DNA of 64,000 nt from Streptomyces antimycoticus (GTDB taxonomy: Bacteria; Actinomycetota; Actinomycetes; Streptomycetales; Streptomycetaceae): assembly GCF_005405925.1 (NCBI RefSeq), contig NZ_BJHV01000001.1:8742001-8806000 (forward strand), in the 5' to 3' direction. The position numbers and the translations under genes are program-made. The notes under the pieces were generated by a model that was not told the origin of the DNA, ran no database searches, and was given only the letters and a program-made list of their open reading frames with translations. This document shows positions 1 through 64,000 of this stretch, one piece after another (the first letter of the stretch is position 1; every line of letters begins with the position of its first letter).

Positions 1-216
1 TGGGCCAGGGCCGGCTCCGCGGTGCCGCTGCGGCGCATCGCCCGGCGCCTTCCGGGGCTCGAGGAGATCCATCTGTCGCAGGTCGCGGAGCTCGATCTCG
101 CCTCCCTCGCCGGACTGCCCCGGCTGCGCCGGGTGCGACTCGTCTACCCGGGCGAGATACGCGGCGCGGACTCGCTCCCCGACAGCGTGGAACTCGACAT
201 CTACCCGCACCCCTGA
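1..216 (+). CDS. C-terminal end of a leucine-rich-repeat-like protein (partial)
   Basis: The reading frame is already open at base 1 and stops with TGA at 214-216, so only about 71 C-terminal residues are present. The visible residues show spaced leucines in the pattern expected of short leucine-rich repeats (LPGLEEIHLSQVAELDLASL, then LAGLPRLRRVRLV). Such tails occur on actinobacterial NACHT or STAND-type NTPases, but the NTPase part would lie outside the window, so the family is inferred only. A GTG at 22 could start a tiny peptide, but the open frame to the left edge makes a truncated larger gene more likely. Confidence 0.55.
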   Translation, partial: WARAGSAVPLRRIARRLPGLEEIHLSQVAELDLASLAGLPRLRRVRLVYPGEIRGADSLPDSVELDIYPHP

Positions 217-261
217 CCGGCACCACCTCACACCCGGTGCCGCGATTACCTGGTGGGATGT

Positions 262-276
262 TTACCCAACGGGTAA
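262..276. promoter_or_regulatory. Short inverted repeat upstream of the ATPase gene
   Basis: TTACCC and GGGTAA form perfect 6-bp arms around AAC, about 60 bp before the GTG start at 335. The position fits an operator in the promoter region of the ATPase/binding-protein pair. No regulator gene is adjacent, so the function is inferred. Confidence 0.3.
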
Positions 277-334
277 GTTCATGAATGTAGGCGTAGTTGG
301 TACGGATGTCAGCGGCTGATGTCTCGGGGGAGCG

Positions 335-2461
335 GTGCCGCCCGTCTCCGAGGTCACGGCTGCCGGGCAGCAAAGGACGACTGAGGCGGGACGCAGCAGG
401 ATGCGCGTATCGGAAGGGTCACTGCTCTATGGCCGGGACCCTCTGCTGCGCTCGCTCGTTCCCCGGCTGACCGGCCTGGCCTACGACGAGCGGTCCCGGG
501 TGGGCCGGGAGCACCAGGGCGACCTTCCCGTGGTGCTGGTGACGGGATACCACGGCATGGGGCGCAGCGCGGTGCTCGAAGAGCTCGCCGCGCGCTACCG
601 CGATCGGCTGCCGCTGGCCCATGTCCGCGCCGTGGCCACCGAATCCGAGACCTTCCCGCCCGCCCCGGCAGACGGCCGCGCCCCCACCGCCTCGACCCTC
701 GTCGAGATCCTCGCGGAGCTGGTGTGCGGGCTCGCGCCCGATGTGCGCCGCCGCTTCCCGGTCCTGGTGCCCGGCCTGTTCGCCGTATCCGGCTGGCACC
801 GCGGCAACGGCGAGCAGCGGGACGTGGCGTGCCTGACGTTCGCCCGGCTGCTGCTCGCCTGCCGCCTCGCCGACGGGGACGAGAACGCGCTGAGACACGC
901 CTGGGCCACCGCCGTCGAAGGCCGTCTGGAGACGATGGGCGCGCAGGCCGACGCGGAGTGGGGCCGGGACGCGGTCACCGCCGCCGTGGTGGCGGAGTAC
1001 ACCGACCGCTATCAGCCGGCCGCGGCACAGGAGTGGTACCGGCGGCGCTTCCCACGGGGCGCTGACGGCCAGGATCCGCTGGTGCTGCTCGGGGAGTGGT
1101 TCCAGCGGGGCGGCGACTACCGGCACGCGGCCGAGCAGAGCCTGATGGCCGCCTTCCTCCACGATGTCGCCTCCTCCTACGGCAGGCTGCAGCGCTGGAA
1201 CCGGGAGCCCTGGCCGCTCATCCTGCTCGACGACGCCCACTTCCCGCCGGGGCAGGACTTCCTCGACCTGCTTCTCGAACACCGGGCGATGCCCGAACGC
1301 CCCGACCACGAGGAGCTCGTCGTCGTGGCCACCCGCCTCGGCGGCTTACCGGAGGACGCGTCCGCCGCCATCCGCCGCGACCTGCCCGACCTGGTGAAGT
1401 CCTCCGGCTGGCAGCGCAACGGACTGGCCCCGTCCGCCGGGCTGCTCGCCGTACCCCTCACCCCGCTGAGCCGGGACGACATCCTGCCCCTCCTGGTGCC
1501 GGACTGGCCCGCCCGGCCGCTCCACCCCTATCTGGCCTCCGCCGTGCACTCCCTGACCGGCGGGCATCCCGCGGTGACCACCGTCCTGTGCGCGGCCGTC
1601 CTGGACGCCACCAAGCGGGGCCGCGGCGTGGGCCCGCGCGACCTCCTCGAACTGCACGCCAAGGACGGCCGCGCCGTCACCGAAGCGCTCCTGGAGCGGC
1701 TGCTTCCCAACCGGCGCCAGCGCGACCGGCTGACCCTGCTCTCGCTCGCCCGCGACAGCACCGCGGCGGAGGCGCTGGCCGAGAATCTGCGTCTCCAGGG
1801 CCCGGACCAGCTGCCCGCCAACTCCGCCACCGACTACCTCGAAGAGCAGCAGTGGCAGCAACTCACGCCGCCCGACGAGCCGTTGGTCACCGACGCCCTG
1901 CTGCGGACGCTGCTCGTACACGAGGCGCGCCGCACCTCGTCACGGGCCGAGGACGGCCGCAGCTGGCAGGACATCCACCGCTTCCTGCGGATGCACCACG
2001 CCCAGCGCGGGGAGAGCGGCGAGGCGGACGCCCTGCGGCATACCCTCGCGGCGGGAAACGCGGAGACGGTGGTGGCCATGCTGACGGAGGAGTTCCAGTC
2101 CGAGAAGGACGCCCAGGCCGCCGCCCACTGGCTGCTGTGCCTGCGATACGCCGCCACCGCGCCCACCCCACCGGCCGCGGAGTGGACCGACGAACGGATG
2201 CAGATCGCCCTCGGCGCGCACGACGGCCGGTACGCCGAACTGCATGAGATCGAGCGCTGTGTGAACCGGCTGCTGCACGCCCTGTGGCATGTGTCCGAGC
2301 CGCACGCCGAGCCGGACCCCGACATGTGCAAGGCGGTCGGCGAAGAGCTGGCCTACCTCTCCCCGCGCCACCCGTCCTGGCACGCCGTCCTGGGTCAGGC
2401 CGCCCGCAGCTGGCCTGCGGCGGCACGGAAGAAGCGCCCCTTCCCTATCTCCGGTCAGTGA
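335..2461 (+). CDS. P-loop ATPase of unknown role (STAND-like)
   Basis: This 708-residue protein has a P-loop GYHGMGRS at residues 71-78, where the usual Lys is Arg. A Walker B-like LILLDDAH ends at residue 302. It has no signal peptide or membrane segment and reads as a cytoplasmic ATPase. The helical, Leu/Ala-rich C-terminal half resembles the helical regions of STAND ATPases, but no effector or sensor domain is recognisable. The GTG start at 335 follows a GGGGGAG sequence closely; an ATG at 401 is an alternative that keeps the ATPase core. The next gene starts 6 bp after the stop with its ribosome site overlapping that stop, so the two are co-transcribed and probably coupled. The substitution of the Walker Lys by Arg leaves hydrolysis in doubt. 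Confidence 0.8.
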   Translation: MPPVSEVTAAGQQRTTEAGRSRMRVSEGSLLYGRDPLLRSLVPRLTGLAYDERSRVGREHQGDLPVVLVTGYHGMGRSAVLEELAARYRDRLPLAHVRAVATESETFPPAPADGRAPTASTLVEILAELVCGLAPDVRRRFPVLVPGLFAVSGWHRGNGEQRDVACLTFARLLLACRLADGDENALRHAWATAVEGRLETMGAQADAEWGRDAVTAAVVAEYTDRYQPAAAQEWYRRRFPRGADGQDPLVLLGEWFQRGGDYRHAAEQSLMAAFLHDVASSYGRLQRWNREPWPLILLDDAHFPPGQDFLDLLLEHRAMPERPDHEELVVVATRLGGLPEDASAAIRRDLPDLVKSSGWQRNGLAPSAGLLAVPLTPLSRDDILPLLVPDWPARPLHPYLASAVHSLTGGHPAVTTVLCAAVLDATKRGRGVGPRDLLELHAKDGRAVTEALLERLLPNRRQRDRLTLLSLARDSTAAEALAENLRLQGPDQLPANSATDYLEEQQWQQLTPPDEPLVTDALLRTLLVHEARRTSSRAEDGRSWQDIHRFLRMHHAQRGESGEADALRHTLAAGNAETVVAMLTEEFQSEKDAQAAAHWLLCLRYAATAPTPPAAEWTDERMQIALGAHDGRYAELHEIERCVNRLLHALWHVSEPHAEPDPDMCKAVGEELAYLSPRHPSWHAVLGQAARSWPAAARKKRPFPISGQ

Positions 2462-2467
2462 GGAAGC

Positions 2468-4056
2468 ATGCTGTTCCGTCTGTTCCGCCGTCACCCTCGC
2501 GAGTGGGGGCCGCTCGAATGGCTGGCCGTCGTCGGGGTCGGCGCACTGGTCGCCGCCGCGATCACCGTCGTCGTCAACGTGGCGCAGGGCCCCGGCAGGT
2601 GCGGTGACGATCTGCGGGAGATCGACGGCGACTGCGTGGGCGTCACCGCGGAAGCCTTCGAGGCGGACCCGGGCATCGAAAGCCTCATCGGGGCGGTGGC
2701 GGACGAGAACGCGCGGGTGCGGCAGGACTGGGAGGATCCGCCGAGCGGGCCCAAGATCCCATACGTGCGGATCGCGCTGATGATGCCCTTCACCGCGGAC
2801 GACCACAGCGCCATGACCGTGGACATGATCCGTCGCGGACTCGCCGGTGCCCTGGCCGCCCAACGGCAGGCCAACCGCTTCGGCGGACCGCAGTACCAGC
2901 TGCTGCTCGCCCCGACGGCCGCAACCTCGACCGCTGGGAGCCCGTCGTCGATCGCCTCGCCGAGCTGTCCGAGGACACCCGGGCCCCGCTGGTGGGCGTG
3001 ACCGGCATCCCGAGCAGCACCCCGGAGACCCGCAGGGCCATCGCCGCGCTCAGCAAGCACAGCATCCCCACCGTCGGCCCGGTCATCACCGCGGCCAACA
3101 TGAACTCCCCGTACTTCTTCAAGACCTCGCCCAACAACGACCAGTTCGCCCGTGCCCTCAAGCTCTACCTGGACAAGAAGCCGGCCGGGCACCGGGGCTT
3201 CCTGGTCTGGGACAACCGCAGCGAGGACGTCTACTCCCAGAATCTGCGCAGCGTCTTCGAGCGGCACTTCGGCACGGCGTACGACCTGACCAACCACAAC
3301 TCGAACTTCACCGGGACCTCCGGAACGGACAAGGGCATCCCCCAGCGGTTCACCGACGCCGTGCAGAAGATCTGCAACGAGAAGTCCGACACCGTCTTCT
3401 TCGCGGGCCGCGACCAGGACCTGCCCGCGTTCATGGAGCGCATGGCGCAGGAGGGCAGCTGTGGGCGCACCTCGACGCTGCGCATCCTGAAGGTCGGCAT
3501 CGGACTGGAGCCCACCCTCACCGCGGACGCGCCCACCCGGTGGCTGGACGAGGCACGGGCCACGATCGTCGACGCCTCCTCCGTCGACCCCGCCTGGTGG
3601 GCGGGGAAGAGCAACCCCAAGAAGGCGCTCGGCCGTTTCCTCGACCGCTTCGAGGAGATACGGAAGGAGCACAAGCTGGGCGACAAGCCGCTGGACGACG
3701 GCTACGCCGTGATGTACCACGACGCCTTCGCGCTGCTCGCGGGCGCCGTGGACCGCACCTTCGCCGAGATCAACGAGGGCGGCAAGAAGGCGCCGGAGGC
3801 GATGAGCATCCCGACCAAGGACGATGTGTACAACACGCTCATCATCCCGAGCATCGCCGGCGACTCGTGCAGCTCCTGCCTGGTCGGCGCCGGAGGCACC
3901 TACGGCTTCGAGGGCCCGGGCAAGAACGACCAATGGGCCGTCTGCAAACCCGTCCCCGTGGTCGAGTACCCGTCGAGCACCCGCTCCGGCGCCCCGGGCG
4001 CGGCGGCCCTCTACCGCACCTACCGCAGCGGCTCCGAGAGCGCCTGCCCCTCCTGA
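2468..4056 (+). pseudogene. Membrane-anchored periplasmic-binding-like protein, broken by a 1-base frameshift
   Basis: Two consecutive frames together encode one protein. The first (from 2468) has a transmembrane helix at about residues 18-38 and then a receptor-like start (IPYVRIALMMPF). It loses sense after LLLAP. The correct continuation (DGRNLDRWEP, then VGVTGIPSSTPETRRAIA and FFKTSPNNDQFARALK) lies one frame away. Adding one C to the C4 run at 2910-2913 restores a continuous 529-residue protein. The fold resembles type I periplasmic-binding (Leu/Ile/Val receptor-like) domains, here tethered outside the membrane. It follows the ATPase by 6 bp with ribosome site GAGGAAG. The pair could be an orphan sensor and ATPase, with no permease nearby. 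The break may be a sequencing error rather than true decay. Confidence 0.75.
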
Positions 4057-4144
4057 CGCGACGGCTCCTGCCACACCGGCTCCTGACACGACAGCGCGCC
4101 ACGGGTTGGCGTCCTCCCGTCGTTGACGCTCGACGGATTCCATC

Positions 4145-4174
4145 ATAACGTTCCGATCCGGATCGGAACGTTAT
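4145..4174. promoter_or_regulatory. Perfect 30-bp palindrome, probable TetR operator
   Basis: The half-site ATAACGTTCCGATCC is followed directly by its exact reverse complement, giving a 30-bp palindrome that ends 17 bp before the oxidoreductase ATG at 4192. Size, symmetry and position are those of a TetR-family operator overlapping the promoter. The TetR gene at 5175 in the same transcription unit is the obvious candidate ligand-responsive repressor. Confidence 0.7.
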
Positions 4175-4191
4175 TCTGAACGGAGCAATCC

Positions 4192-5131
4192 ATGAAGGCC
4201 GTCATCGTCAGGTCGTCCGGGGATCTCGCCGTGGTCGACGCGCCGGAACCCGTGCCCGGGCCGGGCCAGGTGCTCGTCGACGTCGACGCGATCGGCGTCG
4301 GCTACGTGGACGTGATGGTCCGGCGAGGCGAGTACGCCTACTTTCCCGGCGCGGGTTCGGTGCCGGGCCTGGAAGTCGTCGGCCGCGTGACGACGGTCGG
4401 GCCGAACGTGCCCGAGGCGCCGGCCGGGCAGCGGGTTCTCGCCCTGCCCGCCTTCGGCGGCTACGCCGAGAAGGTCGTCGCCGACGCCGACCGGGTCTTT
4501 CCGGCACCGCCGGGCACCGACGCGGCCGATGTGGTCACGCTGGGCGTGAACGCGCTGGTCGCCGAGGGCGCGCTGCACCGGGCGGGAGCCGCCGCGGGAG
4601 AACGCGTGCTCGTGCGCGGCGCCGGCGGCGGGATCGGCGTGCTCGCCACGCAGATCGCCCACTCCCGCGGAGCCGAGGTCACCGTCGTCACCTCGTCCCC
4701 GGCCCGCGGCGAACGCCTGCGGGCGCTGGGTGCCGCACGGGTCGTCGACCGGACCGGGTCCGCCCTTCCCGGCGAGACGTACGACGTCGTCGTGGACACG
4801 GTCGCCGGCCCGGACCTGGGGAAGCACCTCGAGCTCCTGCGGCCCAACGGGCGTTACGTCCTCTGCGGCGCCGCCGGTGGATCTCCCGGGCCGGAAGCGT
4901 TCGCACCGCTGCTGAGCCACTTCCACGCATCGCCGACGCTGTACGCCTTCAGCCTGAACTCGCTGTCCCCGAGGACCTCCGCTCCTCCTGGGCGAGGATC
5001 GTGACGCTGCTGGCGGACGGCCGGCTCTCGGCCGTGCTCGACCGTCGTCTGCCGCTCACCGAGGCCGATGCCGCCCTCCGGCTGGTGGAGAGCGGAAAGC
5101 CGTTCGGCAAGGTCGTCCTGTCCCCCGGTAG
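4192..5131 (+). pseudogene. Zinc-free quinone oxidoreductase-like (MDR family), frame-disrupted
   Basis: The first 250 residues are a clear medium-chain dehydrogenase/reductase: a GroES-like N-terminus (GPGQVLVDVDAIGVGYVDVM) and a nucleotide-binding loop RGAGGGIGVLATQ. No structural zinc cysteines are present, which fits NADPH-quinone reductases. The frame then drifts; the expected C-terminus (EDLRSSWARIVTLLADGRL to GKPFGKVVL) is one frame away. One extra C in the run at 4967-4970 restores it. Even then no stop appears before the TetR gene. One extra C in the run at 5122-5126 would create TAG at 5129-5131 and a normal 313-residue length. Ribosome site CGGAG lies 6 bp before the ATG. Likely TetR-controlled through the palindrome upstream. 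Confidence 0.75.
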
Positions 5132-5174
5132 GGTGGCCGGACAACGGGGTTTCGGGTGGTTACAGGAGAGTTCG

Positions 5175-5768
5175 ATGGCGCGCCGGCGGGACGAGCGGAT
5201 CGACCACGCCGTGCTGGCCGCGGTGACCGAACTCGTGGCGGAGGTCGGATATCCAGCCCTGACCATGGAAGCCATCGCGCAGCGGGCGGGCACCACCAAA
5301 CCCGCCATCCGCCGGCGCTGGAAGAGCCAGAAACACCTGGTCGTCGAGGCCATGGCGCGGGACCGGGCCGGAGTCGTGGACATGGACACCGGATGCACGC
5401 ACTGCGACATCGTCGGCCACCTGGAAGCGCTCCGGGTCGCCATGGACGACCCGGCCCTCGGCCATGTGCTCCCGGCGCTCGTGGCCGACCTCGCGGACGA
5501 TCCGGAGCTGCGGGACACCTTCCTCACCGCGGTCTGGGCACCTCGCCGGGAAGCGTGCGAGGTGTCCCTGCGGAAGGGAGTCGCGCGCGGCGACCTCCGC
5601 ACCGGCCTCGACGTCGACCTCGTGCTGGACCTGTTCGCCGCCCCCATCGTCTTCCGATCGCTCTTCGGCCACTCCGGACTCGGACCGAAGTTCCCGCAGG
5701 ACGTCGCGCGCGCCGTGCTCCGCGGGGTGGGAACGGGCGAGGGGCACCGCTGTGCGGAGCACGACTGA
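5175..5768 (+). CDS. TetR-family transcriptional regulator
   Basis: This 197-residue protein has the N-terminal helix-turn-helix typical of TetR (LTMEAIAQRAGTTKPAIRRR at about residues 29-48) followed by an all-helical ligand-binding region. The ATG at 5175 has an AGGAG ribosome site 6 bp upstream. The same frame is open into the preceding oxidoreductase, but that is best explained by lost bases in that gene. As the downstream gene of a two-gene unit behind the 30-bp palindrome, it probably represses the oxidoreductase and itself. The inducer cannot be predicted. Confidence 0.9.
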   Translation: MARRRDERIDHAVLAAVTELVAEVGYPALTMEAIAQRAGTTKPAIRRRWKSQKHLVVEAMARDRAGVVDMDTGCTHCDIVGHLEALRVAMDDPALGHVLPALVADLADDPELRDTFLTAVWAPRREACEVSLRKGVARGDLRTGLDVDLVLDLFAAPIVFRSLFGHSGLGPKFPQDVARAVLRGVGTGEGHRCAEHD

Positions 5769-5784
5769 CGCCGGCCGGCGTCAG
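5765..5784. terminator. 20-bp perfect palindrome at the TetR stop codon
   Basis: CTGACGCCGG followed by its reverse complement overlaps the TGA stop at 5766-5768. It may act as a transcription terminator or as a binding site. No U-rich tract follows, so termination is only a possibility. Confidence 0.35.
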
Positions 5785-6019
5785 CGCGGGCGGTGTACGG
5801 GTGTGAGTAGTTGGCGTACAGGAAATCCCGGTGAGAACGATCATGGCTCGGTCGGCACGCGCGCGCTGACCCGGTTCTCGTACTCGCGGCGGGCCTTGCG
5901 CTGGGCCGGGACCGCGGGCACGCCCTGGCCGCGCTGCGGTTGGCACAGGGCGAGCAGCCGGCGGTGCACGGCTGGGACTGCGGTGACGCGCGGGGTGTAG
6001 CCCTGGCCGCGCCGCACGA

Positions 6020-6654
6020 CTACCCCTGGGCGAGCGCGGCCCGCTTGGCGGGCTCCAGCTCGGCGGTGCGGAGGAAGTCGGCGACCTTGCCCGGCATGTC
6101 GAGGGTGACCAGCAGCTCCAGGGCCGGGGCTGCCTCCTCGTCGGCGGTGTGGTCGGGCAGGAGGTCGGCGACGGCCGTGCGGATCGCGCCGCGGCTGACC
6201 CGGTGGTCGCGCGCAAGGGCGGCGATGGAGCGGCCCTCCAGATACGCGGTGCGGACGTCGCCGGTCTTGTCGGCCGGGACAGCGGGACGGCGTCCGCCCT
6301 TGCTGCCCTTGGCCTCGGCGGCGCGCAGCCCGTCGTACGTCAGTTCCCCCTGGAGGTCGCGCTGGAGTTCGCCGGCGGCGGCGAGGGTCTGCACCGGACG
6401 TCGAGCACGTCGAGGATGTGCCCGGTGCCGCGTACGAGGCGGAACATCTCGAAGATGTGCACGGTGTCCCCGGGCCGGGCGTAGTCGAGGAGCGCGCGGA
6501 ACTTCGGGCGCTGGAGCGGGTGGAGGCGGCTGGAGGTGCCGCCGTCCTCCTCGAAGACGACCGGGTCCTCGATGCCGGCCTCGTCCAGGACGAGGTTCTG
6601 CCGGGCGGTCGACTGCTGGTCGGTCGAGACCCGCTTGTAGACCAGGTTCGCCAC
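6020..6654 (-). pseudogene. Serine recombinase (resolvase/invertase) remnant, internally deleted
   Basis: Reading from GTG at 6654, the first about 87 residues are a resolvase catalytic domain start: NLVYKRVSTDQQ with the nucleophile Ser10, then RPKFRALLDYARPGDTVHI and RLVRGTGHILDVLDV. The frame then fails near 6400. In the next frame the C-terminal part resumes at VQTLAAAGELQRDLQGELTYDGLRAA, with a helix-turn-helix-like segment (SIAALARDHRVSRGAIRTAV). The normal segment between the catalytic N-terminus and this linker is missing, so this is a deletion plus frameshift and not a simple one-base error. It sits in a stretch of mobile-element debris and could be the resolvase of a Tn3-type element whose transposase fragment is at 8213-8342. 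Confidence 0.75.
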
Positions 6655-6789
6655 AGAGGGGCCCCTTCCGTACGGAGGATCGGAACCTACCTGTCATCAA
6701 ACCCTGTCAGTAATCACCATCGGATCTGATGGGATTCGCGCCGCCGCGACCCCCCGGATCGCACGGGTTCCTTGGGCGCGTCGGTCACT

Positions 6790-6815
6790 TGTCGTCAAAC
6801 GATCGGTTGACGACA
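6790..6815. repeat. Inverted repeat, possible recombination subsite
   Basis: TGTCGTCAA and TTGACGACA are perfect 9-bp arms separated by 8 bp. The site lies about 136 bp upstream of the serine recombinase start, where resolvase binding sites of Tn3-type elements usually sit. It could equally be an operator of a lost gene. Confidence 0.4.
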
Positions 6816-7044
6816 CATAGCTGAGCGGGGCGTGCTCGCGGTGGGCGCGGACGGGTACCGGGCGCTGGTCGCCTACGGCGAGATCGCCCCGGGCTCCGGC
6901 AACCGGGGCGTGATCCTGGCCGTCGAGCAGGACGGGGCACCGCCGGCCCGACTCCGGCTGGTCGTGACCGGCGAGGTCACCGGTGGGCGCGACGTCAACG
7001 ACGTCGTCGAGCTGGACGTCGTGCGCGTCGAGCCCACCGGCTAA
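6811..7044 (+). pseudogene. C-terminal fragment of a molybdopterin-dependent oxidoreductase-like protein
   Basis: A frame that begins right after an in-frame TGA at 6808-6810 encodes about 77 residues (LVAYGEIAPGSGNRGVILA and VVELDVVRVEP). These resemble the C-terminal end of small actinobacterial molybdopterin-binding (sulfite-oxidase-fold) oxidoreductases. The catalytic N-terminal part is absent. A GTG at 6832 could start a 70-residue peptide but no convincing ribosome site precedes it. The gene probably lost its 5' end when the neighbouring mobile DNA inserted or deleted. Its TAA overlaps the stop of the convergent aldo/keto reductase. Confidence 0.5.
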
Positions 7045-8033
7045 CCCCGAGCGACCTCAGCGGTGTGCGCGGGGGTGTAGCGCTCGCCCATTACCTGGTC
7101 GCTCAGCGGGTCCAGCGCAGCCAGCGCCTCGGCGTCCAGGGTGAGCTCCAGCGCGGCCGCGTTCTGCTCCAGCCGGGCCGGGCTGCGGGTGCCCGGAATG
7201 GTCGCCACCGCCACCCCGAGCCGCTCGGCCTGGGCGTACACCCAGGCCAGCGCCACCTGGGCCGGGGTGGCACCCAGCCGGTCGGCCGCCTCGCGCACGG
7301 TCTGCGCGATCTTCTCGTTGGCCTCGCCCGCCTCGCCGGCGAAGCGGGGGTTGGTGCGCCGGAAGTCCTTCTCGCCCAGCGTGGAGCGGTCCAGGGCGCC
7401 GGTCAGGAACCCCCGCCCCAGCGGCGAGTACGGCACCAGCCCGACCCCCAGCTCGGCCATCACCGGGGTGAGCGCCTCGACGTCGCGGGTCCACAGCGAG
7501 TACTCGCTCTGCACCGCGGTGATCGGGTGCACCGCGTGCGCCCGGCGCAGCAGCTCGCCGTCGACCTCGGACAGGCCCAGATGGCGGACCTTGCCCGCCT
7601 CGACCAGCTCGGCCATCGCCCCGACGGTCTCCTCGATCTCCACGTCCTGGGGCGGGCGGTGGGCGTAGTACAGGTCGATCACCTCGACGCCCAGCCGCAG
7701 CAGCGAGGCGTCGCAGGAGCGCAGCACGTAGTCCCGGGCACCGCGGATGCGGCGTGCCCGGTCGCCGGCGCTGCGGTCGATGCCGAACTTGGTGGCCAGC
7801 TGCACTTGGTCCCGGCGGCCGTGGATGGCCCGGCCCACCAGCACCTCGTTGTGCCCGGTGCCGTAGGCGTCGGCGGTGTCCAGGAACGTGATGCCCAGCT
7901 CCAGGGCCCGGTCGATGGTGGCCAGGCCGCCGTCCCAGTCGGCGGCGCCGTAGCTCTCGCTCATCCCCATGCACCCCAGGCCCATCGCGCTGACGGTGAG
8001 ACCGGGCGAGCCGAGCGTGGTTCGGGTGATCAT
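7041..8033 (-). CDS. Aldo/keto reductase
   Basis: A 330-residue NADPH-dependent TIM-barrel oxidoreductase that reduces aldehydes or ketones. It carries the family signature MGLGCMGMSESYG and the catalytic Asp/Tyr/Lys/His set, seen as DTADAYG, LATKFG and YYAHRP. The C-terminal cofactor-loop motif IPGTRSPARLEQNAAA is also present. The ATG at 8033 has a strong AGGAGGAG ribosome site 8 bp upstream; the open frame extends to 8126 but that would run into the promoter. It stands alone on the minus strand. The promoter at 8096-8126 has the 19-bp spacer of MerR-activated genes, as known for AdhR-type regulators that respond to reactive aldehydes. No MerR gene is adjacent. Confidence 0.95.
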   Translation of the reverse strand: MITRTTLGSPGLTVSAMGLGCMGMSESYGAADWDGGLATIDRALELGITFLDTADAYGTGHNEVLVGRAIHGRRDQVQLATKFGIDRSAGDRARRIRGARDYVLRSCDASLLRLGVEVIDLYYAHRPPQDVEIEETVGAMAELVEAGKVRHLGLSEVDGELLRRAHAVHPITAVQSEYSLWTRDVEALTPVMAELGVGLVPYSPLGRGFLTGALDRSTLGEKDFRRTNPRFAGEAGEANEKIAQTVREAADRLGATPAQVALAWVYAQAERLGVAVATIPGTRSPARLEQNAAALELTLDAEALAALDPLSDQVMGERYTPAHTAEVARG

Positions 8034-8095
8034 GCGCGGATACTCCTCCTGCCCGGCGGACCGGGCGGTACCTCGAGGGCTGACGAACGCCTCCG

Positions 8096-8126
8096 AAACT
8101 AGGATTTGGAGCGCGCTCGAAGTCAA
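8096..8126 (-). promoter_or_regulatory. MerR-type promoter and operator of the aldo/keto reductase
   Basis: On the minus strand a -35 TTGACT (8121-8126) and a -10 TAGTTT (8096-8101) are separated by 19 bp, too long for an ordinary promoter but standard for MerR-family control. The spacer holds the perfect palindrome GAGCGCGCTC inside TTCGAGCGCGCTCCAA. This resembles the CTTGGAGT/ACTCCAAG-type sites of AdhR-like regulators. Confidence 0.65.
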
Positions 8127-8212
8127 GCCGGAGGACCGGCCCCCGCCGGCGGGTCAGGGTGAGGGTGAAACGGTCCACCGGCAACAGGTCGCCACAGGGC
8201 CCGGACACCGCG

Positions 8213-8342
8213 TAGACGGATCATCGATGTCCAGTTGCTCGGCCAGGTCCACCAGCTCCGGCGGCACCCCATCGAGCGGATCGTCGAAGAACCCGCCCGT
8301 GCAACGGACCGTTGCCAGCTGCACCGCGAACCCCGGCTTGTG
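8213..8342 (-). pseudogene. Tn3-family transposase N-terminal fragment
   Basis: About 44 residues on the minus strand (GFAVQLATVRCTGGFFDDPL, then DGVPPELVDLAEQLDIDD) match the N-terminal DUF4158-type region of Tn3-family transposases. There, a GFAVQL.TVR motif precedes a PxxVVxxLAxQL helix. Nothing recognisable of the long catalytic region follows. The fragment abuts an integrase fragment on the other strand, so the locus has been rearranged more than once. Confidence 0.55.
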
Positions 8343-8726
8343 ACGTCCCGGGACGACGGCCAGCAGGTCCACCTCCGGCTCGGAGACCCGCCCTCGCCCC
8401 TGCCCGAGCCCGTCGCTGATCTCGTCCGGGACTACCTTCGGTCACTCCCGGCCCACACACCCGCGGTGAACCTCTCCACCACCTGGCTCTTCCCCGGCCG
8501 CCGTCCGGGCCGGCCGATGAACCCGACCACCTTGCTCGGCCCCCTCCGCGACCTCGGTGTCCCGGCCCAACGAGCCCGCACCTCCGCCATCCGGCACCTC
8601 GTCCTCCAGGCCCCCGCGCCGGTCATCGCCAAGGCCCTCGGCTACCACGACAAGACCGCCACCCGGCTCGTCACCGAGGCCGGTGGCACCTGGAGCCGAT
8701 ACACCCCCGGCGACCGCGCACGGTGA
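8337..8726 (+). pseudogene. C-terminal remnant of a tyrosine-type integrase/recombinase
   Basis: The frame ending in TGA at 8726 encodes about 129 residues with VHLRLGDPPSPLPEPVADLV, WLFPGRRPGRPMNPTTL and ALGYHDKTATRLVTEAGGTW. This pattern is common at the C-terminus of actinobacterial phage-type integrase-like proteins. The N-terminal DNA-binding and most catalytic parts are missing, and the upstream boundary falls at the Tn3 transposase fragment. It is a decayed gene, not a functional recombinase. Confidence 0.6.
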
Positions 8727-8808
8727 CACCACCATCGCCACCCATCAGGAATACGCGACACCTCAACATGCGCGCCTACCAGTCTCACACCCGGTGTACG
8801 CGGGCGGC

Positions 8809-9606
8809 TCAGCCCGTCTTGCGCGCCACGCCACCGTAGTAGCCGATATTGCCGGGCCTGGTCCGCGGCGGGGCGTCCGGGCGCCAGAACGGGACCTCGG
8901 CCAGGCCGGGCTCGACCAGGGTGAAGCCGTCGAAGAGCCGCTCGACCTCGGCGCGGGACCGCAGGTTCAGGGTGGCGGTGGCGTTGTCGTACACGGCTTG
9001 GGCCGCGCTGCGGTCGGCGAAGTCGCCCGTGGCGTGGGAGAGCACCAGGAAGCTCCCGGCCGGAAGCCCGTCGCGCAGGGTGGCGAGGACCCGCTCGGGC
9101 TCCTCCGCCTCGGTGAGGAAGTGGACGATGGCGACAAGGAGCAACGCCACCGGCTCGTCGAAGTCGATGACCTCGCGGACGTCGGGGTGGTCCAGGATGG
9201 CCCGCGGGTCGCGCAGGTCGGCCAGCGCGATGCTGGTCGCGTCGGAGCCGCGGAGGAGCACATTGGCGTAGGTGTTGACGATCGGGTCGTTGTCGACGTA
9301 CGCGACGCGCACGTCCGGCGCCAACTCCCGGGCGATCTCATGTACGTTGGGGGAGCTGGGCAGCCCGGTGCCGATGTCGAGGATCTGCCGGATGCCGCTG
9401 CCGACCACGTACCGCACGGCGCGCCGCAGGAAGTCGCGGTTGGCCCGTACGCCGCTCCACACCTCGGGCGCCGCGGCGGCGAGCCGGTCACCCGCCTCGC
9501 GGTCGACTTCGTAGTTGTTCTTGCCGCCCAGCAGGTAGTCGTAGATCCGGGCAGGGTGCGGCCTGCTGGTATCGATCTCCTCGGCGCGGAAGCCGTTCTC
9601 CGTCAC
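8809..9606 (-). CDS. S-adenosyl-L-methionine-dependent methyltransferase (DUF574 type)
   Basis: A 265-residue member of the actinobacterial SAM-methyltransferase family formerly called DUF574. The signature RPHPARIYDYLLGGKNNY lies near the N-terminus, the SAM-binding motif ILDIGTGLPS follows, then VAYVDNDPIV and VALLLVAIVHFL. The family is large in Streptomyces and its substrates are mostly unknown. The GTG at 9606 is chosen because a GGAG ribosome site lies 8 bp upstream; a GTG at 9633 would add nine residues without a good site. It appears to be a single-gene unit facing the decayed integrase. Confidence 0.9.
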   Translation of the reverse strand: MTENGFRAEEIDTSRPHPARIYDYLLGGKNNYEVDREAGDRLAAAAPEVWSGVRANRDFLRRAVRYVVGSGIRQILDIGTGLPSSPNVHEIARELAPDVRVAYVDNDPIVNTYANVLLRGSDATSIALADLRDPRAILDHPDVREVIDFDEPVALLLVAIVHFLTEAEEPERVLATLRDGLPAGSFLVLSHATGDFADRSAAQAVYDNATATLNLRSRAEVERLFDGFTLVEPGLAEVPFWRPDAPPRTRPGNIGYYGGVARKTG

Positions 9607-9724
9607 GCTGTTGCTCCTCTCGACGGCCGTCACGGCCCCCGCATGCGTGTCCGGCTGTCGAACAGCTTCCCATATCGACGCCGCGCCCGGCCGCCGGAGT
9701 TCACCCGCGGCCGGCTACCCGGTG

Positions 9725-10705
9725 TCAGGCGGGCTCGGCCGCCTTCGCCTCGGCAGGCGTTGCCTCAGCGGGCGTTGCCTCGGCGGGCGTTGCCTCAGCG
9801 GCCTTCGCCTCGGCGGGCGTTGCCTCGTCCGCTGCTGCCTCAGTCTCAGCCTCTGCCTCTGCCTCTGCCTCGGCCACCGTCTCAGCTTCAGCCTTGGCCA
9901 CTGTCTCAGCCTTGGCCACTGTCTCAGCCTCGGCCACTGTCTCGGTCTCGGCCTCGGCCGCAGCAGCCGCTGCCGCTGCCGCGGCGGCGCGCGCCTGGCC
10001 CTTGCGGCGTGACCGCTTGCCGTACACGCCCGTCCACACGCCGAGGGAGGCGAGCACGGCGTAGATCAGGACCGGGCTCAGGACCACCATGGTGTCGGTT
10101 CTCAGGGTGTAGGACAGCACGATCCGGACCGCGGACTCCATGCAGTAGGCCACGCCCCAGACGGTCGTCATCGTCAGCATGGCCTTGCGGAAGCCATCGA
10201 CGTTCCACAGACCGTTCCACCAGGCGGTGCTCGCCTCGGTGCCGTCGGTGGCGAACTTGCGCCCCAAGTAGAACATCAGCGGGCGCGGCGTCAGCAGCGT
10301 CGCCAGGCACAGCAGCCCGAACAGCCCGGTGACGGCCGAGTCCTTGATCAGCAGGGCGCGGGCCGAGTGTGCGCCGACGGTCGACACCACGGCGGTGATC
10401 ACGATGAACACGAGGGTGACGATGGCGAGTTCATCGAGGCGGCGGCGCCAGACGATGTGAACGGCGCCGTCGACCACCGGCCAGGCGCTACTGAGCAGCA
10501 GCGCGGCGAATTCGCTCCAGCCGTGGTCGCGCAGCACGTTGTAGGTGAGGATCGGTGCGGCCACGTTGAGGGTGAGAGTGACGACCCAGCCGAGAATGGC
10601 GGCGCTCTTGGACCGGGCGGGGGCGGCCGGTCGGTCGCTGATCGGTGGTGCCTGTGGCTCCGGTGCGCTCGAAGCGCTCTGCGTGGTGGTGTCCTGAGTG
10701 AGCAC
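9725..10705 (-). CDS. VC0807-family integral membrane protein with a low-complexity tail
   Basis: A 326-residue membrane protein with about six hydrophobic helices between residues 35 and 230 (for example ILGWVVTLTLNVAAPILTYN, then LAIVTLVFIVITAVVSTVG). The arrangement and the DGxxHxxWRRRLDEL loop fit the VC0807 family of unknown function. After the last helix and a basic stretch (GKRSRRKGQ) comes a tail of about 90 residues made almost only of Ala, Glu, Thr and Val (AEAETVAKAETVAKAEAETV, ATPAEATPAEATPAEAKAA). The tail is encoded by tandem repeats and is presumably cytoplasmic. Start is GTG at 10705 with AGGGGAA upstream. Confidence 0.85.
   Translation of the reverse strand: MLTQDTTTQSASSAPEPQAPPISDRPAAPARSKSAAILGWVVTLTLNVAAPILTYNVLRDHGWSEFAALLLSSAWPVVDGAVHIVWRRRLDELAIVTLVFIVITAVVSTVGAHSARALLIKDSAVTGLFGLLCLATLLTPRPLMFYLGRKFATDGTEASTAWWNGLWNVDGFRKAMLTMTTVWGVAYCMESAVRIVLSYTLRTDTMVVLSPVLIYAVLASLGVWTGVYGKRSRRKGQARAAAAAAAAAAAEAETETVAEAETVAKAETVAKAEAETVAEAEAEAEAETEAAADEATPAEAKAAEATPAEATPAEATPAEAKAAEPA
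9729..9990. repeat. Degenerate tandem repeats encoding the Ala/Glu tail
   Basis: The stretch contains 15-bp units of the type GGCGTTGCCTCAGCG (about 9755-9830) and longer units of the type GTCTCAGCCTTGGCCACT (about 9890-9950). These encode ATPAE and ETVAKA repeats on the minus strand. The copies are close enough for slippage, so repeat number may differ between strains. Confidence 0.7.
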
Positions 10706-11123
10706 GGTTCCCCTGTAACTGTTCCTGGTAGTGCGGGAAAAGAGAAACGTAAAACAGCCATGTCGTAAGAGGACAGGGCCGGGACATCAAATGTCGCAAA
10801 AATCTCGGCAGAAGGTTGTTTCAGGGGGTCGGTAACGGTCAAGTGGCTGCTCGGAGCGGTATTCCGGGGCCCTCTCCGGCGTTTTGAGGCGTCAAAGGCC
10901 ATTGCGGTGAGAGGCCCTGAGAAAAGCCCTTTGCGAACCCGGTCCGGTAAACGACAGTTTCCGTTGTGTACGGGGACACCGGAAAATCCGGCCGCTACCC
11001 CTGATAGCGGGTCATTGCGGGGCTTCTCCGCACACCTGGGTGACCTGGAGGAGTGTCGTTCGTTGGGCGTCCTGCGCGGGCCGTCCCACCGTGGGCGCCG
11101 GCGCGGTGAGCCAGGGAGGGTGG
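10706..11123. other. Divergent intergenic region before the MMPL gene
   Basis: There is no convincing gene in these 418 bp. It holds two small inverted repeats: GACAT-CAA-ATGTC at 10783-10795, and CCGCTA/TAGCGG with a 7-bp loop at 10992-11010. It must carry the promoters of both the VC0807-type gene (leftward) and the MMPL gene (rightward). No clear -35/-10 pair stands out. Confidence 0.5.
10992..11010. promoter_or_regulatory. Small inverted repeat upstream of MMPL gene
   Basis: CCGCTA and TAGCGG form perfect 6-bp arms around CCCCTGA, about 115 bp before the MMPL start. It is a candidate operator or mRNA hairpin in the leader of the exporter gene, with no further support. Confidence 0.25.
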
Positions 11124-13364
11124 ATGTTCGTCCGGCTGGGGCGTTTCGACGCCGCGTGCAGGGTCTGGGTGCTCGCGGGGGCGGTGCTGGTGCTGGTGGT
11201 CTCCTGCTGGGCGTGTTCCGGGCTGTCCGGGCGGCTCAGCTACGGCGGGTTCATGGCACCGGCCGCCGAGGCGACCCGGGCGGCGGACGCGATCCGGAAC
11301 GAGGTGGGGGAGGGCGGCGCGGATGTCCTGGTGACCTTCCGCAGCAAGGAGCTGACCGCCTCCCGGCCCGCCTTCCGGGAAGCGGTGGAGGACGCGCTGC
11401 GCCGGGCGCCCAAGGGCACGGTGGACCGGGCGACGACGGCCTGGTCCTCGGCCAATCCGCTGCTGGTCTCCCTCGACCAGCACGCGACCGTGGTGCCCAT
11501 CCTGCTGAAGGGCGACGGGGAGACCGGCCGCACCCAGAGCTATCTGGCGCTGCGGGACACTCTGCGCGCACCGGGGTTCGAGGTCACCTGGACCGGGCCG
11601 AGCGCGATCATCTCGGAGATCGTCCAACGGTCCCAACGCGACCTGGTACGCACCGAGTTGATGGTGCTGCCGCTGATGATGCTGCTGATGGTGTTCGTCT
11701 TCCGGGGCGTGGTCGCCGCTCTGCTGCCGGTGGTCACCGGAGTCCTGGCGACGGCCGCGGCCCTCGCCGCGCTGCGCGCCGTGGCCGATGTCATCGAGGT
11801 CCCGTATGTGACGGTCAACCTCGTAGTGGCCATCGGCCTCGCCGCGGGTGTCGACGCCGGTCTGCTCATCGTCAGCAGATTCCGGGAGGAACTGCGGGCG
11901 GGACGCACCCCGGCGGAGGCCGTCGCCATCACCGTCGACACCGCCGGGCGGACGGTGGCGCTGTCCGGCGTCGTCATGACCTTCATCGCCGTGGGCCTCG
12001 CCTTCTTCCCGCTCGGTTTCGTCCGCGCGCTGGGCATCGGCGCGGCGGCCGGGCTGCTGGTGGGGGCCCTGGTGACGGTGACGGTGCTGCCCGCGCTGCT
12101 GTTCTGCCTGGGCGAGCGCGTGGACGCGCTCTCACCGGCCTGGCTGCGGCGCCAGGGCGGCCGCCGGGACGGCGCGCTGTGGGGCCGCGTGGCCCGTGCG
12201 GTGATGCAGAAGCCCATCGCCTACACCTGCGCCGTCTCCGCGTTGCTGCTCGCGCTCGCGGTGCCGTTCCTGCACACCGTCATCGGCTTCCCCGACCAGC
12301 GGATGCTGCCCGCCGGGGCACCGGCCCGGGTGGCGGCCGAACGCATGGAACACGACTTCGCCGTCTCCGGCCTCGGCACCCTGCAGGCCATCGCCACCTT
12401 CGACCACCCCGTGGACCGCGGCCGGGGCCACGCCGACCTGCTGACCTGGACGCGGAACGTCTCCGAACTCCCCGGCGCCCGTGGGGTGCTGGTGGCCGGG
12501 ACCACCGGGAACAAGGCCGTCATCTACGTCGGCCAGGACCAGCGGGTGGAGAGCGACTCGGCGAAGTCACTGGTACGGGCCGTGCGCGCGCTGCCCGTAC
12601 CCGGCGGCAGCGGTGTGCTGGTGGGCGGCGCGTCGGCCCTCGCCGTGGACACCATGGACACCTTCTACCGGCTGCTGCCCCGGGTGCTGGCCTTCATGGT
12701 GGTCACGAGCTTCGTGCTGCTCACCGTCGCCCTGCGCTCGCTCGTGCTCCCCCTCAAGGCGCTGGTGATGAACGGCCTGTCCATCGGCGCCTCCTTCGGC
12801 GCCCTCACCTGGATCTTCCAGGACGGACACGCCAGCCGGCTGCTCGGCGCCGAACCGACGGGTTACGTGGACGCGCTGGCCCCCATCGTCATGCTGTTCC
12901 TCCTCATCGCGGTGTCCATGGACTACGAGCTGTTCCTGCTGCTGCGCATCCGTGAGCAGTACCGCCTGCTCGGGGACGACCGGGAGTCGGTGGCGGTGGG
13001 GATCGAGCGCTCGGGGCGGGTGATCAGCGCCGCGGCGGCGGCCGTTCTGGTGGTGACGGCTTGTTTCGCGACCAGCAGTGTGGTCATGGTGAAGGAGATC
13101 TGCGTCGGTGTCTTCCTGGCGGTGCTGATCGACGCGGTGCTCGTACGGGCGGTCCTGGTACCCGCCGTCATGCGGCTGCTCGGCGCGGCGAACTGGTGGT
13201 GGCCCCGCTTCTCCCGGAGCTCCGGCCCGGCCGGGAGGTCCCGCCCGGGCAAGGGCGGGCGGAAATGGCGTACCGGCAAGGGCGGGCGACCGGAGGCCGC
13301 CCCGGAACACGCGGCACGGCTTCCGGCCCCCGCCGAGGCGTCAGCCGAACGTCAGCCGCGCTGA
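11124..13364 (+). CDS. MMPL-family (RND superfamily) lipid exporter
   Basis: A 746-residue membrane transporter with the two-half RND layout: one helix at about residues 16-36, a large outer domain, then a block of five helices, and the same again. The proton-relay positions are seen as GVDAGLLIVSRFREE in the first half, where the usual GVDY has Ala, and SMDYELFLLLRIREQY in the second. MMPL proteins export lipids and polyketide lipids in actinobacteria. The ATG at 11124 follows a GGGAGGG ribosome site. The gene opens the polyketide-lipid locus and overlaps the convergent secreted-protein gene by 24 bp. The Arg/Gly/Pro-rich C-terminal tail is cytoplasmic. The likely cargo is the neighbouring synthase product. 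Confidence 0.9.
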   Translation: MFVRLGRFDAACRVWVLAGAVLVLVVSCWACSGLSGRLSYGGFMAPAAEATRAADAIRNEVGEGGADVLVTFRSKELTASRPAFREAVEDALRRAPKGTVDRATTAWSSANPLLVSLDQHATVVPILLKGDGETGRTQSYLALRDTLRAPGFEVTWTGPSAIISEIVQRSQRDLVRTELMVLPLMMLLMVFVFRGVVAALLPVVTGVLATAAALAALRAVADVIEVPYVTVNLVVAIGLAAGVDAGLLIVSRFREELRAGRTPAEAVAITVDTAGRTVALSGVVMTFIAVGLAFFPLGFVRALGIGAAAGLLVGALVTVTVLPALLFCLGERVDALSPAWLRRQGGRRDGALWGRVARAVMQKPIAYTCAVSALLLALAVPFLHTVIGFPDQRMLPAGAPARVAAERMEHDFAVSGLGTLQAIATFDHPVDRGRGHADLLTWTRNVSELPGARGVLVAGTTGNKAVIYVGQDQRVESDSAKSLVRAVRALPVPGGSGVLVGGASALAVDTMDTFYRLLPRVLAFMVVTSFVLLTVALRSLVLPLKALVMNGLSIGASFGALTWIFQDGHASRLLGAEPTGYVDALAPIVMLFLLIAVSMDYELFLLLRIREQYRLLGDDRESVAVGIERSGRVISAAAAAVLVVTACFATSSVVMVKEICVGVFLAVLIDAVLVRAVLVPAVMRLLGAANWWWPRFSRSSGPAGRSRPGKGGRKWRTGKGGRPEAAPEHAARLPAPAEASAERQPR

Positions 13365-13937
13365 GCCGCTGCCCGAGCCGCCGGCCAGCCTGCCCTGCGT
13401 CCAGCAGTCCCGGCCCACACCGCGGTCGTTCACCGTGATGTCGACGCCCACGGAGCCCGCGAAGAGGCCCCTGGCGATCTGCACGTTCTCGGCCCTGAAG
13501 GTGACGTTGCCGTCGGCGTCGTTGGTGAAGCGGAGCTTGCCGCCACCGGTGCTGGTGCCGACCCGCGCACCGCCCGGCCCGATCCACTCCGCCGTGCCCG
13601 TGCCGGTGCCGACGGCCGCGGCGCAGGTGCCCTCGGCCATGCCCTCCAAGGTGACCCGCACCTTGGAGACCACGGCGGAGCCGAGGCAGTTTCCGGTGAT
13701 GGTGGCCCGGTAGCCCGCGACGCCGCTCTGGTCGCGCACGAGCACCAGGTCGGGGTTGGTGGGCTCCACCGTGGCCGTGCCCTTGCAGGTCAACGGCAGG
13801 GGTACGGCCGGCGCTTCGGCGGCCGCGCGGGCCGGGGGCTGCTGCCCCAGTAAGGCCACGGCGGTCGCCGAGGCCGCCAGCAGCCCCAGGGCCGCCGTAT
13901 GGACGAGGGCGCGCCTGCGCCCGTTCGCTGAAGTCAC
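13341..13937 (-). CDS. Secreted protein of unknown function
   Basis: This 198-residue protein has a clear signal peptide: basic GRRR, a hydrophobic core LGLLAASATAVALL, then an Ala-rich cleavage region ARAAAEA. The mature part is rich in Gly/Thr/Val with spaced Cys residues (LTCKGTATVEP, GNCLGSAVV, GTCAAAVG, RDCWTQG), consistent with a disulfide-stabilised beta-sandwich. No enzyme motif is visible. The GTG start at 13937 has GGGAGAAG upstream. It is convergent with the MMPL gene and divergent from the acyltransferase, separated from the latter by a 25-bp palindrome. It may be a lipid-binding or carrier protein for the exported product, but that is only inferred from position. Confidence 0.8.
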   Translation of the reverse strand: MTSANGRRRALVHTAALGLLAASATAVALLGQQPPARAAAEAPAVPLPLTCKGTATVEPTNPDLVLVRDQSGVAGYRATITGNCLGSAVVSKVRVTLEGMAEGTCAAAVGTGTGTAEWIGPGGARVGTSTGGGKLRFTNDADGNVTFRAENVQIARGLFAGSVGVDITVNDRGVGRDCWTQGRLAGGSGSGSARLTFG

Positions 13938-14030
13938 GCACTTCTCCCAGGTCGGGCCACACGAAGGAGTGGCCGCTTCCGATGATTGATCCGTCCGATG
14001 ATGGCGGCCGGAGGAGGCGTGGCCGTTGGT

Positions 14031-14055
14031 CCGTGCGGGTGATTCACCCGCACGG
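14031..14055. promoter_or_regulatory. 25-bp near-perfect palindrome between divergent genes
   Basis: Arms CCGTGCGGGTGA and TCACCCGCACGG are exact reverse complements around a single central T. The site sits between the secreted-protein gene (leftward) and the acyltransferase (rightward), an ideal place for a repressor controlling both. No regulator gene is found in the polyketide-lipid locus, so the binding protein is unknown. Confidence 0.6.
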
Positions 14056-14187
14056 TCACCAAGGTGTACCCGTTGTCGTGAAGGCGCCCGCCGACCGCTG
14101 ACGCGGCGGCCCCGGACGGTGACTTGGGCGCCGCCCGGGCGTTGTTCCGGCTGCCGGTCGGTGGCACCGGCGGAGGGGTGGTGGAGG

Positions 14188-15573
14188 ATGACGGGGAAGC
14201 GCGGGAAACCGAGCGGGAAGCCGACGGGGAAGCCGACCGGGCAACCGACGGGGAAGCCGCCCGGGAAACTGCCGTTTCCGGACGCGGCTCTCGTGGCGTA
14301 CGGGAAGGCGCACCCCGCCACCGGACTGACCATCGGCGTGGTGCTGGAGCTGGAGGGCCCGCCTCCCGACCGGCCCCAACTCGACGCCTCACTCAGGCCG
14401 GTGGCGGAACTGCTGGGCACCGGGCCCTCGGACGGCGGCCCGTGGACTGGCGCGGACGGCAACGCTGAGGCCGCTCCGGAGCGGGGCCTGACCGACGTGG
14501 CGCATGAGGCGCTGGCCAGGCCGCTGGAGCCGCACCGCTGGTCCTGCTCCACGGTGGCGGGGCTGCCGGGCGGCACGTCCGCCCTGGTGTGGCGAGCGGA
14601 CCACCGGCTGCTCGACGGGGCGGGAGTGGTCGGCGTACTGGCCGCCTGGACGGGCGCCCTTGGCGCGGACGCTCTTGTCCCGGGTGCTCATGGACCCGGC
14701 GCCCATGGCCCGGGCGCCGCCACGGCGTCCCCCGCGCGGGCCGAACCGTGGCGGGCGCGCGGCGCCCTGCACCGTGCCGTCACCGATCCGCTGCGCGCGG
14801 CCTGGCTGTGCGGCACGCCCCTGCTGGAGCGGCGCCGGGGGAGCGCGGCGGAAGCCGACGGTGGCCCGTCCGCCACCCTCTCCTACGCCTGCGCGGAGAC
14901 GGACCTCGGCCTGCTGCGTGGCATCGCCCGCCGCCACGGCACGACCGTCAACGATGTGTACCTTGCCGCGCTGAGCGGGGCGCTGCGCGCCCAGCCCCAA
15001 CTCCACGGCCCCGATGGGCAGATGCGCGCCCTGGTCCCGGTGAACGTCCGGGGGCCCGGAGACGCGGCCGTGCTGCGCAACCGCCATATCCCGCTCCGGA
15101 TCCCGCTCCCCGTGGCGGAGCCCGACGCCGGACGCCGCCTCGCCCTCGTCGCCGCCCGCACGGCGGGCCGCGCCCGCGCGCTGCGCCATCCGCTGGTGCG
15201 CGCGGTGTTCCGCTCGGTCCCCGCCGTGGCCGGGGGATGGTGTTTCGAGCGGTACTTCGACCCGGGCCGCGCCACCCTGCTCGCCAGCAATGTGCGGGGT
15301 CCCTCGTCCCCGCTGGTGGTGGCCGGGCGGCGGGTCCTGCGCATACTGCCGCTGAACTTCCTCCCGGCCGGACACCGCCTGTCCACCGTGCTGGCCACCG
15401 CCCAGGGCCGGGCCGTGGCCGGCTTCACCACCACCGAGCCGCGCTCGGCCGCCGAGTCGTTCGCCGCCGCCTGGCTGGAGGAGTTGCGGGTGCTGGCCAC
15501 GGCGGGGCCGTGGGGGAGGGTTCAGGCGGCCGGGGCGGATGCCACTGCCTCTCCGGCCGCGTCGGCGAGGTAG
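14188..15573 (+). CDS. Wax ester synthase/DGAT-like acyltransferase
   Basis: A 461-residue protein of the WS/DGAT and condensation-fold group. The acyl-transfer motif reads ADHRLLDGAG, a DHxxxDG form of HHxxxDG in which the second, catalytic His is kept. The C-terminal half shows TVNDVYLAALSGALR and LLASNVRGP, typical of the DUF1298-like domain of wax ester synthases. Such enzymes join an acyl-CoA or acyl-ACP to an alcohol. The N-terminus is unusual, with GKP/TGKP repeats encoded by 12-bp tandem repeats. The ATG at 14188 is chosen for the upstream GGAGG. It overlaps the convergent reductase gene by 52 bp. Esterification of the synthase product is inferred from context. Confidence 0.8.
   Translation: MTGKRGKPSGKPTGKPTGQPTGKPPGKLPFPDAALVAYGKAHPATGLTIGVVLELEGPPPDRPQLDASLRPVAELLGTGPSDGGPWTGADGNAEAAPERGLTDVAHEALARPLEPHRWSCSTVAGLPGGTSALVWRADHRLLDGAGVVGVLAAWTGALGADALVPGAHGPGAHGPGAATASPARAEPWRARGALHRAVTDPLRAAWLCGTPLLERRRGSAAEADGGPSATLSYACAETDLGLLRGIARRHGTTVNDVYLAALSGALRAQPQLHGPDGQMRALVPVNVRGPGDAAVLRNRHIPLRIPLPVAEPDAGRRLALVAARTAGRARALRHPLVRAVFRSVPAVAGGWCFERYFDPGRATLLASNVRGPSSPLVVAGRRVLRILPLNFLPAGHRLSTVLATAQGRAVAGFTTTEPRSAAESFAAAWLEELRVLATAGPWGRVQAAGADATASPAASAR
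14195..14272. repeat. 12-bp tandem repeats encoding GKP motifs
   Basis: Imperfect units of the form GGGAAGCCGACC repeat about five times at the start of the acyltransferase gene, giving GKPSGKPTGKPTGQPTGKPP. This proline/lysine-rich leader is not part of the WS/DGAT fold. It may be an extended linker or a translation-affecting segment. Confidence 0.65.
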
Positions 15574-16679
15574 GTGGCGTCCAGGGGCTTGGGGTCGGGC
15601 AGGCCGTCGGTGTCCTGGAGCAGGTTGCTCCGGTCGTACGTCCTGCGCTGCGCGGTGAAGACCAGCAGCGAGGCCAGGTGGTGCGCGAACAGCGACTCGT
15701 ACGGGTCCGGGTCGTCCAGGTCGTCCACGAGGTCCAAGCGAAGCCCCGGGTACAGCCGCTCCAGGACCTTCACGGCCGTCGCGAAGGGTGTGTTGTGCGG
15801 ATGGGTCAGATGCACCGTGCGCACCCCCGCCGGGGCGCCCGGACGGGCCGCCGCCGCACGCGCGGCGCACACCGCCGCATGGGCCGCGTACTCCACCGGG
15901 ACGAGGTTCAGGGCCCCGCCGCTCCCCGCGCGGACCCGCACCCGCAGACCGCTGCCGTGGGCGTCGCCACCGTCGAGGAGCGAGGCGAGCGCCGGGTCGT
16001 CCTCGGCCCTGCGGCGCAGCGCCTCGTGGATGAGGAACGCCAGCACCGCCAGCGGCTGGCGCTGTCCGCTGCCGTGGACGGGCCGGTCCGAGACGAGCAG
16101 CGACGGCCGCAGGATCGTGGCGCCCCGGCCGGTGCGGGCGCTCCAGGCGTGCACCGCGCGTTCGGCGGTGTACTTGCTCTCCTCGTACGGCGTCAGGAAG
16201 CCGTGGCCGCCGTCCAGGTCGTCCTCGCGGATGTGCCCCTCGGCGCGTCCCCCGGCGACGTACGCGGTGCTCAGATGGACGACCCGCGCCCCGGCCGCCT
16301 CGGTGGCCAGGTCGAGGACGCGCCGGGTGCCGAGGACGTTCGCCTTGAACAACGGCACCGGGTCGTCGTGCAGCGCGAGGTGCGCGGCACAGTGCCAGAC
16401 CACCGAGCACGCGTCGGTGAGGGCGCGGCGCTCGCCGTCGGTCAGGCCGAGGCCGGGCAGGGTGAGGTCGGCGGACACGTACCGCAGGCGCCCGCGCGGC
16501 GTCGCGGCGCCCGCCAGACCGTCGAGCCCGTCGAGAGCCGTCTCGACCCGCGCCCGCAGACTCCCTTCCCCGCCCCGGCCGAGGACGGTGATGGGCCGGT
16601 CGTCGCCGTCTTCGGCGAGCAGGTGGCGCAGGATGCGGCTGCCGAGGAAACCGGTCGCGCCGGTGAAGAGTACGGCCAT
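15522..16679 (-). CDS. NAD(P)-dependent thioester reductase-like enzyme (SDR, NAD_binding_4)
   Basis: A 385-residue extended short-chain dehydrogenase. It has the nucleotide loop FTGATGFLGSRI at the N-terminus and an active-site Tyr-Lys pair in TPYEESKY. It also carries the features of the male-sterility/fatty acyl reductase group (FKANVLGTRRVLDLA, VVHLSTAYVAGG, ATILRPSLLVSD). Relatives release acyl chains from CoA or carrier proteins as aldehydes or alcohols. Here it is free-standing, next to a synthase that has no thioesterase, so reductive off-loading is a reasonable inference. The ATG at 16679 has TGGAG upstream. It diverges from the synthase gene and is convergent with the acyltransferase. 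Confidence 0.8.
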   Translation of the reverse strand: MAVLFTGATGFLGSRILRHLLAEDGDDRPITVLGRGGEGSLRARVETALDGLDGLAGAATPRGRLRYVSADLTLPGLGLTDGERRALTDACSVVWHCAAHLALHDDPVPLFKANVLGTRRVLDLATEAAGARVVHLSTAYVAGGRAEGHIREDDLDGGHGFLTPYEESKYTAERAVHAWSARTGRGATILRPSLLVSDRPVHGSGQRQPLAVLAFLIHEALRRRAEDDPALASLLDGGDAHGSGLRVRVRAGSGGALNLVPVEYAAHAAVCAARAAAARPGAPAGVRTVHLTHPHNTPFATAVKVLERLYPGLRLDLVDDLDDPDPYESLFAHHLASLLVFTAQRRTYDRSNLLQDTDGLPDPKPLDATYLADAAGEAVASAPAA

Positions 16680-17103
16680 GGCGGGCTCCAGACGTCGAAG
16701 GGCGGGTGAGGGGCATTGGGATCCGGCGGCGCGATCCGGCAGCGGATCTGAGGGGGCACACGATGCGGTGGCGGTTCCGACCGTGCCGGGACCGCGCCGG
16801 TGACCGTGCCGGGGCGCGTGCCGAGGACACCACACCGACCGCACCCCGCCGCGCCGTCCGGCCCGCCGTATGCACGCTCTGTACGCGCTCTCTGTACGGG
16901 CCCCGTCCGCACACATCACCCGAATGGGCTAAGCGGCCCGGGCCGGCTCCGTTCACCTCACCGAGTGCACTTCGCCGCCGTTCCCTCCAACGGGTGTACA
17001 GGCGGCCTCGGCGGTCGTCCGTCTGGCCTAGTGTGCGTCGCTGCCGAGAGCGTGACGCGGGCTTCCCGCCGGTGTCGCGAAGTGACTGGAGAAAGGCCCC
17101 GGT
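16680..17103. other. Divergent promoter region between reductase and polyketide synthase
   Basis: These 424 bp contain no convincing gene. ATCCGGC is repeated near 16720-16740, and the 9-bp CTCTGTACG occurs twice (16877-16885 and 16890-16898), 13 bp apart. These may be regulator sites. The synthase ribosome site GGAGAAAGG begins at 17088. Confidence 0.45.
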
Positions 17104-20100
17104 ATGCGTCAGGACGAGGCCGAACCGATCGCCGTGGTGGGGGCGGCCTGCCGGCTTCCCGGTGGCATCCGGGACCTGGACGGGCTCTGGGAGGCCCTGG
17201 AGCAGGGCAGGGACCTGGTGGGGGAGGTGCCCGCGGACCGGTTCGACGCGCGCCTGTTCACCGACCCCGCCGTGCCGCGCCGGGGCAAGTCGTACACCGC
17301 GGCCGGGGGTTTCCTCGACGACGTGGCCGGATTCGACGCCGCCTACTTCGGGATCTCCCCCAAGGAAGCGGCCCACATGGACCCCCAGCACCGGCTGCTG
17401 CTGGAGATGACGGCCGAGGCGCTGGACGACGCCGCCGTGGACCCCGCCACGCTGGCCGGTTCGGACACCGCAGTCTTCGTCGGCATCTCGGATGCCTCCT
17501 ACGGCGCGCTCCAGATGTCCGCGCTGCGCACGGTGGGCGCCTACACCATGTCGGGCGCCGCCTCGTCGATCGCCGCCAACCGGGTCTCGCACGCCTTCGA
17601 TCTGCGCGGCCCCAGCATGGCGATCGACACCGCGTGCTCCTCCTCCCTCGTGGCCCTCGACCGCGCCTGCCGCACCCTGTGGGAGGGCGGCGGCCGGGCC
17701 GCGGTCTGCGGCGGGGTCAATGTGCTGCTCAGCCCGTTCCACTACGTGGGGTTCTCCCAGGCGTCGATGCTCTCCCAGCGGGGCCGGTGCGCCTCCTTCT
17801 CGGCGCAGGCGGACGGGTTCGTCCGGGCCGAGGGCGGCGGCGTGGTGCTGCTGAAGCGACTGTCGGACGCGCTGGCCGACGGCGACCGGATCCACGGGCT
17901 CGTCCTGGGCACCGGCAGCAACAGCGACGGCAGGACCATGGGGCTCGCGCTGCCCAGCCCCGAGGCGCAGGAGCGGCTGCTGCGCGAGGTCTACGACCGC
18001 GCCCGGGTGCACCCCGACGAGTTGGTGTACTTCGAGGCGCACGGCACCGGCACCCCGGTCGGCGACCCGCTGGAGGCCCTCGCCATCGGCCGGGCCCTCG
18101 GCGTACGCCGGATCTCCGGAGACCTCCCGCTCGGCTCGGTGAAGACCAACCTCGGCCACCTGGAGCCCGCGTCCGGCATGGCCGGTCTGCTCAAGGCCCT
18201 CCTGGTGCTGCGACACCGCACCGCACCGGCCTCCCTCCACGCCGAACCGCCGCACCCCGACATCGACTTCGAGGGCCTCGGACTGCGGCTCACCACCCGG
18301 CCCACGGCCCTCGCCCCCGCCACGACCGGCGGGCGCGCCGTCGCCGGGGTCAACTCCTTCGGCTTCGGCGGCGCCAACGCCCACGCCATCGTGGCCGAAC
18401 CCCCGCCCCTGCCTGACCGCCCGCAACCCCCGCGCTCACCGGTGCCCCTGCTCGTCTCGGCCCGCACCGCCAAGGCACTGTCGGAGGCGGCCGAGGCCAC
18501 GGCCGCACACCTGGACGAAACGACCCCCGACGACTTCTACGACCTGGCCCACACCTCCTGCCTCCGCCGCGGCCGCCACGAACACCGCGCCGTCGTCTGG
18601 GCCACCACGCCTGGGGAGGCGGCGCGGGGGCTGCGCGCCTTGACGGCGCCGGAGCCCGAGCCGGGGCGGCCGGGTGTCGGCGGGGCTGGTGGGGAGCCGA
18701 CCGCGCTCGACGGGGCGTCGGCCGCACCCACTGGGGAGTCGACAGCGCTCGCCGCCGAGCCGACCGCGCCCATCGGCACACCGGCTGCGCCCATCGGCAC
18801 ACCGGCCGCGCCCACGAGCGAGCCGACCGCGTCCACCGGAGAATCGGCTGCGCCCGGCGGAGAATCGGCCGCGCCCACCGGCACACCGGCCGCGCCCACC
18901 GGCGTACCGACCGCGCCCACCGGGGCCTCGACCGCCGCTCCCACCCGGGAGCCGGCCGCCCCCGGCGCGGTGAGTCCCGCCGCCGACAGTGGGCGCGTCG
19001 CCTTCGTGTTCTGTGGGAACGGCTCGCAGTGGGCGGGCATGGGGGCGGACCTCTTCGACGCCGATGCCGTGTTTCGTCGCGCGGTGCGCGAGGTCGACGC
19101 CGAGCTCGCGCCGCGTCTGGGGTGGTCGGTGGCCGATCGCCTCACCGCGCCTGTCGGGGAGGCGGACCTCGGGGCGACGGAGGTGGCCCAGCCCCTCCTG
19201 TTCGCCGCGCAGTTGGGCATCACCGCGGCGCTGCGCGCCCGGGGGATCGAGCCCGCTATGGTCGTCGGCCACAGCGTCGGGGAGGTGGCCGCCGCCCACA
19301 TCTGCGGAGCGCTGTCCCTGCCGGACGCGGCGCGGGTGATCGCCGAACGTGGCCGGGTGCAGGGGACCACGGTCGGCAGTGGCCGGATGGCCGCCGTCGG
19401 GCTGTCCGTCGACCGGGCCGCGAAGGCCCTCGCCGGGTACGGGGAGAAGCTGGAGATCGCCGGGGTCAACAGCGCCGAGGACGTCACGGTGGCCGGTGAC
19501 GCCGAGGCGCTGGCGCTGCTCGGCGCGGAACTCGCCGTCGAGGGCGTCTTCTTCCGCGACCTGGGCCTCGACTACGCCTTCCACAGCCGCCACATGGATC
19601 CCATCGAGGACGAACTCCGCGCCGGCTTGGCCGACGTGACGCCGTCGCCGGTCCGGGTGCCGTTCTACTCGACCGTCACCGGCTTCCGCGCCCGCGGCAC
19701 CGATCTCGGCGCGGCGTACTGGTGGCAGAACGTGCGTCGCCCGGTGCTCTTCGCGGACGCGGCGCGGCGCGCCCTCGCGGACGGGGCCGGCATCCTCCTG
19801 GAGATCGGCCCCCATCCCGTCCTGCGCGCCTACCTTCGGCGCGTGGCGTTCCGGCGCGGAAAGACCGGCATCGGGACCGGCATCAGCCCGGGCCCCGGCC
19901 CCGGCCGCACTGTCGTCCTGCCGACCCTGCGCCGCGGGGCGGATGGCCCCGCCGCCCTCGGCGCGGCGGCGGCCGGAGTGCTCGCGGCCGGGGCCTCGGC
20001 CGATCTCACCCGGCACTTCCCGGTGCCGGGCCGGGTCACCCGGCTCCCCGCCTACCCGTGGCAGTACGAGCGCCACTGGTCCGGCACCCCCCGCTCCTGG

Positions 20101-23100
20101 GCCAACTCCAGCGGGGACGGCGTCATCGTCCACCCGCTGCTCGGCGAGCGCATGCCCACCGCCGTCCCCAGTTGGGAGGGCGCGATCGAGCCCGTCCTCG
20201 TGCCCTGGCTCGCCGACCACCGGCTCGGCGGATCCGTCGTCATGCCGGCCACCGGATACGCCGAGGCGCTCCTCGCCGCGGGGCGCGCCGTGCACGGACG
20301 GCCGGTCGAGGTGGCACACCTCGACGTCAGCGCCAGCCTCGTGGTGCCCTGGGCGGACGCCTCCGCCGTACGGCTGCGGGTCGGCCTCGACCCGGACACC
20401 ACCCTCGCCACGGTCACCAGCACCGACGAGCGCGGCCCCGAACCACGGGCGCACGCGCGGGCCCGGGTGCGCCCGCTGCTGAGCCCACGGCCCGAGCCGG
20501 TGGACCCGGAGCGGCTGCGCGCACGGTGCACGACGCGCGTCAGCGGCGAGGAACACTACGCCGCCTGCGCCGAGGTGGGGCTCGTCTACGGGCCCGCGTT
20601 CCGGACGCTGGACGAGGTGCGCCTGGGGGCGCGGACCTCGGTCGCCACCTATCGCCACGAGGCCCCGGGCGCCCCGTACACCGCGCATCCGGCGCTGCTC
20701 GACGGAGCCCTCCAGACCGGTGTCGCCCTCCTCTACGACCGGCTGCGGGAGCGGGGCGCCTATCTGCCCGCGTCCATCGGCGCGGTGCGGGTGTGGTCGG
20801 CGCCGTCGCCCACCGGGATCATGTGGGTCACCGAACGCGAGGCCACCGACAGCGAGATCTGCTGGGACATCACGGTCGCGGACGCCGACGGCACCGTCAC
20901 GGCCCGCCTGGAGGAGTGCCGGCTGCGCCTCGTCCCGATCGCCCGCACCACCCCCGTCGCCCTCCATCACACCGTTCCGCGGGCCGCTCCCCGCGCCCAC
21001 CTCCCGGCCGCGCCCTCGCCCCTGCCGCCCCCCGAGGCCATCCTCCGGGACGCCGCCGCGCGACTGGACGCCGTACGGGAGCGGTGGCGCGAGGCCCGCT
21101 ACGACCTGACCTCGTGTCACGACGAGGAGCTGACCGCGCGCTCCGCCGCCGCCGCGCTGGCCCGGCTGCTGCCCGACCCCGCGGCGCCGTTCACCGCCGA
21201 CGACCTCGTGGCGGCCGGTATGGAGGAGCGCCACCGCCCCCTGATCGCCCTGCTCGAACCCCTCCTGCTGCGCCGCGGCCTGCTCACCGAGACCCCCGGC
21301 GGCCGATGTCTGACGCCCGGCGCGCGCCACACCCCGCCGCCGGTGCGCGAGGCCCTCGTCCGGGCCCCCGGGGATGTGCACCGGATCGCCCTTGCGACCC
21401 ACCTGACCCGGCACCTGGCGGACGTCCTCACCGGGCGCGCGAGCGCCCTGGCAGTGCTCAGCGCCGAATCGGCCGCGCACCTCCTGGAGCAGTACTACGA
21501 CACCGCGCCGACCTCCCGCTTCCACAACCGCCTCGCCCAGACCCTGCTCCGCGCCCTGCTCGCCCACTGGCCCGCCGACCGCGCGCTGCGCGTTCTGGAG
21601 ATCGGCGCCGGCACCGGCGGCATGACCGCGGCGCTGCTGCCCCTGCTGCCCGCCGACCGCACCCGCTACCGCTACACCGATGTCTCACCGGCCTATCTGA
21701 CCCGCGCCCGCAACCGCTTCGGCGACTACGACTTCGTCGAGTACGGCACCTTCGACCTGGACCGGGACCTCGCCGAACAGGGTTACCACCCACAGGGCTT
21801 CGACCTCGTCGTCGCCGCCAACGCGCTGCACACGGCCAAGGACCTGGAGCCCGCGCTCGGCCGCGTGGCCTCGCTCCTCGCGCCCGGCGGACACCTGCTG
21901 GCCTTCGAATGCCATGAGCCGGAGATCCTGCTCCCCGTCTTCGGTGCCCTCGACAGTTTCCACCACCGCACCGACACCGGCCTGCGGCCCGGCTCCCCGC
22001 TGCTGACCCGCGAGCAGTGGCCCGCGCTCCTGCGCCGGTGCGGCTTCACCTCCTGTGCCCGTACCGGCGACACCGAGCCGCCCGGACGCGACCACGCCTC
22101 CGTCTTCCTCGCCGCGGCCGGTGGCGCCCCCTCCCTCGCCGCCGCACCGCCGTCCCCCGCCCCGTCCGCCGCGTACATCGTCTGCGGCGACACGGCGGAC
22201 GACCCGCTGCCCCACGCCGTCACCGAGATGCTGACCGCACACGGCGCCGGGCACAGCGTCCTCACCGACGCCCACACCGACGCCGCCGCCTGGACCCGGG
22301 CGCTGACCGAGTCCGGCACCGGCGAGACGACCGTCGTCCTGATCCTGGGCGGCGCCGAACCCGACGACGCCGAGCAGGCCGTCGCCCGCGCCGCCCACGC
22401 CGGTCAGACGCTGCGGGCCGTCGCGGAGGCGCACCGGTCCCTCGGCTCACCGGCCGGGGTCCGGCTGTGGCTCGTCACCCGGCCGCACGGCGCCGAGGCG
22501 ACCCCCGGACCGATCACCCATCCCACCGACGCCGCCGCCTGGGGCGTGGCACGCTGCCTGGCCAACGAGGAACCCGATCTGCGCGGGCGCCGCCTGAGCC
22601 TGTGCCGGAACGACGATCCGGCCGCGGATGCCGCCCGGCTGGTCCGCGAACTGCTCGACACCGAGGCCCCCGAGACCGCCGAGGAGGAGGACGAGATCGT
22701 GCTCACCGCGCACGACCGCTTCGTCCCGCGCGAGCGCGCCCTGCCGCCCGCCGTCCCCCTCGCCGACGGCGCGGCCCCGCCGCCGTTCGCCCTGCGGGTG
22801 CGCCGGCCCGGCCTCTCCTACCGCCTCGCCTGGCAGGAGATCCCCGCGCCGGTCGCGGGTCCCGGAGAAGTGGTCGTGGAGGTGCGCGCGGCCGCCCTGA
22901 ACTACCGGGACATCATGCAGACGGTCGGGCTGCTGCCCACGGAGGCACTGGCCGGCAGCCCGCGCGAGGAGAACCTCGGGCTCGAATGCGCGGGCGTGGT
23001 CACCGCCTGCGGGCCCGGGGTGGACCGCTTCGCGCCCGGGGACCGGGTCGTCGGACTGCTGACCGGGGCGCTCTCGTCCCACGTGGTCAGCCCGGCGCGC

Positions 23101-25137
23101 AACCTGTGGCCGATCCCCGCGGGCGTCACCTTCGCGGAGGCCGCCAGCGTGCCCGTCGCCCTGTGCACCGTTCACTACAGCCTGCTGTACACCGCCCGGA
23201 TGCGGGCGGGGGAGACCGTGCTCGTGCACGGCGCGGCCGGTGGCGTCGGCCTCGCGGCCCTCCACTACGCACGGGCACACGGCGCCACCGTCATCGCCAC
23301 CGCGGGCAGCGAGCCCAAACGCGACCTGCTGCGCGCACTCGGCGTGGAACACGTCCTCGACTCGCGCTCGCTGGACTTCACCGTCCAGGTCATGGACGTG
23401 ACCGACGGCAGGGGAGTCGACATCGTCCTCAACTCCCTCTCCGGACAGGCCCTGGCGCGGGGCCTGGAGGTGCTCCGCTCCGGCGGCCGCTTCATCGAAC
23501 TCGGCAAGCGCGACTTCTACGAGGACCGGACCCTGCCGCTGCGCCCCTTCGGCTCCCATATCTCCTTCCACGGCGTGGACCTGACCACCGTGCTGCGCGA
23601 CCCCCGGCTGCTGGGGGACCTCCTGGAGGACGTGGGGCGGACCCTGGGAGACGGCCGGGCGTCAGAGAAAGGCCCGGAGTTCCAGTCGCTGCCGCACACC
23701 GTCTTCCCCGCCGCCCGCGTGGCGGACGCCTTCCTGCTGATGCGCCACTCACGCCATATCGGCAAGGTCGTCGTCACGTTCGACCCGCTGGACGAGCCCT
23801 GCGCCGTCGAACCCGCCTCCTCGCTCGCCCCTCCGCCCGCACGGGCGACGCCCATCGCGCCCCGCGCACCCCAACTCGACCCGGACGCCTCCTATTTGGT
23901 CACGGGGGGCACCAGCGGCCTCGGCGCGGCCACCGCACAGTGGCTCGCCGGGCTCGGCGCCCGGCACCTCGCCCTGGTGAGCCGCAGCGGCGCCCACGGC
24001 CCGGAGGCCGCCGCCGTGCGCGACGCGCTCGCCCCGGACGGCGTGCGGGTCACCGCGTACGCCGCGGACGTCGCCGACGCGGAGGCGATGCGCCGGGTGC
24101 TGAAGGACATCGACGAGAACGGCCATCCGCTGCGCGGTGTGGTCCACGCGGCCATGGCCCTGGACGACGCACCCCTCGCCGAGCTGACCGCCGAGCGGAT
24201 GAGCGCCGTCCTGCGACCCAAGATCGCGGGAGCCCAGGTTCTGGACACCCTGACCCGAGGGCGTCCGCTGGACTTCTTCCTGTGCTACTCCTCCACGACC
24301 GCCATGGTGGGCAACTTCAAGCAGTCGGCCTATACGGCGGGCAATCTCTATCTGGAGGGCCTGGCCCGGCTGCGCCGACGACACGGCGAGGCGGCGCTCA
24401 CCCTCGCCTGGGGCGCCATCGGCGAGATCGGTTACGCGGCCCGCAACGACCTGCTCGACTCCCTCCACGGCCTGGGCATCGAGCCCCTGGCCCCGCACAC
24501 CGCCCTCGACCACGGCCGACTGCTGCTCGGCGACGACCGGCCGGACGCCCCCGCGGTGGTGGGCGTCTCCCGGACGGACTGGTCGCGCGCCGCCGTTCTG
24601 CTGCCGCTGCTGCGCGCCCCGCGCCTCGGTGGCCTCGTACCGCCCCAGGTGGGGGACGGGGAGGCCACCCGCGAGGAACTCCTGCGCCGGCTCTCCCTCA
24701 TGGACGAGGAGACCGCCCTCGCCCACCTCGTGGACCAGCTCACCCGCCTGCTCGCGGAGGTCCTGCACATGGACCACGAGGCCCTCGACCCGCACCGGCG
24801 CCTGGACTCCTACGGCATGGACTCGCTGATGGCCGCTCAGGTGCTCGTCTCGCTCAACCAGCGCTACGAACTCGACATCCCGCCCATGGAACTGCTGCGC
24901 AGCAACGGCACCATCGCCGAGTTCGCCAGGATCGTGCAGCTCCGGCTGGGGTTGCAGGTCACGGCTCCTCCCGGCGCATCACCGGGCCCCGGCATCCCCC
25001 GCCCCGCGACGGAATCCCCCGCCGCGGCCGTGGAATCCCCCGCCGCCGCCCCGGAGCCCCCCGCACCGGCGGGACCGCTGCCCGTCCCGGCCCAGGCCGG
25101 ACCGGACCGCTCGGTCACGGCAGGCGGTGCGCGGTGA
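17104..25137 (+). CDS. Iterative-type highly reducing polyketide synthase, KS-AT-DH-MT-ER-KR-ACP
   Basis: The gene encodes 2677 residues forming one complete reducing module with a C-methyltransferase. KS (8-430): DTACSSS Cys178, His313 and His352. A Pro/Ala/Thr-rich linker spans about 520-627. AT (632-940): GHSVGE Ser724 and YAFHS at 824-828, a mixed specificity motif. DH (1007-1285): His1039 in HxxxGxxxxP and Asp1200. MT (about 1435-1680): LEIGAGTGG at 1498-1506. ER (1893-2215): HGAAGGVG. KR (2255-2440): VTGGTSGLG, LDD and Tyr2410. ACP: GMDSL Ser2574. There is no thioesterase and no docking domain. All catalytic residues are kept, so it should make a fully reduced, methyl-branched chain, probably iteratively from malonyl units. 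Product and chain length are unknown. Its last bases overlap the diiron gene as GTGA. Confidence 0.95.
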   Translation: MRQDEAEPIAVVGAACRLPGGIRDLDGLWEALEQGRDLVGEVPADRFDARLFTDPAVPRRGKSYTAAGGFLDDVAGFDAAYFGISPKEAAHMDPQHRLLLEMTAEALDDAAVDPATLAGSDTAVFVGISDASYGALQMSALRTVGAYTMSGAASSIAANRVSHAFDLRGPSMAIDTACSSSLVALDRACRTLWEGGGRAAVCGGVNVLLSPFHYVGFSQASMLSQRGRCASFSAQADGFVRAEGGGVVLLKRLSDALADGDRIHGLVLGTGSNSDGRTMGLALPSPEAQERLLREVYDRARVHPDELVYFEAHGTGTPVGDPLEALAIGRALGVRRISGDLPLGSVKTNLGHLEPASGMAGLLKALLVLRHRTAPASLHAEPPHPDIDFEGLGLRLTTRPTALAPATTGGRAVAGVNSFGFGGANAHAIVAEPPPLPDRPQPPRSPVPLLVSARTAKALSEAAEATAAHLDETTPDDFYDLAHTSCLRRGRHEHRAVVWATTPGEAARGLRALTAPEPEPGRPGVGGAGGEPTALDGASAAPTGESTALAAEPTAPIGTPAAPIGTPAAPTSEPTASTGESAAPGGESAAPTGTPAAPTGVPTAPTGASTAAPTREPAAPGAVSPAADSGRVAFVFCGNGSQWAGMGADLFDADAVFRRAVREVDAELAPRLGWSVADRLTAPVGEADLGATEVAQPLLFAAQLGITAALRARGIEPAMVVGHSVGEVAAAHICGALSLPDAARVIAERGRVQGTTVGSGRMAAVGLSVDRAAKALAGYGEKLEIAGVNSAEDVTVAGDAEALALLGAELAVEGVFFRDLGLDYAFHSRHMDPIEDELRAGLADVTPSPVRVPFYSTVTGFRARGTDLGAAYWWQNVRRPVLFADAARRALADGAGILLEIGPHPVLRAYLRRVAFRRGKTGIGTGISPGPGPGRTVVLPTLRRGADGPAALGAAAAGVLAAGASADLTRHFPVPGRVTRLPAYPWQYERHWSGTPRSWANSSGDGVIVHPLLGERMPTAVPSWEGAIEPVLVPWLADHRLGGSVVMPATGYAEALLAAGRAVHGRPVEVAHLDVSASLVVPWADASAVRLRVGLDPDTTLATVTSTDERGPEPRAHARARVRPLLSPRPEPVDPERLRARCTTRVSGEEHYAACAEVGLVYGPAFRTLDEVRLGARTSVATYRHEAPGAPYTAHPALLDGALQTGVALLYDRLRERGAYLPASIGAVRVWSAPSPTGIMWVTEREATDSEICWDITVADADGTVTARLEECRLRLVPIARTTPVALHHTVPRAAPRAHLPAAPSPLPPPEAILRDAAARLDAVRERWREARYDLTSCHDEELTARSAAAALARLLPDPAAPFTADDLVAAGMEERHRPLIALLEPLLLRRGLLTETPGGRCLTPGARHTPPPVREALVRAPGDVHRIALATHLTRHLADVLTGRASALAVLSAESAAHLLEQYYDTAPTSRFHNRLAQTLLRALLAHWPADRALRVLEIGAGTGGMTAALLPLLPADRTRYRYTDVSPAYLTRARNRFGDYDFVEYGTFDLDRDLAEQGYHPQGFDLVVAANALHTAKDLEPALGRVASLLAPGGHLLAFECHEPEILLPVFGALDSFHHRTDTGLRPGSPLLTREQWPALLRRCGFTSCARTGDTEPPGRDHASVFLAAAGGAPSLAAAPPSPAPSAAYIVCGDTADDPLPHAVTEMLTAHGAGHSVLTDAHTDAAAWTRALTESGTGETTVVLILGGAEPDDAEQAVARAAHAGQTLRAVAEAHRSLGSPAGVRLWLVTRPHGAEATPGPITHPTDAAAWGVARCLANEEPDLRGRRLSLCRNDDPAADAARLVRELLDTEAPETAEEEDEIVLTAHDRFVPRERALPPAVPLADGAAPPPFALRVRRPGLSYRLAWQEIPAPVAGPGEVVVEVRAAALNYRDIMQTVGLLPTEALAGSPREENLGLECAGVVTACGPGVDRFAPGDRVVGLLTGALSSHVVSPARNLWPIPAGVTFAEAASVPVALCTVHYSLLYTARMRAGETVLVHGAAGGVGLAALHYARAHGATVIATAGSEPKRDLLRALGVEHVLDSRSLDFTVQVMDVTDGRGVDIVLNSLSGQALARGLEVLRSGGRFIELGKRDFYEDRTLPLRPFGSHISFHGVDLTTVLRDPRLLGDLLEDVGRTLGDGRASEKGPEFQSLPHTVFPAARVADAFLLMRHSRHIGKVVVTFDPLDEPCAVEPASSLAPPPARATPIAPRAPQLDPDASYLVTGGTSGLGAATAQWLAGLGARHLALVSRSGAHGPEAAAVRDALAPDGVRVTAYAADVADAEAMRRVLKDIDENGHPLRGVVHAAMALDDAPLAELTAERMSAVLRPKIAGAQVLDTLTRGRPLDFFLCYSSTTAMVGNFKQSAYTAGNLYLEGLARLRRRHGEAALTLAWGAIGEIGYAARNDLLDSLHGLGIEPLAPHTALDHGRLLLGDDRPDAPAVVGVSRTDWSRAAVLLPLLRAPRLGGLVPPQVGDGEATREELLRRLSLMDEETALAHLVDQLTRLLAEVLHMDHEALDPHRRLDSYGMDSLMAAQVLVSLNQRYELDIPPMELLRSNGTIAEFARIVQLRLGLQVTAPPGASPGPGIPRPATESPAAAVESPAAAPEPPAPAGPLPVPAQAGPDRSVTAGGAR

Positions 25138-26069
25138 GGGAACCACAGCCGCGGGGCCGGTCCACGCCCACCCCCACGGGCACCCCACGCCAGACACCGG
25201 CCGAGGTGGCCGGACGCCTGCTGCGCACCGCGGCCAAGCACACCTACGACCCCGCCCTCGCCATCGACTGGGACGCCCCGCCCGAGCCCGGTCACTGGTA
25301 CCTCCAGCCCGAGCGGATGTCGCTGTACGCCACCCCCACCTGGCACCGGCTGAGCGAGGAGCGGCGCCTCGCGCTCTCCCGCAGCGAGTGGGCCAACATG
25401 ATCAGCATGGCCACCTGGTTCGAGCTGACCTTGATGCAGATGCTCACCGGCCAGCTGACCGCCCGCGATCCGGCGTCGCCACGCACCCACTACGCGCTGA
25501 GCGAGGTGGCCGACGAGACGCGCCACGTCGCCATGTTCGGCCGGGCCCTCGGCACCCTCGGCTGCCCGGCCTACCGGCCGCCCGCCCTCGTCCGGCACCT
25601 GGGCCGGGCGGTGCTCCCGCGGCTGCGCGGCGCGAGCCTGTTCGCGGCCGCGCTGCTGATCGAGGAGGTCTACGACCGTTTCCAGCGGGAGGCCATGGGC
25701 GACGAGCGGGTGCAGCCCCTCGTACGGCAGGTGTCGCGTCTGCATGTGATGGAGGAGTCGCGGCACATCCGCTTCGCGCACTCCGAACTCCTGGACGCCA
25801 CGCGCGGCAGGTCGGGTGCCGTGCTGGAGTTCCACCGGCAGCTCACCGCCTGGTGCGCGATGCTGGCCATGAGCACGTACACCAACGCCCCGATCTACCG
25901 GGCCGTGGGCCTCGACCCGCGCCGCGCCGCCCGGGAGGCCCGCGCCAATCCGCACTTCCGGCGGACCATGCGCTGGGCGGGCGAGCGCCTGGTCGCCTTC
26001 CTCGCCGACGCCGGACTGATCACCGCGCTCCAGCGCTCCCTGTGGCGCCGGAGCCTCCTGCTCGGCTGA
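25134..26069 (+). CDS. AurF-like non-haem diiron oxygenase
   Basis: A 311-residue helical protein related to the p-aminobenzoate N-oxygenase AurF family. Carboxylate and His ligands of a ferritin-like diiron centre can be seen: EVADETRHVAMF, EEVYDRFQRE and EESRHIRFAH, plus Glu in TWFELTLMQML. The GTG start at 25134 overlaps the synthase TGA as GTGA, so the two genes are translationally coupled and almost certainly act in one pathway. Members oxidise amines, but others oxidise carbon centres. With no amine visible in this pathway, hydroxylation or oxidative cleavage of the acyl chain is as likely as N-oxygenation. Confidence 0.88.
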   Translation: MREPQPRGRSTPTPTGTPRQTPAEVAGRLLRTAAKHTYDPALAIDWDAPPEPGHWYLQPERMSLYATPTWHRLSEERRLALSRSEWANMISMATWFELTLMQMLTGQLTARDPASPRTHYALSEVADETRHVAMFGRALGTLGCPAYRPPALVRHLGRAVLPRLRGASLFAAALLIEEVYDRFQREAMGDERVQPLVRQVSRLHVMEESRHIRFAHSELLDATRGRSGAVLEFHRQLTAWCAMLAMSTYTNAPIYRAVGLDPRRAAREARANPHFRRTMRWAGERLVAFLADAGLITALQRSLWRRSLLLG

Positions 26070-26130
26070 ACGCCCCCCGCGGGCGCTGAACATCCCGCGG
26101 GCGCTGAACACCCCCGGGGTGCACGGCACT

Positions 26131-26414
26131 TCAGATGAAGATCGCGATGGCCTCGGTGGTCAGTTCACCGGTCCCGGGGTTCCAGTCGCGCACCTTGCCC
26201 AGGCAGCGCGCCGGGAACGTGCCCTCGTGGCCGGCGTCGTTGCGCAGCCCGTCCGTCGCGCACAGGACACGGACCTGCGGCCCCTGGACCGGGAACCCAT
26301 GCGGGTGATGTGCACCCTGATGCCGTGTTTCATCAGGAGGCGCTGGACCTTCTCGTCCTCGAAGAACTCCGACTTGGAGGCGATCTTGCCTTCGCCCCGC
26401 CCCTCACGCCGCAC
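26131..26414 (-). pseudogene. Short frame-disrupted remnant
   Basis: The minus strand from GTG at 26414 reads KSEFFEDEKVQRLLMKHGIRVHITRMGSR. This resembles the start of actinobacterial solute-binding/VWA-type proteins, where SEFF..VQxLL..HxIRV.VTRMGSRE occurs. About 40 codons in, the sense switches frame to VRVLCATDGLRNDAGHEGTF and ends at TGA 26131-26133. One added base would make a 94-residue frame, but the two halves do not look like one known protein. It is best read as a chimeric leftover between the polyketide locus and the next gene. Confidence 0.35.
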
Positions 26415-26606
26415 TTCGCGCGCTCGGTTAACGCCTCAAAGCGGCGCTTTTCGGCCACCTTTGGTGCGTACCTGGCAGTGATCTCTTCCGGTGGCGAACC
26501 TGTGGGGCGTGAAAGTGCCCACTGATCCCCCGTCACTTTGCCCCTCCGTCATCCCCTTCATGTTGCCCCCGTCATGTTGATCCACCGTCAAGGAAGGATC
26601 CGCCTC

Positions 26607-28871
26607 ATGTGGTATCGACGGATCAGACAGACCGCAGTGCGCCGCGCCGGAGCGCGCGGCGCCCGCGCCCTCGTGTCCGGCTGTGTCCTGGCCGCCCTCG
26701 GGCTGGCGGCGGGCCCCGCGCCCGGCGCTCTGGCCGCCCCCGCCCCGATGTCAGGTGCCGCCACGGACGCGTCCGCCGTGCCGGTCGCACCCGAGACGAC
26801 GGCCCACACCGTCACCCTGGTCACCGGCGAGCGGGTCACGCTCCGCGCGGACGGGAGCGTTGTCGTGGCGCCGCGTCCGGGTGCCGAGGCGGACTATGTC
26901 ACCCGGCGGTTGGACAACGATGTCTTCGTCATTCCGCTCACCGCGCTGCCGTATCTGGGCCGCACCCTGGACCCCGCGCTGTTCAACGTCTCCGCCCTCG
27001 CCGAGGCGGGGGTGACCACCACCCCGGTGCGGGTCGAGGCCGCCGAGGGCGCCACGGCACCGCCCTCGGGCCACGCGTTCGGCGCGGCGCTGGCGCGGCA
27101 GATCGGCGCCGAGGCGGCGAAGGGATCCGTGGGCGAGGACCCGCTGTTCGGTGGCGTCACCTCCGTCGCACCGGCGGTCGCCACCGACGGCTTACCGGAG
27201 ACCCCGCGCCCGTCGGTGCGGGCGTACCACACGGTGAAGGTCACCGTGCTCGGTACGGACGGCAAACCCCTCCCGGGCACCACGTCGTTCGCCCTGGCCA
27301 ACGCCGACGACGCCGCCCTCTACCAGGAGCCGTTCCTCGATGCCGTCGACGGCGAGACGCGGGTCGAGGTCCCCGCGGGCCACTACACCGCCATGGTCTC
27401 CGCCCCGGCCTTCGACAGCGCCGGTGAGCCGGCCGGTGTACGCATGGCCACCGCCGAGTTCACCGTCCCCGACAGCGGCACCGGCACCGAGGCCGTGCTC
27501 GACCTGCGCAAGGCGACCGAGCGGGTCACCTTCTCGACCCCGAGGCCGGCCGAGGAACACCAGCTGATCCTCCACTACCTGCGCCAGGACGCGAAGGGCG
27601 CGGTGGCGGTCAACGGCGGCGTCGGCGTCTCCGGCGGCTCGCCCGTCCAGGTGCAGCCCTCCGGCCGCCCCGTCACCACCGGCGACCTGCGCTTCAACGT
27701 GTACACCCACCGCAAGGCGCCCGCGGATGCGGCCACGCCCTACTCCTACGACCTCAAGCTGGCCAACCCTGTCGGCACGATCGCGAAGAGCCAGCACTAC
27801 AAGGTCACCGCCCGCCAACTGGCCACGGTGCGCACCAACTACCACAGCGATACGCCGGGCCGCGCCCAAGAGGTCGCGCGCCTGATGTACCTGCCGTACG
27901 AGACCAGCGGCGAGGCGCTGTCCGAGCCGTTCAAGACCCCGGCGCGGCGGACCGAGTACGTCGGCGGCTCCGCCGGTGCCTCCTACGCGGACTGGCTCAA
28001 GGCCGGGGAGCGGCGCTTCGTGTCCCAGGAGCAGCCCCTCGTGCCCGGCCGGACCACCACGGTCGACTGGCTGCGCGGCCCCCTGGTCCCGGGCTTCACC
28101 GAGCCCGCGCGGGGCGCCGCCGCGGACGGGACGTGGTATTGCTCGGCGTGCCGCAAGGGCGACGCGCTCACCTTCTCCCTGGGCACGGCCACGGTCACGG
28201 ACTCCGCCGGACACCACGTCCTCGCGGTCCCGTCCGACATCACCTCCTCGCACTTCGCGGTGGTATCCGGTGACACGACCCTGTACGAGGGCGACGGCGT
28301 CCCCGGCGGTGTGCTGACCGTGCCGCCCGAGCAGGCGCCGTACACGGTGGTGTACGACCAGACCAGGACCAACGGAGACTTCCGCCAGTCGCTGACCACG
28401 CACACCGAGTGGACCTTCGCCTCGGGGCACTCGGGCGGCCAGACCGTGCCGGACAACTGGACATGTGTGTCGGAGGCGGGCGAGTACGAGGGGCCCGCCG
28501 AGTGCTCGGCGCTGCCGGTCGTCGTTCCGCACTACCGGCTGGACGCCGGGCTGGACGGTACGAGCCCGGCCGGTGACGGCCATCTCGTCGTCGGCTTCGG
28601 GCATGTGCCGGGCGTGGTGGCCCCGCCCGCGGTCACCAAGGCGAGGGTCGAGGTGTCCTTCGACGACGGCGAGCGGTGGACGGCAGCGTCCATCACCGCG
28701 CTCGGCAAGGGCCGGTTCCGCGCGGACTGGACCACTCCGGACTCGGCGGCGGGCCGGGACGCGTCCCTGCGCGTCACCGGGACCGACGCGGGCGGCAACG
28801 CGGTGACGCAGACGGTGAAGAGCGCGTTCACCGTGGCCGCGGGCGAGAGCGAGGCCGCGAGCGAGAGCTAG
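26607..28871 (+). CDS. Secreted subtilase-like protein lacking the peptidase domain
   Basis: A 754-residue exported protein. A basic signal peptide (MWYRRIRQTAVRR, then a hydrophobic stretch to ALAAPAP) is followed by the pro-region signature of large Streptomyces S8 peptidases (HTVTLVTGERVTL; VIPLTALPYLGRTLDPALFN). However, the DTG, HGTH and GTSMA catalytic motifs are absent. The rest matches the beta-rich C-terminal regions of such peptidases, with an Ig-like end (VEVSFDDGERWTAASI) and a CSACRKGD motif. The ATG at 26607 follows GGAAGGA. It is probably a non-catalytic surface or matrix protein derived from a peptidase. Its stop shares CTAG with the convergent gene. Confidence 0.85.
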   Translation: MWYRRIRQTAVRRAGARGARALVSGCVLAALGLAAGPAPGALAAPAPMSGAATDASAVPVAPETTAHTVTLVTGERVTLRADGSVVVAPRPGAEADYVTRRLDNDVFVIPLTALPYLGRTLDPALFNVSALAEAGVTTTPVRVEAAEGATAPPSGHAFGAALARQIGAEAAKGSVGEDPLFGGVTSVAPAVATDGLPETPRPSVRAYHTVKVTVLGTDGKPLPGTTSFALANADDAALYQEPFLDAVDGETRVEVPAGHYTAMVSAPAFDSAGEPAGVRMATAEFTVPDSGTGTEAVLDLRKATERVTFSTPRPAEEHQLILHYLRQDAKGAVAVNGGVGVSGGSPVQVQPSGRPVTTGDLRFNVYTHRKAPADAATPYSYDLKLANPVGTIAKSQHYKVTARQLATVRTNYHSDTPGRAQEVARLMYLPYETSGEALSEPFKTPARRTEYVGGSAGASYADWLKAGERRFVSQEQPLVPGRTTTVDWLRGPLVPGFTEPARGAAADGTWYCSACRKGDALTFSLGTATVTDSAGHHVLAVPSDITSSHFAVVSGDTTLYEGDGVPGGVLTVPPEQAPYTVVYDQTRTNGDFRQSLTTHTEWTFASGHSGGQTVPDNWTCVSEAGEYEGPAECSALPVVVPHYRLDAGLDGTSPAGDGHLVVGFGHVPGVVAPPAVTKARVEVSFDDGERWTAASITALGKGRFRADWTTPDSAAGRDASLRVTGTDAGGNAVTQTVKSAFTVAAGESEAASES

Positions 28872-29896
28872 GCCGCGGGCGAGAGCGAGGCCGAGGGCCG
28901 GAGCCGGGCCGCGGGCGAGAGCCGGCCCGCGCTCGGCTGTCCTTTGTCCTTCGCCCACCGCGAGGTCACCGTGTCGATGGCCGCCGCCGCATGCCGGATC
29001 CCCGTGTCGCTCGCGCGCACCGACCGTGCGAACTCGACGTGCAGGAACGGCACATGGTCGGCGGCGGCCCTGCGGCCCTGGACGTTGTCGCGGCCCTCCA
29101 GGGGACAGCTGCGGACCCAGGCGCGGCAGACGGTGAGGTGCCGTGCGGACAGCGCGGCCGCGAGGCGGCGGGCGTCCGCGCGGCCCGCCGAGCCCGTGCC
29201 GGTGGAGGCGACGGCGTCCCGGCCCGGCGCCGAGTCGTCGGCGAAACCGTGGACCTGGACGCCGGGCAGACCGCGCCGGGCGAGCTCGTCGCAGACCGCG
29301 TCGAAGACGGAGTCCGTACGGTGGGCCGCGTCCGCGGCATCGTCCTCCCCGGCTCTGCGGTGGGCGCCCGCGAGCACCAGGACGCCGCCGGGGGAGCCCA
29401 GGAGCACGCGCGCCCCGAGCCGTTCGGTGTCCGTGTCGGAGACCGGGTGCGGCACCTGGACCGACCAGCGGGCGGGCGCGGAGAGATCCACGTAGACCCG
29501 GCCCCAGCCGCGCGGAGCGGGTCCGTCCTCGGTGCGGTCGGACAGTTCGGCGTAGCGGCGGCCGGTACCGGTGTCGGTGAGGGTACGGAGCCGGAAACCG
29601 GCGTCGGCGAGCGGCGGGCGGGCGCGGTCCGGGTGTCCGTCGAGGATCAGGCCCACCGCGTCGGCGACGGCCCGGCGTTCGGCGCGGCGCGGCTCCCGGT
29701 AGCCGGAGTCGGGGCCGAACCCGGCCGTGAAGTCGGTGATCCTGCGCTCCAGCGGGACCTCGGGGGCATCCGCACCGTCCGAGGCGGGGTCCTTGCCCGA
29801 CCGGCCGATCGTATGCGCGCTCAATGCCGCCAGGAGCAGTCCGAACGCGACCGTGACAGCCGCCACAGTGATCGACTTCGCTCGTATCTCCGCCAT
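28868..29896 (-). CDS. Membrane-anchored exported protein of unknown function
   Basis: This 342-residue protein starts with a hydrophobic segment (SITVAAVTVAFGLLLAALSA, about residues 8-27) without a clear cleavage site, so it is probably a signal anchor with the bulk outside the cell. The C-terminal half (VLVLAGAHRRAGEDD, GVQVHGFADDSAPGRDAV, ADARRLAAALSA) has the spacing of OmpA/MotB-like domains that bind peptidoglycan, but the match is weak. The tail is low-complexity (SAGRLSPAARLRPSASLSPA). The stop codon lies inside the CTAG shared with the convergent subtilase-like gene. The ATG at 29896 faces the poly-gamma-glutamate-type operon across about 250 bp. Confidence 0.75.
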   Translation of the reverse strand: MAEIRAKSITVAAVTVAFGLLLAALSAHTIGRSGKDPASDGADAPEVPLERRITDFTAGFGPDSGYREPRRAERRAVADAVGLILDGHPDRARPPLADAGFRLRTLTDTGTGRRYAELSDRTEDGPAPRGWGRVYVDLSAPARWSVQVPHPVSDTDTERLGARVLLGSPGGVLVLAGAHRRAGEDDAADAAHRTDSVFDAVCDELARRGLPGVQVHGFADDSAPGRDAVASTGTGSAGRADARRLAAALSARHLTVCRAWVRSCPLEGRDNVQGRRAAADHVPFLHVEFARSVRASDTGIRHAAAAIDTVTSRWAKDKGQPSAGRLSPAARLRPSASLSPAA

Positions 29897-30054
29897 GACC
29901 GTCTCATCGTAACCACCCCTTTACGAGGGCATATCGGGATGAAGCGGGCGAAGAATGATGCAGAGGTGAACGACCGGCAAAGAACGGAAGACCGCCGTTT
30001 GCCCAGCCTTGGTCATAACCAAACTGGTTTTCTCGTCATTTCTCTAAGATGTGC

Positions 30055-30079
30055 AACCCTTTGATCCGTCTGGCTGTCT
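30055..30079 (+). promoter_or_regulatory. ECF-sigma-type promoter of the pgsBC-like operon
   Basis: AACC at 30055-30058 and GTCT at 30076-30079 are 17 bp apart, matching the AAC...GTC layout of ECF sigma factor promoters. They lie about 65 bp before the GTG at 30143. The same spacing occurs at 38422-38446 before the sortase unit, so one ECF factor could serve both. Confidence 0.45.
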
Positions 30080-30142
30080 GACGGTCCGGATCGCACTCGA
30101 GTGCGCTCTGTGTGGTGTGAGTTGCATGAGAGGAGCCCATCC

Positions 30143-32365
30143 GTGGCCGCTTCGCGCTCGAAGCGGCGGCACAAGGTCCGCCGAAGGGCCGACATGTCGC
30201 TTGTGGGGGGTATTCGGCCGCCCATAGCGGTGCTGTCGGTTCTGCTCCTCTCCCTCGCGGGAATCACCGCCCTCACTCTGGGCAAACCGGACAACGCCCT
30301 GGTCCCCAAGGCGGTCCTGACCTCACAGCAGTACGTCGCCGAAGACGGCGCCATCGCGCTGCGGGCGTCACTGGACGAGTCGGTCACCGATCTCACCAGC
30401 ACCGCGACCCTTTTCAACGAGGGCCGACCGGTCTCCGCCGACACCGTCCTCGACAAGGTCGGCAACGTCTACCAGAAGTGGCGCGGCACCGCCGTCATCG
30501 AGATCAAATCGGGCAAGATGCTCGCCGCCCGCGGCGAGAACGTCCCGCTGACCGCGATCGATCTCACCAAGCTCTCCCGCAGCGACGGGCTGGACCCGCG
30601 CATGGTGCGCCTGGAGAACGGCCAGACCCGGCTGATCATCGTCGCCCTGCTGTCCTGGAAGGACCGGCCGCAGCAGCTGCTCGTCGCCTCCAGCACCCTC
30701 AGCTTCCCCGGTGTCGACCTCGGCCCGGGCCGCGCCATCGGCGTCGTCGACTCCACCGGCCATCTGCTCTCCAGCCACGGCGCCCTGGACAGCGAGCGGG
30801 CGAGGAAGCAGCTCACCTCGTTCGCCAAGACCGCCGCGCGCAAGGGCCGGCAGCACCCCGTCAAGGCCAAGGAGCCCGGCGCGGGCGGCTACACGGGCGT
30901 CAGCGGCCACCTCACCGGGGGCGCCGCCAAGGAGGTCCGCACCGTCGGCGGCTACGCCACGCTCGCCGCCCCTCAGGCCGGTGGCGCCACCACCGCCAGC
31001 AGCCTCGGCCTGACCGTCGTCACCGAGGTCGATGTCTCCGCCAAGGTCTCCCAGATCACCCGCCCCGCCTTCGGCGTGGCCGCCGCCGGCGCCCTGCTGG
31101 CCATCGGCGGGCTCGCGGTGATCGTGCTGCTGGGCACCGTGCAGCGCCCGCTGATCCGGCTGTTCCTGGAGAGCCGCCGCCTCACCCGCGGCGATCTGGC
31201 CCGCCCGGTGAGCGTGCCGAGGGCCGGCGAGGCCGCCCGGGTGGGCGCCGCCCTGGAGCGGCTGCGCCGGCAACTGCAGGGCGAGCCCGCGGACGTCGAG
31301 GGCCCGGCCGTGCGCAAGGGACTGGGCGCCCGCGCCCTGCTCGCCGTCTGCGCCGTCCTGCTGCTGGTCTGGTCGGTCCCGCTGATGCTGCTGCTCAACC
31401 GCGCCGATTCGGCCGTCAAGGTCCCGGTCCAGATCGTCCACGACCAGAACTCCCGCACCATCACCCTCAGCGACCGGGTTCGCCGTGCGCTCAACGAGGG
31501 CCACGCGGATCTGTCCGCGGTCGCCGCCCTGATCGGGGACCGCACCACGCCCGAGGACATGAAGAAGGTGCTGGAGCGCACCATGCAGGACCACGACCGC
31601 TATGAGTCGGTGTACGTCCTCGGCGCCGACGGCGAGATCCTCGCGCGGGCCGGCCACTCCCCGCACCACAAGGACGGCAAGGCCCCCTCCAAGCAGGCGC
31701 TCGAGGTGACCGGCGAGGGCGGCAAGAAGCCCGTCGTCACCGCCACCGCCCAGGCACCCGGCCGGGGCGGCGCCGCCGTCGTCGGTGAGTTCCGCATCGA
31801 ATTCGTCAACGCGCTGCTGGGCCGCCAGGGCATGGGCGAGGTCCGCGTCGTGGACGCCAAGGGCCGGGTCATCGGCGGCGACTCCGGTTACATCGCCTTC
31901 GAGAAGGCGCCCTCGTACCTGAACTCGCTGCTCGCCACCAAGAAGGCGCACGCCACCGTCCAGCGCGGCGGCACGGTGCGGGTCGCGGCCGTCGCGCCGT
32001 TCAGCGGCGGCGGCGCGGCCAAGTCGCTCCAGTGGTCCCTGGCCAGCTGGCAGCCCGCATCCAGCCTGGCGATCCCGGAGTACAGCCTGCAGAACCGGAC
32101 CGTACTGGCCGGACTGCTGGGGCTGACCGCCGCGGCCGCCTGCCTGGGCTGGCTGCACATCGTCGTCGTACGGCCCCTGCGCGCTCTGGCCGGGCTGGCC
32201 GAGGCGCTCGCCGCCGGCGACCGCAAGACCGTGCTGTTCCCGCGCCACCACGACGAGGTCGGCGCCGTCGTCCGCAGCCTGGAGCTGATCCGGCAGCAGC
32301 TCCAGGGACAGCCCCGCAAACGGGACGGCGGCAGCCGGACCCCCGCCGGAGTCGGAAGGAACTGA
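30143..32365 (+). CDS. Duplicated transmembrane/HAMP sensor-like protein without kinase domain
   Basis: A 740-residue protein containing the same unit twice: membrane helix, outer domain, membrane helix, HAMP-like linker. Helices lie at about 24-46, 310-333, 395-415 and 650-673. Each half ends in a matching HAMP end (LERLRRQLQGEP and LELIRQQLQGQP). No kinase, cyclase or methyl-accepting domain follows. The outer parts look Cache-like. The GTG at 30143 with AGGAG 7 bp upstream is preferred to an ATG at 30101. The gene starts 10 bp before pgsB and appears to lead the operon. It may act as a scaffold or outer-domain partner for polymer synthesis instead of the missing PgsA; this is inference. 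Confidence 0.85.
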   Translation: MAASRSKRRHKVRRRADMSLVGGIRPPIAVLSVLLLSLAGITALTLGKPDNALVPKAVLTSQQYVAEDGAIALRASLDESVTDLTSTATLFNEGRPVSADTVLDKVGNVYQKWRGTAVIEIKSGKMLAARGENVPLTAIDLTKLSRSDGLDPRMVRLENGQTRLIIVALLSWKDRPQQLLVASSTLSFPGVDLGPGRAIGVVDSTGHLLSSHGALDSERARKQLTSFAKTAARKGRQHPVKAKEPGAGGYTGVSGHLTGGAAKEVRTVGGYATLAAPQAGGATTASSLGLTVVTEVDVSAKVSQITRPAFGVAAAGALLAIGGLAVIVLLGTVQRPLIRLFLESRRLTRGDLARPVSVPRAGEAARVGAALERLRRQLQGEPADVEGPAVRKGLGARALLAVCAVLLLVWSVPLMLLLNRADSAVKVPVQIVHDQNSRTITLSDRVRRALNEGHADLSAVAALIGDRTTPEDMKKVLERTMQDHDRYESVYVLGADGEILARAGHSPHHKDGKAPSKQALEVTGEGGKKPVVTATAQAPGRGGAAVVGEFRIEFVNALLGRQGMGEVRVVDAKGRVIGGDSGYIAFEKAPSYLNSLLATKKAHATVQRGGTVRVAAVAPFSGGGAAKSLQWSLASWQPASSLAIPEYSLQNRTVLAGLLGLTAAAACLGWLHIVVVRPLRALAGLAEALAAGDRKTVLFPRHHDEVGAVVRSLELIRQQLQGQPRKRDGGSRTPAGVGRN

Positions 32366-32375
32366 GGCTCTCACC

Positions 32376-33914
32376 GTGCTCTTCCTCTACACCGTGCTCG
32401 TGGTGTGCGAGGCCGTCCTGCTGATCGCCGGCATCGTCGAACAGCGGCGGCACCAGACCAACCTCGACATGATCCCCACCCGGGTCCTGGTCAACGGCAT
32501 CCGCGGCAAGTCCTCCATCACCCGGCTGTGCGCGGGCGCCCTGCGCGGCGGCGGTCTGACCACCGTCGCCAAGACCACCGGTACGGCGGCCCGCTTCATC
32601 CACCCGGACGCCACCGAGGAGCCCGTCTACCGCAAGTTCGGCATCGCCAACGTCGTCGAGCAGATCGGCATCGTGCGCCGCGCCGCCGCCTACAACCCGG
32701 AAGCGCTCGTCATCGAGTGCATGGCGGTCATGCCGGCGCTCCAGGAGATCAACCAGTCCAAGCTGATCCGCTCCACGATCGGCGTGCTGTGCAACGTCCG
32801 CGAGGACCACCTGGCCGAAATGGGCCCGACGCTGGACGACGTGGCGCGCTCGCTGTGCCGGTCCATGCCCGAGAACGGCATCTGCGTCACCGCCGAGCAG
32901 GACCGCTTCGACATCCTCCAGGAGGAGGCGGACGCCCGGAACTGCCAGTTGATCTACGCCGACCCCAAGACGGTCAGCGACGAGGAGCTGCGCGGCTTCA
33001 GCTGGTTCACCTTCAAGGAGAACGTGGCCATCGCACTCACCGTCGCCGAGCTGGTGGGCGTCGACCGCGAGACCGCCCTGCAGGGCATGTACGACGCCCC
33101 GCCGGACCCCGGTGTCCTCTCCGTCGAGCGGTATGCCACCGAGGACGGCAAGAAGCTGCGCTTCGCCAACGTCTTCGCGGCCAACGACCCCGAGTCGACG
33201 CTGATGAACATCAACCAGCTACTCGACCTCGGCGCCATCCACCGCCCGCTCAACGTCGTGATCAACTGCCGCCCCGACCGCGTCGAGCGCAATGGCCAGA
33301 TGGGCGAGATCATCCCCGACCTCGACCCCGAGCAGGTCTTCGTCATCGGGCATCCGGCCAAGTCCGCCATCGACGCCATCCCGGCCGAGTACCGGGGCCG
33401 CGCGGTGGACCTCGGCGGCGACCGCCGGGACCCCGAGGAGTTCATGGCGGAGCTGCTCGGCCGGCTCAGTCCCGACGCCCCCCTCGCATCGCTCGTCGCC
33501 ATCGGCAACATCCACGGCCAGGGCGAGCTCCTCCTGGAGCACCTCGCCGAGCTGCCGGCCGACGACAGCGCCGAGGACGTACCGGCGGCCCCGTCGGCTC
33601 CGGAGGCCGATGAGCGCCATGTCGAGTACGTGGACACGATGCGGCTCTACGCGCCCCGCCTGGACCCCTACCAGCGGTACCCGGAGGCGTACGAGAGCCG
33701 GTACGCGCCCCAGGCGCACGTACCGCATCAGCGCAGCTCCGAGCAGCCGTATCCGCGGCAGACCCACGACCAGGGCTCCCGGGAGCCCTGGCCCGCGGTA
33801 ATCCCCACCCCCGAATCCCCGCAGCCCCGCGGCCTGTTCGAGCCGCGTGTCCCGCCCGCCCCGCCCGCCGACGACTCCCAGCAGGGGCAGAACCCAGGAG
33901 AGCAGCACCGTTGA
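32376..33914 (+). CDS. pgsB: Poly-gamma-glutamate synthase subunit PgsB/CapB
   Basis: A 512-residue amide ligase of the Mur-ligase superfamily. After one N-terminal membrane helix (FLYTVLVVCEAVLLIAGIV) comes the P-loop VNGIRGKSSITRL. It continues with the CapB-specific segments FGIANVVEQIGIVRRAA, ALVIECMAVMPALQ and CNVREDHLAEMG. PgsB activates the growing polyglutamate end with ATP and adds glutamate at the membrane together with PgsC. The last about 110 residues are a Pro/Gln/Tyr-rich disordered tail not found in Bacillus homologues. GTG start at 32376; its end overlaps pgsC as TTGA. Confidence 0.93.
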   Translation: MLFLYTVLVVCEAVLLIAGIVEQRRHQTNLDMIPTRVLVNGIRGKSSITRLCAGALRGGGLTTVAKTTGTAARFIHPDATEEPVYRKFGIANVVEQIGIVRRAAAYNPEALVIECMAVMPALQEINQSKLIRSTIGVLCNVREDHLAEMGPTLDDVARSLCRSMPENGICVTAEQDRFDILQEEADARNCQLIYADPKTVSDEELRGFSWFTFKENVAIALTVAELVGVDRETALQGMYDAPPDPGVLSVERYATEDGKKLRFANVFAANDPESTLMNINQLLDLGAIHRPLNVVINCRPDRVERNGQMGEIIPDLDPEQVFVIGHPAKSAIDAIPAEYRGRAVDLGGDRRDPEEFMAELLGRLSPDAPLASLVAIGNIHGQGELLLEHLAELPADDSAEDVPAAPSAPEADERHVEYVDTMRLYAPRLDPYQRYPEAYESRYAPQAHVPHQRSSEQPYPRQTHDQGSREPWPAVIPTPESPQPRGLFEPRVPPAPPADDSQQGQNPGEQHR

Positions 33915-34393
33915 TCCCCGCCGTCCTCACCCCCGAGATCGCCGCCATCGGCATCGCGATCGGGCTGCTCTTCTCGCTGGTCTGCTATCTGACCACCAAC
34001 CTCTCGCCCGGCGGCATGATCACCCCGGGCTGGCTGGCGCTGACCCTCGTCGAGGATCTGCAGCGGGCCGCGATGGTGGTCGGCGTGACCGTGCTCACCT
34101 ACGTGGGCACACTGCTGATGCAGAAGTTCGTGATCCTCTACGGCAAGCGGCTGTTCGCCGCGGTCGTGCTGCTCGGTGTGACGCTCCAGGCGACCGTGAT
34201 GATCATCCTGTCGCTGGAGTTCCCGCTGATGTACGCGAACCAGACCCTCGGCTTCATCGTCCCCGGGCTCATCGCCTACCAGCTGGTCCGCCAGCCCAGG
34301 GGGGCCACCCTGCTGTCCACCGGGTCGGTGACGCTGATGGCCTATGTCGTCCTCACCGCCGGAATCCTCCTCGGCGTCATGCCGTCCGCCTGA
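33911..34393 (+). CDS. pgsC: Poly-gamma-glutamate synthase membrane subunit PgsC/CapC
   Basis: A 160-residue integral membrane protein with about five hydrophobic helices and the CapC motif TTNLSPGGMITPGWLAL. Its size and order directly after PgsB match the conserved PgsBC core. It starts with TTG at 33911 overlapping the pgsB stop (TTGA), with AGGAG about 10 bp upstream, so the two subunits are translated together. No PgsA or PgsE gene follows. Confidence 0.93.
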   Translation: MIPAVLTPEIAAIGIAIGLLFSLVCYLTTNLSPGGMITPGWLALTLVEDLQRAAMVVGVTVLTYVGTLLMQKFVILYGKRLFAAVVLLGVTLQATVMIILSLEFPLMYANQTLGFIVPGLIAYQLVRQPRGATLLSTGSVTLMAYVVLTAGILLGVMPSA

Positions 34394-34414
34394 CCCACGA
34401 CCGGAGCCGATCCC

Positions 34415-35476
34415 ATGCCACCCAAGAAGAAACGTCCCGTCCTGCACGCCGTCACCGTGCTCGCGCTGCTCGGCGCCAGCGGCTATCTGACCGTGGAGCT
34501 CAGAAAGGACGAGCAGGCCAAGACGCCCGCCACCCAGGCGGTCATCGACGAGCTGACCCTGGAAGGCGGCACCGGCCGGCAGAGCGGCAAGCAGACCTGG
34601 GAGCGGCTGAAGAATCCCGAGCGCACCATCCTGCGCGGTGAGAACGGCCAGATCCTCGCCACCTTCACCGACCGCGCCCGCACCGCCACCCTGCGTGGCC
34701 CTTCGCGCACCTTCAGCGAGCCCGCGAACACCAAGTCCAAGGTGATCACCGAGGACTGGGTGCGGCTGATGCCGGAGCCGTGGACCGCGGGCGCCGAGAA
34801 GGAGCAGTGGTTCAAGAGCTGGTTCAAGGAGAACTACGGCAGCAAGAAGGAGGACCTCTTCGCCATCGCCTTCCAGTATGTGCAGGGCGCGCCGGTCAAG
34901 AAGGACGCCCAGGGCATCCCGTACGCGGGCGACGCGGTCTTCGGACCGTTCAAGCCGGATGGCGTGGACCGTCTGGAGCAGAACGACTTCTACGACTACC
35001 TCGGCATCTCCTACACCTTCCGCAACGGCACCACGCTGGCCCCGCGCCAGGACCGCTACCGGGCGCTCGACTGCTCCGGCTTCATCCGCATCGTGATGGG
35101 CTACCGCGCCCGCTACCCCCTGATGGCGACCAACGCCCTCGGTGACGGTCTGCCGCGCACCGCCGACGGCATGGCCCGCTCCAAGACCGGTGTCGACGTC
35201 ATCAAGATGCAGGGCCCCGCCCCCTGGTACACCCGGCCCACCAACATCGACGTTCTGCAACCCGGTGACCTGCTGTTCTTCAAGATGGATCACCGCACCG
35301 GCAACCATATGGACCATGTCGCGCTCTACCTGGGGCTGGACACCGACGGCCACCGGGTCTTCGTCTCCAGCCGCAAGGAGCAGAACGGCCCCACCATGGG
35401 CGACAACGGCGGTGTCTCCCGTATCGACGGCAACGGCTTCTACGCCGGGCTCTTCCGCAGCGCCAAGCGCCTCTGA
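34415..35476 (+). CDS. NlpC/P60 family cysteine hydrolase, membrane-anchored
   Basis: A 353-residue protein with an N-terminal anchor helix (VLHAVTVLALLGASGYLTV) and a C-terminal NlpC/P60 domain. The catalytic Cys220 is in ALDCSGFIR and the His at about 301 is in HMDHVALYLG. NlpC/P60 enzymes cut gamma-D-glutamyl bonds; the Bacillus polyglutamate hydrolase PgdS is of this family. Its place as last gene of the pgsBC operon therefore suggests trimming, release or wall attachment of the polymer. A normal peptidoglycan role remains possible. The region between anchor and catalytic domain (about 30-200) is not recognised. A hairpin terminator follows at 35495. Confidence 0.88.
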   Translation: MPPKKKRPVLHAVTVLALLGASGYLTVELRKDEQAKTPATQAVIDELTLEGGTGRQSGKQTWERLKNPERTILRGENGQILATFTDRARTATLRGPSRTFSEPANTKSKVITEDWVRLMPEPWTAGAEKEQWFKSWFKENYGSKKEDLFAIAFQYVQGAPVKKDAQGIPYAGDAVFGPFKPDGVDRLEQNDFYDYLGISYTFRNGTTLAPRQDRYRALDCSGFIRIVMGYRARYPLMATNALGDGLPRTADGMARSKTGVDVIKMQGPAPWYTRPTNIDVLQPGDLLFFKMDHRTGNHMDHVALYLGLDTDGHRVFVSSRKEQNGPTMGDNGGVSRIDGNGFYAGLFRSAKRL

Positions 35477-35494
35477 GGGCCCGCAAGGATAAAG

Positions 35495-35511
35495 TGCCCG
35501 AAAATCGGGCA
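35495..35511 (+). terminator. Hairpin terminator after the pgsBC operon
   Basis: TGCCCGA and TCGGGCA form a perfect 7-bp stem around AAA, followed by AAAACTTTT. It lies 19 bp after the hydrolase stop and before the furA promoter, separating the two units. Confidence 0.6.
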
Positions 35512-35590
35512 AAACTTTTCCGCGTTGCGGTAGACTTTAATACCTCGTTTCCTTGTAGCGTTCGCGTTTATGCGGGTAGGTTCTAGCGCC

Positions 35591-36028
35591 ATGACCGCAT
35601 CCCAGACTCCGACCACTGCCGAGGAGCTGCGCGGTGCCGGCCTGCGGGTGACGGCCGCCCGTGTCGCGCTGCTCGAAACCGTCCGGGACGGTGATCACCT
35701 CGGTGTCGAGGCGATCGCCTCCGGGGTACGCGATCGCGTCGGCCACATCTCCCTTCAGGCCGTGTACGAGGCCCTCCACGCGATGACCGCGGCGGGCCTC
35801 GTACGCCGCATCGAACCGGCCGGCAACCCCGTCCGGTTCGAAGGACGCGTCGGCGACAACCACCACCACGTCGTGTGCCGGTCGTGTGGTGCCGTCGCCG
35901 ACGTGGACTGTGCCGCCGGTGAGGCGCCCTGCCTGACCGCGTCCGACGACCACGGCTTCTCGATCGACGAGGCCGAGGTCATCTACTGGGGCCTGTGCTC
36001 CGACTGTTCCACCGCCACGAGTTCCTGA
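35591..36028 (+). CDS. furA: Fur-family regulator FurA/CatR
   Basis: A 145-residue Fur-type repressor directly upstream of katG, the arrangement known from Streptomyces and mycobacteria, where FurA represses katG and itself and is relieved by peroxide. The winged helix covers LRVTAARVALLETV and ISLQAVYEALHAM. The metal sites are visible as DNHHHVVCRSCG and the C-terminal CSDC. The ATG at 35591 is chosen on family length; another at 35570 would add seven residues, and neither has a strong ribosome site. The AT-rich stretch around 35528-35560 (AGACTTTAATACC) is the probable promoter and FurA-binding region. Confidence 0.93.
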   Translation: MTASQTPTTAEELRGAGLRVTAARVALLETVRDGDHLGVEAIASGVRDRVGHISLQAVYEALHAMTAAGLVRRIEPAGNPVRFEGRVGDNHHHVVCRSCGAVADVDCAAGEAPCLTASDDHGFSIDEAEVIYWGLCSDCSTATSS

Positions 36029-36061
36029 GCACCATGATCCGCCCAGCTTGGAAGGATTCCC

Positions 36062-38289
<2,228 letters not shown>

Positions 38290-38303
38290 CACATCTGAGC
38301 ACG

Positions 38304-38343
38304 ACGTCCAGGCCGGCCCGCACGGGCCGGCCTGGACGTTTTT
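38304..38343 (+). terminator. Strong intrinsic terminator after katG
   Basis: A perfect 16-bp stem (left arm ACGTCCAGGCCGGCCC, loop GCAC) is followed directly by a run of T. It starts 14 bp after the katG stop and is the clearest terminator in the window. Confidence 0.9.
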
Positions 38344-38421
38344 CCGCCCGAAGCTCACTCCGGCGTTCAGCCCGAAGGTCAGCCCGAACAGGGCCACCGA
38401 CACACTTTGCCAGCTCTTTAC

Positions 38422-38446
38422 AACGCGCCGCGCCGCTGCCTCGTCT
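38422..38446 (+). promoter_or_regulatory. ECF-sigma-type promoter of the sortase unit
   Basis: AACG at 38422-38425 and GTCT at 38443-38446 are 17 bp apart, the same geometry as at 30055-30079. The start of the secreted-protein gene is about 60 bp downstream. The ECF factor encoded at 39591 in the same unit could recognise it, giving autoregulation. Confidence 0.45.
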
Positions 38447-38507
38447 CTCCGCTCGATCCGTAACTCGCCCGCCGCACAGCGGGCGGACCGACGAAAGAGA
38501 GCGATTC

Positions 38508-38918
38508 ATGCGCCGAACTGTCCTCAGCGCGATGACACTCGCGTGCGCCGCCGTCCTGGTGAGCACCGCGCCCGCGTTCGCCGACGAGAAGACCCCGGCC
38601 CCCCGCGACCCCTCGTCCGCCGCGGCCCCCGCCCAGAGCGCGGAGCCCACCCGCGGCCCGGCCGCCAGCCCGGTCCCGAGCCAGCAGCGGACCCGGCCGG
38701 GCGCCGCCACCCCGGCCCCGAAGGAGGAGCCGACCAAGACGCGGGACCGCGGCCAGGTCGGCGTCATCCCGAGGGGCGCGCCCAACACCGGGGTGACGGC
38801 CACGTCCTCCGGCTCCGGCACCGAGGGCGAACTGATCGGCGGGGGCGCCGCCGCGGCGCTCGTCGCGGGCGGCGCGGCGGTCTTCGTCGTCCGTCGCCGG
38901 CGGGCGACCGGGGCATGA
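38508..38918 (+). CDS. Secreted protein with a sortase-like C-terminal sorting signal
   Basis: A 136-residue protein. The signal peptide (MRRTVLSAMTLACAAVLVST, cleavage near AFA) is followed by a Pro/Ala/Thr-rich extended region. The C-terminus has GAPNTG, a hydrophobic helix (LIGGGAAAALVAGGAAVFVV) and RRRR. This motif/helix/basic-tail order is that of sortase substrates, although the motif is not the LPxTG or LAxTG form. It overlaps the class F sortase gene by ATGA, so it is the obvious candidate substrate. GAAAGAGA precedes the ATG. Confidence 0.8.
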   Translation: MRRTVLSAMTLACAAVLVSTAPAFADEKTPAPRDPSSAAAPAQSAEPTRGPAASPVPSQQRTRPGAATPAPKEEPTKTRDRGQVGVIPRGAPNTGVTATSSGSGTEGELIGGGAAAALVAGGAAVFVVRRRRATGA

Positions 38919-39529
38919 CCCCGTTCTCCAGGCGCGCGTTCGCCACGGCGGCGATGGGCTCGCTGCTCGTGGGCTGCGGCGGCCACCCGGCCCGGCAGAC
39001 CACGGCCGGGCCAGGTTCCGGGAGGACGCCACCGCCTTCCCCGACCCCCGTGAAGGCGGCGCGTCCCCTGCGGCGTTCGGTCCCGGTCCGGCTGCGGATC
39101 CCGGCCATCGGCGTCGACACCCCGGTCATGCGGCTGGGGCTGGCGCCGGACGGAAGTGTGCGGGTGCCGCCGGTCACGGAGCACGACCAGGCGGGCTGGT
39201 ACCGGCACTCGCCGACACCGGGGCAGGTCGGCCCGTCGGTCATCCTCGGCCATGTCACGGTCGGCGCCTACGGTGACGGGGTCTTCCGGCACCTCGCGCG
39301 GCTGCGCCGGGGCGAGAGGGTCGTGGCGCGCCTGGAGAACGGCACGTCGGCGGAGTTCGTCATCACCGCCGTACGGACGGTGGCCAAGGCGGACTTCCCG
39401 GCGGACGACGTCTACGGGGACGTGGACCGACCGGAGTTGCGGCTGATCACCTGTGGCGGCCCGCGCTCCGGCGACGGCTACCTCGACAACGTGATCGCCT
39501 TCGCCGCACTCACCTCCGCCGGCTCCTGA
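38915..39529 (+). CDS. Class F sortase
   Basis: A 204-residue transpeptidase of the actinobacterial class F group. The catalytic triad is visible: His113 in VILGHVT, Cys180 in RLITCGG, Arg184 in GPR. The N-terminus carries a twin-arginine SRRAF and a lipobox-like LLVGC, so it may be held as a lipoprotein instead of by a helix. It would cleave the sorting signal of the preceding protein and join it to an amino acceptor outside the cell. ATGA overlap upstream and the ECF sigma gene 61 bp downstream make this a substrate/sortase/sigma unit. Confidence 0.9.
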   Translation: MTPFSRRAFATAAMGSLLVGCGGHPARQTTAGPGSGRTPPPSPTPVKAARPLRRSVPVRLRIPAIGVDTPVMRLGLAPDGSVRVPPVTEHDQAGWYRHSPTPGQVGPSVILGHVTVGAYGDGVFRHLARLRRGERVVARLENGTSAEFVITAVRTVAKADFPADDVYGDVDRPELRLITCGGPRSGDGYLDNVIAFAALTSAGS

Positions 39530-39590
39530 CCCACCCCTGGATCCCGGGCCCACGGAACCCACACCGGCGGCCCGGGGTCTTCCCCTCCGA

Positions 39591-40106
39591 GTGCCATCAC
39601 GACCATGGAGTGCGTTGAAACGGTCCCGTGACAGGGCGGCGTCCGAGCTGTTCGCCGCCCTCTACCCACGCCTCGCCGGCTGGTGCCGCCGGCTCGTCGA
39701 CGACGACGAGACGGCGCATGAGATCGCCTCCGAGGCGTTCACCCGGCTCTGGGCCCGCTGGACGTCCGTGGAGGAGCCCCGTGGCTTCCTCTACGTCACC
39801 GCGGCCAATCTCGTCCGGGACCACTGGCGCAAGATGGAGCGCGAGCGCAAGGCCATGCGCCGGGCCACCTCCGAAGCCGCCCTCCGCCCGCACGCCGAAC
39901 AGTCCGACCCGTCGGTACGCCTGCTCGTACAGTCGCTGCCGGAACGACTGCGCGTTCCGATCCTGCTGCACTACTACGCTGACATGCCGATCCGGGAGGT
40001 GTCCGTACTGACCGGACGCAAGGAAGGAACCGTCAAGGCCGACCTCCACGCGGCCAGAGAACTGCTCCGCGTCCACCTGAGGAGAAGCCTTGACCCCACA
40101 CTTTGA
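39591..40106 (+). CDS. ECF-type RNA polymerase sigma factor
   Basis: This 171-residue protein has region 2 (ELFAALYPRLAGWCRRLVDD, ASEAFTRLWARW, ANLVRDHWRK) and region 4 (LPERLRVPILLHYYADMP, GRKEGTVKADLHAARELL). It has no extra C-terminal domain. The GTG at 39591 lacks a ribosome site. A TTG at 39615 with GGAG 4 bp upstream may be the true start. The following membrane protein gene overlaps by 17 bp from a TTG start, the usual place of a cognate anti-sigma or effector. It may drive the promoters at 38422 and 30055. Confidence 0.9.
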   Translation: MPSRPWSALKRSRDRAASELFAALYPRLAGWCRRLVDDDETAHEIASEAFTRLWARWTSVEEPRGFLYVTAANLVRDHWRKMERERKAMRRATSEAALRPHAEQSDPSVRLLVQSLPERLRVPILLHYYADMPIREVSVLTGRKEGTVKADLHAARELLRVHLRRSLDPTL

Positions 40107-40606
40107 CGAGGGCCCGGAGCGCGAACCCGACGACCCCCTCGCGGTGATCCTGCGGCCCGCCTCCGACTACCTCGGCCCGCCCCCGGCCGGTACGAGGCGA
40201 TCCGCCGCGCCGCGGCCCGCCGCCGGCTGCTGCGCACCGCGGCCGGGGTCGGCGTGTCCTGCGCCGTCGCCGCCCTCATCGCGCTGCCGCTGCGTCTGAC
40301 GGCGCCCGAGACACCCGCGCGCCCGACGGTGCCGCTCGCCCCGCCGCCCGCGACGGGCCGTACGGCGCCCCCGCTCCCGTCGGCGTCCGCCGATCGTCCC
40401 TCGGCGTCGCCCACCCCGTCGGCGCCGTCCAAGACCCCCAGCCAGCGCGCCACGCGCGGGCCCCGAGGCGAGACGGCAGGTCCCCGGGACAGCGGGGACG
40501 TCCCCCGCGCGGGCGGCCCGTGGCACCGAGCTCCTCGGCGCGGGCCGAGCCGTCGGAGCGCCAGAGGGGCGCCCTCCCCACCCCCGACAGCGTCCGCCAG
40601 CCGTAG
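40090..40606 (+). pseudogene. Sigma-linked single-pass membrane protein, frame-disrupted
   Basis: TTG at 40090 has AGGAG 5 bp upstream, overlapping the sigma gene. The first about 31 residues (TPHFDEGPEREPDDPLAVIL) lose sense. The continuation one frame away reads GRYEAIRRAAARRRLLRTAA and then a membrane helix VSCAVAALIALPL. One extra C in the run at 40180-40184 joins them. The Pro/Ser/Thr-rich outer part runs past its likely end; one extra C at 40502-40506 would end it naturally at TAG 40604-40606, giving 172 residues. The topology suits an anti-sigma or sigma-coupled membrane protein, though no zinc-binding anti-sigma motif is seen. Confidence 0.6.
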
Positions 40607-40632
40607 GCGGCCCCCGAGCGGGGCCGCCTGGC

Positions 40633-42228
40633 TTACGCCTTGGAGCCGATGCCGGTCAGCGACCGGACTTCCATCTCCGCCTGCTTCTTGGAGTCCGAGG
40701 ACTCCTTGCTGAAGACCGTGCCGAGGAATCCGCAGAGGAAGGAGAGCGGAATCGACACCAGGCCGGGGTTGGTGAGGGGGAACCAGTGGAAGTCCATGCC
40801 CTTGATGACGGACGTGGAGCTGCCCGAGATCGCCGGCGAGAAGATGATGAGCACCAGGCCGGACCCCAGACCGCCGTAGATGCTCCACAGCGTCCCGGTC
40901 GTGTTGAACCGCTTCCAGAACAGTGTGTAGAGGATCGTCGGGAGATTGGCGGAGGCGGCGAGCGCCAGGGCCAACGACACCAGGAAGGCCACGTTCTGGC
41001 CGTTGGTGACGATGCCGCCGAGGATGGCCATGAAACCGATCACGAGCGCCGTCAGCCGCGCGACCCGGATCTCCGAGCGCGGGTCGGCCTTGCCGTTGCG
41101 GATCACGTTGGCGTACACGTCATGGGCGAACGAGGCCGAGGCGGCCAGGGTCAGCCCGGCCACCACCGCCAGGATCGTCGCGAAGGCCACCGCGGAGACG
41201 ACGCCCAGCAGCATCGCGCCGCCGATCTCGAAGGCGAGCAGGGGAGCGGCGGAGTTCTCGCCGCCCGGGGCGTTGACGATCCGGTCCGAGCCGACCAGCG
41301 CGGTGGCGCCGTACCCGACGATCAGGATCGACAGATAGAAGATGAACATCGACCAGGAGCACCAGACCACCGAACGCCGGGCCTCCCTGGCGTCGGGCAC
41401 GGTGTAGAAGCGCATCAGCACGTGCGGCAGGCTGGAGATGCCGAGGACCAGCGACAGGGAGAGCGAGACGAAGTCGAGCTTGGTCATCGCGTTCTCGCCG
41501 TACCAGCCACCGGGGTTGAGCAGTTCCCCGCCCAGCGGGCTGTTCTGCGCCGCTTGGTCGAGGATCGCCGAGAAGCTGAACCCGAACTTGCCGAGCAGGA
41601 ACACGCTCATGAAGGTCACGCAGATCAGCAGCAGGCCCGCCTTGATGATCTGCACCCAGGTCGTGCCCTTCATGCCGCCCACCAGGACGTAGAAGACCAT
41701 GACGAGGCCGACGCCGGTGATGATGAGGGCCTGCCCGCCCTTGCTGTGCACATTGAGCAGCAGGGCGATCAGACCACCCGCGCCGGCCATCTGGGCGAGC
41801 ATGTAGAAGAACGTGATCACCAGGGTGGAGTTGGCCGCCGCCGCGCGCACCGGGCGCTGCTTCATGCGGTAGGCCATCACATCGCCGACCGTGAACCGCC
41901 CGGTGTTGCGCAGCCGCTCCCCGACGAGCAGGAGCGCGACCAGCCACGCCACGAGCCACCCCACGGAGTAGAGGAACCCGTCGTAGCCGTGGACGGCGAT
42001 CGCCCCCGAGATGCCGAGGAACGAGGCCGCGGAGAGGAAGTCGCCGGACAGGGCGATGCCGTTCTGGACCCCGGTGAAGGCGCTGCCCGCGGCGTAGTAG
42101 TCGGAGGTCGTCGAGTTTCTGTTGGTGGCCTTGTAGACGACGAACAGCGTGATGATGACGAAAGCGAAGAAGACGCTCAGGTTGATTATCGGGCTGCCGG
42201 TCGTGCGGGCTGCGATCTGCAATGTCAT
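40633..42228 (-). CDS. actP: Cation/acetate symporter ActP (SSF family)
   Basis: A 531-residue sodium:solute symporter with about 13 membrane helices. Family segments include ASFLGISGAIAVHGYDGFLY, VGDVMAYRMKQRPVRAAAA and LPHVLMRFYTVPDAREARRS. ActP takes up acetate and related short monocarboxylates with a cation. The ATG at 42228 overlaps the stop of the DUF485 gene (ATGA), the conserved yjcH-actP pairing. An OFA-type carrier is divergently placed, so the region handles small organic acids. Confidence 0.92.
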   Translation of the reverse strand: MTLQIAARTTGSPIINLSVFFAFVIITLFVVYKATNRNSTTSDYYAAGSAFTGVQNGIALSGDFLSAASFLGISGAIAVHGYDGFLYSVGWLVAWLVALLLVGERLRNTGRFTVGDVMAYRMKQRPVRAAAANSTLVITFFYMLAQMAGAGGLIALLLNVHSKGGQALIITGVGLVMVFYVLVGGMKGTTWVQIIKAGLLLICVTFMSVFLLGKFGFSFSAILDQAAQNSPLGGELLNPGGWYGENAMTKLDFVSLSLSLVLGISSLPHVLMRFYTVPDAREARRSVVWCSWSMFIFYLSILIVGYGATALVGSDRIVNAPGGENSAAPLLAFEIGGAMLLGVVSAVAFATILAVVAGLTLAASASFAHDVYANVIRNGKADPRSEIRVARLTALVIGFMAILGGIVTNGQNVAFLVSLALALAASANLPTILYTLFWKRFNTTGTLWSIYGGLGSGLVLIIFSPAISGSSTSVIKGMDFHWFPLTNPGLVSIPLSFLCGFLGTVFSKESSDSKKQAEMEVRSLTGIGSKA

Positions 42229-42620
42229 TCCTTGCCGACTCCCGCCAGCTCGTGGATCGTGTCCACCTGCGGGTCAAGTTTCTTGCGCGCGAAGCGCCGG
42301 TACGTCAGGACGATCGCCATCGTCGTTACGAACTGCAGCAGGCCGAAGACGGTGCCGGTGTTGACCGCGCCGAACAGCTTGCGGCTCATGAAGTCGTGGT
42401 CATAGGCCGAGAAGAGCACGAAGGTCATGTACCAGCACAAGAAGAAGGCGCTCATCGGGAAGATGAACCAGAGCAGTCTCCTGCGGAGAAGTTTGAACTC
42501 CGGGCTCTGCTGAATCGCCTCGAAATCGGGCTCCCCGATGTCGTCACCGCGATCGGCGAACCCCGTTCCGGTGGCCCGCTCGGATGGCAAGGAAGCGGGC
42601 GGTCGCACCGATTTATTCAT
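42225..42620 (-). CDS. DUF485 membrane protein (YjcH-like)
   Basis: A 131-residue protein with two membrane helices (LLWFIFPMSAFFLCWYMTFV and VNTGTVFGLLQFVTTMAIV) and the DUF485 pattern SPEFKLLRRRL...YDHDFM. It is always found with ActP and is thought to be its accessory subunit. The ATG at 42620 has GGAGAAAACC upstream. It overlaps actP by ATGA. Confidence 0.92.
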   Translation of the reverse strand: MNKSVRPPASLPSERATGTGFADRGDDIGEPDFEAIQQSPEFKLLRRRLLWFIFPMSAFFLCWYMTFVLFSAYDHDFMSRKLFGAVNTGTVFGLLQFVTTMAIVLTYRRFARKKLDPQVDTIHELAGVGKE

Positions 42621-43159
42621 GGTTTTCTCCGGGGTGTTTCTGACGAGGCGTCGGTTCGGAGCGCCCGCGCTCGAGCGGTAGATGGTGAGGGGCGACCGGC
42701 GGGCCCTTGACGCGGCAAGTCTAGTGAGGCGCCGGACGCAGTCAACGCCGCCCCCTGCTCTCAGCGGTACAGGTGGGCGGGTGTCATGGTATGCATCGAG
42801 CTCCGGCGTCATCTCGAATATGGCGGGAGTGGTCGCTGAACCAGTACTTTGTCTCTCCTTCCCGTGTTGTCCATTTTGACTTGGTGTCAGGTTGACGGCG
42901 GCCGCTCAGGGTTGCGTCTTGAGGACATTTCGGGACCCGGCGTTGTGTCCCAAGTGTCGCCACTGGTAGAACCTCACCTCGGGTGGAACGTCCCGTCGTG
43001 CGTGAGCATGAGTGCTGTGAGCGTGCCGCTGTGCAGTGAGTCTGCCACTGGCATATGACGGCAGCCCCGCGCTCACCACTGCCTCCCCCGAGGTGTTTGG
43101 ATAGGTTCGGAAATGCAGTCTGCGGGGGTGTTCTCAAGAAGCCGGAGGTAGGTTGATCT
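42621..43159. other. Divergent intergenic region between the DUF485-actP and MFS units
   Basis: These 539 bp hold no convincing gene. They must carry both promoters. The part at 42850-43000 is less GC-rich than the surroundings. A TAGGTT hexamer at 43102-43107 is a possible -10 for the MFS gene, without a good -35. The MFS ribosome site GGAGGT is at 43144-43149. Confidence 0.4.
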
Positions 43160-44548
43160 GTGGGTTTCCTCGATCGCTCTCGCATCATCGCAGGGGCGGG
43201 GTGGAATCGTTGGCTGATTCCGCCGGCGGCGCTTGCGATCCACTTCTCCATCGGCCAGGCGTATGCCTGGAGCGTCTTTAAGATACCTCTGGAAGATTCC
43301 CTAGACATCTCCGGGACGGCTAGCGCCCTCCCGTTCCAGATCGGCATTCTGGTGCTCGGGCTCTCTGCCGCGTTCGGGGGGACGCTGGTCGAGAGAAAAG
43401 GCCCGCGCTGGGCCATGTTCGTCTCGCTCGTGGCCTTCTCCACCGGCTTCCTGGTCGCCGCCCTCGGCGTCGCCACGCGCAATTACTGGCTGGTGGTCCT
43501 CGGGTACGGCGGTATCGGCGGGGTCGGGCTCGGCATCGGGTACATCGCCCCGGTATCCACCTTGATGAAGTGGTTTCCCGACCGGCCGGGCATGGCCACC
43601 GGCACGGCGATCATGGGTTTCGGCGGCGGCGCGCTGATCGCCTCCCCCTGGTCGACGGAGATGCTCAAGGCGTTCGGCAGCGACACCAGCGGCATCGCGA
43701 AGACCTTCCTGGTGCACGGCCTGGCCTACGCCGCCTTCATGTCGCTGGGCGTGGTGCTGGTGCGGGTGCCGCCCGAGGGCTGGCGGCCGGCCGGCTGGAC
43801 GCCTGGCGACGACGCGGGGAAGCCGCTGGTCACCACCGCGAACGTCTCGGCGAAGAACGCGGTGCGCACGCCCCAGTTCTGGCTGCTCTGGATCGTGCTG
43901 TGCATGAACGTTACTGCTGGTATCGGGATCCTGGAGAAGGCAGCCCCGATGATCCAGGACTTCTTCCAGGACACGGCCAGCCCGGTGAGCGCGAGCGCCG
44001 CCACCGGCTTCGTCGCGCTGCTGTCCCTGGCCAACATGGCCGGTCGTTTCGTGTGGTCCTCGGTCTCCGACGTGGTCGGCCGGAAGAACATCTACCGCCT
44101 GTACCTGGGCGCCGGTGCCCTGCTCTACCTCACGATCATGCTCGAAAAGGACAGCAGCACCGCGCTGTTCGTCGCCTCGACCATGGTGATCCTGTCGTTC
44201 TACGGCGGCGGATTCGCCACCGTTCCGGCCTACCTCAAGGATCTCTTCGGCACCTACCAGGTCGGCGCGATCCACGGCCGGCTGCTGACCGCGTGGTCGG
44301 TCGCCGGAGTCGCCGGACCGCTCATCGTGGACTCCATCGCGGATTCCGCGCATGAGTCCGGGGACACCGGCCCGGCTCTCTACACCTTTTCGTTCACTCT
44401 CATGATGGGGCTGCTTGTCATCGGCTTCATCGCGAACGAGCTGGTGCGTCCGGTGAATCCGAAGTTCCATGAACCTGAGCCGGCGGCCCGGGCGGAGCCG
44501 GCGCCCCCGGAGGAAACCCCCGACCCCCTTCCGGCAGAGAGGCGGTAA
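43160..44548 (+). CDS. OFA-family MFS transporter (oxalate/formate antiporter-like)
   Basis: A 462-residue twelve-helix carrier. OFA features include IHFSIGQAYAWSVFKIPLE in helix 1, GTLVERKGPRWAMF after helix 2, GYGGIGGVGLGIGYIAPVSTL, and ANMAGRFVWSSVSDVVGRKN in the second half. OFA members exchange or import oxalate, formate and related monocarboxylates; the substrate cannot be fixed here. GTG start with GGAGGT 10 bp upstream. A 47-codon gene follows 4 bp after the stop and is probably its partner. Confidence 0.92.
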   Translation: MGFLDRSRIIAGAGWNRWLIPPAALAIHFSIGQAYAWSVFKIPLEDSLDISGTASALPFQIGILVLGLSAAFGGTLVERKGPRWAMFVSLVAFSTGFLVAALGVATRNYWLVVLGYGGIGGVGLGIGYIAPVSTLMKWFPDRPGMATGTAIMGFGGGALIASPWSTEMLKAFGSDTSGIAKTFLVHGLAYAAFMSLGVVLVRVPPEGWRPAGWTPGDDAGKPLVTTANVSAKNAVRTPQFWLLWIVLCMNVTAGIGILEKAAPMIQDFFQDTASPVSASAATGFVALLSLANMAGRFVWSSVSDVVGRKNIYRLYLGAGALLYLTIMLEKDSSTALFVASTMVILSFYGGGFATVPAYLKDLFGTYQVGAIHGRLLTAWSVAGVAGPLIVDSIADSAHESGDTGPALYTFSFTLMMGLLVIGFIANELVRPVNPKFHEPEPAARAEPAPPEETPDPLPAERR

Positions 44549-44552
44549 GCCG

Positions 44553-44696
44553 GTGACTGACGCAGACAGCCCTTCGCCGGACGTGGCCAAGACGGGTTCT
44601 CCCGTGGTCATGGTCGTGGCATGGCTGTGGGTGGCTGTGCCGTTTCTGTACGGTCTTTACCAACTGGCCGAGAAGAGCAGCAAGTTGTTCGAGTAA
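44553..44696 (+). CDS. MFS transporter small subunit (47-residue membrane protein)
   Basis: GTG at 44553, preceded by GAGAGGCGG, opens a 47-residue frame ending in TAA. It has a short polar start (TDADSPSPDVAKTG), one membrane helix (PVVMVVAWLWVAVPFLYGLY) and the tail QLAEKSSKLFE. It is 4 bp after the OFA-type carrier gene. Short single-helix proteins encoded directly behind OFA carriers are known as putative small subunits. Its role, stability or gating of the carrier, is inferred. Confidence 0.75.
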   Translation: MTDADSPSPDVAKTGSPVVMVVAWLWVAVPFLYGLYQLAEKSSKLFE

Positions 44697-44702
44697 AGGC
44701 AG

Positions 44703-44774
44703 GCGCGCCGGCGCATCGCCGAAAGCGATGTACCGGCGCGCTGCCGGGCGTTCGACTTTCCCCAGCGGGGGAAA
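44703..44774 (+). terminator. Two successive hairpins after the MFS unit
   Basis: The first has outer arms GCGCGCCGG (44703-44711) and CCGGCGCGC (44733-44741), with inner arms CATCGC/GCGATG around CGAAA. The second is TTTCCCC (44757-44763) pairing with GGGGAAA (44768-44774). Together they should end transcription before the conservon, although no long T tract follows the first. Confidence 0.6.
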
Positions 44775-44840
44775 TCCCAGGAGAAACGGCATCGTGATAC
44801 ATCCCTGTGGGCAAGCCGGTCCGAGCGCGGAGGGCGCCTC

Positions 44841-47705
44841 ATGACCCCGGGCAGGCATGCGGCCGCGCGCGATCGCTCACCGTCGTGGTGGGCCGGCGTC
44901 GTGGAATGGCGCAACTGGCGGCTGCCCGTGAAGCTGGGTGCCGTTCTGGTGGTGCCCGCTCTGCTCGCCGTCGCCTTGGGCGTCGTGCAGATCCAACGCG
45001 ACGTCGAGCGCGCGAACACTTACGCGGACGTGCAGCGGCTGGTCAGACTGCGCGATGGGCTGATGCCGTTGATCAGCGATCTGCAGATGGAACGGACCAT
45101 GTCGGCCGAGCGGCTGAGAGGGGACCACGCGTCCGCCGACCCGGCCATGCTCCGGCGGCAGAACCAGCGCGTCGACTGCGCGCAGGCCGCCGTCACGCGT
45201 ACCACCAAGCGGGCACAGGGCCTCGAAGGGGTATCGGCGAACCGCTATCGCGACGCGTTCAAGCTGCTGGACGGGCTGCCCGCGCTGCGCAAGCAGGTGA
45301 CGTCCACGGACATCGGCTCGTGGACCGCGGTGACCGAGTACAGCAAGATCATCAACGGTCTGCTCGATCTGGACCAGGCGCTGGGCAGCCGGTTCGGTGA
45401 ACCCCAGCTCTCCGGACCGGCCACCGCGCTGTACGACCTGGAGCTGGTCCAGGAACAGGTCCACCTCCAGCACGTGATCGTCATGGACGCGCCCGACCCC
45501 GGCAGGCCGGCGGACGCCAAGCTCATCAGGGCGCTCCAGGAGTCCGATATCCGCATGCGGGACAAGCTGAGCGACTTCCGCGCCGTGGCCACCAAGGGGG
45601 ACCAGCGCGCCTACCAGCGGACGGTCACCGGCCCGGAGGTCCAGCGGCGCGCCCGGCTGCTGGACGGCGTGCTGTCCCAGACGGGGTCGCAGAGCGCCGG
45701 GCAGAACGCCGCCGACGCCGCGCCGTTCTCCGTCCGCGACTGGCACCGCAGTTCGGAGGCGACCGGAACCCTCATCAACACCGTGGAGAAGCGGCTTGCC
45801 GACCGGCTCCGCGTGACCTCCGCCAAGCTGCAGGACGAGACGAGCGACCGGGCCGGTGCGGAGTCCGTGCTGCTCTTCGCCGTGCTCCTGCTCGCCTTCG
45901 CCATCGGTATCGCCATCGCCCGGCATCTGCTGCGGTCGCTGACCGTGCTGCGCTCCACCGCGCTCGACGTGGCCGAACGCAGGCTGCCCGAAGCGGTGTC
46001 GAGCATCCGCGAGGGCGAGATGGCGACCACCTCGATCAGCGCCGTGCCCGTCCACACCACCGAGGAGTTCGGGCAGCTCGCGAGGGCCTTCGACGCGGTG
46101 CACGGCCAAGCCGTACGCCTGGCCGCCGAACAGGCCGCGCTCCGCGGTGACCTGCGGGACACCCTGGTCAACCTCTCCCGGCGCAGCCAGAGTCTGGTGG
46201 ACCGGCTGCTGCGGCTGATGGAACAGCTCGAACTGCACGAAGAGGACCCGGACCAGCTGGCCAGCTTCTTCAAGCTGGACCACCTGGCGACCCGGATGCG
46301 GCGCAACAACGAGAACCTGATGGTCCTGTGCGGCAGCACCCCGGTCCGCCCCTCCGAGCAGCGTGTGCCGCTCGACAATGTGCTGCGGGCCTCGGTCTCC
46401 GAGATCGAGCACTACCGGCGGGTGGTGGTGGAGCCCGTTCCCGCCGCCGAAGTGATCGGGTACGCTGCCGGTGACCTGGCGCGAATGATCGCTGAGCTGC
46501 TGGACAACGCCACCGCGTTCTCCCCGCCGGAGACCCAAGTGGTCGTCAGCAATACACTGCGCCTGGACGGTTCCGCACTGATCGAGGTCCGCGACGAGGG
46601 ATTCGGGATGAGCGGGGCCGAATTGGCCAAGGCTCATCGGCGCGTAGCGGGGGACGTATCCGTGGAGGTACCTACGTCCCGGCAGATGGGCTTGACCGTC
46701 GTCGGCCGTCTGGCCCGTCGCCACGGCGTCACCGTGGAGCTGATCTCGGAGCGCGACACCGGCGGTGGACTGCGCGCGGGTGTACTGGTCCCGGCCAAGC
46801 TGATGCTCGGGGACAAGCCCGCCCTCGCGGGCCGGGAGAGCTCCCTGCCCGTCCGGCGGACCTCCAAGACGGCCGAGCCGGTGGGCACCCGCCGGGAGAC
46901 CGGCGCGGCTCCGGCGGCGCCTCTGCCGCGCCGCGCGACCGACGGCGCCCGCTCGCTGCGCGCCGGGGATTCCCCGGCCGGCTCCGGCGACACGGGCCGT
47001 TCCCTGCCGACCCGCTCCAGCGGCTCGCGGGCGTTCGTGGATTCCTCGCAGCCCGGCGGACTGCCGCGCCGGATACCTCCCGCCAAGGCCGGCCGGCCCG
47101 CCCCGGTCGGCGAGGACGCACCGGGGAAGGCCGCCGCCCTCTCCGGCAATGGCGACGGGCCCGGCAACGGCAACGGGAACGGCAACGCCCCCGCCGACCG
47201 CCGTGCCGTACAGCCGCCGGGACAGCCCCCGCTGCCACCGCGGCGTCCGCGTCCGGCCGCGCAAGACGACGCCCCCTCGCCGTGGTTCGCGTCGGCCGAG
47301 GCCGACGCGGCCCCGGCGGGCCCCCCGGGCCAGGAGACGGCCGAGAGCCGGAAGCCGGCGGACCTCCCGGCGTCCGAGCTCCCCCGGCGGCCCGTCCCCG
47401 CCGCGCCCGCGTCCCCCGGCGAGAGCCGGCCCGATGCCGCCGATGACCCAGGCCAGATCGTCCACGAGCGGCCGGGCGCGGCGGACGCGGCCGGAACCAC
47501 GCAGGCCGGGCTGCCCCGCCGGGTGCCGCGCCAGGGCCCGGGCACGGAACGGCCCAGGCCGCGCGCCACCGAAGAGCGCCCCACGCCGCGTGGAGCCGGG
47601 GACGAGGAATCCGCACGGCGGAACGCCGGCCGCACCCTTGCGTTCCTCAGCAATTACCAGTCGGGCATCCGCCGGGGTCAGCCCGACGGACGCGACGAGA
47701 CATAA
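44841..47705 (+). CDS. Conservon sensor histidine-kinase-like protein with nitrate/nitrite-sensing domain (CvnA-type)
   Basis: A 954-residue membrane protein. Helices lie at about 30-50 and 337-357, flanking an outer NIT-type helical domain (VRLRDGLMPLISDLQMERTM). A HAMP linker, a dimerisation segment and a GHKL ATPase domain follow (N-box ELLDNATAFSPP, G-box EVRDEGFGMS). The last about 310 residues are a Pro/Ala/Gly-rich disordered tail. This is the CvnA member of Streptomyces conservons, membrane complexes resembling G-protein-coupled sensors. ATG 44841 has GGAGGG upstream. Roadblock and DUF742 genes follow, but no GTPase. Confidence 0.92.
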   Translation: MTPGRHAAARDRSPSWWAGVVEWRNWRLPVKLGAVLVVPALLAVALGVVQIQRDVERANTYADVQRLVRLRDGLMPLISDLQMERTMSAERLRGDHASADPAMLRRQNQRVDCAQAAVTRTTKRAQGLEGVSANRYRDAFKLLDGLPALRKQVTSTDIGSWTAVTEYSKIINGLLDLDQALGSRFGEPQLSGPATALYDLELVQEQVHLQHVIVMDAPDPGRPADAKLIRALQESDIRMRDKLSDFRAVATKGDQRAYQRTVTGPEVQRRARLLDGVLSQTGSQSAGQNAADAAPFSVRDWHRSSEATGTLINTVEKRLADRLRVTSAKLQDETSDRAGAESVLLFAVLLLAFAIGIAIARHLLRSLTVLRSTALDVAERRLPEAVSSIREGEMATTSISAVPVHTTEEFGQLARAFDAVHGQAVRLAAEQAALRGDLRDTLVNLSRRSQSLVDRLLRLMEQLELHEEDPDQLASFFKLDHLATRMRRNNENLMVLCGSTPVRPSEQRVPLDNVLRASVSEIEHYRRVVVEPVPAAEVIGYAAGDLARMIAELLDNATAFSPPETQVVVSNTLRLDGSALIEVRDEGFGMSGAELAKAHRRVAGDVSVEVPTSRQMGLTVVGRLARRHGVTVELISERDTGGGLRAGVLVPAKLMLGDKPALAGRESSLPVRRTSKTAEPVGTRRETGAAPAAPLPRRATDGARSLRAGDSPAGSGDTGRSLPTRSSGSRAFVDSSQPGGLPRRIPPAKAGRPAPVGEDAPGKAAALSGNGDGPGNGNGNGNAPADRRAVQPPGQPPLPPRRPRPAAQDDAPSPWFASAEADAAPAGPPGQETAESRKPADLPASELPRRPVPAAPASPGESRPDAADDPGQIVHERPGAADAAGTTQAGLPRRVPRQGPGTERPRPRATEERPTPRGAGDEESARRNAGRTLAFLSNYQSGIRRGQPDGRDET

Positions 47706-47735
47706 GGTCTCAGCGAAGATGGACAGGAAGAACCA

Positions 47736-48185
47736 ATGACCTCACCCCAGCTGCGGGAGGTGAGCCAGTTCGGATGGCTGGTCACCAATTTCACCGAGCG
47801 TGTGCCCAATGTGGCGCACGCCGTGGTGGTCTCGGCCGACGGACTGTTGCTCACCGCGTCGGACGGGCTCGCGGCCGAGCGGGCCGAGCAGGTCGCCACC
47901 ATTGCCGCGGGGGCCATCAGCCTGATCCAGGGCGCCGCGCAGTGCCTGATGACCGGTGATGTGCGGTCCTCGGTCATTCAGATGGAGCTCGGGAACATGC
48001 TCCTGATGTCGATCAAGGACGGCTCATGCCTCGTGGTGCTGGCGGCGCCCGACTGCGAGATCGGTCAGGTGGCCTACGAGATGACCGTACTGGTCGACCA
48101 GGTCGGCGAGATGCTGACCCCCGAGCTCCGCGCTGAGCTGCAGGAGCTCAACCTGCAGGGCGTGAAGCGGACATCAGCCCAATAG
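47736..48185 (+). CDS. Roadblock/LC7 domain protein (CvnB-type)
   Basis: A 149-residue Roadblock/LC7 protein. The core LVTNFTERVPNVAHAVVVSADGLL and ERAEQVATIAAGAISLIQGA is the CvnB fold, which in other systems regulates small GTPases. ATG 47736 follows AGGAAG, 30 bp after the kinase-like gene. The next gene starts 13 bp downstream. Confidence 0.95.
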   Translation: MTSPQLREVSQFGWLVTNFTERVPNVAHAVVVSADGLLLTASDGLAAERAEQVATIAAGAISLIQGAAQCLMTGDVRSSVIQMELGNMLLMSIKDGSCLVVLAAPDCEIGQVAYEMTVLVDQVGEMLTPELRAELQELNLQGVKRTSAQ

Positions 48186-48198
48186 GCCGGACGGGGAG

Positions 48199-48813
48199 AT
48201 GATGAGCACCGGTGAAGGCCCTTCCGGGCAGGGACCTGGGAGAGAACAGGGGGCGGAGGACGAACAGACCTTCGCCGACGTGCTCAACGCCTTCAGCTTC
48301 GGCAAGGGGCGACGCGGGCGGAAGGCACCTCGGTCCGACGGCACACCGAAGGCCCCGCCCCGCCGTGAGGGCGGGGACGGCCGTCCCGAGGAGCCCGGGA
48401 GATCCTTCCCGAGGGCGTCGTCGGAGGCCGAGGGGACGGCCGCCTGGGAGTCCGAGCACGACGAGAGCCAGGGCCCGGCCGCGCTCGTGCGCGCCTACTC
48501 ATGGACGGGCGGCCGGACCAGGTCTCACCATCACTTCGAGGTCGAGACCCTGGTGACCACCACCGAGCTGGGTCACCGCTCCACCGACGTCGTGCAGGCC
48601 GACCACCGCCCGGTGATCGCGCTGTGTCAGGAGCCGAGGTCGGTGGCCGAGGTGGCGGCCATGCTCCTGGTGCCGCTGGGGGTGGCCAAGGTCCTGCTCG
48701 GCGACATGGCCGAACACGGGCTGATCGTCGTCCACCGGACGGCCTCCGAGGAGGGCGCCGCGCCGGACCGCGCCCTGATGGAGAGAGTGCTGGTGGGACT
48801 CCGGCGGATCTAG
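48199..48813 (+). CDS. DUF742 protein (CvnC-type)
   Basis: A 204-residue protein. The first about 95 residues are charged and low-complexity. The C-terminal half is the DUF742 winged-helix-like domain (ALVRAYSWTGGRTR, FEVETLVTTTELG, LCQEPRSVAEVAAMLLVPLG, VLLGDMAEHGLI). It is the third conserved conservon gene. The usual fourth gene, a small Ras-like GTPase (CvnD), is absent: the next gene is a glycoside hydrolase. Start ATG 48199 or 48202 after GGGGAG. Confidence 0.93.
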   Translation: MMSTGEGPSGQGPGREQGAEDEQTFADVLNAFSFGKGRRGRKAPRSDGTPKAPPRREGGDGRPEEPGRSFPRASSEAEGTAAWESEHDESQGPAALVRAYSWTGGRTRSHHHFEVETLVTTTELGHRSTDVVQADHRPVIALCQEPRSVAEVAAMLLVPLGVAKVLLGDMAEHGLIVVHRTASEEGAAPDRALMERVLVGLRRI

Positions 48814-49118
48814 TGTGTTCGGCGCGCGGGGACCGACGGGTTCCCGCGCACCGACATGCCCGCATCGGTGCGTAATGTCCGCCGCGGAGCCCCTCCGCGC
48901 TGATCGCTTGTGCGTGTTCCGAGCCGACACCGAGCAGTTTCACGCTCTTGACGTGGCTCGGTTTGATCGGTTTACTCCCTGGCACGCCGATGTCGAATGC
49001 TCGGCGACAGAGGTACGCCCAGCCGGTATGCGGCCCCGCCGCGAGTCCGGCCCGAGTCGCCAGGTCGCTGTCTGCGACCGAGGCGGGGCCGTGCCCACGG
49101 ATCATGGAGCTCTCAGCG
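48814..49118. other. 305-bp gap after the conservon
   Basis: This is the position where a cvnD GTPase gene would be expected, but no GTPase motif is present on either strand. It contains an inverted repeat (CGCACCGA at 48847-48854 with TCGGTGCG at 48865-48872) that may end conservon transcription. The rest includes an open stretch on the plus strand reading DRLCVFRADTEQFHALD and DRFTPWHADVE that I do not recognise. It could be a gene remnant. Confidence 0.5.
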
Positions 49119-49949
49119 ATGAGCCTGAACCGTTCGCGCATCCGTACCACTGTGGGCGCCGCCGTGGCATGCGCCGCGGCCGGCGTTCTCGCCCCCGCCC
49201 CCGCCTCGGCAACCTCGGCCGCCCTTCCGCCGGTCCACGCCGGCTTCGACTACCAGATCGGCGGGGCGTACACCCCGCCGTCCGGGGTGCAGGTCGTCAG
49301 CCGTGACCACAGCGCCTCCCCGGCACCCGGTCTGTACAACATCTGTTACGTCAACGCCTTCCAGACGCAGAAGATCGGCCAGCCCGGCGGCCCCGCGGAC
49401 TGGCCGTCCGGCCTGCTGCTCAAGAACGACGACGGTGACGTCATCATCGACACGGACTGGGACGAGGCGATCCTCGACATCACCACCCAGAAGAAGCGCG
49501 AGGGCATCGCGGAGAAGATCGACGCCCAGATCGACGAATGCGCCGCCAAGGGCTTCAACGCGCTGGAGCTGGACAACTTCGACACCTTCACCCGTGATGT
49601 CGTCGAGGGCCGGATCACCGAGGAGCACGCCCAGACCTACATCCGGATGCTGTCCGCCTACGGCCATGGCAAGGGCCTGGCGGTCGGCCAGAAGAACACC
49701 GTGGAGCTGGCCAAGAATCACGCGGCCAACGGTCTGGACTTCGCCATCGCCGAGGAGTGCGGCAACCCCGAGTACAACGAGTGCGCCGACTATGTGGCGG
49801 AGTTCGGGGACAACGCCATCTTCATCGAGTACACGAACGCCGGGATGAAGAACGCCTGCGAGTACGGCGACCGGGTGAGCGTCGTCCAGCGCGACCACGA
49901 TGTGCTGCCCGAGGGCGAGGACGGCTACGTCCGCAAGACCTGCCCGTAG
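49119..49949 (+). CDS. Secreted endo-alpha-1,4-polygalactosaminidase-like enzyme (GH114)
   Basis: A 276-residue secreted TIM-barrel protein. The signal peptide (SLNRSRIRTTVGAAVACAAA to ASA) is followed by GH114 features: YVNAFQT, WPSGLLLKNDDGD, GFNALELDNFDTFTRD and LAVGQKNTVEL. GH114 enzymes cut alpha-1,4-linked galactosamine polymers such as fungal or bacterial exopolysaccharide. ATG 49119 has GGAG 9 bp upstream. It precedes the sugar ABC operon by about 70 bp and may belong to the same response. Confidence 0.85.
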   Translation: MSLNRSRIRTTVGAAVACAAAGVLAPAPASATSAALPPVHAGFDYQIGGAYTPPSGVQVVSRDHSASPAPGLYNICYVNAFQTQKIGQPGGPADWPSGLLLKNDDGDVIIDTDWDEAILDITTQKKREGIAEKIDAQIDECAAKGFNALELDNFDTFTRDVVEGRITEEHAQTYIRMLSAYGHGKGLAVGQKNTVELAKNHAANGLDFAIAEECGNPEYNECADYVAEFGDNAIFIEYTNAGMKNACEYGDRVSVVQRDHDVLPEGEDGYVRKTCP

Positions 49950-50020
49950 TCCTGGCCGGGGACGGTGTGGCCGCCGCCGACCGCGGCGGCCACATATCCA
50001 CCGAACATCTGGAGGCAGAC

Positions 50021-51349
50021 ATGGACGCGGTCGGAAGTGGCCGCGGCGGGCTCTCGCGCCGTGGCATCCTGCGCGGTGGCGGCGCGCTGGCCCTCACCGC
50101 GGCAGCGGGTACGGCGGTGGCGGGATGCGGGACCGGCCTGGGCGTGGACTCCGACGGGACCGTCCACATCGAGGTGTGGCACGGGCAGAACGGCCCCTCG
50201 CTGAAGGCGTTCAAACGGCTGGTGGCCAACTTCCACCGAAGCCACCCCGGCATACGGGTCGACATCGGCGGCGGGGTGCTGGCGGACGACATGCTGCAGA
50301 AGGTGATGGCCGGTCTCGTCGCCCAGTCGCCACCCGACGTCGCCTACATCTTCGGCTCCGACCTGGCGAGTGTCGCCAGAAGTCCCCAGCTCGCGGACAT
50401 GACGTCGGTCGTGGAGTCCCAGCCGGTGCCCTGGAACCAGTACTGGCCGGCCGCCCGGGAGGGCGTCATGGTCGACGGTGTGGTCCGTGCGGTGCCCGCG
50501 GTGCTGGACTCGCTCGCCGTGGTGTGCAACAAGAAGCTCTTCCGCGAGGCCCGGCTGGACCTGCCCGCACCGGGCTGGACCTGGCAGGACTTCATCGCAA
50601 TGGCCCGGAAGCTGACCGACCGCGGCAAGGGCACGTTCGGCACCGGCTGGCCCGGCGCGGGCGACGAGGACACGGTGTGGCGGCTGTGGCCCATGATCTG
50701 GGACCTGGGCGGTGAGGTCATCGCCCAGGGCAGGCGGGAGATCGGATTCGCGGGCGAACCCGGTGTCCGCTCCCTCGATGTGCTCGCCGCGCTCGCCCGG
50801 GACCGCAGCGTCTACGTCGACCCCAAGCCCGGCGGCGAGCAGATGTACCAGGCGTTCTCCACCGGCCGGCTGGGCATGGTCGGGACCGGTCCCTGGCAGC
50901 TGCCCGACATCCGCCAGGCGAAGATCGACTATCACGTCGTCCCGCTGCCCGGCTTCCACGGCCGGTCGGTGACGATCTCCGGCCCCGACACCTGGAGCGT
51001 GTTCGACAACGGCTCCGCGCGGCTGAAGGCCGCCCGTACCTTCATCGGCTGGCTCATGGAGCCCGACCAGGCCTACCTGTGGGACTCCGAGGCGGGCAGC
51101 CTGCCACAGAGCCGGCCCGCCGAGCGCCGTCCGAAGTGGCGGAAGCACGCGGCCGAGGTGCCCGGTCTCTCGGTGTTCACCGAGGTGCTTCAGACCGCGC
51201 GGGTACGGCCCGTCGACCGGGCCTACCCCAAGATCTCCATGCCGTTCGGCGAGGCCATCACCGCCGTCCTGCTCGGGAAGAGCACACCGGCGAAGGCGCT
51301 GCGGCGATGCGCGGACGAAGCCAACGCCGCCATGGCCAAGGTGCGTTGA
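50021..51349 (+). CDS. ABC transporter sugar-binding lipoprotein
   Basis: A 442-residue solute-binding protein of the MalE/CUT1 type. It has a twin-arginine signal (LSRRGILRGG) and a lipobox ending AVAGC, so it is exported folded and lipid-anchored. The body reads IEVWHGQNGPSLKAFKRLV, then PPDVAYIFGSDLA and GMVGTGPWQLP. ATG 50021 has GGAGG 5 bp upstream. The stop overlaps the ribosome site of the first permease gene. No ATP-binding subunit is encoded here, so a shared MsiK-type ATPase is likely. Confidence 0.93.
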   Translation: MDAVGSGRGGLSRRGILRGGGALALTAAAGTAVAGCGTGLGVDSDGTVHIEVWHGQNGPSLKAFKRLVANFHRSHPGIRVDIGGGVLADDMLQKVMAGLVAQSPPDVAYIFGSDLASVARSPQLADMTSVVESQPVPWNQYWPAAREGVMVDGVVRAVPAVLDSLAVVCNKKLFREARLDLPAPGWTWQDFIAMARKLTDRGKGTFGTGWPGAGDEDTVWRLWPMIWDLGGEVIAQGRREIGFAGEPGVRSLDVLAALARDRSVYVDPKPGGEQMYQAFSTGRLGMVGTGPWQLPDIRQAKIDYHVVPLPGFHGRSVTISGPDTWSVFDNGSARLKAARTFIGWLMEPDQAYLWDSEAGSLPQSRPAERRPKWRKHAAEVPGLSVFTEVLQTARVRPVDRAYPKISMPFGEAITAVLLGKSTPAKALRRCADEANAAMAKVR

Positions 51350-51359
51350 GGAGCCCCAC

Positions 51360-52310
51360 ATGTCCCGTCTGCCCACCCCCATCACCCGCCCGGCGCCGCG
51401 AACACCGGCCGGGTCCGCACGCCGCAGAGGCCGCCGGGAGGCCGCGACGGCCTGGGCGTTCGTCCTCCCCTCCGTCCTGGTCATCCTGGGCCTGAGCGTC
51501 GTCCCCGTCCTGTGGTCACTGCTGCTGTCGTTCCAGTACAGCGACCTCCTCACCCCGAGTGTCTGGGTGGGCTGGGACAACTACCGCCAGCTCGCCGACG
51601 ATCCGCAGTTCGCCCAGGCCGTGCGCAACACCCTGGTGTACACGGCGCTGTATGTGCCGCTGAGCATCGGCCTGGGGCTGGCGCTCGCGCTGGTCCTCAA
51701 CCGGCGCATCCGGTTCTCCGGTCTGTACCGCACCCTGCTCTTCGTGCCGTTCGTGGTCTCGGCCGCCGCCCAGGGCGTCCTGTTCTCCTTCATCCTCGAC
51801 CCGGAGTTCGGCGCGGCCAACGCGCTGCTGCACCGGCTCGGGCTCTCCCCCCAGGGGTTTCTGTCCGATCCGGCCCAGGCCCTGCTGGTCCTGGTGGCCA
51901 TCTCCCTGTGGAGCGGCACCGGCTTCTGCGTCGTGATCTACCTCGCCGCCCTCCAGGACGTACCCCGGGAACTCATCGAGGCCGCCACCCTGGACGGCGC
52001 GGAACGCCGCCATGTGCTGCGCCATGTCACCCTGCCCACCATCGCGCCGGTCAGCGTGTTCCTGCTGCTGTGGCAGACGATCAGCGCGCTGCAGGTCTTC
52101 GACCTGGTGTATGTGACGACGAAGGGCGGTCCGCTCGGATCCACCACCGTGATCGTCTACTTCGTCTGGGAGCAGGCGTTCCGGAACTTCACCGCCGGAT
52201 ACGGGGCCGCGGCGGCCTACGTCCTCGGCGTCGCCCTGCTCGTGGTCGCCGCCGGGCTGCGGCTGGTCCGGCGCCGAGATGACCGCCGCCTCAAGGGAGC
52301 CACGTCATGA
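51360..52310 (+). CDS. ABC sugar transporter permease, first subunit
   Basis: A 316-residue permease with six helices, MalF-like. The EAA loop that contacts the ATPase is seen as IEAATLDGAERRHVLRHVTL. The N-terminus starts with Arg-rich cytoplasmic residues before AWAFVLPSVLVILGLSVVPV. ATG 51360 has GAGGAG 6 bp upstream. It overlaps the second permease by ATGA. Confidence 0.94.
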   Translation: MSRLPTPITRPAPRTPAGSARRRGRREAATAWAFVLPSVLVILGLSVVPVLWSLLLSFQYSDLLTPSVWVGWDNYRQLADDPQFAQAVRNTLVYTALYVPLSIGLGLALALVLNRRIRFSGLYRTLLFVPFVVSAAAQGVLFSFILDPEFGAANALLHRLGLSPQGFLSDPAQALLVLVAISLWSGTGFCVVIYLAALQDVPRELIEAATLDGAERRHVLRHVTLPTIAPVSVFLLLWQTISALQVFDLVYVTTKGGPLGSTTVIVYFVWEQAFRNFTAGYGAAAAYVLGVALLVVAAGLRLVRRRDDRRLKGATS

Positions 52311-53218
52311 CGGACCTGTCCCACCTCCCCGGGAGAGCCACCGACCGGCTCCGGCCGGTCGGCCGGACCACCGGGGAGCCCGTGGCCCGCCCACGGCGCC
52401 GGTTCCGGCTGCCGTTCAGCCCGTGGCATCTGCTGCTCGCGCCGCTGGCGCTGCTCTTCGCCGTACCGCTGATCTGGCTGGGGCTCAGCTCCGTGATGAG
52501 CGACGCGGAGATCAACCGGTTCCCGCCGGCGCTCTGGCCCTCCGGGATCCACCTGGGCGGCTACCGCTTCGTCCTCGGCAACGCGATGTTCCCGCGCTGG
52601 TTCGCGAACTCCCTGATCGTCTCGGCCGTCGCGGTCGTCTCGAATCTGCTGCTGGGGACGCTGGGCGGATACGCCTTCGCCCGGATGCGGTTCGGCGGGT
52701 CCCGGGTGCTGCTGGTCCTGATGCTGGCGACCATGGCCATCCCGTTCCAGCTGACGATGATCCCGACCTTCCTGGTCATGCGGAAACTGGGCCTCGTCGA
52801 CACCCTCGGGGCGCTGATCGTGCCGTCGCTGGTGACGCCGTTCGCGGTGTTCCTGCTGCGGCAGTTCTTCCTCTCCCTGCCCAGGGAGCTGGAGGAGGCC
52901 GCCTGGATCGACGGGTGTTCGCGGCTGCGGGTGCTGTTCCAGATCGTGGTCCCGCTGTCCCGCCCCGCGCTGAGCACCGTCGCCGTCCTCACCTTCCTCA
53001 CCACCTGGAACGACCTGTCGTGGCCCCTCATCGCCCTGAACCACGACGCCAACTACACCCTCCAACTGGGCCTGACCACCTTCCGGGGACAGCACCACAC
53101 CCAGTGGTCGGCCGTGATGGCGGGAAACGTCATCACCGTCCTGCCGGTGCTGCTCGCCTTCCTCGCGGCCCAGAAGACCTTCGTCCGGTCCATCACCTCC
53201 ACCGGTCTCAAGGGCTGA
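52307..53218 (+). CDS. ABC sugar transporter permease, second subunit
   Basis: A 303-residue MalG-like permease with six helices. The EAA loop reads LEEAAWIDGCSRLRVLFQIVV, and the C-terminus ends LAFLAAQKTFVRSITSTGLKG as in CUT1 partners. It overlaps the first permease by ATGA, and the PfkB gene follows 43 bp later. Confidence 0.94.
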   Translation: MTDLSHLPGRATDRLRPVGRTTGEPVARPRRRFRLPFSPWHLLLAPLALLFAVPLIWLGLSSVMSDAEINRFPPALWPSGIHLGGYRFVLGNAMFPRWFANSLIVSAVAVVSNLLLGTLGGYAFARMRFGGSRVLLVLMLATMAIPFQLTMIPTFLVMRKLGLVDTLGALIVPSLVTPFAVFLLRQFFLSLPRELEEAAWIDGCSRLRVLFQIVVPLSRPALSTVAVLTFLTTWNDLSWPLIALNHDANYTLQLGLTTFRGQHHTQWSAVMAGNVITVLPVLLAFLAAQKTFVRSITSTGLKG

Positions 53219-53261
53219 CCACGGCCCCGCACCGCTCCTCCCTCATCCGTCAGGAAGCCGT

Positions 53262-54218
53262 ATGCCGCCCACCTTCGACCTGCTCGTCATCGGGGACGCC
53301 AACCCGGACGTCATCGTCGGACCGCTCGCCACCCCACTCGCCTTCGGCCAGCGCGAACAGCTCATCGACCGTGGCGCGCTCACCCTCGGCGGATCCGCCG
53401 CGATCACCGCGTGCGGCGCCGCCCGGCTGGGGCTGCGCGTGGCCTTCGCCGGTCGTGTCGGGGACGACGGCGCCGGACACTACATGCGCGACCAACTCGC
53501 GGCACAAGGCGTCGACGTCAGCGGGCTGCACCTGGACCCGAGCCTGCCGACACCGCTCACGGTCATCGTGACCCGCGGCGACGACCGGGCCATCCTCACC
53601 GCGCCGGGCACCCTCGCCGCGACCTCGGGGCGGGATGTGCCCGAGCACCTGCTGACCTCGGCCCGGCACGTCCACGCCGCGTCGTATTTCCTGATGCCGG
53701 GGCTGGCCACCGATCTGCCGGGACTCTTCGACACCGCCCGCGCGGCGGGCGTCACCACCTCGCTCGACACCAACGACGACCCCTCGGGCCGGTGGGACCG
53801 CGCGGCGCTGGCGCCCGTCCTGGCCCGGACCGACATCCTGCTGCCCAACGCCGCCGAGGCGCACCGGCTGGCCGGCACCGACGGCACATCCGTCGCGGCC
53901 GCCGCCGAACTCCTCGCCCACCAGGTGCCGCTGGTGGCCGTCAAGAACGGGGCCGACGGCGCCCTGTGCCACGACGGCCGGACCCTGCTCACCACCGCCG
54001 GCATCCGCGTGACACCCCAGGACGCCGTCGGCGCGGGCGACAGTTTCAACGCCGGCTTCCTCGCCGGGCGGCTCGCGGGCCGGCCCATCGCCGAGGCGCT
54101 CGACCTCGCCGCCGCCTGCGGTGCGCTGTCGACCCGCGCCGCGGGCGGCACCACCGCCCAGCCCACCTGGGAAGAAGCCCTCACCCACCTCACCGTCAAC
54201 GGAGACAGCCCGTCATGA
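53262..54218 (+). CDS. PfkB-family carbohydrate kinase
   Basis: A 318-residue ribokinase-fold enzyme. The first signature is seen in TLGGSAAITACGAARLGLRVAF and the second, with the catalytic Asp, in TPQDAVGAGDSFNAGFLAG. It phosphorylates a sugar or nucleoside; here the sugar comes from the importer or the GH4 product. AGGAAG precedes the ATG. It overlaps the GH4 gene by ATGA, so kinase and hydrolase are made together. Confidence 0.93.
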   Translation: MPPTFDLLVIGDANPDVIVGPLATPLAFGQREQLIDRGALTLGGSAAITACGAARLGLRVAFAGRVGDDGAGHYMRDQLAAQGVDVSGLHLDPSLPTPLTVIVTRGDDRAILTAPGTLAATSGRDVPEHLLTSARHVHAASYFLMPGLATDLPGLFDTARAAGVTTSLDTNDDPSGRWDRAALAPVLARTDILLPNAAEAHRLAGTDGTSVAAAAELLAHQVPLVAVKNGADGALCHDGRTLLTTAGIRVTPQDAVGAGDSFNAGFLAGRLAGRPIAEALDLAAACGALSTRAAGGTTAQPTWEEALTHLTVNGDSPS

Positions 54219-55525
54219 CCAACCCCAAGATCGTGCTGATCGGCGCCGGAAGCGTCGTCTTCACCCAGGGCCTGCTGGCGGACCTGTTCGCCTTCCCGGA
54301 GCTGAAGACCGCCCGGATCGCCCTGCACGACATCGACGCGGAACGCCTGGCCACCGCCGAGGCCGCCGCCCGGTACATCGCCGAGCGGCGGGGCGCCGAC
54401 GCGCACATCACCGCACACGCCGACCGGCGCGCAGCACTCGACGGCGCCGACTTCGTCATCAACCTCGTCCAGATCGGCATGGGGGAGGCCACCCGCACCG
54501 ACTTCGAGATCCCAGCGCGCCACGGTGTGCGGCAGACCATCGGCGACACCCTCGGCGTCGGCGGCATCTTCCGCGCCCTGCGCACCTTCCCGTTCCTCAA
54601 GGCGCTGGGCGAGGACATCGCCGCCGTATGCCCCGGGGCATGGCTGCTCAACTACACCAACCCGATGGCCATGAACGTGCAGTACCTCACCGCGGCGACC
54701 GGCCTGACCCGGGTGGTCGGCCTGTGCCACTCGGTGTACTGGACCATGCACGACCTGTGCGCCCTGCTCAAGGTCCCCTTCGACGAGATCACCTACCGCG
54801 CCGCCGGGGTCAACCACCAGGCGTGGGTGCTCCGTTTCGAGCACGACGGCACCGACCTGTACCCCCGGCTGGACGCGCTGTTCGCCGAGAACGAGCAACT
54901 GCGGCGCCGGGTCCGCGTCGACATGTACCGGCGGCTCGGCCACTACCCGACCGAGACCAGCGAGCACTCCTCCGAGTATGTGCCCTGGTATCTGCACCAC
55001 GACAGCGAGATCGAGCGGCTGCGGCTGCCCATCGGCGCCTATCTCGGCATCGTGGACGAGAACGTCGCCGCCTACGAGCGGACCCGCGACGACCTCGCGG
55101 CCGGTGCCTGCATCGACGTCGAGGGGACCATGGAGTACGCCCCGCAGATCATCCACTCCATAGTGACCGGCACCCCCAGGACCGTCTACGGCAACGTGCC
55201 CAACCACGGCCTCATCGAGAACCTCCCGGCCCACGGCGTGGTCGAAGTGCCGTGCCTGGTCGACCGGTCCGGTGTCCAGCCGACCCGGGCCGGAGCGCTG
55301 CCCCCGCAGCTCGCCGCGCTCAACCGCACCTACCTCAGCATGAACGACCTCGTGGTGCGGGCCGCCCTGGAGGACGAGCCGCGCCACATCCGGCACGCGG
55401 CCATGACCGACCCGGCGACCGCCGCCGCCCTGCGCGTCGAGCAGATCTGGGAGCTGTGCGACGACATGGTGCGCGCACACGCCGAACGGCTGCAGCCCGG
55501 GCTGCGCGCCACCCTCGGAAGCTGA
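54215..55525 (+). CDS. GH4 family glycosidase (alpha-galactosidase-type)
   Basis: A 436-residue NAD- and metal-dependent GH4 enzyme, cytoplasmic. It has the dinucleotide loop IGAGSVVFTQGLLADL, NYTNPMAMN, the metal Cys and His in VGLCHSVYW, and GVNHQAWVLRFEHDG. These are closest in style to MelA-like alpha-galactosidases, though GH4 also holds alpha-glucosidases and alpha-glucuronidases. GH4 enzymes use an oxidation-elimination mechanism and often act on imported disaccharides. It is the last gene of the five-gene import unit; the LysR gene beyond it is convergent. Confidence 0.92.
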   Translation: MTNPKIVLIGAGSVVFTQGLLADLFAFPELKTARIALHDIDAERLATAEAAARYIAERRGADAHITAHADRRAALDGADFVINLVQIGMGEATRTDFEIPARHGVRQTIGDTLGVGGIFRALRTFPFLKALGEDIAAVCPGAWLLNYTNPMAMNVQYLTAATGLTRVVGLCHSVYWTMHDLCALLKVPFDEITYRAAGVNHQAWVLRFEHDGTDLYPRLDALFAENEQLRRRVRVDMYRRLGHYPTETSEHSSEYVPWYLHHDSEIERLRLPIGAYLGIVDENVAAYERTRDDLAAGACIDVEGTMEYAPQIIHSIVTGTPRTVYGNVPNHGLIENLPAHGVVEVPCLVDRSGVQPTRAGALPPQLAALNRTYLSMNDLVVRAALEDEPRHIRHAAMTDPATAAALRVEQIWELCDDMVRAHAERLQPGLRATLGS

Positions 55526-55607
55526 CGGCCCTGAAGCGGAATAGTGTGCCAAGCGGCTGACGGCCCGTGGTCACGCCAGGCGTGCACTCTCGCGCCGGAC
55601 CCCGGGG

Positions 55608-56564
55608 TTACGCGGATTCGCGCGGGCCACCGGGCCCGGTCGCGGGGCGGCCCCCCGCGGTGCCGTCGGTCGCCTCGCGGAGCACCTCCCGCACCTGGCC
55701 GCGCAGCCACGCGTGCGCGGGATCGCTGTCGTGCCGGTGATGCCAGGTGACGACCACCTGGGTCGGCGGCAACTCCAGCGGGAGCCGCCGGGTGACCAGG
55801 CCGAGCCGCGCAGAGGCGGGCCGGCAGACCCGCTCGGCGACGACGGCCACGGCGTCCGAGCGGGAGACCACGTCCAGCGCTGCCGTGCTGGTCGGCAGGG
55901 ACGCGATCACTCGCCTCCGCAGGCCGCGTTCGGCGAGGGCGTCGTCGACGGCGTCGTGCAGACGGCCCCGGCGCGAGACGGTCACGAAGGCCATGCGGAG
56001 GAGCTTGTCGACACCGACCCTTCCCTTGGCGAGCGGATGCTCCCGCCGCAGGGCCAGGACCATCCGGTCGCTGCCCACCACCTCGGAGGAGATCTCCGGG
56101 CGCCCCGGCTCGTTCGCGCCGATCTCCAGGTCGACCTGGCCCCGGGCGAGGTCGGGCTGGTCGGCGGAGGACTCGGCGAGCAGGCTCAGGTGGATGTTCG
56201 GGGCCGTGGCGCCGATCCTGGCGATCAGCGGGGCGGCGAGGGCCGCCAGCAGCGCGTCATGACCTCGCACCGTGAAGTGCCGGTTCAGGCGGGCCAGGTC
56301 GAGTCGGCGTACGGGAGTGAGCACGGCGGTGGCCCGCCGGACCAGTTCGCGGGTCTCCTCGCGCAGTTCGAGGGCGCGCGGGGTCGGGACCATGGTGCGG
56401 CCGGCGCGCACCAGGATGTCGTCGCCGGTCGCGCGGCGGATCCGGGCCAGCGTCCGGCTCATGGCGGGTGGTGAGAGGTGCAGCCGGTCCGCCGCGGCGG
56501 TCACGCTGTTCTCCTCCAGCAGCGCGTCGAGCGCCACGAGCAAGTTGAGATCCACATGCGCCAC
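55608..56564 (-). CDS. LysR-family transcriptional regulator
   Basis: A 318-residue LysR protein. The N-terminal helix-turn-helix covers LLVALDALLEENSVTAAADR and LHLSPPAMSRTLARIRRATG, followed by a substrate-binding-like effector domain. GTG start at 56564. It is convergent with the GH4 operon and in tandem with the NIPSNAP gene upstream on the same strand, 81 bp away. LysR targets are usually divergent; no divergent gene abuts it, so its target is uncertain. Confidence 0.93.
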   Translation of the reverse strand: MAHVDLNLLVALDALLEENSVTAAADRLHLSPPAMSRTLARIRRATGDDILVRAGRTMVPTPRALELREETRELVRRATAVLTPVRRLDLARLNRHFTVRGHDALLAALAAPLIARIGATAPNIHLSLLAESSADQPDLARGQVDLEIGANEPGRPEISSEVVGSDRMVLALRREHPLAKGRVGVDKLLRMAFVTVSRRGRLHDAVDDALAERGLRRRVIASLPTSTAALDVVSRSDAVAVVAERVCRPASARLGLVTRRLPLELPPTQVVVTWHHRHDSDPAHAWLRGQVREVLREATDGTAGGRPATGPGGPRESA

Positions 56565-56645
56565 GGTAAGGGATGCTCCGGAGCGATTGCGTCGGGCGTC
56601 ATGTCTGCCGGCTCCGGCGGCTACCCCCGGCGACCGCCCACGGGG

Positions 56646-57260
56646 TCAGGCCAGCGGGGAGATGGGGGTGGGCAGGGCGATCGTGGAGGTGGCGTGGGCG
56701 ATGTTCTCCGGGCCGTGCTCGGGGGGCCAGATACCGCGTTCGTAGGACTCGCGGCGGATGTCCAGCCGGGCGTTGAGGTCGGGGAAGGGCCAGATGTGGG
56801 TGATACGGGGGACGCCGTCCAGGCCGTACATGGCGGTCGTCAGCGGGTGGAGCCGGGTGCGCTCCGGCACCGCGGCCTCCCAGCCGGACATCGTGGGCAT
56901 CAGGCCGCCGACCTTGAGGTGGTAGGTGCGGAACTCGTACACGGAGCCGTAGTGGCCCGGCTCGACCGGTGGCAGGAAGGGGAACGGGGCGTAGCTCTCC
57001 ACCTGGAAGCCGGTGAGGTGCTCCCCGATGCCGAACGGGTCGGCGCTGGTGAGCACGCGGGTGCGCTCCTCGGTGAGTTCCTCGGCGTTCTCGAAGCCGC
57101 GCAGCAGGAGCAACTGCCCGACGATGACGCCGTGTTCGGGCTCCCAGCAGCCGAGCAGCCGGCCGCCGGTGGCGTCGCTCGTGGTGTAGGTCTCCAGGGC
57201 GGACAGTGCCTTCGGGACCGTGCGCAGCTTGAGGGAGAGGGTGGCGAGTTCATAGAGCAT
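56646..57260 (-). CDS. NIPSNAP-family protein
   Basis: A 204-residue protein with two NIPSNAP-type alpha/beta-barrel halves: MLYELATLSLKLRTV with LLLLRGFENAEE, and VYEFRTYHLKVGGL with ITHIWPFPDLNAR. The family has dimeric ferredoxin-like folds and no firm enzymatic role. ATG 57260 has AGGAC upstream. It diverges from the TetR gene over a palindromic site, so TetR control is likely. Confidence 0.9.
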   Translation of the reverse strand: MLYELATLSLKLRTVPKALSALETYTTSDATGGRLLGCWEPEHGVIVGQLLLLRGFENAEELTEERTRVLTSADPFGIGEHLTGFQVESYAPFPFLPPVEPGHYGSVYEFRTYHLKVGGLMPTMSGWEAAVPERTRLHPLTTAMYGLDGVPRITHIWPFPDLNARLDIRRESYERGIWPPEHGPENIAHATSTIALPTPISPLA

Positions 57261-57342
57261 GGTCGATGTCCTGACGGTTCATTTGTCATAGTTCATGGGG
57301 ATTTCCGGCGGCTGGGATTGCGTCGCCGGTCACCACAAACTA

Positions 57343-57358
57343 AAGTGAAGCATCACTT
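57343..57358. promoter_or_regulatory. Palindromic operator between NIPSNAP and TetR genes
   Basis: AAGTGA and TCACTT are perfect arms around AGCA in the AT-rich middle of the 135-bp divergent region. It is a good candidate for the TetR binding site controlling both genes. Confidence 0.55.
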
Positions 57359-57395
57359 CAGTTCTGGAGCAAGCAAGCGCAGAGGGAGGCCACCT

Positions 57396-58034
57396 GTGGA
57401 CACCACGGCCGATGTACCCGGTGCGCGCCGCACTCAGGACCGTCCCCGGCGCCCGCGCAGCATCCGGGCGCATGACGCGGTGCTGGCCGCCACCAGCGCG
57501 CTCATGCGCGAGGTGGGCACGGCCGGGGTCACCATCGACCGCATCGCGGGCCGGTCGGGTGTGAGCACGGCGACCATCTACAAGCACTGGCCCTGCAAGG
57601 CGGCGATCATGGCGGAGGCGTTCGGTCGCGATGCGGCCGAGGCGGTGGTCTTCCCGGACACCGGCCGTCCCGTCGAGGATCTGGTCACCTTCGCGACCGA
57701 CCTGCTGACCTACTACACCAGTCCGGAAGGTGGCGTCTTCGGGCAGTTGCTGGCCGCCTGCGCGACCGAGCCGCAGGCGGCACCGTACTTCCACGAATTC
57801 TTCCTGGCGCCCCGCAGGGCGGCCCTGGAGCCGTACTGGGACCGCGCCGCCGAGGCGGGGCTGACCAGGCGAGGGGTGGACGCCGCGACGGCCACGGACG
57901 TGCTGCTGGGCGCGCTGGCGTTCCGCCTGATGGCCGGGCATGAATCGCTGGCCCCCGAGGAGGTGCGCAAGCTGGTGGAGTACGCCCTGCACGGTCTGCT
58001 CGTCCCGGCGGCCGACGCGGCGCAGACGCCCTAG
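57396..58034 (+). CDS. TetR-family transcriptional regulator
   Basis: A 212-residue regulator. The helix-turn-helix is VTIDRIAGRSGVSTATIYKH at about residues 48-67. The C-terminal half (LLTYYTSPEGGVFGQLLAAC) is typical of TetR_C ligand domains. GTG 57396 has GGGAGG 6 bp upstream. Its stop is 6 bp from that of the convergent GH43 gene. It probably represses itself and the divergent NIPSNAP gene. Confidence 0.93.
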   Translation: MDTTADVPGARRTQDRPRRPRSIRAHDAVLAATSALMREVGTAGVTIDRIAGRSGVSTATIYKHWPCKAAIMAEAFGRDAAEAVVFPDTGRPVEDLVTFATDLLTYYTSPEGGVFGQLLAACATEPQAAPYFHEFFLAPRRAALEPYWDRAAEAGLTRRGVDAATATDVLLGALAFRLMAGHESLAPEEVRKLVEYALHGLLVPAADAAQTP

Positions 58035-58040
58035 CCGGGG

Positions 58041-59507
58041 CTAGCGGGTGTACACCTCCGCACGGTCCACGCTCACGAACGAGGCTCCCGACTGGGCGTT
58101 GTGTTCGCCGGTCACGCGGATGCTCAGGGTGTGCCGGCCGTAGGGGAGCCGTGGGCTGAGGTACTGGAAGGTCTCTCCGGTGCGGATCGCGCCGTAGAAG
58201 TCCCGGCGTTGCTCGGGGCCGCCGTCGACGCTGAGGGCGGCGATGCCGTTGCCGGTGTCCCGGACCGAGAGCAGGGCGATCCGGGTGCCGGTGAAGGAGA
58301 AGGTGGCGGTGTTGCCCGCCCGGTCGCTCCAGTGGTCGTCGCCCCAGAAGCACTGGGTGGCGCAGCCGGTCCCCGAGTTCCAGGTGCCGGTGAACGTGGC
58401 GCTTCCGTCGCCGCTGGACCGGCCGTCGTCGTTGATCCAGTACGTGCCCGCTCCCGGGTCGCCGGACGGCAGGTCCTGGGTGGCGCCGGCGGCGAGCGGA
58501 CGGCCCAGGTTGGGGCTGCCGTCGGCGTTCCAGGTGATCTTCTGGGCGCGGGTGGTGCGGTCGGTGTAGGTGTTCACCGACGTGGACTTGGCGTGGTAGA
58601 CGATCCAGTCCTCGGTGCCGTCGGGGGAGCGGAAGAAGGCGTGGTGGCCGGGGCCGTAGACGCCGTGGTCGTCGGCGCGGGCGAACCGGGCTCCGGAGTG
58701 CTGGGTCCAGTTGCCGGGCACGAGCGGGTCGGCGCCGGACGGCAGGGACATCATCCACACCTGGTAGTCCGGTTTGCCGGTGTCGCAGGTGGAGTACGTC
58801 ATCCAGGTGCGGCCGTTGCGGTAGAGGAACTCGGCGCCTTCGCGCACCTCGGGGCAGCCACCGGCCGCGTTCAGGGCGACGGCGTTGCCGGAGACGGTGT
58901 AGGGGTTGGACATGGGGGCGATGTTGATGCCGTTGTGCTGGTACTGGTTGATGCCGGAGTAGGCGAGGTAGAGGCGTCCGTTGTGCTGGAGGATGCCGGG
59001 GTCGATGGCGAAGTCGGAGGCGTGGTTGGGCGGCGTCAGCCGGGACTTGAAGTGGTAGGGGCCGGCCGGGTCGTCGCGGTCCGACTCCAGCACATAGAGC
59101 CGGTGGTGGTCGTCGACCCCGTCGTCGGCGGTGTAGTAGAGGTACCAGCGGTCGCCGAAGCGGTAGAACTCCGGTGCCCAGATGTGCTGGTTGCGGGAGG
59201 GATCGGTGTCCGTCCACACGGTGATGGGGTCGGCTTCGAGCAGGGTGCCGAGCGAGGAGGAGCGCCACATCCGGATGCTGTCGCCCTGCGTGGTGGTCAG
59301 GTAGTAGTTCCCGTTCCAGACGGTCAGATATGGGTCGGGGCCCGTGTTGAGGGGGTTGCGGAAGGTGCCCGCGGCGGCGGTGTGTGGTGTCCCCTTGGCG
59401 GCGGACGGGGCCGCGGTGGCGGCGGGCGGGGCGGAGAGCAGGCCCCACAGGATGGCCGGCAGGGCGGTGAGCAGTGCCACGTGGCGGCGGGTCGTGCGGG
59501 GGTGCAT
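58041..59507 (-). CDS. Secreted GH43 family glycosidase (arabinanase/xylosidase type)
   Basis: A 488-residue secreted enzyme. The signal peptide (RRHVALLTALPAILWGLLSA) is followed by a five-bladed GH43 propeller. Its catalytic residues are visible: general base Asp in NTGPDPYLTVW, the pKa-modulating Asp in DFAIDPGIL, and the acid Glu in REGAEFLYRNG. The C-terminal about 130 residues (WINDDGRSSGDGSATF to VSVDRAEVYT) are a beta-sandwich resembling carbohydrate-binding modules. GH43 enzymes remove arabinose or xylose units from plant polymers. The ATG at 59507 has AGGAGG upstream. It lies 77 bp after the GH76 gene and is probably co-transcribed. Confidence 0.9.
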   Translation of the reverse strand: MHPRTTRRHVALLTALPAILWGLLSAPPAATAAPSAAKGTPHTAAAGTFRNPLNTGPDPYLTVWNGNYYLTTTQGDSIRMWRSSSLGTLLEADPITVWTDTDPSRNQHIWAPEFYRFGDRWYLYYTADDGVDDHHRLYVLESDRDDPAGPYHFKSRLTPPNHASDFAIDPGILQHNGRLYLAYSGINQYQHNGINIAPMSNPYTVSGNAVALNAAGGCPEVREGAEFLYRNGRTWMTYSTCDTGKPDYQVWMMSLPSGADPLVPGNWTQHSGARFARADDHGVYGPGHHAFFRSPDGTEDWIVYHAKSTSVNTYTDRTTRAQKITWNADGSPNLGRPLAAGATQDLPSGDPGAGTYWINDDGRSSGDGSATFTGTWNSGTGCATQCFWGDDHWSDRAGNTATFSFTGTRIALLSVRDTGNGIAALSVDGGPEQRRDFYGAIRTGETFQYLSPRLPYGRHTLSIRVTGEHNAQSGASFVSVDRAEVYTR

Positions 59508-59584
59508 GGGCGCCTCCTGGCGTCGATGTGCGTACCACTGGTGGGGTCCGGGCCGAGTGGCCGTCCCCGTGTCGGCGCGGCGGG

Positions 59585-61435
59585 TCACAGGCCGTCCGCG
59601 GCCGTCAGCGCGCCGAGTGCACTGGCCTGGGTGCGCCAGTCGACCTGGTTCGGGGTGGTGCCCGCCCAGCGCTGGCCGAGCCGGTTGAGGGGGTCGCGGT
59701 CGGTGGTCCAGATCGAGTCGGCCTGCTGGGTGATGTACGCCCGGTAGGTGGCCGATCCGGTGGCGTCCGCGAGGTCGGCGAGGTGGCGCATGAAGATGCC
59801 CTTGAACTGCTTCTGGTTGTCGTCGCAGGTGCCGGTGCCGGTGTCGCAGGACTCGGTGAGCACACCGTCGCGGGTCAGCGCCGTCGAGGTGATCGCGGCA
59901 TCGGCCAGCCGGCGGGCGGTGTCCAGGTACTGACCGTTGCCGGTGGATCGCCACAGCTGGGTGAAGGCGCCGATGGCCAGCCCCTGGTTGTAACTCCACA
60001 CCGTCTGGGCGTTGTTGCGGCAGTCGCCGGTCAGCCCGTCGTTGACCAGGCCCGCGCCGTTGATCAACCCGCTGCGCTGGTACCAGGTGGCGGCCGTGGC
60101 CGCCCGGTCGCCCCAGACGGTGTCGCCGGAGATCCGCTGGTGCAGTGATGTGGTGAGCCACAGGTACAGCCCGTTGGTCACCGCGTTCTTGTAGGTGCGC
60201 TCCCGGTCCCACCACACACCGCCGCCGCAGCTGCCGGTGTCCCAGTACTGGTGGACGTAAGCGGCGATGGTGACCGCCTCGTCCAGATAGCGCCGCTCAT
60301 GGGTGTGGTCGTACGCGGCCAGCCAGGCCACTCCCCACCACGCCGCGTCGTCGATGGCGCGGCTGATGAAATGGCCCTCCACCGCGTCGGAGCTGCGCAC
60401 CCCGGCCGGGAAGGTGCCGCGGTTCTGCTCGAAGGTGCGGGCGATGACCCAGTCGTAGTCGTGCCGCCCGGTGCGCTGGGCGAAGTCGATGAGCGAGGTG
60501 ACCGCGACGGCCGAGTTCCACCAACTGCTGCGCCACCAGCCCTCGTAGGTCTGGTACGACGCCATCAGCGCGTCCGCCGCGGCGCGCGCCCGGCTCGGCG
60601 CGGGCCGCACCCAGGCCGTGCAGGCGCCCTCCTGGTGGGCGGCCTCCCGGCCGCACGCCCGGACCGCGCCGCCGAACATCAGCCCGCGCGGATCCCGGGT
60701 GGTGAACATGGTCGTGCGCGTCGTGGTCTTGCCCGGGGCCACGCTCCTACGGCCGAGGGAGGAGCCCTCGGGCCAGGTGGCGCCGTTGTCCCAGGAACGG
60801 TCGAGCCAGATCTCGTCGCCCGCGCCGCCGCTTTCGATGTCGCCCCACGCCATCCCGTTCTTCTGGTCGACATGGAGGCTGATGGTGCGCCCGAAGAGGG
60901 TGGTGTTCGGCACCGGGCGGTCGTCGCCCGCCGCGGTGGCGGGGTCGGCGCCGTCGCAGGAGGTACCGTCGCACACCGTCGGGTAGGCCCAGTCGGTGCA
61001 GGTGACACCGGCGGCGTCACCGCAGGCGCGGATCCAGCCGCGCCGGTGTCCCACCGGGTCGGTGAGGTTGTACATCAGGGTGCGGGTGCCGGTCCAGGTG
61101 CCGGGGATGCTCGCCTTGCCGAGTAGGCCGTCCCAGGACTTCCCCCGGTCCCAGGAGCGGTCGAGCCAGACCGAGTCGCCGCTCACACCGTTGTCGATGC
61201 TGGCCCAGGCCATGCTGTCGGGGTCGGACAGATGCAGCTTCAGGATCCGGCCGCCCAGGTTCACCTGCGGTACGGGGAAGGTGTCGCGCTGGGCCTTCGA
61301 GGGGTCGAGGGTGTCGCATGCCAGTGCGCAGACGGGGGTCGCGGCACGGGACGGCGTGGGGAGGAGGACCAGTGCGGCCAGGGCGATGGCCAGGGTCAGG
61401 AGTCCGCGAAGGACACGGTGGAGCCGCGCTGACAT
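59585..61435 (-). CDS. Secreted GH76 family glycosidase with duplicated N-terminal domain
   Basis: A 616-residue secreted protein. After the signal peptide (LLTLAIALAALVLLP to SRA) two homologous domains of about 110 residues follow in tandem. Compare MAWASIDNGVSGDSVWLDRS with MAWGDIESGGAGDEIWLDRS, and the shared GWIRACGDAAG / GAVRACGREAA ends. From about residue 285 comes the GH76 (alpha/alpha)6 barrel with the paired catalytic Asp in SRAIDDAAWWGVAW. GH76 enzymes cut alpha-1,6-mannan, as in yeast or actinobacterial cell surfaces. The ATG at 61435 has GGAAAGG about 11 bp upstream. Confidence 0.9.
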   Translation of the reverse strand: MSARLHRVLRGLLTLAIALAALVLLPTPSRAATPVCALACDTLDPSKAQRDTFPVPQVNLGGRILKLHLSDPDSMAWASIDNGVSGDSVWLDRSWDRGKSWDGLLGKASIPGTWTGTRTLMYNLTDPVGHRRGWIRACGDAAGVTCTDWAYPTVCDGTSCDGADPATAAGDDRPVPNTTLFGRTISLHVDQKNGMAWGDIESGGAGDEIWLDRSWDNGATWPEGSSLGRRSVAPGKTTTRTTMFTTRDPRGLMFGGAVRACGREAAHQEGACTAWVRPAPSRARAAADALMASYQTYEGWWRSSWWNSAVAVTSLIDFAQRTGRHDYDWVIARTFEQNRGTFPAGVRSSDAVEGHFISRAIDDAAWWGVAWLAAYDHTHERRYLDEAVTIAAYVHQYWDTGSCGGGVWWDRERTYKNAVTNGLYLWLTTSLHQRISGDTVWGDRAATAATWYQRSGLINGAGLVNDGLTGDCRNNAQTVWSYNQGLAIGAFTQLWRSTGNGQYLDTARRLADAAITSTALTRDGVLTESCDTGTGTCDDNQKQFKGIFMRHLADLADATGSATYRAYITQQADSIWTTDRDPLNRLGQRWAGTTPNQVDWRTQASALGALTAADGL

Positions 61436-61560
61436 GACGTACCCGCCTTTCCGTAGGGGGCCGTGCGCATGAGCGTGGGAGGAGAGAGGCGGCGGCCGCC
61501 CGTGCGAAGCGGCGGCCGCCGGAGGGTGCGGGCCGGTCGTCGCGGGCCCGCGGCGGTGGT

Positions 61561-63929
61561 TCAGGGAGCCCAGGGTGGCTCGATCGCCCAGGTGGTGTCC
61601 TCGGTGAAGCCGGCCGGGTTGTCCCAGGAGTGGGTGGAGCCCGACTGGGCCAGCCACAGCTCGGCGTTGATATGCCGCAGATACTGGCCGGGGAAGCCCG
61701 CGGCCGACATCCGGACGCCTCCGCTGCCCTGGACCGGGCACCAGGTCGCGTCCTCCTTGGACAGGGTGGAGCCGTCGCTCGCCTCGCGCCGGACGCGGAA
61801 TTCGCGGTGGCGCAGGTATTCGCCCGGGTAGTTGCGGGACTCGAAGGAGTAGCAGAGCTTGTTCGCCAGTCCCTGCCTGACCGTCCAGGTGGCGTCCTGT
61901 TTCAGCAGGTCGCCGCTGGCGGCGTTGACCACCTCGGTGAAGCCCAGCCCGTCGTAGTGGCGGATGTAGCGGTCGGTGTAGCCGGGGGTGGTGACCCGGA
62001 GCGACACGTTCTGCCCGACCGGCAGTTTCACCGTCGCGCCCAGTGACCGGGACGCCGCGATGAGGGCCTGGTTGGCCGTCCGGACCCGGGCCTGGTCGAC
62101 CTTGACCACCTGGCGGTCGTAGGACATGAGCCCGTTGGCTTCGTTCTCGACGTCGGTGATCTGGGTGTAGACGGAGGCCGACAGGCCGCCCGCGGGCATG
62201 GTGTTCTCCCGCATCCCGTCGAGCAGGCCGACGAGGCGGTTGTTGAGCGCGGTCATGGTGGGCTGGTCCTCGTAGCTGAACCCGCCGCCCGGGTACCACT
62301 CATGGCCGGGCACCCGGTAGCCGAGGCCGCCGTACTCCCCGAGCACCGAGGCGCGTACCGGCTCGGTCGGGGTGTTGCCGGGCCCGACGTAGTTGTGGTT
62401 GTCGATGACGTCGCCGTTGCCACCGTCCTTGGCGGCGCAGCAGTTGACGCCGCTCATGTTGTCGACCAGGCGGGAGGGGTCGTACGCCTTGACCATGTCC
62501 GCGATGCGGGCCTGGTCGTACTGGCCCCAGCCCTCGTTCTGGTCCACCCACTGGATGAGCGAGGGCGAGCTGCGGTGCTGGTCGATGATGGCGCGGTATT
62601 CGCTCTCCCACTGGGTGCGGGCCGCGGTGTCCGGGGTCTTGCCGCTGTCCATCGAGGGCATGTCCTGCCACACCAGCAACCCGAGCCGGTCCGCCCAGTA
62701 GAACCAGCGCTGCGGCTCGACCTTGATGTGCTTGCGGACCATGTTGAAGCCCAGGTCCTTGTGTTTTTGCAGGTCGTACTTGAGGGCCTCGTCGGTGGGC
62801 GCGGTGTAGATGCCGTCCGGCCAGTAGCCCTGGTCCAGGGTGCCGGTCTGGAAGACGAACCGGCCGTTGAGCACCGGCCGCCGGACCCCGCCCACGTCCT
62901 TCACCGCGATCGACCGCATGCCGGTGTAGGAGCCGACCTTGTCGGCGCCGGTGCCGGTCAGTTCGGCCTTGACGTCGTAGAGGAACGGATCCTCCGGCGT
63001 CCACAGGTGGGTGCCCGGCACCGGCACGGAGATTTCGGCGCCCACCGTGCCGGTGGCGCTGCCGACGGTGGTGCCGCCGCCGGCGACGGTGACCTTGACG
63101 CCCGTGCCATCCGCTCCTCCGGCGCCGCGCACGGTGACCCGCAGGGTGTTGTCCTCCAGACGCGGGACCATGTCCAGGCGGGTGATGTGCGCGGTGGCGG
63201 TGGGCTCGAGCCAGACGGTCTGCCAGATCCCGGACGAGGCGGTGTAGACGATGCTCTTGCCGGGGTGCGGGGTGACGTCCTGGATGCGCTGCTTGCCGAT
63301 GGCCTGGCCACCGGTCTCCGTCGGGTCGTACACGGAGATGACGATGGTGTTGGTGCCGCCGTTCAGCAGGGGCGTGATGTCGTACGAGAAGGCGTCGTAG
63401 CCGCCGCGATGGGCGGCGCCGGCCTGCCGACCGTTGACCCAGACCGTGGTTTCCCAGTCGGACGCGCCGAAGTTGAGCTGGATGTGGCGGCCGCTCCAGC
63501 CGGACGGCACCGTGAAGGTGCGCTTGTACCAGAGCTTGTCATTCTGGGTGATCTTGCGCTGGACGCCGGAGAGCGCGGACTCGGGCACGAACGGCACCCG
63601 GATCTGCTCGCCGAACGTCGACGGCTGTCCGGCGTCGCGGGAGGTGACCGCGAAGTCCCAAATGCCGTTGAGATCCGCCCAGTCGGGCCGGGTGAGCTGC
63701 GGGCGCGGATACTCCGGCAGCGGGTGGTCGACCGGGACCTGGTTCGTCCACGGAGTCGTCATCGGGGAGGGCTTGGGGTCCCAGGCCGGGCGGCGTGGGA
63801 GGGGCCGGCACCGGAGACGAGCAGGGCGGTGGCGGCCAGCGCGGGGACCACGGCGGCGGCAACGCGCCGCCGCCAGGTCCGTCTTGGACGGAGAAGGGAG
63901 GGGAAGCGGAGGAACAAGTGTTTCAGCAC
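61561..63929 (-). pseudogene. Secreted GH2 glycosidase with AbfB (CBM42) domain, frame-disrupted at the signal peptide
   Basis: The mature part is a full GH2 enzyme: sugar-binding sandwich (VPFVPESALSGVQ, NFGASDWETTVWVNG), acid/base Glu in QWVDQNEGWGQ and nucleophile Glu in VLGEYGGLGY. It ends with an AbfB-type arabinose-binding domain of repeated YLRH motifs (PGEYLRHREF, PGQYLRHINA). A secretion signal (RRRVAAAVVPALAATALLVS to SHAAR) lies in a different frame from GTG 63929. One added base between about 63775 and 63810 joins them into 789 residues. Probable role: beta-galactosidase-type attack on arabinogalactan-like substrates. It is the first gene of a minus-strand set with GH76 and GH43. 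Confidence 0.85.
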
Positions 63930-64000
63930 GCTGCTGCTCCATGGTCCGGTTGGCGCCGCCGCCCGGTGGCGGCGGAACTCTTCCACAGGGAACACTTGCT

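Follow-up and report, generated by a model that had tools for sequence, protein, structure and literature searches.

The six genes at positions 11124 to 26069 of the window, a 64,000-nucleotide stretch of DNA from Streptomyces antimycoticus, raise the question of whether they encode one pathway to an exported polyketide lipid or separate functions that happen to adjoin. The host genome of the window is 11.17 Mb. We recovered all six genes at the positions and with the domains given in the original prediction. The plus strand carries an MMPL-family transporter (11124–13364, 746 aa; PF03176 in two stretches, 5.2e-77), a WS/DGAT-like acyltransferase (~14188 to 15573, start codon estimated, 461 aa; PF06974 4.6e-8, PF03007 1.8e-6), a single-module reducing type I polyketide synthase (PKS; 17104–25137, 2677 aa) with the Pfam domain order KS-AT-DH-cMT-ER-KR-ACP, and an AurF-family diiron protein (25134–26069, 311 aa; PF11583 2.7e-82). 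An overlapping reading frame at 25127–26089 was discarded as the AurF-family gene, being in the wrong frame and having no Pfam match. On the minus strand lie a small secreted protein, predicted to be a beta-barrel (13341 to ~13937, 198 aa; no Pfam match), and a free-standing thioester-reductase-like SDR (15522–16679, 385 aa; PF07993 5e-37). Each part is of a known family; the combination matched no known product, and no description of it was recognisable in the literature searched for these six genes together.

The synthase is a complete reducing module with a C-methyltransferase (cMT) and without a thioesterase, as originally read. Thioesterase is absent among its Pfam matches, and catalytic motifs are present in the KS, AT, DH, cMT, ER, KR and ACP. 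The AT motifs are GHSVGE and YAFHS, which we take to indicate malonyl rather than methylmalonyl specificity. Because this one module is complete and a second PKS gene is absent from the block, the module is presumably used iteratively. Its nearest solved relative is MAS (865 bits); over residues 1000–1700 its relatives in S. violaceusniger, S. yatensis and S. malaysiensis are 85–97% identical, and that of Peterkaempfera bronchialis 63%. The SDR combines an NAD-binding male-sterility/thioester reductase domain with a YxxxK motif, of which Y165 and K169 are invariant across 18 aligned SDRs; against TIGR01746 it scores 109 bits (3e-31), below the cut-off of 213. The WS/DGAT-like protein passes the Pfam cut-offs and scores 124 bits against TIGR02946, below the cut-off of 310, and has DHRLLDG where the canonical motif is HHxxxDG.

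All six genes are carried by three sister species (G408, G189 and G079), with protein identities of 83–98% on the best piece. However, the first 44–48 kb of the window is collinear in these genomes at 91–97% DNA identity apart from gaps, and since this collinearity extends far beyond the block, the six genes in the sister species show common descent only. Two other related genomes are more telling. In G120 both flanks are kept and the block is absent, with window position 10953 joined to 26133 by 24 bp; in G396 both flanks are also kept, and the left edge of the junction lies at about 11029 (a looser alignment puts it at 11104) and the right edge at 26417, so that ~11030–26416 is missing. The right-flank sensor gene is 93–94% identical in both. 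Neither genome is among the 56 that carry the SDR, and the MMPL is absent from both at E ≤ 1e-120. The absence of the whole block (10954–26132) between kept flanks indicates that the six genes were gained or lost together. The GC content is 0.748 in the block and 0.714 and 0.706 in the adjoining DNA. Purifying selection acts on each of the six genes in the three sister species, with dN/dS values of 0.09–0.49 (Nei–Gojobori on the best aligned piece) and stop-free aligned parts in 18 of 18 gene-by-genome comparisons. Constraint is loosest in the WS/DGAT-like gene (dN/dS 0.31–0.49, 8–30 gap columns).

The distribution of the SDR extends well beyond this block. A search of 392 genomes of the genus at E ≤ 1e-25 gave matches in 56, including the window's own; of the 60 matches in other genomes we examined 59, in stretches of up to 19.9 kb, with 20 control stretches from 20 of the SDR-bearing genomes. 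The neighbour counts are lower bounds, because a number of these SDR stretches are short contigs. A ketosynthase lies near the SDR in 55 of 59 loci versus 2 of 20 controls (Fisher p = 4e-12; 1e-11 without the three sister species), and a WS/DGAT in 26 of 59 versus none of 20 (p = 8e-5; 2e-4 without them). MMPL, found near 14 of 59 SDRs and in 2 of 20 controls, is not significantly enriched (p = 0.16; 0.27 without the sister species). AurF occurs near three of the 59, all in sister species, and in 0 of 20 controls.

Sorted by best-matching ketosynthase query, with the plasmid locus L284 left aside, 20 SDR loci have a reducing PKS resembling that of the window; the ketosynthase is type II-like in 12 and PUFA-synthase-like in 23, and 4 loci have none. 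The company of the SDR varies with these chain builders: MMPL is present in 10 of the 12 type II-like loci versus 0 of the 23 PUFA-like ones, and WS/DGAT in 17 of 23 PUFA-like, 3 of 12 type II-like and 4 of 20 reducing-PKS loci. In the SDR tree every reducing-PKS SDR falls in one clade, together with L249, L250 and L284; the PUFA-like SDRs form another clade and the type II-like SDRs are split in two. The SDR has thus largely stayed with its chain builder. SDR and synthase form the wider core of the gene set.

General conservation of the neighbours with the synthase is not supported outside the sister species. Among the 17 other reducing-PKS SDR loci, WS/DGAT is near one (L070), MMPL near one (L075) and AurF near none, so the lack of conservation that the original prediction itself had named as speaking against a shared pathway is found in part. 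In 10 of these 17 the SDR and PKS genes share one direction; the other 7 have the divergent arrangement of the window. WS/DGAT and AurF are thus lineage additions to the SDR/PKS core. In three further loci the SDR is found with both WS/DGAT and MMPL next to another chain builder: L077, which has a type II-like KS with an ACP, and L078 and L079, whose gene set is the same.

The MMPL, predicted from its family to be a lipid transporter, and the convergent small secreted protein behave as a second unit. The secreted protein, modelled with 8 strands at a pLDDT of 70.9, matched four protein clusters at E ≤ 1e-5, counting that of the window itself, and of 394 genomes drawn from the family it occurs in 2, again including the window's. 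The closest MMPL relative seen (68–70%) is in genome G438, where it is convergent with a secreted protein of 57% identity at 6.86 Mb on a 7.09-Mb contig. The same contig carries, at 0.33 Mb, a head-to-head SDR/PKS pair (SDR 62%, KS 79%) whose PKS matched all seven domain queries and was called as two reading frames. The MMPL and secreted protein thus lie 6.5 Mb from this PKS (linear coordinate). No SDR, convincing WS/DGAT or AurF was found within the 40 kb around them, and no AurF relative in that genome at E ≤ 1e-20. The other three secreted-protein clusters (P0047, P0048 and P0049) and clusters of close PKS relatives (P0051, P0061 and P0066, respectively) have longest listed contigs of the same size (922628, 5400668 and 348900), which suggests that they are linked. 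S. tremellae is a counter-case, with a 78% PKS and no secreted-protein match. In summary, MMPL and secreted protein are a second, very rare module, which is present as well, but away from the synthase, in a genome with the closest outlying SDR/PKS pair. The strongest argument for assigning the exporter to the PKS pathway is the coinheritance of this rare pair with the nearest synthases, observed in few lineages.

Based on these results, we put at about 0.5 the probability that the block is a ~15-kb accessory unit for one exported polyketide lipid. Gene content, domain order, motifs, block behaviour, selection and the linkage of SDR and ketosynthase are observed; what the lipid is, what it is made from, the sequence of steps and its export are inferred. 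The PKS would work iteratively, loading malonyl units as its AT motifs suggest, with SAM-derived methyl branches introduced by the cMT and reduction by the KR, DH and ER. As the PKS has no thioesterase, release is assigned to the SDR, which would free the ACP-bound chain with NADPH as an aldehyde or alcohol. Ester formation between the released chain and another acyl chain could then fall to the WS/DGAT-like enzyme, and the AurF-like enzyme may oxidise the chain. The MMPL would export the lipid through the membrane, outside which the small secreted protein may act as its carrier. A different reading, which we consider rather doubtful, limits the pathway to SDR and PKS as a head-to-head pair, to which the coupled AurF-like gene may or may not belong, and treats MMPL, secreted protein and WS/DGAT-like enzyme as separate adjoining functions. 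It would account for the distant SDR/PKS pairs, most of which lack the other genes, for the separation of MMPL and secreted protein from the PKS in G438, and for the non-significant enrichment of MMPL near the SDR. It sits poorly, however, with the joint absence of all six genes from G120 and G396, with the presence of so rare a secreted protein in the lineages of the nearest PKS relatives (in the same genome in G438, and through the three cluster pairs of equal contig size), and with the recurrence of SDR, WS/DGAT and MMPL in L077–L079. The joint absence and this recurrence, together with the association of the SDR with ketosynthases, also favour the original grouping of the genes as one pathway. 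The purifying selection and the complete set of PKS motifs count for this reading too. Against it stand, besides the points already named, the loose constraint on the WS/DGAT-like gene and a diiron site of N-oxygenase type in a block where no amine-forming gene was recognised.

The part of the diiron protein bears on two further alternatives. Its gene is likely to be translationally coupled to the PKS, since its GTG start (25134) overlaps the PKS stop codon TGA (25135–25137). Besides PF11583, the protein has a ferritin-like fold (model pLDDT 93.6), with CmlI and AurF as its best structural alignments at 12–14% identity, and, by residue spacing against PMC12101540, a site of 3 His and 4 carboxylates, a pattern described there as largely unique to N-oxygenases. 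The seven putative ligands (3 His, 4 Glu) are invariant in 30 of 30 aligned rows. A dimetal (CylC-type) halogenase was rejected: such enzymes have QExxH in place of DExxH according to the same paper, whereas this protein has DExxH, with D at position 127 in 28 of 30 rows and E in 2. These features would suit an N-oxygenase acting on an amine that an aminotransferase from outside the block would make of the released aldehyde, to give a nitrogen-containing product. We nevertheless regard this as unlikely. No aminotransferase, amide-forming or amine-forming gene was recognised among the six block genes; identity to AurF and CmlI is low; E207 stands at the place of AurF Asp226 (equivalence by spacing, from PMC12101540); and four relatives of 48–49% identity adjoin fatty-acid-type genes. 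Coupling to a PKS also sets the window enzyme apart from these N-oxygenases. In 4 of 11 AurF-centred loci, AurF, MMPL, KASIII, ACP and KS stand together (with Pfam applied to L132 only), which counts for the reading of the block as one lipid pathway. Very improbable, in our view, is that the diiron protein removes the carbonyl carbon of an SDR-derived aldehyde to leave a branched hydrocarbon, like the cyanobacterial reductase/deformylase pair. The best PDB sequence match of the family profile is 6d9f, whose title names aldehyde deformylating activity, yet the match is weak (E 0.016); 6d9f ranks 41 in Foldseek, far below AurF and CmlI, and is absent from the 50 VIA-align rows shown. Furthermore, the diiron gene is present in only 3 of 20 reducing-PKS SDR loci, all in sister species, and deformylation would presumably leave the WS/DGAT-like enzyme without an alcohol substrate.

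Mycobacteria are the best-known source of exported polyketide lipids, and the original prediction compared the locus with PDIM-type surface lipids. The shared logic stands: going by PMC5064953 and PMC7261415, the PDIM-type loci (MAS, PapA5, MmpL7, LppX) resemble the block in an iterative reducing type I PKS, an acyltransferase, an MMPL exporter and a methyl-branched lipid, which for the window is the expected product. In PMC5064953, MAS with FadD28 and PapA5 in E. coli is described as giving multimethyl-branched esters. Membership does not follow. The domain order of MAS lacks a cMT and MAS uses methylmalonyl-CoA, whereas the window PKS has a cMT, so that its methyls would be expected from SAM, and AT motifs read as malonyl-type. 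A separate release SDR and a coupled AurF-family enzyme are features of the window, a WS/DGAT-like enzyme that is not a recognised Pap stands in place of the Pap protein, and no AMP-ligase match of the kind that a fatty-acyl-AMP ligase (FadD) partner would give was found by Pfam among the six genes. Closer to home, the Streptomyces clusters with PUFA-like or type II-like KS have a related SDR, often with WS/DGAT in the former and MMPL in the latter, but differ in the chain builder (KS-AT-ACP with a PfaD-like protein in L084, KS with ACP in L077) and have AurF in none of the fetched stretches. Where HglE and a thioester-reductase protein make heterocyst glycolipids, a PKS-made chain is likewise released reductively as a long-chain alcohol, by a system that has another synthase type and is not known to include WS/DGAT, MMPL or AurF. 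The general reading in the original prediction is plausible, while both the label "PDIM-type" and the idea of a generally conserved set go too far; the block is an uncharacterised lipid cluster, layered in make-up and limited in lineage.

More tentatively, Streptomyces may possess mix-and-match lipid factories in which one SDR clade serves three types of chain builder, frequently beside a WS/DGAT or an MMPL and sometimes beside both. The window block would be the fullest version seen, with a coupled diiron enzyme for oxidation and an MMPL and secreted beta-barrel carrier of its own, and might yield an oxidised, methyl-branched, wax-like ester exported to the surface. A Streptomyces block with genes for synthesis, release, ester formation, oxidation and export would suit the study of how MMPL proteins and their outside partners act on lipids, and would be a possible source of branched waxes. 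For many strains, the SDR clade offers a testable rule, marking ketosynthase clusters with reductive chain release.

Homologues of the short-chain dehydrogenase/reductase (SDR) of the six-gene polyketide-lipid block were also found in other gene settings. A cluster of a PfaD-like protein, a KS-AT-ACP protein and an SDR repeats in L084-L095 and in part of L233-L248, loci fetched around SDR homologues, often with a WS/DGAT protein, an FMO-like protein and an ABC transporter added. When the SDR loci were classed by KS type, this cluster type made up 23 of the 59. On plasmid pSCATT of Streptantibioticus cattleyicolor, an SDR relative (48-60%) adjoins a 98-residue KR-like piece (L284, 15348-17120), and a search of 33 kb of plasmid sequence for a full reducing PKS did not find one. 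The SDR relative and the KR-like piece are perhaps a remnant.

The AurF-like enzyme likewise has relatives elsewhere. In four genomes (AurF-centred loci L131, L132, L135 and L136), a set comprising KASIII, ACP, KS, MMPL, AurF-like and short-chain dehydrogenase genes recurs, which looks like an unrecognised fatty-acid-type cluster. In P0046, a 223-residue protein of Streptomyces sp. NPDC005568, PKS docking and KS matches precede the AurF part, an arrangement reflecting either a gene fusion or an assembly error.

To the left of the block in S. antimycoticus, window 4192-5768 holds a zinc alcohol dehydrogenase frame followed by a frame in which a dehydrogenase tail (residues 2-40) is fused to a TetR regulator; nothing aligned to it in G079, a sister-species genome carrying all six block genes, or in G120 and G396, related genomes with both flanks and no block. 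Window 5794-8798 has a resolvase-like fragment at 6340-6654 and an aldo/keto reductase at 7041-8126; this stretch is lacking in the aligned region of each of the five relatives used for comparison (the three just named and the sister-species genomes G408 and G189). Some 10 kb beyond the left end of the window, at 8732131-8732955 of contig C1, a ketosynthase domain lies inside a 1167-residue open frame; the whole genome has 141 ketoacyl-synthase domain matches. A short distance right of the block, Mur-ligase-like and CapC genes (window 32376-34393) look like poly-gamma-glutamate capsule genes.

Within the block, the sole TTA codon among the six genes is codon 29 of the secreted-protein gene (window 13341-13937), a possible bldA control point.
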